Origin: Bacteroidota bacterium
Lineage (GTDB): Bacteria > Bacteroidota > Bacteroidia > SXHM01
Reading direction: 5' to 3'
Length of the DNA: 36,721 nt
Assembly (NCBI GenBank): GCA_947479755.1
Contig: CANKAM010000037.1
Coordinates: forward strand, 1-36,721
Shown here in pieces: positions 1 through 36,721 of the stretch (its first letter is position 1; every line of letters starts with the position of its first letter). The notes beneath the pieces are model-generated. The model worked only from the letters and a program-made list of their open reading frames with translations. It was not told where the DNA came from and did no database searches. Made by a program: the position numbers and the translations under genes.

Positions 1-147
1 ACTGCTGCAAAAATGATGGGACACAGAGATTTAAAAACGACACAGATTTATTATCAAACTACTCCTGAAAGAATGAGTAAGGATATTGATGGGTTGGAAC
101 AGAAATTAAAGAATAATAATAAAAAACAAAAGAGAAAATTAGCATAG
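1..147 (+). CDS. Tyrosine recombinase/integrase, C-terminal fragment
   Basis: This is the end of a gene that begins left of the window; 48 codons and a TAG stop are visible. The residues MMGHRDLKTTQIYYQTT match the last catalytic segment of tyrosine recombinases, with the GH..LKTTQ.Y box and the nucleophilic tyrosine in IYY. After it comes a Lys/Asn-rich tail typical of Bacteroidota integrases. The enzyme would join and excise DNA at an attachment site. A tRNA 3' remnant lies at the other end of the accessory region (28318-28338), so this is the best candidate for the integrase of the whole element. The upstream Arg and His catalytic boxes are outside the window, so intactness cannot be judged. 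Confidence 0.85.
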   Translation, partial: TAAKMMGHRDLKTTQIYYQTTPERMSKDIDGLEQKLKNNNKKQKRKLA

Positions 148-226
148 TTTTGTTTTACATATTTAGCGGCTATTCAATATGCAGACAGCATCTATTAACT
201 TTAAATAAAATTTTAGATTAAACAAT

Positions 227-820
227 ATGACTTTTACATATAAATTTACCGGAAAAGGCTGGGCAGCAGGAAAACTTGAGATTGACAAACAACTTTTAGA
301 GTTTGAAGTGAGTTACTTGTGCGACCCTTTAGCTGACCTTTTAGAGGGACTTGTTGAAATTACCCCCGGATATGCGACAACAAATTTTAATGAAGATGTT
401 TCAGATAATGAAATGACTTTCATTTGGCAAGGAGAACCTTGGGGTTACAAGTGGTTATTAAAATTTAACTCATTTGATAGCTTAGTAATTCAAGTTACAT
501 CAATTTCTGATATATATGACGAGGCAGATGAAGGACAAATTTGCATTAATTCAACCTGTAATTACTTTGACTTTGTAAATACTGTAATTGAAGAATTGAC
601 CTTATTGCTAAAGAAACACGGACTTGTAGGTTACCATGAAACATGGGCGGGGAAAGCAGACTTTCCTATTTCTAATTTTCTCAAATTAAAGCATTTTATA
701 AAGACAAAAAAAGCATTAGAAATAATGTCAGTTGAAACCTTAAATCCAGAGGATAAATACAACAGGACAGAAGTCACAATTATTAACGATGAACTTAAAC
801 TACTAACAGAAAACCTATGA
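227..820 (+). CDS. Hypothetical protein, 197 aa
   Basis: I do not recognise this family. The protein is soluble, acidic and aromatic-rich, with no signal peptide or membrane segment and no clear catalytic motif. Its stop overlaps the start of the next gene by four bases (ATGA at 817-820), so the two are probably translationally coupled and work together. The next gene encodes an EVE-like/HNH protein, so an accessory, specificity or immunity role in the same system is possible; that is inference from position only. The start at 227 is the only reasonable one for the frame. No TAnnTTTG box was seen in the 79 bases separating it from the integrase end. Confidence 0.7.
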   Translation: MTFTYKFTGKGWAAGKLEIDKQLLEFEVSYLCDPLADLLEGLVEITPGYATTNFNEDVSDNEMTFIWQGEPWGYKWLLKFNSFDSLVIQVTSISDIYDEADEGQICINSTCNYFDFVNTVIEELTLLLKKHGLVGYHETWAGKADFPISNFLKLKHFIKTKKALEIMSVETLNPEDKYNRTEVTIINDELKLLTENL

Positions 821-1557
821 GAACTTGGATAATAAATATACCAGTTGACCTTCGGGACTTCTTCGTTGAAAATGGACAAATACATCATTATTTGGCTGTA
901 AACAAACAAACGGATTTAATTTTGCAGGGAGATATTGCGATTCTCTGGGGTGGAAGACATTCAAAATTTCCCGGAATTTTAGGTTATGGCATTATTTTGA
1001 CAGAACCTCTTAAACCAACAGAAATTCCTAAACAATACAGGAAACTTTATGACACAGGTAGTTTTCAAATTGGGTTTAGACCAATTCATTTATCTTATGA
1101 AGCTGCACATATTCCTGAAAAATATGCTTATCAATTTCCTTCACTAAATGAAACTAAACAACCAACAAGAATTAATAAAAAAACTGCTTATTGGGGCTGG
1201 TGGTTGTTTTCTGAAATACAGCTTATTTTTGAGGATTATCCTCATCTTTTTAAGTTTGACAACTACAACGATGGACATTTTAACTTCGTGATACATCTAC
1301 TTCGTGAAAAATACTTTACGGGCATTCATTTCAGAAAATTCAATACTAAACTGACAAGAACACCTTTAGTATGTAACTACTGCAATACAGACTTTGAAAA
1401 AACACTTGGGCGGAAAACAGCTTTACGAATTATGGAATTACACGAAGAAATTGAAATGCCAGACGGGGATTACAAGAAAATAAAAGCTGAAAATTTTAAA
1501 ATGACTTGCCCAACATGCCACAAAATTGAACACAATAAAATCAGAAACGAAGAATAA
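817..1557 (+). CDS. EVE/PUA-like domain fused to HNH endonuclease-like domain
   Basis: The first 60 or so residues (TWIINIPVD..., then GDIAILWGG and ILGYGIIL) resemble the start of EVE/ASCH-type PUA-fold proteins, which can bind modified bases. The last 60 residues form a zinc-HNH pattern: a CNYC pair near residue 186, His in MELHEEIE near 208, then CPTCHKIEH with Cys231, Cys234, His235 and His239. Proteins joining an EVE/PUA-type reader to an HNH nuclease are known among modification-dependent restriction enzymes, so cleavage of DNA with modified bases is the likely role. It overlaps the upstream gene by four bases and the downstream AraC gene by one base (TAATG). The domain calls come from motif reading; the N-terminal one is the weaker. 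Confidence 0.6.
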   Translation: MRTWIINIPVDLRDFFVENGQIHHYLAVNKQTDLILQGDIAILWGGRHSKFPGILGYGIILTEPLKPTEIPKQYRKLYDTGSFQIGFRPIHLSYEAAHIPEKYAYQFPSLNETKQPTRINKKTAYWGWWLFSEIQLIFEDYPHLFKFDNYNDGHFNFVIHLLREKYFTGIHFRKFNTKLTRTPLVCNYCNTDFEKTLGRKTALRIMELHEEIEMPDGDYKKIKAENFKMTCPTCHKIEHNKIRNEE

Positions 1558-2117
1558 TGAAACTCTTCATCAAAAACATGGTCTGCAACCGTTGTAAAAT
1601 GGTTGTAAAATCTGAAATTGAAAAATTCGGATTACATACTAAATCAGTTGAGTTGGGTGAAGTAGAAATTACTGAAGAACTAAGCGAACAAAAGAAAAAC
1701 CAACTCAATGAACAGTTGCTTTCCTTCGGTTTTGCTTTGATGGACGACAAGAAAATCCGAATTATTGAAAAAGTAAAAAACCTTATTGTGGATTTGGTGC
1801 AGAATAAAAACAGCCAACTAAAAACCAACCTTTCTCATTATTTAAGTAAAGAACTTCACCACGACTACACCTATATCACCAATCTGTTTACGCAGGTTGA
1901 AGGAACAACCATAGAGCAGTATTTCATTGCACAGAAAATTGAGCGAGTAAAAGAGTTATTGGTTTACGATGAATTTTCACTAAGCCAAATCGCTGATGAT
2001 ATGGGTTACAGCAGCGTTTCACATCTCAGCAAGCAATTCAAAAAAGTAACAGGGCTTACACCTTCTCACTTCAAACAACTGAAAGAGAACAAACGCAAAC
2101 CGCTTGAAGAACTGTAA
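1557..2117 (+). CDS. AraC-family regulator with HMA-like metal-sensing N-terminus
   Basis: Residues 1-70 resemble a small heavy-metal-associated fold with a Cys10-x-x-Cys13 pair (MVCNRCKMVV). Residues about 90-180 are an AraC/XylS double helix-turn-helix, with the typical FSLSQIADDMGYSS.SHLSKQFKKVTGLTP segment. This small architecture is common in Bacteroidota beside copper or other cation efflux genes and probably senses metal through the cysteine pair to switch on the operon at 2204-11153. Which metal is bound cannot be told. The start codon overlaps the stop of the EVE-HNH gene by one base, so the regulator may be partly read from that upstream operon. An 86-base gap with a promoter-like box separates it from its probable targets. 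Confidence 0.8.
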   Translation: MKLFIKNMVCNRCKMVVKSEIEKFGLHTKSVELGEVEITEELSEQKKNQLNEQLLSFGFALMDDKKIRIIEKVKNLIVDLVQNKNSQLKTNLSHYLSKELHHDYTYITNLFTQVEGTTIEQYFIAQKIERVKELLVYDEFSLSQIADDMGYSSVSHLSKQFKKVTGLTPSHFKQLKENKRKPLEEL

Positions 2118-2169
2118 ATTATACCAATCAAATCCAAAATTGTATAACAGCCTTTCCTCAAGTTAGCCG

Positions 2170-2177
2170 CAACTTTG
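2170..2177 (+). promoter_or_regulatory. Candidate -7 box of the metal-efflux operon
   Basis: CAACTTTG is a one-mismatch version of the Bacteroidota -7 element TAnnTTTG. It lies 26 bases before the ATG at 2204, in the only sizeable gap between the regulator and the efflux genes. A convincing -33 TTTG was not seen, so confidence is limited; an activator such as the AraC protein could compensate for that. Confidence 0.4.
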
Positions 2178-2203
2178 TGTCGTTAATTTAAACTCATAAA
2201 ACA

Positions 2204-2923
2204 ATGACACACACTTATAACATTTCAGGTATGACTTGCGCTAACTGCGAAGCCAAAGTAAAAAGCGGACTACTCACTTTACCCGATGTTACTTCTGCCG
2301 AAGTTTCAAAAGAAAAAGGAACAGCAATCATCACAATGGAAAAGCATATTGCTTTATCAGAATTACAAAAGGCAATTGGCGGTGAAAACGGCAAATACAA
2401 AATTACAGCCGAACATCACAGCGAAGCAACAGAGCAAACAAAGTCTTGGTTCGCTACCTACAAACCCATTCTTTTAATTTTTGCTTACATCACTGTAATT
2501 GCATCCACCGCATCCTTTCACAACGGGACAATTCACGCCATGCACTTTATGCAGATTTTCATGGCGGGCTTCTTCCTCACTTTTTCATTCTTCAAACTTT
2601 TGGGCTTAAAAGGTTTTGCCGATAGCTACGCCATGTATGATATTGTGGCAAAACGCATCCCGGTTTGGGGCTACATTTATCCCTTTATTGAACTGGCTCT
2701 TGGTCTTGCATACCTCACCAACTTCAATCCGTTTATTACAAACATCACTACTTTAATAGTAATGTCAGTAAGCATCATTGGTGTATTGCAAAGCGTATTA
2801 AACAAAAAGAAAATTCAATGCGCTTGCTTGGGTGCAGTTTTTAATTTACCCATGAGCACCGTAACCATTATTGAAGATGCGCTGATGATTGCCATGAGTG
2901 CCGCAATGCTTATACTTATCTAA
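2204..2923 (+). CDS. HMA-domain MauE/DoxX-like membrane protein
   Basis: Residues 1-68 are a heavy-metal-associated domain with the canonical GMTCANC motif (Cys12, Cys15), as in copper chaperones. From about residue 85 there are four to five hydrophobic helices with a MauE/DoxX-like pattern, including a Gly-rich GFFLTFSFFKLLGLKGFADSY segment and a Cys-Ala-Cys near residue 206. This two-part protein is regularly found in Bacteroidota metal operons. It likely passes a soft metal or electrons across the inner membrane; the exact activity is not established. It is the first gene after the promoter-like box at 2170 and is followed 20 bases later by the His-rich gene. Confidence 0.85.
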   Translation: MTHTYNISGMTCANCEAKVKSGLLTLPDVTSAEVSKEKGTAIITMEKHIALSELQKAIGGENGKYKITAEHHSEATEQTKSWFATYKPILLIFAYITVIASTASFHNGTIHAMHFMQIFMAGFFLTFSFFKLLGLKGFADSYAMYDIVAKRIPVWGYIYPFIELALGLAYLTNFNPFITNITTLIVMSVSIIGVLQSVLNKKKIQCACLGAVFNLPMSTVTIIEDALMIAMSAAMLILI

Positions 2924-2943
2924 AAACCTTACATTTGTAACCG

Positions 2944-3360
2944 ATGCGGAATAAAAATTTCATATTATTCAGTTTGCTTTCAGCCTACTTGCTGATGTTA
3001 TCGCACGCTGTAATTCCGCACCACCACCACAAAAACACACAGGAGGCAAATACTCACCACCACCATGAACAAACCGCACACCACCACGAACATGCTCCTA
3101 CCGAAGGACATGGACACACATCACACTTTGTTCATGCACCCGATTTCGGAAGCTACGTAGTTACACCCTCATTCAAACTCACTGATGTTTCTCAGTTTCA
3201 TTTAGACTTTCTGCTTATTGCCCCGACTGCGTTTAATTTCTATATTGAAACATTTGTAACAGAAGTGGACTGGTATCCCGATAGTCCACCGCCAAATCTC
3301 ACATTCACCCTTCAACCCAATGGGTTAAGAGGTTCTCCGCTTTCTATTTCTCTGGCATAG
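2944..3360 (+). CDS. Exported histidine-rich putative metal-binding protein
   Basis: An N-terminal hydrophobic segment (residues 6-22) predicts export or membrane anchoring. Residues 25-60 are packed with histidines in clusters such as HHHH, HHHHE and HHHEH, which fits binding of copper, nickel, zinc or cobalt in the periplasm. The C-terminal half is low in His and contains a Pro-rich turn (SPPPNL). No enzyme motif is seen. Similar short His-rich proteins precede CzcABC-type genes in Bacteroidota. It sits between the HMA-MauE gene and a methyltransferase in one direction, so it is probably a periplasmic metal buffer for the efflux system. That role is inferred from composition and context. 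Confidence 0.75.
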   Translation: MRNKNFILFSLLSAYLLMLSHAVIPHHHHKNTQEANTHHHHEQTAHHHEHAPTEGHGHTSHFVHAPDFGSYVVTPSFKLTDVSQFHLDFLLIAPTAFNFYIETFVTEVDWYPDSPPPNLTFTLQPNGLRGSPLSISLA

Positions 3361-3449
3361 CATTCAGATTTTCTGTTTGCGTGTTGCCTCATGCTTTTGC
3401 TCAACGCAAATCGCATACTGCTTTTAGCATTTGTCTAATTCAAATAGAA

Positions 3450-4097
3450 ATGGAAAACAAAACATACATCCCAGCACTCAAATACAATTGGCTCACAAAA
3501 TTCTATGATGGGCTGATAGAAAATTTTCTGCGCGAAAAATTTTTCAAAACTGCTTTACTTAATCAGGCAAGCGTTCCCTATCCGAAATCAATTATTGACA
3601 TCGGTTCAGGCACGGGGACACTTACCTTCATGTTAAGCCAAAAATTTCCCGATGCCCTTATAATAGGAATTGACGGTGACGAAAACATTATCAGCATAGC
3701 CAATCAAAAGAACACAGTAAGCGACAACGTCTATTTCCGACAGGACATGAGCTACAATTTGCCTTTTGATGAGAACAATGCCGACATCGTTACATCTTCT
3801 TTAATGCTCCATCATTTAACCGATGCAGATAAACTCAAAACCATGAAGGAATGTTTGCGCGTGTTGAAACCTAAAGGCGAAATGCTAATTGCCGATTGGG
3901 GTAAAGCATCAAACCCGCTCATGCGTTTGCTTTTTTACATCGTACAGTTTTTAGATGGTTTTGAAACCACCACTTCCAACACCAAAGGCACGATAGCAGA
4001 ATACATGAGTCAGGCGGGCTTTTCACAAGTAACCGTTTGCCAAAAAATTGACACTGTGCTTGGCACTATTGACATTTATAAAGGCATTAAACAATAA
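3450..4097 (+). CDS. Class I SAM-dependent methyltransferase
   Basis: The start at 3450 (MENKTYIPALKY) is preferred over an in-frame ATG at 3381, because the extra 23 residues do not look like part of the fold. Motif I is IDIGSGTGTLTFML, followed by the acidic end of strand two in GIDGD, and SLMLHHL as the motif IV region. This is a UbiE/ArsM-like Rossmann methyltransferase of about 215 residues. The substrate is unknown. It lacks the conserved cysteine set expected of arsenite methyltransferase ArsM, so metalloid methylation is not supported. Its place inside the metal operon, between the His-rich gene and tolC, is found in other Bacteroidota clusters and suggests an accessory role. Confidence 0.85.
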   Translation: MENKTYIPALKYNWLTKFYDGLIENFLREKFFKTALLNQASVPYPKSIIDIGSGTGTLTFMLSQKFPDALIIGIDGDENIISIANQKNTVSDNVYFRQDMSYNLPFDENNADIVTSSLMLHHLTDADKLKTMKECLRVLKPKGEMLIADWGKASNPLMRLLFYIVQFLDGFETTTSNTKGTIAEYMSQAGFSQVTVCQKIDTVLGTIDIYKGIKQ

Positions 4098-4101
4098 CAG
4101 A

Positions 4102-5298
4102 ATGAAACACAACGCTCACATACTTATTACGCTCTCGTTTTTGTTTTGCGCTCAATTCTTATCCGCGCAAACCACACTTACAGAGCAGCAAGCAATTGAC
4201 CTTGCCCTCAAAAAAAGTCCTTTGCTCAATGCCGCTACCTTACAGGTTAAACAGCAAAAACAATTACAGGGAACAAGTTTCAATTTACGCAATCCCGACA
4301 TTACTTTGGAAAGCCCCACCGGAGAATTTATGACCGTTGGAGTTTTGCAGTCCTTTGAATTTCCATCGGTGTATGTAAAGCAGGGGCAACTTGCCAAGCA
4401 GCAAACAGTTTTAGCAGAGAAAGGAAAAACACTGACCGAAGCCGAAGTAAAGCAACAGGTAAAATCCGCTTACCTCAGTTTACAGTTTGCCAATCAAATT
4501 TTGCAGCAACTTAAAAAGCAGGACAGCATTTATTTCAGCATTGCCGATGCAGCCGAACGACAATTCACCGCAGGGCAAATTGATTTTGTTGCTAAAACTT
4601 TTGCCGCCACACAATACGGTGAAGTGCATAATCAATATGTGCAAGCCCAAACCGATGCACAAATTGCCTTACAGCAATTACAACTTTACACAGGTGTTGC
4701 CGACAACATTGCAACAACTCCATTCAGCAAGGGCAGCGCAACGTTTTTAATTACAGGCATTACTACCGACAGCGCAACAATAGTTGGCACTCCTTTTATT
4801 CAATACTACACGCAAACGCAATCAGTAGCTAAAAAGTCGCTTGCTTTAGAAAAGAACAAAGCATTGCCCGGCTTTTCATTCGGCTACATGAACCAGGGCT
4901 TGAAGAATACGGAAATTCCTTTGCGCCTTCGCGCAGGTATTAACATACCAATTTGGTTTTGGCAATATAGCGCAGCTATAAAAGCGTCAAAAACCAATTT
5001 GCAAATCACACAGCAAAACACTTTGGCACAGCAGCAAAACCTTACGGCAAAAATGCAACAGGCAAAAGGCGATGCCATTAAATACCAAACATCACTTGCC
5101 TATTACGAAACCACAGGTTTGAAACAAGCAGACGATTTAATTACCTCATCTGGCAGAATATTTTCAGCAGGACAAACAGATTACATCGCTTATCTGCGAA
5201 CCCTTTCGGATGCTTACAACATTCAGGTAAAATATTTGGAAACACTTCGCAGCTACAATCAATCCATCATAAACATTAACTACTTAAACGGTCAATAA
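4102..5298 (+). CDS. TolC-family outer-membrane efflux protein (CusC/CzcC type)
   Basis: The start at 4102 gives a clean signal peptide (MKHNAHILITLSFLFCAQF then SAQ); the longer in-frame ATG at 4048 lies inside the methyltransferase gene. The mature part has the two repeated long-helix regions of outer-membrane efflux proteins, with TLTEQQAIDLALKKSPLL at the start and a second helical repeat ending in YLETLRSYNQSIININYLNG. It would form the outer-membrane channel of the tripartite pump with the adaptor at 5298 and the pump at 8043. At about 400 residues it is near the usual size. The stop and the next start share one base (TAATG), indicating coupled translation. Confidence 0.9.
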   Translation: MKHNAHILITLSFLFCAQFLSAQTTLTEQQAIDLALKKSPLLNAATLQVKQQKQLQGTSFNLRNPDITLESPTGEFMTVGVLQSFEFPSVYVKQGQLAKQQTVLAEKGKTLTEAEVKQQVKSAYLSLQFANQILQQLKKQDSIYFSIADAAERQFTAGQIDFVAKTFAATQYGEVHNQYVQAQTDAQIALQQLQLYTGVADNIATTPFSKGSATFLITGITTDSATIVGTPFIQYYTQTQSVAKKSLALEKNKALPGFSFGYMNQGLKNTEIPLRLRAGINIPIWFWQYSAAIKASKTNLQITQQNTLAQQQNLTAKMQQAKGDAIKYQTSLAYYETTGLKQADDLITSSGRIFSAGQTDYIAYLRTLSDAYNIQVKYLETLRSYNQSIININYLNGQ

Positions 5299-6983
5299 TG
5301 AAAACAACAATTCAAACAAAAGCAGTTACACTTCTCTTTTTGCTCATTGCAAATTGCACTTTGCTTTTTGCCAGTGGCGGAGACGACCACACGCACGGTG
5401 ATGAAAAACCAACTGCAACAGGTCAGCAGCAAAAATACTTTTCATCCGAAGCCGTGTCCGACAAATACGAATTGCTATTGCGCTACGAACCCATTCACAT
5501 TGGTGAACCCGCACATCTCACTTTGTTTGTGAGCGAATACGCTACCAACAAACCTGTCGGCAAAGCCGAACTAAAAATTACAGCACAGGAAGACAGCAAA
5601 CTTGTCTTTACTGCCAAACAAACAGGCGAAGGCACTTATTCGGTAGAAACAAATTTCCCCGAAATGAAAAAGTATTCCTTGGCAGTAAGCATCAACAGCG
5701 CATTAGGTGCAGACCTCATTTTACTTTCAAACATTGAAGCGGGAAAAGAATTGCCACATGCAGAAGAAGAAAGCAAGCAATCCGCTTTTGCTAATTGGCA
5801 AACTTGGTTATTGGTTGCCCTTGCGCTTATTATCGGTTTAGGTCTCGGAGTTCTTTTACAAAAACGAAATACTAAAACAGGCAAAAGCTCCATCGCTGTT
5901 TTTCTACTTGCTGTTAATTGTCTTTTACCCGTTGTTCAATCAAACGCACATGGTGATGATGACCACGGAGCAAAAAAATCAGGAAACAATTTTTCCAACT
6001 CCTTTTCAGTTCCGAAAGAAACACAGTTCCTGTTTAATGTATTCACTCAAAAAATTGCTGTCGGCTCTTTTACTGAAAGCACAAAACTATTCGGAACAAT
6101 TATTCCGAGCAGCAACGGTCAGGCATTGGTTACTACTCCTCAAAACGGAAAAATGATTTCGCTCAATGTTCGTGTAGGTGAACAAATCAAAGCAGGGCAA
6201 TCCTTAGCCGTCATTGAACAAAACATTGATGCAGGAACGCAGGTAAATATGTTGGCAGAAAAAAATAACCTCACTGCCGAATACGATGCAGCCAAAAAAG
6301 AATTTGACCGCCTTAATTCCATCAAGGACATTGCAGCTAAACGCGATGTGGATGAAGCCACCGCACGTTTGCAGAAAGCAGAAGCCAACCTCAAACTATT
6401 CACCGGCAATTCAGGAAAAACAATTTCGCTCACCGCACCCATTAGCGGCATTGTTGCCAACTTCAAACTATCCATAGGCGCAACAGTAAATGAAGGTGAA
6501 ACACTTTTTACCATCACCAACCTTTCACAGATTTATGCCGAAGCGCAGGTATTTGACAAAGATGCCGCCAAAGTAAAACAGGGCGCAAAATTTTCTATTG
6601 AATGCGCTAACGACAGCCACAAAACAAGTGAAGTAAAACTCCTTTCTCTCGCACAGGAAATAAACGCCACCAACCAGTCGCAGCGTGTTTTGTTTGAGTT
6701 GGGCAACCCCGATAGCGATTTCAAAATAGGTGAGTTTGTAAACATCCGTGTTTTTGCTTCCGAAAATTCACAACAGATTTCTTTGCCCAATTCTGCCATC
6801 ACCGAAATAAACGGCAAGCCCGTTGTGTTCATTAAAGATGCAGCCGAAAAATACACTGTCAGCTATGTGCAGTTAGGCGAAAACAATGGCTCTTACACCA
6901 GCATCATCAAAGGTGTAGAAGAAGGTGAGCGCGTAGTAACCAACGCCAGTTATCAACTCAAAATGATTTATCTCAACCAATAA
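5298..6983 (+). CDS. RND efflux periplasmic adaptor (CusB/CzcB type) with extra N-terminal membrane module
   Basis: The C-terminal two thirds (from about residue 230) are a membrane-fusion protein: a biotinyl/lipoyl-like half (NGKMISLNVRVGEQIKAGQSL), a helical hairpin around residues 310-365, the second lipoyl half (SLTAPISGIVANFKLSIGA) and a beta-barrel region. It bridges the CusA-type pump and TolC. The first 190 residues are unusual: a signal peptide, a His/Asp patch (DDHTHGDE), a beta-rich periplasmic domain, then a transmembrane helix near residues 168-187. A second signal-like hydrophobic stretch (196-213) and another metal-like patch (HGDDDHG) follow. It reads like two secreted proteins fused end to end. 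At 561 residues it is longer than typical CusB. Confidence 0.88.
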   Translation: MKTTIQTKAVTLLFLLIANCTLLFASGGDDHTHGDEKPTATGQQQKYFSSEAVSDKYELLLRYEPIHIGEPAHLTLFVSEYATNKPVGKAELKITAQEDSKLVFTAKQTGEGTYSVETNFPEMKKYSLAVSINSALGADLILLSNIEAGKELPHAEEESKQSAFANWQTWLLVALALIIGLGLGVLLQKRNTKTGKSSIAVFLLAVNCLLPVVQSNAHGDDDHGAKKSGNNFSNSFSVPKETQFLFNVFTQKIAVGSFTESTKLFGTIIPSSNGQALVTTPQNGKMISLNVRVGEQIKAGQSLAVIEQNIDAGTQVNMLAEKNNLTAEYDAAKKEFDRLNSIKDIAAKRDVDEATARLQKAEANLKLFTGNSGKTISLTAPISGIVANFKLSIGATVNEGETLFTITNLSQIYAEAQVFDKDAAKVKQGAKFSIECANDSHKTSEVKLLSLAQEINATNQSQRVLFELGNPDSDFKIGEFVNIRVFASENSQQISLPNSAITEINGKPVVFIKDAAEKYTVSYVQLGENNGSYTSIIKGVEEGERVVTNASYQLKMIYLNQ

Positions 6984-7011
6984 TTTCCAAACAATTAAAA
7001 ACAAAAATAAA

Positions 7012-8007
7012 ATGAACAACCAATTTAAAACACTAACTGCGATGTGCGCCATTGCCGCTTCGCTTTTTCTTGCTTCCTGCAATAACAGCAGCAACAAAGA
7101 AAATTCAACTGCCCAAACCGAAGAACATCAGCACGGTGAAGGCGAACACCACGAACACATTTTCGCCTGCCCCATGCACCCCGAAGTTACAGGACATGAA
7201 GGCGAAAAATGCAGCAAATGCGGAATGGCACTCGTTCATTCTGATGGAACTACATCAAAGGGTAATTTTCAAATGCAGTTCACTTCTTCACCGCAAACTA
7301 TTGAAGCAGGTAAACCCGCAACACTTGCATTCACACCAAAAAACAAAGACAACGCAAGCGCAGCCGTTCCTTTAGAAGTGCAGCACGAAAAGAAAATCCA
7401 CCTGATTTTAGTGAGCGAAGATTTATCTTGGTTCAATCACATTCACCCCGAATACCAGGCAGACGGCTCTTTTACAGTAGAAGAAACTTTCCCTAACGGT
7501 GGCAACTACTTTCTTTATGCTGATTACAAACCAAGCGGCAGCACAAATCAATTGGAGAAAATAGATGTAGCAGTAAAAGGTAAAACCGTTACCGCCAAAA
7601 CTTACAGCACTATTCAAAACACAGCAACAAGCGATGCTTTCACCATTACACTCAAACCCGATGATGGTGTTTTCATTGCCAACAAAGCCATTCATTTTGA
7701 CGGTGTGTTTACCAAAAACGGAAAAACCTTTGATGTAAACCAACTGCAAAAATACCTCGGTGCAAAAGGACACATGGTTGCCATCAAAACCGACACAAAA
7801 GAATACGTGCATCTGCACCCCGAAGTAGAAGGAACTATTCTTCACTTTCATACCACGTTTGAAAACGCAGGGACTTATCGCGTTTGGTTGCAATTCATGG
7901 CAGACGACAAGCTGCACACCACCGACTTTTTTATTAAAGTGGAACAAGGCGAAGTAACAGAAGTGAAAACCGACCACGACCACAGCGAACATTCACACAA
8001 GCACTAA
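7012..8007 (+). CDS. Lipoprotein with heavy-metal-binding domain
   Basis: A lipoprotein signal ends in LFLASC, with Cys23 as the likely lipidated residue. A His/Glu-rich linker follows, then the short heavy-metal-binding domain seen beside copper and cation efflux systems: CPMHPEV near residue 53 and KCSKCGM near 67. The rest (about 75-315) appears to be two related beta-sandwich segments, each with His-x-His patches (NHIHPEY and VHLHPEV/LHFHTTF). The tail is DHDHSEHSHKH. It probably collects metal on the periplasmic face and hands it to the tripartite pump. It lies 28 bases after the adaptor and 35 before the pump gene, in the same direction. Confidence 0.85.
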   Translation: MNNQFKTLTAMCAIAASLFLASCNNSSNKENSTAQTEEHQHGEGEHHEHIFACPMHPEVTGHEGEKCSKCGMALVHSDGTTSKGNFQMQFTSSPQTIEAGKPATLAFTPKNKDNASAAVPLEVQHEKKIHLILVSEDLSWFNHIHPEYQADGSFTVEETFPNGGNYFLYADYKPSGSTNQLEKIDVAVKGKTVTAKTYSTIQNTATSDAFTITLKPDDGVFIANKAIHFDGVFTKNGKTFDVNQLQKYLGAKGHMVAIKTDTKEYVHLHPEVEGTILHFHTTFENAGTYRVWLQFMADDKLHTTDFFIKVEQGEVTEVKTDHDHSEHSHKH

Positions 8008-8042
8008 ATCAAATCGCATTGCCATTTACTAATCGATAACTC

Positions 8043-11000
8043 ATGCTCAACAAACTCATCAAATTTTCGCTTGAAAACCGCCTCTTTGTAGTTGCTTTTG
8101 CTGCGCTGCTTATAGTGTATGGCGTTTTCACCATCATCAGTTTGCCCGTTGATGTGTTGCCCGACCTCAACCGTCCGCGTGTTACAATTTTCTTGGAAGC
8201 CAATGGCATGGCACCCGAAGAAATTGAAACACAGGTTTCCATGCCTGTTGAAATTGCGTTGAACGGTGCGCCCGGTGTGGAAGCAGTCCGCAGCAGTTCG
8301 GCTATCGGTATAGGAATGGTGTTTGTTGAGTTTGACTGGAACACCGATATTTTTCGCGCTCGTCAATTAGTTGCTGAAAAACTGCAAACCGTTCAACTGC
8401 CCAACGGCATCACCCCTGTAATGGGTCCCATTTCTTCCGTCATGGGTCAAATTATGATGGTCGGTATTTCTGCCGACAGCACTTCATCCGCAGAACTCCG
8501 CACCCTTGCCGACTTCACCATCCGTAGACGGCTTATGAGCATCAAGGGAATTTCACAGGTCATTTCCATTGGTGGCGAACGCTTGCAGTATCAGGTGTTG
8601 ATTTCTTCCGCAAAACTCAAACAGTTCAATCTTTCTATTGATGATGTGGACAAGGCATTACAACTTACCAACCAAAACAGCACGGGCGGTTTCTTTAATC
8701 AATACGGAAGCGAGGTGCTGATTAGAAATGTAGGTCGCGCTTACAATTTAGATGACTTAAAAAACACCGTTGTTTCCAACCGTTCGGGTTTGCCTGTATT
8801 GCTTTCACAAGTGGCGGAAGTAAAATTCGGGGCTGCACAAAAACGGGGCGATGCAAGTATCAATGGAAAATCGGCTGTCATTCTCACTATTGAAAAACAA
8901 CCTGCTTATAGCACAGTTGCTTTGACAGATGAAGTAGAAAAAGCATTAGCAGAACTGCAAACCTCCTTACCCAAAGATGTCAAACTCAATTCCAAAATCT
9001 TTCAGCAAAAAAGTTTCATCGTAACTGCACTCTCTAATGTAGAAGCAGCCCTGCGTGATGGATTTATTCTTGTCGTTATCATTCTCTTTTTGTTTTTGCT
9101 CAATTTCCGAACAACCGTAATCACACTAACGGCAATTCCGCTGTCATTGGTTATCACTGCCATTATATTCAAACTCTTTGGTTTCAGCATCAACACGCTA
9201 ACTCTTGGTGGTTTAGCCATTGCCATTGGTGAATTGGTGGACGATGCAATTGTGGACGTAGAAAATGTTTTCAGGCGCATCAACGAAAATAAGAAACTGC
9301 AAAATCCAAAACCGCTTTTACAGGTAGTGTATGATGCCAGCAGCGAAGTCCGCAACTCAATCGTGTATGCAACTATTATTGTGGTCTTGGTTTTCATTCC
9401 CCTATTCTATATGCAGGGCATGGAAGGGCGGATTTTTGCACCGCTTGGCATTGCTTACATCACTTCTATTATTGCATCGCTTGTTGTTTCGCTTACTGTT
9501 ACCCCCGTTTTGTGTTCGTATTTATTGAAAGGAAAAAATGAACACAGCGAAAAAGAAAGTTGGTTAGTGCGTTTCCTCAAAAGACAAGACACCAAATTAT
9601 TGCATTGGGGTTTGGCACGACCAAAAACAATTATCACTGCTGCAATCGTTATCATCATCGCATCCATCAGCATCGTTCCGTTTTTCGGAACAGAATTCCT
9701 ACCACCATTCAATGAAGGTTCTTTTACCATCAATCTTTCCACTCCCGCAGGAACATCATTAGAGGAAAGCAACAAAATAGGAACTATGGCAGAAGAGCTG
9801 ATGCTGCAAGTTCCCGAAGTGGAATATGTAAGCCGCAGAACAGGCAGAGCAGAATTAGATGAACACGTTGAACCCGTTTCAAATTCCGAAATTGATGTGT
9901 TGCTCAAAACAGGAACAGAAAGAACACGAAACGAAATTCTTGCCGACATCCGCAGTAAATTAGATATTCTCAAAGGCGTAACCGTAAATGTAGGGCAGCC
10001 CATTTCTCACCGCCTTGACCATCTGCTTTCAGGAGTTCGCGCACAGGTAGCCATAAAACTTTTTGGCAACGACCTCACAGATTTAAGAACCAATGCCAAT
10101 CAAATTTCCGAAACCATAAAATCAATTCCCGGAGTGGTAGATGTGCAGATTGAAAAACAGGTAATGGTTCCCCAACTCTTAATAAAAGTAAACCGCGAAG
10201 CGTTGCAGCGTTACGGCTTGCAGGCGGGAAAAGTGGCAGAGGACTTGGAAATTTTTTACAACGGGAAAGTAACAGGACAAATTTTAGACGGCAACAAAAC
10301 CTTTGATATTCTGCTTCGCACTACCGATGAAGAGCGCACTAACATTGAAGCCATCCGCAATACCTTAATTGATGCGCCTGACGGAACGCTTATTCCATTA
10401 CAGCAAATCGCAAGTATTGAAAACACAACTGCAATCAACAGCATCATGCACGAAAATACACAGCGCAAAATCACCATTAGTTGCAACGTGCAGGGCAGAG
10501 ATTTAGGAACAACTGTTCAGGAAATTCAAAACACCATCACACAAAAAGTAAAACTGCCCGAAGGTTATTTCGTGCAATACGGAGGGCAGTTTGAAAGTCA
10601 GAAATCAGCATCACGCCTCATTCTTTTTCTAAGCATCTTTTCCGTAATCGGAATTTTTCTTGTCCTCTATTCGCATTTCAAATCCACACAAATTACCATG
10701 CAAATCATGCTTAACATTCCTTTGGCATTGATTGGAAGTGTAATCACCGTATTGCTTACAGGCGGAACATTCTCAGTTGCAACTCTGGTAGGCTTCATTA
10801 CGCTCACAGGCATTGCATCACGCAACGGCATTATGATGATTTCGCACTATATCCATTTAATGGAACACGAAGGCGAAACATTCAGCAAGCAAATGATTAT
10901 TCGCGGCTCTTTAGAAAGATTAGTTCCAGTTTTAATGACAGCACTTGTTGCAGCCCTTGCACTAATTCCGCTCACCTTAGATGCACAGGCATCAGGAAAA

Positions 11001-11153
11001 GAAATTCTCTATCCTGTTGCCACCGTCATTCTTGGCGGACTTATCAGCAGCACACTTTTAGACATGATTGTAACGCCTGTGGTGTTCTACACTTTTGGTG
11101 AGAAAGCAATGAAGAAATATTTTAGTAAAAATAAAACAACTATAGAAAACTAA
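8043..11153 (+). CDS. CusA/CzcA-type heavy-metal efflux RND pump
   Basis: This is a full-length RND protein of 1036 residues with an N-terminal helix, two large periplasmic loops and two blocks of membrane helices. The heavy-metal subgroup signature around transmembrane helix 4 is clear (GGLAIAIGELVDDAIVDVEN near residues 388-407), with paired acidic residues for proton coupling. The second half has the matching GFITLTGIASRNGIMMISHY segment. It exports metal cations from periplasm or cytoplasm through the adaptor and TolC. Bacteroidota members are annotated CusA or CzcA, and sequence alone does not tell Cu/Ag from Zn/Co/Cd. It is the last gene of the metal operon, with 174 bases before the next gene. 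Confidence 0.93.
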   Translation: MLNKLIKFSLENRLFVVAFAALLIVYGVFTIISLPVDVLPDLNRPRVTIFLEANGMAPEEIETQVSMPVEIALNGAPGVEAVRSSSAIGIGMVFVEFDWNTDIFRARQLVAEKLQTVQLPNGITPVMGPISSVMGQIMMVGISADSTSSAELRTLADFTIRRRLMSIKGISQVISIGGERLQYQVLISSAKLKQFNLSIDDVDKALQLTNQNSTGGFFNQYGSEVLIRNVGRAYNLDDLKNTVVSNRSGLPVLLSQVAEVKFGAAQKRGDASINGKSAVILTIEKQPAYSTVALTDEVEKALAELQTSLPKDVKLNSKIFQQKSFIVTALSNVEAALRDGFILVVIILFLFLLNFRTTVITLTAIPLSLVITAIIFKLFGFSINTLTLGGLAIAIGELVDDAIVDVENVFRRINENKKLQNPKPLLQVVYDASSEVRNSIVYATIIVVLVFIPLFYMQGMEGRIFAPLGIAYITSIIASLVVSLTVTPVLCSYLLKGKNEHSEKESWLVRFLKRQDTKLLHWGLARPKTIITAAIVIIIASISIVPFFGTEFLPPFNEGSFTINLSTPAGTSLEESNKIGTMAEELMLQVPEVEYVSRRTGRAELDEHVEPVSNSEIDVLLKTGTERTRNEILADIRSKLDILKGVTVNVGQPISHRLDHLLSGVRAQVAIKLFGNDLTDLRTNANQISETIKSIPGVVDVQIEKQVMVPQLLIKVNREALQRYGLQAGKVAEDLEIFYNGKVTGQILDGNKTFDILLRTTDEERTNIEAIRNTLIDAPDGTLIPLQQIASIENTTAINSIMHENTQRKITISCNVQGRDLGTTVQEIQNTITQKVKLPEGYFVQYGGQFESQKSASRLILFLSIFSVIGIFLVLYSHFKSTQITMQIMLNIPLALIGSVITVLLTGGTFSVATLVGFITLTGIASRNGIMMISHYIHLMEHEGETFSKQMIIRGSLERLVPVLMTALVAALALIPLTLDAQASGKEILYPVATVILGGLISSTLLDMIVTPVVFYTFGEKAMKKYFSKNKTTIEN

Positions 11154-11249
11154 AGCGCCTCTGAAAACTTCAACATGATAACCTTTGAACTACCGTTTTT
11201 CGCCCGGTTCAACGACCTAACGGACTTGACCTCTGATTCCATAACACTA

Positions 11250-11264
11250 TGCGCATTTACACCC
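11250..11264 (+). repeat. TGCGCATTTACnCCC motif, copy 1
   Basis: TGCGCATTTACACCC lies 64 bases upstream of the small HTH gene and just before a promoter-like TGTCTTTG (11268-11275). The same 15 bases with one change occur at 13312-13326, upstream of the methyltransferase gene at 13363. Two such copies at promoters may be a shared operator. Confidence 0.4.
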
Positions 11265-11292
11265 ATTTGTCTTTGCCTTGCCACCGCTAAGT

Positions 11293-11328
11293 TTTATAGT
11301 CCTTATAAACTTCATAAGATACTATAAA
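11293..11328. promoter_or_regulatory. Interrupted palindrome ending at the start codon of the HTH gene
   Basis: The arms are TTTATAGT (11293-11300) with ACTATAAA (11321-11328), and inside them CTTAT (11302-11306) with ATAAG (11314-11318), around a 7-base centre. That gives 13 pairs. The last base is the A of the start codon at 11328. It could be an operator bound by the encoded HTH protein (self-control), or an RNA hairpin hiding the start. Confidence 0.5.
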
Positions 11329-11630
11329 TGACAATGCAGAGAAAATTACTTCTCTTTCTTTACAACCATATTAAGAGTGGCAAGTTTGTAACCGTCAATC
11401 ACATCTTCACCGACAGCGGACTTGACACATACGAAATACGCGACACCATCAGGCAGTTTGACAACATTGGACTTATTGAGGTTACAGACGACTACAAACT
11501 ACTTGGCAAAACAGGACATCGCAAACCTTATACTATAGCTGACATTACAATTAAAGCACGACTAACAGCAAAAGGTCAAATACATGCGGAGCATATTCTT
11601 TCATCAGAAATTAAATCTAATTCAAAATGA
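11328..11630 (+). CDS. Small winged-helix-like protein, 100 aa
   Basis: Residues 1-55 (RKLLLFLYNHIKSGKFVTVNHIF, then DTYEIRDTIRQFDNIGLIEV) have the helix-helix-helix-wing pattern of a winged helix-turn-helix, and a short beta region with DITIKARLTAKG follows. It is a probable DNA-binding regulator with no sensor domain visible. A second possible start is two codons later. It sits alone between the metal pump and a strong terminator. A palindrome directly over its start codon suggests self-regulation. Family-level identification was not possible from reading, and its target genes are unknown. Confidence 0.6.
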   Translation: MTMQRKLLLFLYNHIKSGKFVTVNHIFTDSGLDTYEIRDTIRQFDNIGLIEVTDDYKLLGKTGHRKPYTIADITIKARLTAKGQIHAEHILSSEIKSNSK

Positions 11631-11706
11631 TTCTTCGTTGACACCTTTGTGCGCTTCCAAACTTTTTTACTTTTGCATCTTCTTCATTGGTTTGTAGGTA
11701 TTATTT

Positions 11707-11813
11707 GTCAGGTTGGTTACCTGACACTGCAAAAAGAAAACCCCGCTAATCGCGGGGTTTTCTTTTTTACCTGTTTGCACTTTTTTCAAACCAAAACCTG
11801 ACAAACAGGTAAA
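11707..11813. repeat. Inverted repeats flanking the terminator
   Basis: On the left, TGTCAGGT and ACCTGACA (11707-11727) form an 8-pair hairpin with a 5-base loop. On the right, TTTACCTGTTTG (11766-11777) and CAAACAGGTAAA (11802-11813) are 12-base inverted repeats, and a second ACCTGACA (11796-11803) lies within the span. The shared ACCTG core suggests a binding site or alternative RNA pairing around the terminator; function is unknown. Confidence 0.45.
11732..11767. terminator. Strong bidirectional terminator
   Basis: AAAAGAAAACCCCGC and GCGGGGTTTTCTTTT form a 15-pair stem with a 5-base TAATC loop, flanked by A and T runs. It lies between the end of the + strand HTH gene (11630) and the end of the - strand SiaC-like gene (11850), so it can stop both convergent transcripts. 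Confidence 0.9.
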
Positions 11814-11849
11814 CTGCGTGGGCATACACAAGTTTACCTTACAATTAAT

Positions 11850-12227
11850 TTATTCCTGTTCAACATAAGCAAAGGTCAATCCAGTAGCATCAGCATATTC
11901 CTCACCCGTTTCTTTCATATCCTCATCACCTTCCTGATAGTTCCAGTTAATACTGACTGTTTTACCTGCTTCATTAAGTTTTTTCATTCGCCTTAATAAT
12001 GAAAACAAAAATTCAGTAGAAGAAGTGCTGACATATTCAAGGTTGATGTTCAGTGTTGTATTGGGGCGTGGGTCAGTTAAATACTTGTCAAGCCAGTTTA
12101 AAAGCGGTTGGTAAAAAGTTTCAGGATTATTTAGAATAGAGCGACCTTCAAGATTTAATACACCTGTCAAAGCATTAAAACTTATTTCAGGGGTTGTATC
12201 ACTTCCAGCAATTCTTAAAATTGGCAT
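11850..12227 (-). CDS. SiaC-like regulatory phosphoprotein (DUF1987)
   Basis: The 125 residues match the SiaC/DUF1987 family: a beta-rich start (RIAGSDTTPEISFNALTGVLNLEGRS.), the helix with PLLNWLDKYL, and the STAS-like site LEYVSTSSTEF followed by LFSLLRRMKKLN. In Pseudomonas, SiaC is phosphorylated by the kinase SiaB, and in its unphosphorylated form activates the diguanylate cyclase SiaD. Thr68 in the STSS stretch here is at the matching position. It is the last gene of a minus-strand group with a SiaB-like gene. No diguanylate cyclase is nearby, so the output is unknown. Confidence 0.8.
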   Translation of the reverse strand: MPILRIAGSDTTPEISFNALTGVLNLEGRSILNNPETFYQPLLNWLDKYLTDPRPNTTLNINLEYVSTSSTEFLFSLLRRMKKLNEAGKTVSINWNYQEGDEDMKETGEEYADATGLTFAYVEQE

Positions 12228-12260
12228 ACGTTAAAATCAGATGATGCAAAAATACATTTA

Positions 12261-12479
12261 CTATTCAATTCTCGTTATCCGCCAAGCCGTATCTTCATTT
12301 ATCCTGCGATACGAATACTTTTTTCCTTCCCGTTTTGAAAGCCGTTGAAGAAACGATGCAGGACTATAATCCGACTCCCATTTATCTTTTTCAAGAACAA
12401 TATGCTCACCCGTTGTAAGTTTAATAAGTTGTTCGGCAACAGAACTAAATTTACTTGGATAAGCAGTGTTTAAACTCAT
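12261..12479 (-). CDS. Hypothetical protein, 72 aa, between SiaB-like and SiaC-like genes
   Basis: A small soluble basic protein without a recognisable domain. Its start ATG shares one base with the stop codon of the SiaB-like gene (TAATG), so translation is probably coupled. The sequence has a short helical start (SSVAEQLIKLTTGEHIVLE) and an Arg/Lys-rich end (RLSKREGKKYSYRRI). Being fixed between kinase and substrate genes suggests an adaptor or output role, but only position supports this. Confidence 0.6.
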   Translation of the reverse strand: MSLNTAYPSKFSSVAEQLIKLTTGEHIVLEKDKWESDYSPASFLQRLSKREGKKYSYRRINEDTAWRITRIE

Positions 12480-13057
12480 TACTCGCTTTTCGGATTTATA
12501 TCCACTTTAAAAGTAAAGAAAGAATGCTCTTCATTAATAGGCGAAAAATGATAATGCAGTTTACTTTGCGATTTCCGCATAATATCTATAAAGCCGAGTC
12601 CAGCACCGCCTTTGTCCGTAAAACTATTAGTCTGAATGGAATGTTTGTAAAACATTCGCAGTTCATCCGCATTAAGACTGTTCAGGTGGTCTAACTTTTC
12701 GCGCAGGTATTCTTTGCTTTCATGCGTAACCGTATTTCCTGCAAGAACAAAAAATTTCTTTTCATCATCCAACCCTATTACAAAAAGCGAAGCAACTGTA
12801 TTACTACTGTCTTTGTAACCATGTGTAGCAATGTTTTGTAACGACTCCACCAAAATGTGCAGTATCTTCTTTTTGTTTTTTAAGTCAGTATTAAAATATG
12901 CCAGTTTATCTTCGGCAAGGTGCATCAGGTATTCAAAACTTTTGGGAGTAATATGGTCACTGTAAACCATAATCAGCTTATTCTGAAGCATCATCTTTTT
13001 CAGACTCCAAGCATTTTCAACTAAATTAAACGGATAACTTGCTGCTGCTACTTCCAT
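12479..13057 (-). CDS. SiaB-like serine/threonine kinase (DUF6272)
   Basis: The 192-aa protein has the SiaB/GHKL-like pattern: an N-box region HILVESLQNIATHG, and a glycine-rich lid GGAGLGFIDIMRKS near residues 155-168. SiaB kinases phosphorylate SiaC and so tune c-di-GMP or partner-switch signalling. The gene starts inside the end of a 41-codon membrane-protein gene (10-base overlap) and ends by overlapping the 72-aa gene by its stop codon, so the group from 13173 to 11850 is one tight operon. No SiaA phosphatase or SiaD cyclase is in the window. Confidence 0.78.
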   Translation of the reverse strand: MEVAAASYPFNLVENAWSLKKMMLQNKLIMVYSDHITPKSFEYLMHLAEDKLAYFNTDLKNKKKILHILVESLQNIATHGYKDSSNTVASLFVIGLDDEKKFFVLAGNTVTHESKEYLREKLDHLNSLNADELRMFYKHSIQTNSFTDKGGAGLGFIDIMRKSQSKLHYHFSPINEEHSFFTFKVDINPKSE

Positions 13058-13173
13058 GTAATAGCGACTAACGAAATAAAAATAAGTATTACAACCATAG
13101 TAACTACAGTTACAATTTTATCAGAAGTTTTTTGAATGCGCTCGTGTTTGTGCCAGTAATCTTCTTCCTGCAT
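13048..13173 (-). CDS. Small single-span membrane protein, 41 aa
   Basis: Reading the minus strand from ATG at 13173 gives a start MQEEDYWHKHERIQKTSDK, then one hydrophobic helix (IVTVVTMVVILIFISLVAIT) ending WK and TAG at 13048. The charged start and single helix fit a small inner-membrane anchor. Its last ten bases overlap the start of the SiaB-like gene, a typical coupled arrangement, so it is probably real and may hold the kinase at the membrane. No Shine-Dalgarno site is seen, as is usual in this phylum. Confidence 0.6.
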   Translation of the reverse strand: MQEEDYWHKHERIQKTSDKIVTVVTMVVILIFISLVAITWK

Positions 13174-13311
13174 AAATCTAAAAATCAGTGCAATGATATT
13201 ATTTTTTAAGTAGGAAATTAAGTTTAATTTAATCTTCCTTTATTTTTATTTTTAAAACAAAAAACAAACATTTGTCATCAACAGGAAAAAAAGCATACCT
13301 CAATTTACTAC

Positions 13312-13326
13312 TGCGCATTTACCCCC
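13312..13326 (+). repeat. TGCGCATTTACnCCC motif, copy 2
   Basis: TGCGCATTTACCCCC is 24 bases upstream of the -7 box at 13351. It matches the copy at 11250-11264 in 14 of 15 positions. TTTACTAC directly before it (13304-13311) resembles the half-sites found upstream of the LytTR and DUF2141 genes. Confidence 0.4.
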
Positions 13327-13350
13327 CTCTTTACTTCCGAATCAAAATCC

Positions 13351-13358
13351 TACCTTTG
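13351..13358 (+). promoter_or_regulatory. -7 promoter box TACCTTTG, probably giving a leaderless mRNA
   Basis: TACCTTTG fits TAnnTTTG exactly and ends four bases before the ATG at 13363. In Bacteroidota transcription starts about five to seven bases after this box, so the mRNA would start at or next to the start codon. A clear -33 element was not identified. Confidence 0.6.
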
Positions 13359-13362
13359 AATT

Positions 13363-13983
13363 ATGGAACAACAAAAAACACACTGGGACAATATCTACTC
13401 AACCAAGCAACCCAACCAAGTAAGCTGGACACAAGAACTTCCAAAAACCTCTTTGGACTTTGTGCATACTGCCAAACTTGACAAGCAAGCCAACATTATT
13501 GACGTTGGCGGTGGCGACAGCAAACTGGTTGACTATCTGCTTGACGAAGGTTTTCAAAATATCACCGTTCTTGACATCAGCAATGAAGCGCTGACAAAAG
13601 CAAAAAAAAGACTTGGCGGCAAAGCCGCCAAAGTCAATTGGATTGTCAGCGACATCACCGAATTTCAGCCTACAACCACTTACGACTTTTGGCACGACCG
13701 TGCAGCCTTTCATTTTCTTACCACCGAACCACAAATTGTAAAGTATCTTTCAACTGCAAGACAAGCCGTAAAAGAAAACGGTGTTGTTACAATTGGAACG
13801 TTTAGCGATTGCGGACCAAAAAAATGTAGCGGACTTGACATTAAACAATACACCGAAGAAACATTGACAGCCGAACTACAAAACGGTTTTGAAAAAATAA
13901 AATGTGTAACCGAAGACCACACAACACCATTCAACACCACCCAGAACTTTTTATTTTGCAGTTTCAAAAGACAATCAAACTAA
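13363..13983 (+). CDS. Class I SAM-dependent methyltransferase
   Basis: Motif I is IDVGGGDSKLVDYLL near residues 45-60, strand two ends in VLDIS, and the motif IV region is FWHDRAAFHFL. The start MEQQKTHWDNIYSTKQPNQVSW is typical of a group of small methyltransferases acting on thiols, tellurite/selenite or unknown small molecules. Substrate is not determinable. It has its own promoter box directly at the start codon (13351-13358). It is followed 10 bases later by the KOW-like gene, probably in the same transcript. Confidence 0.85.
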   Translation: MEQQKTHWDNIYSTKQPNQVSWTQELPKTSLDFVHTAKLDKQANIIDVGGGDSKLVDYLLDEGFQNITVLDISNEALTKAKKRLGGKAAKVNWIVSDITEFQPTTTYDFWHDRAAFHFLTTEPQIVKYLSTARQAVKENGVVTIGTFSDCGPKKCSGLDIKQYTEETLTAELQNGFEKIKCVTEDHTTPFNTTQNFLFCSFKRQSN

Positions 13984-13993
13984 AATAACCATC

Positions 13994-14197
13994 ATGGCAT
14001 TTAAAGAAAAATTAAATTTAAAAAATGGCGACTTCTGTAATGTTGTTGGTGGAACTCACAAGGGTAAATCGGGGACAGTGCAGGATTTAAAAACCAGTGA
14101 GACAGGAAATATTACAATCATGGTTCTTCAGCAGAACGGAGACAGATTTAAAACTTTGGGAAGGAATGTAGAAGTTCAGGACTCACATACTGCTTAG
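13994..14197 (+). CDS. Small KOW-motif-like protein, 67 aa
   Basis: Residues 10-60 (LKNGDFCNVVGGTHKGKSGTV, later GRNVEV) look like a KOW motif: GD.v.VvgG.hKGKsGtV. KOW folds bind nucleic acid or ribosomal partners. The protein is small and otherwise featureless. It follows the methyltransferase by 10 bases in the same direction and likely shares its mRNA. The role is unknown; KOW assignment is by motif only. Confidence 0.6.
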   Translation: MAFKEKLNLKNGDFCNVVGGTHKGKSGTVQDLKTSETGNITIMVLQQNGDRFKTLGRNVEVQDSHTA

Positions 14198-14238
14198 CAA
14201 GCAAGGGAATTGAAGAAATAACGAAGCAATTAACCCCC

Positions 14239-14268
14239 GTTCACTTCAAAAAAGCATACGCTCACTAC
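14239..14268 (+). promoter_or_regulatory. Candidate LytTR-binding direct repeats before lytTR gene
   Basis: Two 9-base half-sites, GTTCACTTC (14239-14247) and GCTCACTAC (14260-14268), are separated by 12 bases, a 21-base period or two helical turns. That is the usual geometry for LytTR-domain regulators. They lie 55 bases before the LytTR gene and upstream of its -7 box. The same pattern precedes the DUF2141 gene. Confidence 0.5.
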
Positions 14269-14297
14269 ATTTTGCCGCTGCAAATCACCACACCCCT

Positions 14298-14305
14298 TAC
14301 ATTTG
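14298..14305 (+). promoter_or_regulatory. -7 promoter box TACATTTG of the LytTR gene
   Basis: TACATTTG matches TAnnTTTG exactly, 17 bases before the ATG at 14323. A TTTG at 14271-14274 lies 23 bases upstream and may serve as the -33 element. Confidence 0.6.
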
Positions 14306-14322
14306 CAGTCAAAAGATAATAT

Positions 14323-15207
14323 ATGCTGCAATTGATAAATAAGCCGTTCCCTTTTTTCCTTAACGACAACAGGAAAAACATCATTCTAATTCTTACCACA
14401 AGCATCTTTGTAACGCTTTTTCTTACGCTCTACACCCCATTTGAAAACCCCAACAACACCCTAATCAACAACATTCAATGGGGTGTTTTCTGCTTCATTG
14501 CACTTTATGCAAACCTCATTCTCATTCCAAAACTATTTCCCGCCCTGTTTGAACTCACCCGTTGGACACTTCTCAAATACATTCTCTTTAATGCTTGGCT
14601 CTTTTTATCATTAGGCATTCTGTTTACCGTAATCAATTCCCTGCTTTTTAAGTGCGACATCAATTTCATATCTCTTTTCATAAAAACCCAACGCGAAGTA
14701 GTCCTCACAGGTTTAATCCCTTTAATAGTAATAACCATACTTGCCAAAAACAATTTACTCAAACAAAACCTTGCCGATGCCTTTGAAATCAATAAAAAGT
14801 TGAGTGAAATTCAAACCATCAAAGAGCAACCAAAACAGCTTGACCACAAAACAACCATTCAAACCGACACCAACGAAACATTCAGTTTAAACCTCACCGA
14901 CTTGGTTTACATTCTAGCAATGGATAACTATTCAGAAATCTACTGGAACGAAAACGGAAAGATTGCCAAGAAACTATTGAGAGTTACCTTAAAGAATGTA
15001 GAAACCCAACTCACCAACCAGTTCATTGTTCGTTGCCATCGCTCATACCTTATCAATGTTCAGGCAATAGAAAGCATCAGCGGAAACACCAACGGTTACA
15101 AACTGCAAATGAAAAACACCGATGTTGAAATTCCCGTTTCACGCGCAAAAGGAAAAGAGATTATCGCCCACATTCAGCAAATCCGCGACCTCTTAGACAT
15201 AATGTAA
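14323..15207 (+). CDS. Membrane-bound LytTR-family transcriptional regulator
   Basis: The first 145 residues contain four hydrophobic helices (starting near IILILTTSIFVTLFLTLY, then ANLILIPKLF and two more). A linker follows, then a LytTR DNA-binding domain from about residue 190: LVYILAMDNYSEIYW, LKNVETQLTNQFIVRCHRSYLINV, ending with IPVSRAKGKEII. So the sensor is probably the membrane part and the output is direct DNA binding, without a receiver domain. Repeats of the LytTR half-site type lie before this gene and before the DUF2141-acyltransferase pair just downstream, suggesting self-control and control of those genes. The signal sensed is unknown. Confidence 0.88.
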   Translation: MLQLINKPFPFFLNDNRKNIILILTTSIFVTLFLTLYTPFENPNNTLINNIQWGVFCFIALYANLILIPKLFPALFELTRWTLLKYILFNAWLFLSLGILFTVINSLLFKCDINFISLFIKTQREVVLTGLIPLIVITILAKNNLLKQNLADAFEINKKLSEIQTIKEQPKQLDHKTTIQTDTNETFSLNLTDLVYILAMDNYSEIYWNENGKIAKKLLRVTLKNVETQLTNQFIVRCHRSYLINVQAIESISGNTNGYKLQMKNTDVEIPVSRAKGKEIIAHIQQIRDLLDIM

Positions 15208-15213
15208 TAAGCC

Positions 15214-15263
15214 GTTCACCACGCGCTTACCCCACTCACTACATTTCCTATTCAGTTTACTAC
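15214..15263 (+). promoter_or_regulatory. Candidate LytTR-binding triple direct repeat before DUF2141 gene
   Basis: Three related 9-base half-sites occur in phase: GTTCACCAC (15214-15222), ACTCACTAC (15234-15242) and GTTTACTAC (15255-15263), with start-to-start steps of 20 and 21 bases. A -7-like CATCTTTG lies at 15294-15301, 39 bases before the ATG at 15341. This repeats the arrangement seen before the LytTR gene. Confidence 0.5.
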
Positions 15264-15340
15264 AACCTTCACCCCATCGGGGTTGCGGCACTTCATCTTT
15301 GTGCCCGATAATTCAATCATAAACAATTAAAACTCTCAAA

Positions 15341-15808
15341 ATGCAAACACAATCAATTTTCAAAACCGTTCTCGCAGTCGCAGTAATGCTGGTAATGTAT
15401 TCGTTCACTGCAAACAAATTTCAAACGCCCAACGAAATTTCCCTCAAGGTCAAAGTTTCAAGCGTAAAAACTGCCGAGGGAAACATCCACGTTTTGCTTT
15501 TCAATCAGGCAGTGGGCTATCCCACCAATCCTGCAAAAGCATTCAAGCACATCAAAGGCAAGGCAACAGCAGGAGAAGTAAACATCACCATTGATAAACT
15601 TCCTGCGGGAACGTATTCAATAGTTGCCTTTCACGACAAAAACGCAAACGAAGAATTTGACAAAAGTTGGTTTGGCTCGCCAAAAGAGGACTACGGTTTT
15701 TCAAACATACCAAGTGAGTTTTGCGGCACACCTTCATTTCAGCAAACCTCTTTTGTGGTAAACCCTGCAAGCAATTCAGTTACCGTTAAACTGATGAACC
15801 TGAACTGA
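15341..15808 (+). CDS. Exported DUF2141 protein
   Basis: A signal peptide (FKTVLAVAVMLVMYSFTA) is followed by a DUF2141 domain with its typical features: GNIHVLLFNQAVGYP, KLPAGTYSIVAFHDKNANEEFDKSWFG.P.E.YGFSN, and a beta-rich end. The family consists of small beta-sandwich proteins of the cell envelope whose function is not settled. Its last base overlaps the first base of the acyltransferase gene (TGATG), so the two form a coupled pair downstream of the candidate LytTR sites. Confidence 0.85.
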   Translation: MQTQSIFKTVLAVAVMLVMYSFTANKFQTPNEISLKVKVSSVKTAEGNIHVLLFNQAVGYPTNPAKAFKHIKGKATAGEVNITIDKLPAGTYSIVAFHDKNANEEFDKSWFGSPKEDYGFSNIPSEFCGTPSFQQTSFVVNPASNSVTVKLMNLN

Positions 15809-16953
15809 TGGAAACCCAACGTCTCTATTATATTGACCGTCTGCGTTTCCTTGCGGTAATCGTTCTCATCTTCTTTCATAGCGCACTCATTTTCGCAGCA
15901 CAATCCAATTTTCCAATCAAGAATAATGAATTGAGTGCGCTCATAGAAGAATTTGTTTTCTTCATTCACGGTTGGCGGTTGGGACTTCTCTTTTTCATTT
16001 CGGGAGTAGGAACAAGTTTTGCCCTGCAATTCCGAAATAATTCCGATTACATAAAAGAAAGGTTAAAGCGTTTGCTCATTCCGCTTCTCTTTGGAGTATT
16101 GGTAATCGTGCCGCCACAAATTTATTTTGAACGCCTCTCACAAGGTTTCGCGTTTGAATCATTCGGCAGTTTTTATCTGCAATCTTTTTCAACGGGATTT
16201 TATCCCTATGGAAACATCAGTTGGAATCACCTCTGGTTTGTTGCCTACCTGCTTATCTATTCCATTTTATCCGTTCCGCTTTTCACGTTAATAAAGAAAC
16301 ACAAAGCAGAAGTAATGGAAAAAATAATGAGCAAAGGCGGAGTATTTCTTTATGCAATTCCTTTAGCCATTGTTGTAGTCTTGCTCAAACCGCACTCACT
16401 CGGAGTTCAAAACATCGTAAACGACCTTGCAATGTTTTTCTTCTACTGGTTGGTGTTCTTGGCGGGCTTTGCCATCAACCAAAAAAAGTATTGGCAGTAT
16501 TTTGAAAACAAACTTATTCCGCTTTCAGTAGCTGTTGTCCTGCTCACCACATTATCCTATTTCATAAAATGGAATTTTCCGCAAATGGAAAAGGGAGATT
16601 TCGTTTACAACACGTTCAATTTTATCAAAGCCGCCAATTCATGGCTATGGATATTGACACTGTTAGCGTTGGCAAAAAAATACATGAACACTTCAGGTAA
16701 ATTTCTGTCGCTCTTAAATGAATCGGTTTATCCTGTTTACATTCTTCACCAAACTGTAATTATCTGTTTGGGCTATTTTGTAGTGCAACAAAACTGGAGC
16801 ATAGGCATAAAATTTTTCTTCATCACGTTTGCCACTATCATTATTTGTTGGCTGCTTTTCTTGCTCTTACGCTTAACCAAGTTCACAAGAGTATGTTTTG
16901 GGTTAGCCGAAAAGTCCTGCGCTGTAACTATCAAAAAACAAACTCTTTTGTAA
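15808..16953 (+). CDS. Membrane acyltransferase (acyltransferase 3/OpgC-like)
   Basis: About ten membrane helices run along 381 residues. The start RLYYIDRLRFLAVIVLIFFHSALIF has the Arg and His of acyltransferase-3 proteins, and YIKERLKRLLIPLLFGVLV is the usual second segment. Members move acyl groups onto glycans or other extracytoplasmic molecules; the substrate here is unknown. It is translationally coupled to the DUF2141 gene and possibly under LytTR control. Its stop at 16953 faces the end of the type III res gene across a 69-base gap that contains a short TAATC/GATTA inverted repeat. Confidence 0.87.
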   Translation: METQRLYYIDRLRFLAVIVLIFFHSALIFAAQSNFPIKNNELSALIEEFVFFIHGWRLGLLFFISGVGTSFALQFRNNSDYIKERLKRLLIPLLFGVLVIVPPQIYFERLSQGFAFESFGSFYLQSFSTGFYPYGNISWNHLWFVAYLLIYSILSVPLFTLIKKHKAEVMEKIMSKGGVFLYAIPLAIVVVLLKPHSLGVQNIVNDLAMFFFYWLVFLAGFAINQKKYWQYFENKLIPLSVAVVLLTTLSYFIKWNFPQMEKGDFVYNTFNFIKAANSWLWILTLLALAKKYMNTSGKFLSLLNESVYPVYILHQTVIICLGYFVVQQNWSIGIKFFFITFATIIICWLLFLLLRLTKFTRVCFGLAEKSCAVTIKKQTLL

Positions 16954-17022
16954 TCCTGTTAAGATTACAGGTAACTAATTAAAACCCTTTTACAGAAATA
17001 GTGGATATACTACAATATAAAA

Positions 17023-19326
17023 TTAGTTCTTAGCCGGATTAAATATGTCCCACCCCGTTACATCATAACCGTTTTCTATTTTCTCTTTAGAATATCTCCA
17101 GCTATCATCTTTATTGATGATTATACCACCAACAGTTACTTTTCCTGACTTGTTCCTTTCCGAAATATAATCATTCAAAGAATTATGCTTTGCCACCATA
17201 TCTTTATCTGATTCGGGTGTTTTGGTATCAAATAAACCAAGAGTTCCGCTATTAAATAAAATTACAAAGTCCACATAAAACAATGACTTCTCGCTTCTGC
17301 TGTTTATGTAAGGAACGGCAAAGTCAGCTTTACGTTCAGTTCCGTTTTTATACCACCAAACAATGTTTGACTTATTGCTTTCCAAGAACTGAATAAAGTC
17401 AAATTCTGTTTTGCTGTCAGATAAATAGCCGTTATTATTTCTCAGAAATAATGGGTCAAGAATGGCTTTATCAACTTCATGCTTTACAAAGTTATTATTG
17501 TAAATACGGAACTCAGGCACTTCCCAGCAAAGCTCTTTCACATCCGAAGTTTTAGTCTTTGCCTTTTCTTCCATCATTGCAGCGTAGAGTTCACGGGCTT
17601 TATTTATAAGGTCGGTAAACACTTGTTTGTTATGCAAAACAATTTTGTAAATCGTTTTATCTTCAAAATTGAAATACTCGGTCAGAAAGAGTTTAAGATG
17701 GTACTTTATCCTTTCCCAAGAAGCATCTTTCTGATATTCTCCGCAGCTATCAATGCAAAATTTATTGAACAACTTCTCTAACTGATATGCTGTTTTAGCA
17801 AAATGCGCTTTCTCCACTATCTCAATAGTCGATTCCTGCACTGCTTCAATTAATACATCAGAGGGAATTTCGATGTCAATGTCAGCTACATTTACTTCAA
17901 AGTAATTTTTCTCCTTTACTGTTTTCAAATTCAGCGAATAGAAAGGCTCTCCGTCTTTTGATTCCAAAGTAAGTCCCGGAAACATTTCAAGGGCAACTTC
18001 AAACAAGGTTTCTCTGAAATGCAATCCTATCCTGTTTCGTTGAAGAATACTCTCAATGTAATAGGACGGCAGATTAAGGTCGTTGTATATTGGTTTCCTT
18101 TCTGACTTATTAAAAGAGATATAGTCCATTTCATCCGGTTCAATCTTGATGTATTTCTGTTCAAGATTAGTGTAAACAAAACCGTAATTCAATGATTCAT
18201 CTGTATAATGCTTTTGTTCAGGCATCCGCAAAATCCGACCTAAAGTTTGAACTGTAAAACTTTCTTGCTGCAATTCTCGATATATCAGTAAAACGTGCGC
18301 TCTCGGACAATCCCAACCTAATGCAATGGCTTGTTTGAATAACAAAACATTAACAATACTGTCGTTTTCAGAAATTCCTTTCAGGTTTACTTTATTATCA
18401 CTGCCACTCATCCAAACTGCAAGTTGGTGATTGCTTTCTGTAATCTCCTGCGTAAAGAGGTAATCTTTTACAAGCTGCTTAATTTCGTTGTCCTTATCTG
18501 TAATTTTTGCCGACTCGGACGGAAGTTGAATAAGCAGTAAAGGGTTCATTTTACTGCCTTGCTTTTTATATTTTTCTGCTAACTCGTTTCTTTTTGCTAA
18601 AGCATATTTCAGCAATACAATATCTGCATTTTCCTCAGTCTGTTGCTTTGCATCCTTTATATGAGGGTTAAGATTGACACCCTTTTTTATCATTTGTTCT
18701 TTGACTACATCTTTCCTGTTTATGATAACATGGTAATCTGAAACAATTCTTGGGTCAGGAGTAGCAGTAACATCAATTTCAATTCTTGCATTTATTTTTG
18801 ACAGAACTACTTTAGCTTTCTCTCCTTTACTGGCGAACAAATGTGCTTCGTCAAGTATTAATACAATTTCGGTGTTGTCATTTTTTGTGTTTTGTATGTA
18901 AGTATAAAGTGTTTTATCTGTTTCACTTTCTCTCACATATAAATTGTCCTCGCTGCTGATAGACTGCCAATTCAGAAACAACAGTTCATTTGGGCTTAGT
19001 TTATCATCTGTAATATCCTCAAACTGCATGGTGCGAATATCCCTCGTTTCTTCAAAAAAATGTTTGAGGCTTTCGTAACTCTGTAAATGCAGCGTGTTAG
19101 GCGCAATCCAAATATAGGCTATATTGCGGTTGGGAATATCAAAGCGGTTAGGCAACTCATTCACAAGGTCGCGCAAAAGTATTGCCATCGTTACAGTTTT
19201 ACCCGAACCTGTGGGTGCTTTAAAAACGATTTTATTCCGAGTATTTACTTCGGGTAATAGAGAATAAAAATGCTTTTTCAGTAGTTTGAGAGCATCATCT
19301 CTGTATTCAAGGTTTTTTAACTGCAT
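17023..19326 (-). CDS. res: Type III restriction enzyme, Res subunit
   Basis: A superfamily 2 helicase comes first: Walker A APTGSGKT at residues 37-44, ILDEAH as motif II, VTATPDP as motif III, and LGRILRMPEQ as motif VI. Near the C-terminus, DFAVPYI...YVDFVILFNSGTLGLFDTK fits a PD-(D/E)xK nuclease core. With Mod, it cuts DNA carrying two inversely oriented unmethylated sites after ATP-driven travel. At 767 residues it is somewhat short for Res but has both ends. It starts nine bases after the Mod stop, so the two are co-transcribed, with Mod first. Confidence 0.92.
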   Translation of the reverse strand: MQLKNLEYRDDALKLLKKHFYSLLPEVNTRNKIVFKAPTGSGKTVTMAILLRDLVNELPNRFDIPNRNIAYIWIAPNTLHLQSYESLKHFFEETRDIRTMQFEDITDDKLSPNELLFLNWQSISSEDNLYVRESETDKTLYTYIQNTKNDNTEIVLILDEAHLFASKGEKAKVVLSKINARIEIDVTATPDPRIVSDYHVIINRKDVVKEQMIKKGVNLNPHIKDAKQQTEENADIVLLKYALAKRNELAEKYKKQGSKMNPLLLIQLPSESAKITDKDNEIKQLVKDYLFTQEITESNHQLAVWMSGSDNKVNLKGISENDSIVNVLLFKQAIALGWDCPRAHVLLIYRELQQESFTVQTLGRILRMPEQKHYTDESLNYGFVYTNLEQKYIKIEPDEMDYISFNKSERKPIYNDLNLPSYYIESILQRNRIGLHFRETLFEVALEMFPGLTLESKDGEPFYSLNLKTVKEKNYFEVNVADIDIEIPSDVLIEAVQESTIEIVEKAHFAKTAYQLEKLFNKFCIDSCGEYQKDASWERIKYHLKLFLTEYFNFEDKTIYKIVLHNKQVFTDLINKARELYAAMMEEKAKTKTSDVKELCWEVPEFRIYNNNFVKHEVDKAILDPLFLRNNNGYLSDSKTEFDFIQFLESNKSNIVWWYKNGTERKADFAVPYINSRSEKSLFYVDFVILFNSGTLGLFDTKTPESDKDMVAKHNSLNDYISERNKSGKVTVGGIIINKDDSWRYSKEKIENGYDVTGWDIFNPAKN

Positions 19327-19335
19327 AACTCTTTC

Positions 19336-21051
19336 TTAAACTTCTTCTGTAACCTCGTTTCTGATTTTCCTTTTCTTGGGAAGTATATTCTGAAATGCTT
19401 TGTAGATAGCATCAGGCAAAGCGCATAGTTGCACCCTTTCCCCTACTTCATAAAAATCTTCTGTATAGGGGTCTTGCCCCTCTGCAAAAACATAAACCTT
19501 AATGGTCAGTTCATGCGACATTTTCTTTATCAACTCAATAGCAGCAGGTATATGAATATCATCGTAAATGATAACTACTGCTATTCCTTTCTCCTGAAAA
19601 ATCTTGATTTGTTTTCCACCTTTTATTTCAGTGTAGCAGTTCTCTTTTATAGAAAGTAATTCCGTTGCGAATTCGGTTAATTCTCTTTTATTTTTCAGTG
19701 TTTTTTCTCTGCTAACAAAAGCCGTCTTGTAATAGCGAAAATTATTTCTCAGTAGTCCTTCAACTTTTTCTTCATTAGGTTTAGTATAACCTTCTATTAC
19801 TTTTTTATTTCTGAGATATGTTACTTCTTCACATATTTTATTTTCATTATTCGTCACCAAAATACATTGTCTTTTTCCAGCATCTTCCTCGTTTAAAATC
19901 ATAGTAGAATGAAGCGTTGTGCCACTACCAGCAAAAAAATCGAGGATTATTGATTCCTTTTGCGAGGATACTCCTATGATGTGTTTTATTAATTCGACTG
20001 GTTTGGGATATGAGAACAAAGTATTTCCTAATACTTCATTTATTGCATCTTTCCCTGACTCAGTTCGTCCAAAACGAGTTTCGTATAAAATACTTTTCGG
20101 AACAACTCCTAATGGTCTATAATATTTAGTATAAACTTTTCCATTCTTAAAAACCAATTTATCATACTCTTCTGTTGCTTTTTTCTTTCCCCATCGCCAG
20201 CATGATTTTTTACCTTTTATATTTCTTGGCAAGTATGAATTACCATCTGGGTCTTTAATTTCAAATACCAAAGAATCGCTATATCTAATAGATGATTTAT
20301 CAAGCGTAACTAAGCCATATTCTCCTTCTTCATCCTTAAAAGGATATAAAGCATCACTTAATTCATGTGCAGCATCAAGGTTTATTTTAAAATAATCCTT
20401 GTTTTTACCATAGCAGAAAACATATTCATGCTCAATTACAAAAAAAGTCGAGTCATTGCCACCTCCTTGTTTCTTTTTCCAAACCAGTTCAGCAATAAAA
20501 TTTGTTTCGCCAAAAATTTCATCACAAAGCAGCTTTAATTGTGCCTGTTCGTTATCATCTATTGAAATAAAAACAACTCCAGTATCTTTAAGTAAGCGTT
20601 TGGCAAGCTTCATTCGTTTACTCATAAATGATAGCCACATTGAATGCCGAAAAGGATTTTCTTTATCTACATCTCTTGCTTCATCATATCTACTGTCGTA
20701 ATAACGAAAATCCTTATTGCCTGTATTATAGGGAGGGTCAATGTAGATTACATCAATTTTATTTTCATGCGTAAAGCAAAGTGAAGTAAGCGCATGAAGG
20801 TTATCGCCCTCAATCAAAATATGATTTGGGGCTTGCGATTCGTCCTTTTCAGGTTGATAAATAATTGCTCTTTCTTTTACTTCAGATAATACCGGCAAGG
20901 CTTCATTCAACAGTTCTTCCGCTTCCTCCGGTTTATCTTCCCACACAAGCCCGTATCGCTTGCGGTTTATTAAATCTATAAGTTGTGATTTTTCTTCAAG
21001 GGTGAGCGCATCAAGCCCCTTGACTTTTGAAATAAGTTCGTTTTTATTCAT
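19336..21051 (-). CDS. mod: Type III restriction-modification methyltransferase, Mod subunit
   Basis: Motif IV DPPYNTG (residues 105-111 from the start used here) comes before motif I DFFAGSGTT, the order of beta-class adenine methyltransferases found in type III Mod. The stretch between holds the target-recognition region. I use the ATG at 21051 (MNKNELISKVKGLDALTLEEK) because family proteins begin this way; an in-frame ATG at 21090 would add 13 residues. It methylates the recognition site, protecting self DNA from Res. No simple-sequence repeat that could phase-vary it was seen. A long hairpin lies in its leader region. Confidence 0.92.
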   Translation of the reverse strand: MNKNELISKVKGLDALTLEEKSQLIDLINRKRYGLVWEDKPEEAEELLNEALPVLSEVKERAIIYQPEKDESQAPNHILIEGDNLHALTSLCFTHENKIDVIYIDPPYNTGNKDFRYYDSRYDEARDVDKENPFRHSMWLSFMSKRMKLAKRLLKDTGVVFISIDDNEQAQLKLLCDEIFGETNFIAELVWKKKQGGGNDSTFFVIEHEYVFCYGKNKDYFKINLDAAHELSDALYPFKDEEGEYGLVTLDKSSIRYSDSLVFEIKDPDGNSYLPRNIKGKKSCWRWGKKKATEEYDKLVFKNGKVYTKYYRPLGVVPKSILYETRFGRTESGKDAINEVLGNTLFSYPKPVELIKHIIGVSSQKESIILDFFAGSGTTLHSTMILNEEDAGKRQCILVTNNENKICEEVTYLRNKKVIEGYTKPNEEKVEGLLRNNFRYYKTAFVSREKTLKNKRELTEFATELLSIKENCYTEIKGGKQIKIFQEKGIAVVIIYDDIHIPAAIELIKKMSHELTIKVYVFAEGQDPYTEDFYEVGERVQLCALPDAIYKAFQNILPKKRKIRNEVTEEV

Positions 21052-21100
21052 TTTTTGTGTTGCCAGCCACAAAAAATCTGCGTGGGTCATTCTACCTACT

Positions 21101-21209
21101 CACTACCGGGTACTGGCATACCACAATGGAGATAAGCAAAAGCCCACGCATTGCGTGAGCGTTTCTGCTTTTTCTCTCCATTGTTTCAAACTTGCCAGTT
21201 TCGGTAGTG
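21101..21209. repeat. 109-base nested imperfect palindrome upstream of mod
   Basis: Four nested pairings line up: CACTACCG (21101) with CGGTAGTG (21202); ACTGGCA (21112) with TGCCAGT (21193); ACAATGGAGA (21123) with TCTCCATTGT (21175); AAGCA (21134) with TGCTT (21166). A tip of CACGC/GCGTG around ATT closes it. About 35 pairs in all. It could be a palindromic mobile repeat, or a structured 5' leader of the mod-res mRNA, since a promoter-like box lies upstream of it on the minus strand. Confidence 0.75.
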
Positions 21210-21286
21210 GAGAATTAGCTTAACGCAAATTCTTATATGTCTTATTTATATTTTTCTATCTGATTTCGTTTTTGATTAATGATGAG

Positions 21287-21294
21287 CAAATGTA
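21287..21294 (-). promoter_or_regulatory. Candidate -7 box TACATTTG for mod-res
   Basis: On the minus strand TACATTTG matches TAnnTTTG. Transcription would start near 21280 and run leftward through the long palindrome before mod, giving a leader of roughly 190-230 bases depending on the start used. No clear -33 box was found. Confidence 0.45.
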
Positions 21295-21509
21295 AATTAT
21301 TTATAGTAAAAGAAAACTGCTGCAATTTGATTTACCTTTTCTTTTAACAATCTTCAAGCGGTCCGTCCGTATCCTGTATATCCTAATTAGGCAAAGTTAA
21401 AAGAGTTCAATCGTAAGGTCAGTTCTACTATCAAGTTTTACATTACACTGACAAAATTGCAGTCAAATCCACGAGGCAGAGTTCTTGATGTAACAACAGC
21501 AAAAAGAAT

Positions 21510-22577
21510 ATGGCAAAAGTAGAAATCCCACCATACGCAGAATTGCAGTCATACGCTGATGTTGTAAAACATCTCAAGAACAGACAAAAACATTTGCTTT
21601 TAGGAAATGGTTTCAGTATGTCTTATGACAACAACATTTTTTCTTACAACGCACTCAGCAAATTTATTCATGGGATTAAAAATAAAGAACTTCAACAGCT
21701 ATTTGACATTGTAAATACAAACAACTTTGAATTGCTGATGCAGCAATTAGATAATGCAGCACAAATCGCAGAAGTATTTGGCGCAGACAAAAAAATTGTA
21801 AAGAAAATAAGAGAGGCAAGCGAAACATTGAAAACAAGTTTGATTGAAGCGATAAAAGAATTACACCCCGACCATGTTTTCACAATTCCTGAAAATAAAA
21901 GTCAGACATGTGCTAATTTTTTAAACTCATTTCTTTCACAAGGCGGGCAGGTCTTTACAACTAATTATGACTTGCTTCTTTACTGGGTTACAGAAAGGAA
22001 TCAACTTGAAAATAGAGTTGATGGATTCGGAAGGGATGTAGAGGAAACTGACGAATGGGTTAAACCCGAAGACATGAATGTTTCAGAGTTGAGATGGGGT
22101 AAGTATAAAGACATTCAGGTAATTCATTATTTGCATGGCGCATTACAAATTTTTGACACAGGAATTGATATAGTAAAAGAGCAATATACAAGCGAACATT
22201 GGCTTTTGGAAAATATCAAAGCACGAATGGAGAAAAAGGAATATCCGATTTTCGTTACAGCGGGAAGCGGAAAAGATAAGTTGACACACATCATGCACAA
22301 CAAGTATCTTTCGTTCTGTTACGAAACTCTAACTGCAATTGAAGGTTCATTAATTGTTTATGGTTTTGGCTTTGGAGATTATGATGACCACATCATTAAA
22401 GCAATCAACAAAGCAAGTAAGAAACGGAAAGACGAAAATGGAAATTGGCACATGTTGAACAGTGTTTACATTGGAGTTTATTCTGAAGAAGATTATAACC
22501 ACATCAAGCAAATTGAAAAGCAATTTAAAGTTCCATTGAGAGTATTTGACGCAAAAACAGTAAATCTTTGGGGTTAA
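21510..22577 (+). CDS. SIR2-like DUF4917 family protein, putative defence effector
   Basis: Residues 28-40 (HLLLGNGFSMSYD) look like the nucleotide-binding loop of SIR2-like proteins. Further SIR2-type signatures follow: TTNYDLLLYW near 149, YLHGAL near 206, and YGFGFGDYDDHII near 284. DUF4917 proteins are grouped with the SIR2-like fold, several members of which degrade NAD during phage defence. NAD hydrolysis here is inference. It lies divergent from a type III system and 10 bases before a HEPN-like gene, so the two are likely one operon. There are no membrane segments; length is normal for the family. Confidence 0.75.
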   Translation: MAKVEIPPYAELQSYADVVKHLKNRQKHLLLGNGFSMSYDNNIFSYNALSKFIHGIKNKELQQLFDIVNTNNFELLMQQLDNAAQIAEVFGADKKIVKKIREASETLKTSLIEAIKELHPDHVFTIPENKSQTCANFLNSFLSQGGQVFTTNYDLLLYWVTERNQLENRVDGFGRDVEETDEWVKPEDMNVSELRWGKYKDIQVIHYLHGALQIFDTGIDIVKEQYTSEHWLLENIKARMEKKEYPIFVTAGSGKDKLTHIMHNKYLSFCYETLTAIEGSLIVYGFGFGDYDDHIIKAINKASKKRKDENGNWHMLNSVYIGVYSEEDYNHIKQIEKQFKVPLRVFDAKTVNLWG

Positions 22578-22587
22578 GAAATTTTAA

Positions 22588-23034
22588 ATGGAAGATTTAT
22601 TTGAAAATACAACGCAGGAACTTTGGGCTGAAAGGCAAAATTGGGTTGAGAAGAAACTTGAAGAAGCAGAAATTGGAATGAGTTACTTCGTAAGCGACCA
22701 TGCAACAGCATTGTTTATGGATATGCAGAGAGCATATTGCACAGGCGCTTGGATTTCAGTAGTTGTGATGGCAGTTTCTGTAATTGATGCCCATTTAAGA
22801 GAAACCGAGGCAATGGATAATAATATAAAAACAGCAAAATTATTAGACACTTATTATGAAGGGCAAGATATTAACTGGTTGAGGAAACTTAGAAATAGCT
22901 ATGTTCATTTAAACCTTGAAAATCCTTCACTGGAAACAAACACATGGTTCAACAATCAAAAAGAGCTTGAAGCCAATGCCACAAAGGCAATACAAATGAC
23001 GATAAATGCACTTTTCCAAAACCCAGGAACTTGA
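22588..23034 (+). CDS. HEPN-like protein with RNxxxH motif, partner of DUF4917
   Basis: The 148-residue protein is almost all helix. It carries Arg102-Asn-Ser-Tyr-Val-His107 (LRNSYVHLN), which fits the R-x4-6-H catalytic motif of HEPN ribonucleases, placed as usual at the start of the last helices. Earlier helices (GAWISVVVMAVSVIDAHLRET) fit the hydrophobic core. Many HEPN proteins are toxins or defence RNases. The gene starts 10 bases after the DUF4917 stop. Which of the pair is the effector and which the regulator is unknown; the motif call rests on one short match plus helix pattern. Confidence 0.55.
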   Translation: MEDLFENTTQELWAERQNWVEKKLEEAEIGMSYFVSDHATALFMDMQRAYCTGAWISVVVMAVSVIDAHLRETEAMDNNIKTAKLLDTYYEGQDINWLRKLRNSYVHLNLENPSLETNTWFNNQKELEANATKAIQMTINALFQNPGT

Positions 23035-23099
23035 TTCTATATTGACAATCCACCGTTAATAGAATTCTGCATTCCACTTCAAACGAATTTGCAAAGCCC

Positions 23100-23107
23100 T
23101 ATCTTTG
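23100..23107 (+). promoter_or_regulatory. -7 promoter box TATCTTTG, probably giving a leaderless mRNA
   Basis: TATCTTTG matches TAnnTTTG and ends four bases before the ATG at 23112, the same spacing as the box at 13351. The DUF488 gene would therefore have its own promoter and an mRNA beginning at or beside the start codon. Confidence 0.6.
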
Positions 23108-23111
23108 CCTC

Positions 23112-23996
23112 ATGTTTTACAGGAGAAAAATAATACTGGCTTTACTACAATTATTTGAAGACAAGCTGGATAAAATCAGTTTGCAGAAATTGCTTTTCCT
23201 TTTTACGCAACGGCAAGCAAAAACCGAGTATGATTTTATTCCTTACCGCTTTGGCTGCTACTCCTACTCTGCTAATGCAGATATGACAGCAATGGTAACA
23301 AGGGGCTTTTTAGCAGAAGATGATAAGCATTTTGAGAAAAAAGATAAAACAGATTACTTCAAACAACTAAAACCTGACGACAAAAAGTTTTTGTTGGAAG
23401 TAAAAACCAATTACGGAAAAATGAGTGCTGACGGCTTGATGAAGCACACCTACCTGAACTACCCGTTTTATGCCATCAACAGTGTAAAAGCCGCAAGTAT
23501 TTTAACCAAACCCGAACTTGATAAAGTAAATGCAAGCAAACCCCAAAGCAGACAAACAATCCTGTTTACTATTGGCTACGAAGGAATTTCGTTGGAAGAA
23601 TACTTGGTTCGCCTACTAAAAAACGATGTAAAAGTGTTGGTAGATGTTCGCAACAACCCTTTAAGCATGAAATACGGTTTTAGTAAAAGTCAGTTGGTAA
23701 AATATTGTGGGAGCTTAGACATACAGTATATGCACTTCCCCGAAGTAGGGATACAATCAAACCAACGACAGGAATTGAACTCGCAAAATGATTATGATAA
23801 ACTGTTTACCTCTTACCGCACAGGCAACCTGACCAAAACAGTAAATACCCAAACTAAAATTCTTAACCTTTTAAAACAACACAAGCGCATTGCGCTAACT
23901 TGTTTTGAAGCTAACATTTGCCAGTGCCACCGTAAGCATTTAGCTGAAGCCATTGAAGCACTCCCTGACTTTGAGTATCAAGTAAAACATATTTAA
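23112..23996 (+). CDS. DUF488 protein with N-terminal helical/winged domain
   Basis: Residues from about 150 are DUF488: TIGYEGISLEEYLVRLLKNDV, VLVDVRNNPLS near 177-187, and the closing CFEANICQCHRKHLAEAI near 264 with the family's Cys-Glu and Cys-His-Arg signature. The first 130 residues (KISLQKLLFLFTQ, then YDFIPYRFGCYSYS) resemble the start of DUF4065/Panacea-type domains known from antitoxins, though this match is weak. DUF488 function is not established, but the proteins recur in defence and mobile regions. The next gene starts two bases after the stop, so the pair is one operon. Confidence 0.8.
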   Translation: MFYRRKIILALLQLFEDKLDKISLQKLLFLFTQRQAKTEYDFIPYRFGCYSYSANADMTAMVTRGFLAEDDKHFEKKDKTDYFKQLKPDDKKFLLEVKTNYGKMSADGLMKHTYLNYPFYAINSVKAASILTKPELDKVNASKPQSRQTILFTIGYEGISLEEYLVRLLKNDVKVLVDVRNNPLSMKYGFSKSQLVKYCGSLDIQYMHFPEVGIQSNQRQELNSQNDYDKLFTSYRTGNLTKTVNTQTKILNLLKQHKRIALTCFEANICQCHRKHLAEAIEALPDFEYQVKHI

Positions 23997-23998
23997 GA

Positions 23999-24808
23999 AT
24001 GGCATTGACCAAAGTTTTAATCGCAGTTAAAACCTATCCTACACTCTCAGCCAAGTATGATGAGTTGGTTTGCACTGCGGGTTTTCGTGAAGATGGAACA
24101 TGGATAAGGGTTTACCCGATACCATTTAGGAAATTAGATTATGCTTCACAATACAAAAAATACGACTGGATAGAATTGGACTTGGTTAAAAATACCAAAG
24201 ATTTCAGGCGTGAAAGTTACCGCCCAAAAACAATTGATACCGAAGTAACCGTAGTTGGTCATATAAAGCCATCAGACACTTGGAGCGAGCGAAAAGAATT
24301 TGCTTTAAAAAATGTTTACACAAATCTTACAAAACTTATTGCAGAAGCAAAAGACAAGAAAATCACTACATCATTAGCTGTTTTCAAACCTTCCGTCATC
24401 AAAAAGTTTTTAATTAAACCAGTTGAGAGAGAATGGAGCAAAGAGAAATTAGACCAGTTAAAGCAGATTAATTTGTTTGAGAAAAAAGGAGATGACTTTG
24501 AGATAGTGAGAAAAATCCCCTATAAGTTTTCCTACACGTTTGCTGATGATGAAGGAACGGAAAGCACCATGATGATTGAAGATTGGGAAATAGGTGCGTT
24601 GTATTGGACTATGGTGAAAAAGTATGAAGGGAATGAAGCAAAAGCCTGTGCTGATGTAGCAAAAAAATACTTTGATGACTTTGCAAAAACAAAAGACTTG
24701 TATTTCTTTCTCGGAACAACTTTTGTGAATCATTTTGTAGCAAGAAACCCCTTCATCATTATCGGAACATTTCACCCGAAAAAGGAAATACAAACCAGAC
24801 TGTTTTAA
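23999..24808 (+). CDS. Hypothetical partner of DUF488 protein, 269 aa
   Basis: I do not recognise a named domain. The start has a regular strand/turn pattern, KVLIAVKTYPTLSAKYDELV then CTAGF.EDGTWIRVYPIPFR, and the end is FFLGTT...NPFIIIGTFHPK. It is soluble, mixed alpha/beta and rich in Lys. Separation from the DUF488 gene is only two bases, so they form a two-gene unit with its own promoter (23100). A joint role in defence or nucleic-acid handling is inferred from the neighbours. Confidence 0.65.
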   Translation: MALTKVLIAVKTYPTLSAKYDELVCTAGFREDGTWIRVYPIPFRKLDYASQYKKYDWIELDLVKNTKDFRRESYRPKTIDTEVTVVGHIKPSDTWSERKEFALKNVYTNLTKLIAEAKDKKITTSLAVFKPSVIKKFLIKPVEREWSKEKLDQLKQINLFEKKGDDFEIVRKIPYKFSYTFADDEGTESTMMIEDWEIGALYWTMVKKYEGNEAKACADVAKKYFDDFAKTKDLYFFLGTTFVNHFVARNPFIIIGTFHPKKEIQTRLF

Positions 24809-24860
24809 TCAACAGGGTTTTATAGTTTTGGCAAGTTTACCATTCTATAAGTCAACGAAA

Positions 24861-26267
24861 TCAGGGAAATACATTAAACCGCATATCCCTTTCCTTAAAA
24901 CGGTTCTTTGTAGTTATAGCAACCCCGTTTTCAACTTTTACCGTAATATCTGCATCGTGAACAATTTCATTTGAGCCACGCATCTGCCCTTCTTTTGTGG
25001 ATTGGGAAATGGTGATAAACGCAGAGTTCGGAAATAGCTCCCGTAATTCCCTCAGTCGCATCGCGTCAATTTTCAGCGTATCCAAACTGTCAAGAAAGAT
25101 GAAATGAAACTTATTTTCGAGTTTATCTTTTATTTCCTCGTAGTTTTTATAGTTAGCAAAAAACAGAAAGGAACTGTCGGCATTGATGTATATTACTTTG
25201 TCGCGCAAGGTCTTTGAAAAACCTTCTTCTCCGCTGATAAAGACAACCATACCAAAGTTTTCTGCAAGATATTGTGCAAATTGTAAGCAGAAGGTAGATT
25301 TCCCCTCCCCCGGCTTTCCATGCACCGCTAAACTAAACTCAACAGAAGGCAGTCCGAAAAAATCATTCCATCTGTTCTGAAAGTTCAAACTTTTATAGTC
25401 CATTGATTTCAATTCTTTACTGCTGATAACCTTGTCGGTGGTTTTAATAGTTGGTGGTTTTACATCACCCAAAGTTTTGTTTTCGCTTTTATTAACATTA
25501 AGTGATTGAGTTTTAGATAAAGTAAACGGCTTGCCCCAGACATTTGAGAACTGAACAACAGGTTCCTTTATTTGCTTGGTTTCATATCTTGTAATACCTT
25601 TCAGATAAAGGGTAGCTTGTTCCAAAGCTTTTTTTGCTTCGGCAAGCTGGGTTTCCAATACAGTTCTCTTTTCATTTAATAGTGCAATGCTTTTTTGCTT
25701 TTGCTTTTCCCTGTCTTCTTCAAACAAGACGGCATCTGCAAATTTGCCTATACCAAAACCAACCAAACCGCTCAATAATGTTGTCATGGGGTCGCCCTTG
25801 CTTTGTTTGTTTCCTATGTATCCAGCTGCGGCAGTCGCAGTTATGGGGAGCAAACCCATGTTCCCGTTTTGCAGCCCCTTTAGTTGCTCGTTACAAACGT
25901 TTAAAGCATCCGACACACGTTTGACAAACGTGTGTTGCTGGTCTAATTTGGCTTTTGCTTGCTTGTAAGCCTCTGTTTCTACCTGAACATCTTTAAGAAC
26001 AAAATTTGGTTTTTCTGCTTTTTTATCTATTTCTGAAAGGGGTGAGAATATTGATTTTTTTACTGGTTCATCCCCTGCAACACCCCGTAGCGTTTGAGAT
26101 AAATTATTCTCTTGTTTTACTTCAGCAGACGGTTGTTTAGCCACTACCTTTGCCGGATTCTTTTCGCGCCAGTTATTCCATCGGCAGGTATCACCGCAGA
26201 ATACGGCATCACTTCGTTTAGGAATAAAGGTCTGTTGACATTGCTGGCATATTTTAGTTTTGTTCAT
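24861..26267 (-). CDS. Zinc-ribbon RecA-like ATPase of the mobile element
   Basis: Residues 7-28 hold four cysteines (C7, C10, C24, C28) in a zinc ribbon. A middle region has long helices (about 85-230) and a short Gly/Ala-rich hydrophobic stretch. The C-terminal part is a RecA/RadA/RepA-type ATPase: Walker A GKPGEGKST near 314-322, Walker B HFIFLDSLD, a sensor-like ITISQSTKEG, and a HDADI segment as in RadA. It may act in replication, recombination or transfer of the element. Ten-base repeats CAAACGTGTG lie just before its start, and a perfect palindrome of the same word lies in its coding region. Confidence 0.75.
   Translation of the reverse strand: MNKTKICQQCQQTFIPKRSDAVFCGDTCRWNNWREKNPAKVVAKQPSAEVKQENNLSQTLRGVAGDEPVKKSIFSPLSEIDKKAEKPNFVLKDVQVETEAYKQAKAKLDQQHTFVKRVSDALNVCNEQLKGLQNGNMGLLPITATAAAGYIGNKQSKGDPMTTLLSGLVGFGIGKFADAVLFEEDREKQKQKSIALLNEKRTVLETQLAEAKKALEQATLYLKGITRYETKQIKEPVVQFSNVWGKPFTLSKTQSLNVNKSENKTLGDVKPPTIKTTDKVISSKELKSMDYKSLNFQNRWNDFFGLPSVEFSLAVHGKPGEGKSTFCLQFAQYLAENFGMVVFISGEEGFSKTLRDKVIYINADSSFLFFANYKNYEEIKDKLENKFHFIFLDSLDTLKIDAMRLRELRELFPNSAFITISQSTKEGQMRGSNEIVHDADITVKVENGVAITTKNRFKERDMRFNVFP
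25913..25935. repeat. Perfect 23-base palindrome inside the ATPase gene
   Basis: ACACACGTTTG (25913-25923), a single central A, and CAAACGTGTGT (25925-25935) are perfect 11-base arms. The 10-base word CAAACGTGTG is the same as in the tandem repeat upstream of the gene, pointing to a protein-binding site rather than chance. Confidence 0.6.
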
Positions 26268-26288
26268 GGCTGGTGATTTTATTTATTA

Positions 26289-26308
26289 CAAACGTGTGCA
26301 AACGTGTT
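26289..26308. repeat. Tandem CAAACGTGT(G/T) repeats before the ATPase start
   Basis: CAAACGTGTG (26289-26298) and CAAACGTGTT (26299-26308) are directly adjacent, one helical turn apart, starting 21 bases before the start codon on the minus strand. Read on that strand each contains CACGTTTG, which also resembles the -7 promoter box. They may be an operator, an iteron-like origin site, or doubled promoter boxes. Confidence 0.55.
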
Positions 26309-26338
26309 ATTATGTGTAAAACGGATAATTAAGAGAAC

Positions 26339-26373
26339 AAAAAAGCGGTCAGGATAACCCTGACCGCTTTTTT
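26339..26373. terminator. Bidirectional terminator between small acidic protein and ATPase genes
   Basis: GCGGTCAGG (26345-26353) and CCTGACCGC (26359-26367) pair over a 5-base loop, extended by AAAAAA/TTTTTT. It lies after the stop of the minus-strand 67-aa gene and before the ATPase promoter region, separating the two transcripts. Confidence 0.88.
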
Positions 26374-26388
26374 GTTACCACTACCACC

Positions 26389-26592
26389 CTACTCTTCTTC
26401 CTCGTCCCGGAGGTTATCAAGAATTTCTTCGAGCTTGTCAACTTCACGACTTTCCTCTTTGTCGTATTCGACCTCGATGGTGATTTCATCTTCACTTACA
26501 CCAGTAATGGTGTTGTTAAGATTGCTGTTTACCAGTTCTTCGGCAAACGCTACCATCACTTCAGATGGCACATTGAATTCTGCTTTTCTCAT
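26389..26592 (-). CDS. Small acidic protein, 67 aa
   Basis: The C-terminal half is very acidic (many Glu/Asp, ending LRDEEEE), and the first half has a short helix-strand pattern (EVMVAFAEELVNSNL, then EITIEVEYDKEES). I do not recognise the family. It is between the HTH gene and a terminator in the element-maintenance module. Acidic proteins of this size may mimic DNA or bind basic partners, but nothing here proves that. Confidence 0.55.
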   Translation of the reverse strand: MRKAEFNVPSEVMVAFAEELVNSNLNNTITGVSEDEITIEVEYDKEESREVDKLEEILDNLRDEEEE

Positions 26593-26653
26593 TTTGTTTG
26601 ATTTTAATTGTTGTTTGTATATAATTGATTGATTGGTTTCTATTATTGGATGT

Positions 26654-26902
26654 TTATTTTTTAGCTGCCAGCATTTGTTCGATTTCGGATTTTTTGAAAA
26701 TATTTTTTCCGCCCATTTTACTTGGCTTTAACAGTTTTGAAATCGTGGTGGTTGATTTCACTTTATATCTTTCCTTTACCTCTTCTGTTGTGAGCCATTC
26801 ATCTTCGGCTTTTTTCATGGTTATCTGCTCACTCAATTTATTTAAGTGCGAAAGGATTTCTTCCTTCATTGAATTAAGGTCGTCTAATGTTGCGATGTTC
26901 AT
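26654..26902 (-). CDS. Excisionase-like helix-turn-helix protein, 82 aa
   Basis: Residues 38-75 (WLTTEEVKERYKVKSTTTISKLLKPSKMGGKNIFKKSEI, given here only as a pattern of W-LTT-EEV, T-IS-LL and a basic wing) match the MerR-like HTH_17/excisionase family widely found near integrases. The first 35 residues form a helix likely used for dimerisation. It may direct excision by the recombinase whose end is at position 147, or control the module. It lies within 1.5 kb of the right attachment site, where such genes often sit. Confidence 0.75.
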   Translation of the reverse strand: MNIATLDDLNSMKEEILSHLNKLSEQITMKKAEDEWLTTEEVKERYKVKSTTTISKLLKPSKMGGKNIFKKSEIEQMLAAKK

Positions 26903-27034
26903 AGTATGTGCTGATTTTGGGCACTAAACTACCGCCAATGAAGGGAAAGGACAATTTTTTAGAATTACTATTTGGTCAAATAGTAATAGTAATCTTAAAA
27001 ATAAGCGAGAAAAGGAGGCTTTGCAGTTAACTTA

Positions 27035-28177
27035 TCAGGAAGGAGAAAGCTTGTCTTTTATTTTATAAAAACTATCAGGGTATTGATAATTTTTTATTTC
27101 ATCTCCTGTTAATTTTAAGAATGGATTAGCCCCTTTAATATTTTCAAATTGCCTTCCATATACATCTTCAAAAAAATATTCAATTTTTGAATACAGGTTA
27201 TTAGTATGGCTTTTGGTAATAAAATCATCATCAGACAAAAGACCCAATTCTTTGAGAAAATATAAAAACCTAAATAATGATTTCAGATTTGATTTATTAG
27301 TCCTAATGTAAATATCAATCCATGCTATCCGTTGCTCTATTTCCTTAAATGGTAGTGGATTTGCACTGAATATCATACTAAATTCATGGATGCCTATCTC
27401 ATCTATCAACTTAACATCATCACTTTGCATTTCCTTACAAAGCGCCAGTCTTTGTGCGATAGTTCCCTTCCATTTAAAAGGTGTCACAAAAATTTTGCTG
27501 TCTTTTGCTTTTAGTGGAGGACTTGATATTGGAGGAGGACTTGATATTACAGTGTTTACAGACGAATTATTTTCAACAATCCAATCAGTTACTGTTTCAG
27601 AAGTATCGTTCTGAATTAATAATTTGTGCTGCCGCAGACATAACTCTAAGAACCGCTTAAACTTTTTAATATCACTACTAAAATTATTTGTAAAATGATA
27701 TTGGAGGTAGTCGTCAATTTCATGTAAATTATACTGCTTTAACTTTAAAGAGAAAAATAGAGGAAAATCATTATCTTTTGGAGTAAGTTGAATATCTGGG
27801 AAAAGTGAATACACCTTTCCTACTATAATTCCTGGCATGTAACCGTTACTTCTTATTTTCTCTGCTAAATTATCTTGGAAGTCAAGATATTCCTTCGTTT
27901 CAGATATAGTTTTGGGGTTAAATGATAAATATTTTTTAATTTGATTATCTGTGTAATGATTATTTTTTAAAAATTGTATTATTGGCACACCAAGATTCCG
28001 TTTAAATGATAGATTATGAACGATAGTGTAGATTTGTTGTTTTAGATGGGGGTTGTTACGATAACCTTCAAAAATATAAGGACCCTCGGCAACTAATATA
28101 TTGCCTACATCAATTTCAAAATCTGACGCCTTAATTATTTCGGGTAACTTATTCTTGGCTGGACTTTTTTTAGGCAT
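27035..28177 (-). CDS. Hypothetical protein of the element end, 380 aa
   Basis: I do not recognise this protein. It is soluble, rich in Lys, Asn, Phe and Tyr, and mostly helical. A Pro/Ser-rich linker near residues 213-223 (SSPPPISSPPL) divides it into two parts; the second begins with FKWKGTIAQRLALCKEM. Similar two-part helical proteins with a late segment of this kind occur in Bacteroidota mobile elements (RteC-like in outline), but I could not confirm that. The gene is clearly more AT-rich than its neighbours and is the last gene before the tRNA remnant, so it belongs to the element. Confidence 0.6.
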   Translation of the reverse strand: MPKKSPAKNKLPEIIKASDFEIDVGNILVAEGPYIFEGYRNNPHLKQQIYTIVHNLSFKRNLGVPIIQFLKNNHYTDNQIKKYLSFNPKTISETKEYLDFQDNLAEKIRSNGYMPGIIVGKVYSLFPDIQLTPKDNDFPLFFSLKLKQYNLHEIDDYLQYHFTNNFSSDIKKFKRFLELCLRQHKLLIQNDTSETVTDWIVENNSSVNTVISSPPPISSPPLKAKDSKIFVTPFKWKGTIAQRLALCKEMQSDDVKLIDEIGIHEFSMIFSANPLPFKEIEQRIAWIDIYIRTNKSNLKSLFRFLYFLKELGLLSDDDFITKSHTNNLYSKIEYFFEDVYGRQFENIKGANPFLKLTGDEIKNYQYPDSFYKIKDKLSPS

Positions 28178-28245
28178 AATTTTAATTATGTAACTTCAAA
28201 AGTAGTCACAATAATCAAGTTTCATTACATTTGCATCTGATTGCT

Positions 28246-28266
28246 CGGTTACCTATTCGGTTACCT
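28246..28266 (+). repeat. Direct repeat CGGTTACCT next to the attachment site
   Basis: CGGTTACCT occurs at 28246-28254 and again at 28258-28266, 12 bases apart. It lies 52 bases inside the tRNA remnant. Short direct repeats at such positions can be arm-type sites for a recombinase or excisionase; no direct evidence exists here. Confidence 0.4.
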
Positions 28267-28317
28267 GTGATTGCAAGAACAAGAAAACATGATGATATTC
28301 AGCCTGATATGAGAATT

Positions 28318-28338
28318 GTTCAAATCCCGCCACCCCGA
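28318..28338 (+). other. tRNA 3'-end remnant, probable attR of the integrated element
   Basis: The 21 bases read as tRNA positions G53 to A73: G-TTCAAAT-C loop, T-stem 3' strand CCCGC, acceptor 3' strand CACCCCG and discriminator A. The five bases before the loop (AATTG) cannot form the T-stem, and no D or anticodon arm is found upstream, so only the 3' end is present. The implied acceptor 5' strand CGGGGTG, with C1-G72, suggests tRNA-Pro. A strong terminator follows at once. This is the expected scar where an element entered a tRNA gene. Confidence 0.75.
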
Positions 28339-28344
28339 CTGGAT

Positions 28345-28386
28345 AAAAGTCCTGTCACGCCTAAGGCGAGACGGGACTTTTTGTTT
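28345..28386 (+). terminator. Terminator of the original tRNA gene
   Basis: AAGTCCTGTC (28347-28356) and GACGGGACTT (28370-28379) pair along ten positions with one G-T wobble. Inside, CGCC/GGCG closes over TAA, and a T-run TTTTTGTTTT follows. It sits nine bases after the tRNA remnant, where a tRNA terminator belongs. Confidence 0.88.
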
Positions 28387-28394
28387 TAATAAAA

Positions 28395-28427
28395 CAAAAA
28401 AGCCACACTTCTCAGCGTGGCTTTTTT
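28395..28427. terminator. Terminator downstream of the PUR-family gene
   Basis: AAAAAAGCCAC and GTGGCTTTTTT form an 11-pair stem with a partly paired loop (28395-28427). It lies 18 bases past the stop of the minus-strand gene at 28446 and can also back up the tRNA terminator from the other side. Confidence 0.8.
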
Positions 28428-28445
28428 AACTTTAATTATGTATGA

Positions 28446-28811
28446 TTATTTTAAGTCTTCAAACTCTACGTCTGTGAATGAACCGCTTTTATCTGACGGC
28501 TTTTCAGAAGCAGTTGTTTCTTCTGTTTCAGGAGGCGCTGTATATGGTTGTTCTTTTTGTATAAAATCAAACACCTCTTTCAAACCTTCATTAAATTTAT
28601 CAAAATCTTCTTTGTACAGAAAGATTTTATGCTTCTGATAAGTGAACGTTCCGTCATCATTAAAGCGTTTTTTACTTTCGGTAATGGTAAGAAAATAGTC
28701 GTTTCCTTTGGTTGCTTTCACATCAAAGAAATACGTCCTTTTGCCTGCTCTTACTGACTTTGAGAAAATCTCTTCTTTCTTATGGCTATCAAATTCTTCC
28801 ATGGTACTCAT
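28446..28811 (-). CDS. PUR-family nucleic-acid-binding protein (DUF3276)
   Basis: The block KKEEIFSKSVRAGKRTYFFDVKATKGNDYFLTITESKK, here cited by its ends, is the PUR/DUF3276 signature, followed by HKIFLYKEDFDKFNEGL and an acidic Pro/Thr-rich tail. These small proteins are common in Bacteroidota and bind single-stranded DNA or RNA, and Borrelia BpuR is a relative. I use the ATG at 28811 (or 28802) instead of 28850, because a -7 box lies at 28827-28834, inside the longer frame. The gene is divergent from dnaN and is chromosomal backbone. Confidence 0.88.
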   Translation of the reverse strand: MSTMEEFDSHKKEEIFSKSVRAGKRTYFFDVKATKGNDYFLTITESKKRFNDDGTFTYQKHKIFLYKEDFDKFNEGLKEVFDFIQKEQPYTAPPETEETTASEKPSDKSGSFTDVEFEDLK

Positions 28812-28826
28812 TGGTTTAAGTTTGAG

Positions 28827-28834
28827 CAAAATTA
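28827..28834 (-). promoter_or_regulatory. Candidate -7 box TAATTTTG of the PUR-family gene
   Basis: On the minus strand TAATTTTG matches TAnnTTTG and lies 15 bases before the start at 28811. It supports that start over the upstream ATG at 28850. No good -33 box was seen. Confidence 0.45.
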
Positions 28835-28961
28835 AAAAAATAACAACCAAAACGTTTTTTTGTAATTAATTTTAACGCAGGCAATTTAAGTGCTGTAGAA
28901 AACTTGTAAAACTTGTTGAAAAATTAATGATTAATTTTTAATGCCAGCCTGAATGAAAATA

Positions 28962-28969
28962 TATATTTG
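28962..28969 (+). promoter_or_regulatory. -7 promoter box TATATTTG of dnaN
   Basis: TATATTTG matches TAnnTTTG and ends 31 bases before the dnaN ATG at 29001, in AT-rich sequence between two divergent genes. Confidence 0.55.
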
Positions 28970-29000
28970 TGAACCTTAAAAAAACTATAAACACGGTAAA

Positions 29001-30125
29001 ATGAAATTCATAGTATCAAGCTCGGTTCTGTTAAAAAATTTACAAAGCATAAGCGGTGTGCTTAACTCAAGCAACACGCTTCCCATTCTGGATAATTTTC
29101 TTTTTGAAATAAATAAAAACAGGTTGCAGATTTCAGGTTCTGACCTGGAAACAACTATGAGCACTTCACTTGAACTGGAGAAAGCCGACAAAGGTGGTTC
29201 GGTTGCTATTCCTGCAAAACTGTTGCTGGATATTTTAAAATCATTACCCGATCATCCTATTACTTTCAATATCAACGCTGAGACTTTTGGAATTGAAATA
29301 AGTTCTGACTACGGAAAATATAAACTGAGCGGACAAAACGGAAATGAGTTTCCTAAAAATCCAAAGATTGATGGCGCTTCAAAATTGTCAATTCCTGCGC
29401 ATGTGATTAACCGTGCAATTGGCAAAACTATTTTTGCTACAGGCAATGATGAATTGCGCCCCGTAATGTCTGGCGTATTTTTTCAGTTATCTGAAGATGC
29501 GTTAACCTTTGTTGCAACCGATGCACATAAATTAGTGCGCTACAAACGCACAGATGCAAAAGCACCAAAAGCAGCTTCGTTTATTCTGCCAAAGAAACCA
29601 TTGAACCTTTTGAAAAACACTCTGGCGCTACTTGTGTCGGATGTGGAAATTGAATACAACGAAACTAACGCATCATTCACCTTTGATAACACCAACCTTA
29701 TTTGCCGCTTGATTGAAGGTAAATATCCAAACTACGATGCGGTTATTCCCAAAAGCAATCCTAACAAACTTACGGTTGACCGCAGTTCATTGCTGAACTC
29801 TATCAAACGTGTTTCAATTTTCTCAAACAAAACAACGCATCAGGTACGATTGAAAATTTCAGGAAGCGAATTAAATCTTTCTGCCGAAGATCTTGACTTT
29901 GCAAACGAAGCAACGGAAAGACTTACCTGCCAGTTTACAGGCGAGGATATGGAAATTGGTTTCAACAGCAAGTTCCTGATTGAAATGCTTGCTAATCTGG
30001 AGAGTGAAAATGTGATGATTGAAATGTCGGCACCCAACCGCGCAGGAATTTTATTACCCGTTGAAAAGATTGAAGACGGTGAAGAAATTCTGATGCTGGT
30101 GATGCCGGTGATGCTGAATACCTAA
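29001..30125 (+). CDS. dnaN: DNA polymerase III beta subunit (sliding clamp)
   Basis: The 374-residue length and threefold repeated clamp architecture are standard. Recognisable parts include the start MKFIVSSSVLLKNLQ, LPILDNFLFEI, the middle-domain GNDELRPVMSGVFFQ with TDAHKLVRYKR, LIEGKYPNYDAVIP, and the end ILMLVMPVMLN. The clamp rings DNA and tethers polymerase and repair proteins. It has its own promoter box (28962), divergent from the PUR gene. Its last four bases overlap the end of the convergent gene at 30122. As a single-copy housekeeping gene it marks the chromosome side of the tRNA scar. Confidence 0.97.
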   Translation: MKFIVSSSVLLKNLQSISGVLNSSNTLPILDNFLFEINKNRLQISGSDLETTMSTSLELEKADKGGSVAIPAKLLLDILKSLPDHPITFNINAETFGIEISSDYGKYKLSGQNGNEFPKNPKIDGASKLSIPAHVINRAIGKTIFATGNDELRPVMSGVFFQLSEDALTFVATDAHKLVRYKRTDAKAPKAASFILPKKPLNLLKNTLALLVSDVEIEYNETNASFTFDNTNLICRLIEGKYPNYDAVIPKSNPNKLTVDRSSLLNSIKRVSIFSNKTTHQVRLKISGSELNLSAEDLDFANEATERLTCQFTGEDMEIGFNSKFLIEMLANLESENVMIEMSAPNRAGILLPVEKIEDGEEILMLVMPVMLNT

Positions 30126-30574
30126 GGTTTAGCAGCTTTAGGAATTAGTTTTAGTTCTCTGAAAATTACCACCAGTTTTTCAAGCAGAAAAGAAAAGCCC
30201 ATCCACGCAGGCAGGTAATCCAGACGGATGTAGCCCATAATGTGCAAGCCTGTTTTATATTCCCATGGGCATGCACCTGTTAGTTTATCTAACAGAAATC
30301 CGCTTGCAAATTCTACTGCGAATATGCCAATTGAATAAACTACTAATCTTACCAGTAGTGGTATTTTAACCATTTTATCCATCACAAACGGAATCAGAAA
30401 AGATGCCGGTCCGTAAATAAAAAACATCCATACATAGGAATTTCCCGACAGCGACCAATCCCACGTTCCACCCTCCATAACTGAAGTGATGTTGTCATAA
30501 AATGATGTGAAAAATATCTCTGCAGTAATTCCTATACAGGCAAAAAGAGTGAATGCAATAATTCTGTTTTTCAT
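30122..30574 (-). CDS. CmpB-like (ABC type IV-like) membrane protein
   Basis: Four hydrophobic helices are visible in 150 residues, with YVWMFFIYGPASFLIPFVMD and CPWEYKTGLHIMGYIRLDYLPAWMGFSF as the most characteristic stretches. They resemble the putative ABC-transporter type IV (CmpB/COG4905) proteins. Function is not established. Its start overlaps the rhomboid stop by four bases (ATGA), so both come from one transcript, and its end overlaps dnaN on the opposite strand by four bases. Confidence 0.7.
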   Translation of the reverse strand: MKNRIIAFTLFACIGITAEIFFTSFYDNITSVMEGGTWDWSLSGNSYVWMFFIYGPASFLIPFVMDKMVKIPLLVRLVVYSIGIFAVEFASGFLLDKLTGACPWEYKTGLHIMGYIRLDYLPAWMGFSFLLEKLVVIFRELKLIPKAAKP

Positions 30575-31317
30575 TTGTTGGGTGAATTGTTTTCCGGAGG
30601 TTCTGTTGGTTTATAAATAATATTAATCTTGATTTTCGGATTGGTATTATCTGAATTAGTATCTGTGGGTTGCTCCTCAATTACTTCATCAACGAGCTCT
30701 TCATTTTCCCATTCGTAAACAATTTTTGGCGGACCTTCTTTGCGGAAATAAATAGCAGCAACTAAACCGGCAATTGCTCCATACAAATGTCCCTCCCATG
30801 AAACGCCTTTGTAAATGGGGAAAATACCCCAGAAAATACTGCCGTAAAGAAATATCACTAACAGGGAAATTACCATAGAGCGATATTCTCTGCGAATAAC
30901 GCCCATAAAGAAAAGAAACGTTGCAAGTCCGTAAACAACACCGCTTGCGCCAATGTGCGTTATGCCCGGATGGCCTACAAACCATAACCACGAAGTTCCT
31001 GCAAACCAAACCCAGAGCAGAACAGTACCTGCAACTCTGTTGTAAAAATAGTAGAGCAACGAACCGAGAATAAGCATGGGAACTGAATTACCACTCAGGT
31101 GTTTAAAATCACCATGAAGAAAAGGCATGGTAAAAATTCCTTTTAAGCCTTGAAGTTCACCTGTGGTAAGCCCGAATGGAGCAAAATCTGAATGTGTAAA
31201 AACTTCCAGAAGCTTTACCACCCACATAATAACAACAAACAGAACAGGAATAAAAAAACTGTTAATTATCTTTTTCCTCTCGCTGATAGTTTCGTCTTGC
31301 ACGGTGCAAAGAAACAA
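30571..31317 (-). CDS. Rhomboid-family intramembrane serine protease
   Basis: The rhomboid signatures are present: HLSGNSVPM with His73 and Asn77, the catalytic serine in GASGVVYG (Ser126), and the catalytic histidine in EGHLYGAIAG (His177), within six to seven membrane helices. A 55-residue acidic and Pro-rich cytoplasmic tail follows. It cleaves membrane proteins within the bilayer; its substrates are unknown. The ATG at 31317 lies at the very edge of the upstream terminator hairpin. Starting at a GTG five codons later is possible. Confidence 0.88.
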   Translation of the reverse strand: MFLCTVQDETISERKKIINSFFIPVLFVVIMWVVKLLEVFTHSDFAPFGLTTGELQGLKGIFTMPFLHGDFKHLSGNSVPMLILGSLLYYFYNRVAGTVLLWVWFAGTSWLWFVGHPGITHIGASGVVYGLATFLFFMGVIRREYRSMVISLLVIFLYGSIFWGIFPIYKGVSWEGHLYGAIAGLVAAIYFRKEGPPKIVYEWENEELVDEVIEEQPTDTNSDNTNPKIKINIIYKPTEPPENNSPNK

Positions 31318-31349
31318 AAAAGGCGCGCCATGTGGCGCGCCTTTTTTTT
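31316..31349. terminator. Terminator between T9SS cargo gene and rhomboid gene
   Basis: GGCGCGCCA and TGGCGCGCC form a nine-pair stem with a TG tip, flanked by AAAAAA and TTTTTTTT. It follows the minus-strand T9SS gene stop by 14 bases and touches the rhomboid start codon. Confidence 0.9.
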
Positions 31350-31363
31350 AGAAGATAGATTTC

Positions 31364-33277
31364 TTAGTTTTTAATGTAACGGAATACATGTTCCACTTCA
31401 TCATTGATACGAACTCTTACAAAGTAAACACCGTTTGCAAATTCGTCAATGTTGACAGTACGTGAAAGTGATGCAGTATTTTTGATTATTTCATCAGACA
31501 TCAGTTGTTGCCCTAATACGTTTGTAACATTCAGGAATAAATCAACATTCTGATTAAACTGACCGCGAACAGTAAATACTCCGCTTCCAGGATTAGGAAA
31601 CAACTCCAGATTTTCAGTATAAATATTATCATTGATACCAACGCTGAACTCAACGATTGATGACATATCAGAGCATCCGTTAGCATCCGTAATAAATACA
31701 CTGTAGTTACCACTTTCTGTTGCAGTATAAACCTGATTTGTTGCACCGGAAATAGGATTTCCATTAAAATACCATTGGTAAGTTAAAGCAAGACTTGAAG
31801 TCAGGTTATTTCCGTTAGCAGTAACTGTTGCAAAAATTCCAGGATATACATTCACAACAATTGGAGTTGAACTAGCATTTCCGCTACAGCCTTGATTGCT
31901 TGATACTGTAACTGTGTATGTTCCTGAAACCTGAACGCTGATGGTTTGAGTTGTTGCACCATTGCTCCAAAGGTAGCTTCCGTAACCTGCACCTGCATCT
32001 AATGTAACGCTTGCTCCATCACAAAAATCTGTTGGTCCGCTTGTTGTTACATCTGCAACAGGGTTTGTACCCACAGTAACTTGTTGTGTTGACACACCCT
32101 GACATCCGTTAAGGTTAGTGTAAGTGTACGTGATGTCATACGTTCCGGCAGAAAGGTTTGCAGGATTAAATGTGCTTCCTGTAATTCCTGATCCGCTAAA
32201 CTGACCACCAGCCGGAGTTCCTGTCAACACAGAGTTTCCTCCGTTCTGACATACACTTGCAGGCAATCCTGTGAAACTTGACGTAGGTGCATTTCTTGCC
32301 AAACCAAATGCCGGTTGAGAAAAGTTATTCCAGCCAAGAGTTTTAACTGTATTTAAACTTCCGCTTACTCCTGTTACAGGGCTAAGCATTCTTTGCCATT
32401 CCGGAATAGTTTGCCAGTGCGCATTATCATCCCAGTTGCCATCAGCAATAGGATTGTAAGTAAGTGTTAAATCGGCTGCAGCAGTTCCGCTTGTTCTTTC
32501 AATCAGGTGATAGTAGTTAGGATTGATTGAACAAATACCTGTTTCTGCAATACTTCTGTCATAGCCTTCAGTTGTTGCATCAACGTTTGCCATTCTAACT
32601 GCAAACGTGTGGGCCGAAGTGTTTCCGGGATTAACAGTTACCGGGCGGTAACGGAATGTTCCAACACTTGAGCCTACAGGAAATAAATAAGAACCTGAAC
32701 TGTTAGTATTCCAGGCTAATCTTCCGCTTCCAAGGCTGCTTACAAAACCTGTTGAAAAGGTAACTGCAGCAGTTGATGTATTAAGAATGTTCATGGTGTT
32801 GGCGTTAGTTGCCAACTCAAACGCATTCAGGTTAAGTGTATTTGAAACGCTAGAATTGATGTTCAAACTCTTCACTCCTGAACCGTTAAGGACTAAATCA
32901 TAAAATGCGCTTTGGTTAGTTCCGCCAATAAACTGGTTAGCACCGTAAAGATTTACCTGACTTTGGTCTGCAGTAAATGTTCCGTTGTTTACCCAGTTAC
33001 CTTCAATGTTAAAAACGCTGCTGGTATTATTACCTGTAGTGATATCATCATTGATGTAATCACCTTCAATGGTTATCCTGCCTCCGTTATGGATTTCGCC
33101 CGATGCATTCTGCAATGAGTTTGTTTTAACAATTACAACGCAGGTTGGCTGAATACCAACAAGAGCGCCATTATTATAAACTAATTGTGCAGACACAGTT
33201 GAAGCAGCAAACGTAAGAAGTGTAAAAGCAGATGCTTTTATAATGTTGCCAAATTTTAGTGTGTAATTATTTTTCAT
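31364..33277 (-). CDS. Exported protein with T9SS type A sorting domain
   Basis: The start at 33277 (MKNNYTLKFGNIIKASAF) gives a signal peptide ending VSAQ; the longer frame from 33328 has no such fit. The body has beta-rich repeats (residues 30-300), then PKD/SprB-like units with single Cys-Gly motifs (LNGCQGVSTQQVTV, SNQGCSG, DANGCSD). The final 75 residues are a C-terminal sorting domain: LFPNPGSGVFTVRG, then FANGVYFVRVRIN and the basic end FRYIKN. The type 9 system would carry it across the outer membrane for surface attachment or release. It is probably an adhesin-like protein of unknown ligand. Confidence 0.88.
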   Translation of the reverse strand: MKNNYTLKFGNIIKASAFTLLTFAASTVSAQLVYNNGALVGIQPTCVVIVKTNSLQNASGEIHNGGRITIEGDYINDDITTGNNTSSVFNIEGNWVNNGTFTADQSQVNLYGANQFIGGTNQSAFYDLVLNGSGVKSLNINSSVSNTLNLNAFELATNANTMNILNTSTAAVTFSTGFVSSLGSGRLAWNTNSSGSYLFPVGSSVGTFRYRPVTVNPGNTSAHTFAVRMANVDATTEGYDRSIAETGICSINPNYYHLIERTSGTAAADLTLTYNPIADGNWDDNAHWQTIPEWQRMLSPVTGVSGSLNTVKTLGWNNFSQPAFGLARNAPTSSFTGLPASVCQNGGNSVLTGTPAGGQFSGSGITGSTFNPANLSAGTYDITYTYTNLNGCQGVSTQQVTVGTNPVADVTTSGPTDFCDGASVTLDAGAGYGSYLWSNGATTQTISVQVSGTYTVTVSSNQGCSGNASSTPIVVNVYPGIFATVTANGNNLTSSLALTYQWYFNGNPISGATNQVYTATESGNYSVFITDANGCSDMSSIVEFSVGINDNIYTENLELFPNPGSGVFTVRGQFNQNVDLFLNVTNVLGQQLMSDEIIKNTASLSRTVNIDEFANGVYFVRVRINDEVEHVFRYIKN

Positions 33278-33311
33278 AGTTCTGAAATTGAAAGGTGTAA
33301 ATCTAAAAAGA

Positions 33312-33776
33312 TTATCTTCTGTTACCAAGTATTTTTACAATGATTTTTTGTCCATCAGAAATTGCATCTTCCATCGCAACTCCATAAGGAAAATCAGACT
33401 TTTCGCAACGAATAACAGTTCCGTTTTTACCGGCAGTTACATAATCGCCTTTTTTTATTGCTCCTGAAGCAAATGCAGAAAACTCATCTTTTTTATCAGT
33501 TGCATTTTGCGGTTTGTTCACTGTTACATAAGGAACGTTAGTTGCAAAGCCAAGAATTTTCTCAAATTCATTACCTGAGCAAATTATCATTTTTCCCTTT
33601 TCATCCTGACACATTAAGGTGCCAAGTTGAACGCCTTCCATGGTTTTAGTATCCATTCTTTGTGCAATGGCTAAATCAAGTTTTTCGGCACTTGAAAAGG
33701 TTGATTGTGCATTTACCGAAACGCAAAATAATACTAAAGAAAGAATTATTGCTGAAATATATTTCATTTTTTTCAT
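33312..33776 (-). CDS. Small exported protein, 154 aa
   Basis: A signal peptide (YISAIILSLVLFCVSVNAQ) is followed by about 130 residues of beta-rich sequence with AIKKGDYVTAGKNGTVIRCEKSDFPYGVAMEDA. This segment resembles the beta fold of DUF2190-like phage decoration proteins, but the likeness is only by eye. It lies between the T9SS cargo gene and a collagen-like gene, all in one direction with short gaps (34 and 14 bases), so it may share their export and surface role. Confidence 0.65.
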   Translation of the reverse strand: MKKMKYISAIILSLVLFCVSVNAQSTFSSAEKLDLAIAQRMDTKTMEGVQLGTLMCQDEKGKMIICSGNEFEKILGFATNVPYVTVNKPQNATDKKDEFSAFASGAIKKGDYVTAGKNGTVIRCEKSDFPYGVAMEDAISDGQKIIVKILGNRR

Positions 33777-33790
33777 GATTATAAATTGTA

Positions 33791-35230
33791 TTAATCGTTA
33801 ATTTCCAAACCTTGCATGTAAGACTCAACTATATATGTAGCGGTACCACCATCACTTTGGTATGCTTGAACAGTGTATGTGTGTGAGCCGGCAGGTGGAT
33901 TAGGATCCATCCCTGTTATTGCCCATGTCCAACGGGCAGCAAATAATGCAATTGTATATGCCTCCATAAAACCACCTGAAACGAAAGTGGTACCATCTCT
34001 CATTATCCTATAACCTATTAAATCTGCATAGCCTATTGTACTCATTGTTGCAGAAAGATAAACATTGTTACTACCTGTTGTTGTAAGTGTTACCGCACAA
34101 TCTGAGTTTACCCATGCTCCATTTGTTCCTGTTGACCAATTCGAAGCATTACTATCATATGCTGTGTGTTGATTCACAGGTCCGGCAGGACCTGTTGGAC
34201 CTTGAATACCCTGTGCTCCCTGAGCTCCTGCAGGACCTTGCGCACCTGTTGCTCCGTTTAATCCATTTGCACCGGCATTACCCTGTGGACCTGTTGCTCC
34301 TGTGGGGCCTGTTGCTCCTACTGCACCATTTTGTCCATTTGTTCCGTTTGTTCCCGGAGGTCCTTGTATTCCTTGTGATCCGGTAGCGCCTGTTGCTCCT
34401 GCAACTCCCTGGTTACCCTGAGGACCTTGCTGTCCCTGTGCACCTGCAACACCTTGCGGACCTGCAGAACCTATTGGACCTTCCGGACCTGTTGGACCAA
34501 CAGAACCTGTTGCTCCGTCTTGTCCATCAGCACCTGCTAAACCTGTTGCTCCTGTTGGACCTTGTGCTCCTGTTGGACCTTGAGGACCTGTTGCTCCATC
34601 CTGACCATCTGCTCCGTTTTGTCCGGGTAATCCCTGAATTCCTTGTGCTCCTGTCGGACCTTGTGCTCCGTTACTTCCGGGTTGTCCTTGCGGACCTGTT
34701 GGACCAACTGCTCCGTTTGCACCAACAACACCTTGCGGACCTGTTGGACCTTGTAAACCTGCAGGACCTGTTGCTCCGTTAGCTCCGTTAAGTCCGGCTG
34801 GTCCGGGAGTACCTTGTGCACCTGCCAAACCTGCAGGGCCTGTTGCTCCGGGTGCTCCGTTTGCTCCCGCAGGACCTGTTGGACCTTGCAATCCATCAAC
34901 TCCGGCAGGACCGGTTGCGCCTTGTAATCCGTTTACACCGGCAGGACCTTGTGGACCTTGCGGACCTATTGCCTGAACCCAAACTGTTCCGTCAAAATAC
35001 CAGAACTGATCAACGTTTGTATCATAAACTAAAAGACCGGTTGCAGGGCTTGGAATAAGCAACCTGTCAACTGTTGTCATTCTTGGTGCAAGAAATCCTT
35101 TGTCAGTAGCTGATAAATCTAAAATTGCACTTGGGTTTGGTGATAAGGTTCCAACACCCATGTTGTCTTGCGCATTTACTGAAACTCCCAGAAAAATTGC
35201 TACGGTTAAAAGTGATATGCTTTTTTTCAT
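33791..35230 (-). CDS. Exported collagen-like repeat protein, 479 aa
   Basis: After a signal peptide (ending VSVNAQ) comes a segment typical of Bacteroidota tail-fibre-like proteins: [19 protein letters not shown]...[18 protein letters not shown]. Then about 85 Gly-X-Y triplets, such as [10 protein letters not shown] and GATGPAG, run from about residue 90 to 350. A C-terminal globular domain (about 355-479) with [20 protein letters not shown] follows, perhaps for trimer formation. The protein probably forms triple-helical surface stalks. It is eight bases from the end of the next collagen-like gene upstream. Confidence 0.85.
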
Positions 35231-35238
35231 TTTTAAAA

Positions 35239-36720
35239 TTATTTTTTTATTTTATAATCGGTACTATTAGGGGTAATATAATCAGATGCATTCTCTTGAA
35301 AAGAAGTTTTCTTAAAAATATTTCTTATGTATTCTTCCTCTGAATCCTCAGTATAAAGCTGGCCTTTAACATCCTCTAATTTACTTCCTAAAACTTGATG
35401 TTGATATGAAACTTTTGCATACGCTGACCAATCTACGTTTAAATTAGAGACAGATTTTGAGGTGGTTATAGTAAATGAATTTGTTGATTTTTTTGTAACA
35501 CTTACAATAATTTCAGGGTCAGAAGCAGTAAGCATAATTATAGGCACTTCTCCATTAAGCATTTCAATAAATTCAATTGGCAAGTTAACAACCATTGAAG
35601 TACCATTAATTGTTGCTGAACCAAATTCATTAATTTTTTTAAGCCCATTACCATTTGAAACAGATGATTTGATTTCCTCAACTTCTGATTTAAGCCCTTT
35701 CAAACCAGCCATTGTAAGTGCAGCAAAACCATATAAATCCAGGTGGGTAAAGGTTTTATCTTTAATATAATCAGGTACTTCATCCAACATCACTCCCATT
35801 CTCATTTGTGCTCTGTATTTGCTTGAAGGATTGGAAGGATCTAAAATATCTTCTTCTGCTTTAAATTTATAAAAATAAGGTGTTAGTTTATCAATGTCAT
35901 TCCAAACCAAGTCCATTAACTCTCCATTTACAGGTGATAAATCACGTTTTTTCTCACGCTGAGAATACACATAGAAATTCCATGTATTTACCTCCCACCA
36001 TGATTCGTTAAATGTTCCGCAAAGTCCCCATAGGTCTGCTGATGGAGCTACAACAGGATCTGCTCCTGAGTACCAACCAACACGTGCTCTGTATGTTCCA
36101 TTTCCAAATGTTCCTGCGCCAAGCGCGTCAAGCACCCCTGTTGTTGATGCTGTTTGTGAAATATTTAATGTACCTCCGTTCTCATATAAAATAGAGCTAC
36201 AAACTGCTGAAGTTCCGTTTGATTTAATAATTCTATTAGCAGTGTTGCATCCTACAGGTCCTGCAGGCCCCGTTGCTCCGGTATTACCTTGTGGACCTTG
36301 TGCTCCCTGCGGACCGGCAGGACCCTGAGCTCCGGCAGGACCCTGTGGTCCTTGTGCTCCCGTTGCTCCATCATTTCCAGCTACTCCTTGTATCCCTTGT
36401 GCGCCTGTGGCACCAGCCACTCCTTGTATTCCCTGAGCACCAGTTGCTCCTGCTACTCCCTGTGCGCCTGTTGCTCCATCATTTCCGGCTACTCCTTGTA
36501 TTCCTTGTGCTCCAGTTGGTCCAGCTACACCTTGTATTCCCTGTGCGCCTGTTGCTCCATCATTTCCGGCTACTCCTTGTATTCCTTGTGCTCCTGTTGC
36601 TCCTGCTACTCCTTGTGCGCCAGTTGCTCCATCATTTCCTGCTACTCCTTGTATTCCTTGTGCGCCTGTGGCACCAGCTACTCCTTGTATTCCCTGTGCG
36701 CCAGTTGCTCCATCATTTCC
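35239..36720 (-). CDS. Collagen-like protein with S74-like C-terminal domain, 5' end outside window
   Basis: The frame stays open to the right edge, so the visible 493 codons are the C-terminal part; an internal Met at 36420 is not the start. Gly-X-Y triplets fill the first 165 or so residues, with a very regular pattern of [16 protein letters not shown] units. After [12 protein letters not shown] and a beta-rich link comes a region like the S74 intramolecular chaperone of tail fibres ([33 protein letters not shown], and [21 protein letters not shown]). An Ig-like end domain follows. It may fold as a trimer and be self-cleaved, as in phage fibres; the catalytic residues were not confirmed. 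Confidence 0.82.
36250..36720 (-). repeat. Near-identical tandem repeats coding Gly-X-Y triplets
   Basis: Repeated blocks encoding [17 protein letters not shown] and GATGAQG recur with almost no base differences from about 36360 to the window edge, at spacings of some 60-100 bases. Such recent duplications can change copy number by slippage or recombination, and assemblies often collapse here. Confidence 0.8.
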
Positions 36721-36721
36721 G

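Follow-up and report, generated by a model that had tools for sequence, protein, structure and literature searches.

The window (i.e. the whole stretch of 36,721 nucleotides analysed here, being the entire contig C37 of genome G000) opens with the end of an integrase gene and continues through metal-efflux and defence genes up to a fragment of a tRNA gene, a terminator and backbone genes. In the list below, island B denotes the element to which everything left of the tRNA fragment is assigned:

1..28317, no strand: window part of island B (entire island about 29.9 kb)
1..147, +: C-terminal end of the island B tyrosine integrase (N-terminal 45 aa on contig C48:1-135(-))
2204..11153, +: metal cargo, i.e. 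MauE/HMA protein, methyltransferase, outer-membrane efflux protein, HlyD/CusB-type protein, heavy-metal-binding protein and CusA/CzcA RND pump
17023..21090, -: type III restriction-modification pair, cargo
21510..22577, +: DUF4917/SIR2-like candidate defence gene PDC-S21, cargo
23112..24808, +: DUF488 gene and partner, candidate defence pair PDC-M19A/B, cargo
24861..26267, -: AAA ATPase, right-end module of island B (86% identical in the G003 island)
26654..26902, -: HTH_17 protein (weak match)
27035..28177, -: protein of 380 aa without a known family (its counterpart at this end of the G003 island is 51% identical)
28245..28266, +: candidate arm-type integrase site TCGGTTACCTATTCGGTTACCT (repeats at both island B ends)
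28278..28317, +: conserved attP flank ACAAGAAAACATGATGATATTCAGCCTGATATGAGAAT (also in the G003 island)
28318..28342, +: scar read as attR of island B (tRNA-Pro(GGG) positions 53-73 plus CTGG)
28343..28390, +: original tRNA-Pro terminator, hairpin plus T-run (from folding, and a similar hairpin in congeners)
28446..28850, -: DUF3276 protein, backbone (same gene at empty sites)
29001..30125, +: dnaN, backbone

The tRNA fragment at window 28318-28338, GTTCAAATCCCGCCACCCCGA, occurs once in the window and matches tRNA-Pro(GGG) positions 53-73 exactly, while 100 shuffles gave 0 matches at three or fewer mismatches. Since it equals the 3' end of the intact tRNA-Pro(GGG) found on contig C48 (locus L004; C48:10470-10544, minus strand), its 21 nt run from G53 to the discriminator A73. 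Nothing else of the gene is present at 28318, as ARAGORN finds no tRNA gene in the window. Within the 112 contigs of the genome there are only three copies of GTTCAAATCCCGCCACCCCGA, namely in the intact tRNA-Pro(GGG), in the window scar and in a second, longer tRNA-Pro scar on C48 (about 577-624), which reaches from the anticodon arm to the CTG past the discriminator and holds its copy at C48:580-599. Behind the window scar, at 28346-28384, comes a strong hairpin with a T-run after it (the 64-nt stretch folds at -25.4 kcal/mol), and a similar hairpin stands at the same position, directly 3' of the intact tRNA-Pro, in four congeners. The first-pass annotation of the window had thus correctly recognised both the isolated 3' end of the tRNA and the terminator after it, and its guess that the source was probably a tRNA-Pro proved right. 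A megablast search of window 27.5-30.2 kb against plasmids gave no matches.

An empty tRNA-Pro site next to dnaN, which the same annotation had proposed to look for in relatives, is present in these four congeners (G001, G004, G005 and G006), where the order is DAGK - intact tRNA-Pro(GGG) - CTGGATAAAAGTCC - terminator hairpin - DUF3276 - dnaN. On C48 the DAGK gene flanks tRNA-Pro in the same way. As the window corresponds to the empty site from 28318 on, and C48 to the empty site up to the tRNA including DAGK, the two contigs are halves of one split locus. C48 breaks off within an integrase gene whose start adjoins the C48 scar, while the window opens with an integrase end, in agreement with the earlier assignment of a tyrosine recombinase ending at 147. 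In a fifth congener, G003, both pieces belong to one 421-aa gene, of which residues 1-45 are 100% identical to C48:1-135(-) and residues 372-416 are 82% identical to window 1-132. Judging from G003, about 978 bp of the integrase would be missing at the unassembled join between C48 and C37; this middle part was not found elsewhere in the G000 assembly. An integrase fragment on contig C105 was not assigned to the gene.

The locus as a whole then reads DAGK - tRNA-Pro - island A (9.9 kb) - scar 1 - island B (about 29.9 kb) - scar 2 (28318-28342) - original terminator - DUF3276 - dnaN. The intact tRNA had been expected left of the window, just before the integrase. A tRNA with the same 3' end does lie on that side, on C48, but what stands immediately before the integrase is a tRNA-Pro scar, with the 9.9-kb island A intervening and the tRNA about 10 kb further. 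In G003 the site is occupied by a related island, and the locus lies on one 919-kb contig, with tRNA-Pro(GGG) at ~623.2 kb, a scar at 597.1 kb and another at 556.3 kb adjoining dnaN (i.e. tRNA-Pro - 26-kb island - scar - 41-kb island - scar - dnaN).

The two ends of island B have a block of 25 bp in common, GTTCAAATCCCGCCACCCCGACTGG (window 28318-28342 and C48:600-576), and the exact crossover may therefore lie anywhere within 28318-28342. The earlier division into accessory DNA (1-28317) and backbone (28345 on) holds as a boundary, except that the core occupies 28318-28342 and backbone is certain from 28343 onward; this narrows the boundary to 25 bases and makes the window's metal-efflux and defence genes cargo of the island. 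The 22-bp repeat TCGGTTACCTATTCGGTTACCT has three exact copies genome-wide, one near the right end of island B and two near the left end, where a further copy with 3 mismatches joins them (all three of the left end lie in C48:352-478). The same repeats are found at both ends of the G003 island, and they may well be integrase arm sites, since they lie where such sites are expected. About 37 bp directly inside the right core are likewise common to the G003 island. At the left end (C48 505-580, minus) there is a strong nested hairpin (-31 kcal/mol) that is not followed by a T-run, and which recurs in G003, where an A-to-G change leaves the pairing intact.

By the Islander definition, a tDNA genomic island has an intact tDNA and, at the opposite end, a 3' fragment in the same orientation; this is found across two contigs in G000 and on one contig in G003. 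The integrase gene lies within the island near one end (its middle is missing in this assembly), and the empty site is seen in the four relatives named above. Relaxase, transfer or type IV secretion genes were not recognised among the island B proteins scanned with Pfam, nor were virion genes among the window proteins in Pfam scans. Relatives of integrase B and of the AAA protein were not found in viral contigs. A prophage or phage satellite was rejected on these grounds (i.e. the lack of virion genes and of viral-contig relatives). A scan of genome contigs returned only G003 itself (JAJVIC010000002.1, a Bacteroidia MAG) and one 20%-identical protein.

The explanation that we prefer, at a probability of roughly 0.96, is that 28318-28342 is the attR of a tyrosine-integrase island of about 29.9 kb, inserted in the 3' part of tRNA-Pro(GGG), and that island A later entered the restored tRNA. 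The 25-bp copy of the tRNA end carried by island B would have recombined with the chromosomal tRNA-Pro(GGG), leaving a whole tRNA on one side and the fragment with the old tRNA terminator on the other. Island A, with its own integrase and a 48-bp core, would subsequently have inserted into the restored tRNA and moved island B away from it. For the circular form of island B the predicted attP is GATATGAGAATT-core-TTTGTAACC, with tRNA-Pro-CTGGATAAAAG as the predicted re-formed attB. Island A is likely the later arrival: the restored tRNA is the entry point for any new island, and the tRNA-proximal position thus suggests the order of insertion.

Island A encodes an integrase (Arm, SAM and catalytic domains), a type IIG/ISP restriction-modification enzyme, an HTH_17 protein and a VapE-type helicase, together with a weak NikA/MbpA-like match. 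The insertions have separated the terminator at 28343..28390 from its tRNA. With island A in place, tRNA-Pro is followed by the hairpin and T-rich stretch of that island, AAAGGGTTTCC...GGAAACCCTTT (C48 10400-10470), so that the tRNA appears, from a reading of structure alone, to keep a terminator, the original one being ~40 kb away. This hairpin is conserved in the A-type island of G003 (near 623.2 kb), although the A-type integrases of G000 and G003 are only 59% identical. A narrowly worded literature search returned no published accounts of island-supplied tRNA terminators.

Of the alternatives, the one that survives best, though still improbable, accepts the attR but takes island B for an immobile relic that G000 and G003 both received by vertical descent from their common ancestor. 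Both genomes do carry an A-type and a B-type island, in the same order and at the same tRNA. However, the island core genes are far more alike than the backbone genes at fourfold-degenerate sites: between G000 and G003, 125/167 sites agree (75%) in the AAA and integrase codons, versus 124/265 (47%) in dnaN, DAGK and DUF3276 (P = 9e-9). It therefore seems that island B probably moved between the two species after their split, although codon bias could account for part of its higher synonymous identity. In addition, the cargo is mostly different between the two genomes, and the other four congeners have one intact tRNA without an island there. Island B may also be mobile at the present day.

Considerably less probable is a single island extending from the intact tRNA-Pro to 28318, in which the C48 scar would be an internal remnant. 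The first-pass annotation had described one element of >28 kb; that element and its right end stand, but the stacking of two islands was missed. The outer repeats are indeed common to both islands, and excising everything from the tRNA to 28318 might in principle take out both together (accretion). Yet the two parts have separate integrases, each adjoining a separate scar, the two genes diverging from scar 1, and the cores differ in length and position (48 bp beginning in the anticodon arm for island A, 25 bp beginning at the T-loop for island B), while the same two-part layout recurs in G003 with different cargo. That the fragment is merely a degraded tRNA pseudogene, left by deletion or duplication without any integrase, would fit the presence of only a 3' part but is hardly credible: the tRNA is broken at the T-loop, the same terminator and the same genes follow as at the empty site of four congeners, and at the opposite end lies an integrase with a scar to match.

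Riemerella anatipestifer belongs to the same phylum as G000. Its 10K genomic island resembles the stacked islands described here in being an integrase island beside a tRNA with direct repeats, and its integration and excision have been shown, but it is a single island at tRNA-Arg with a 53-bp repeat (PMC6764341). In Dehalococcoides, too, several islands stand in tandem downstream of a single RNA gene, ssrA, with direct repeats of the end of that gene as their boundaries, and are hypothesised to be mobilizable rather than conjugative; they differ in their tmRNA target and in phylum (PMC3146451). Closest are the tDNA islands of Islander, with a tyrosine integrase, the restored tDNA at one end and the displaced 3' fragment at the other (PMC4383910). 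Its 3919 islands include 125 tandems, in which every member comes with an integrase and a fragment of its own, and both the T-stem (J) and anticodon (A) crossover classes, to which islands B and A respectively correspond, are tabulated (PMC4383910). There is no difference in principle from Islander, the new elements being the host genus, the cargo and the combination of a J-class and an A-class island on one tRNA. The tandem arrangement is ordinary and well supported, of a well-known kind already catalogued, and it offers a clean natural series for tRNA-island stacking, with four empty and two double-occupied sites.

In the comparison with G003, island B is alike at its ends (the integrase fragments, the AAA protein and the 380-aa protein), while most cargo differs. 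The closest cargo in common is an AraC-type regulator and the MauE/HMA gene, and some efflux genes are distant relatives. A tentative generalisation, which we consider possible but rather doubtful, is that of a genus-specific chassis with fixed ends (integrase and repeats on the left; AAA, HTH and 380-aa proteins on the right) that swaps metal-resistance and phage-defence cargo at one tRNA-Pro site and is regularly overlaid by an anticodon-class island whose own terminator keeps the tRNA terminated. The HTH_17 protein of the right end is likely an excisionase or regulator. Weak partial matches to the 380-aa protein occur in 11/395 genomes of the class outside the genus. The AAA protein is not island-defining, as its matches extend across the class and many of them are to the shared (RadA-like) ATPase domain.

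Inside the island, genes for a SiaC-family phosphoprotein and a DUF6272 protein are adjacent (window 11850-13057), and the candidate defence cargo PDC-S21 and PDC-M19A/B adjoins the type III restriction system. Elsewhere in the genome, contig C87 (4.6-8.4 kb) has a further integrase in the vicinity of a second AAA ATPase copy (44% identical to that of the island); this is probably one more related island.
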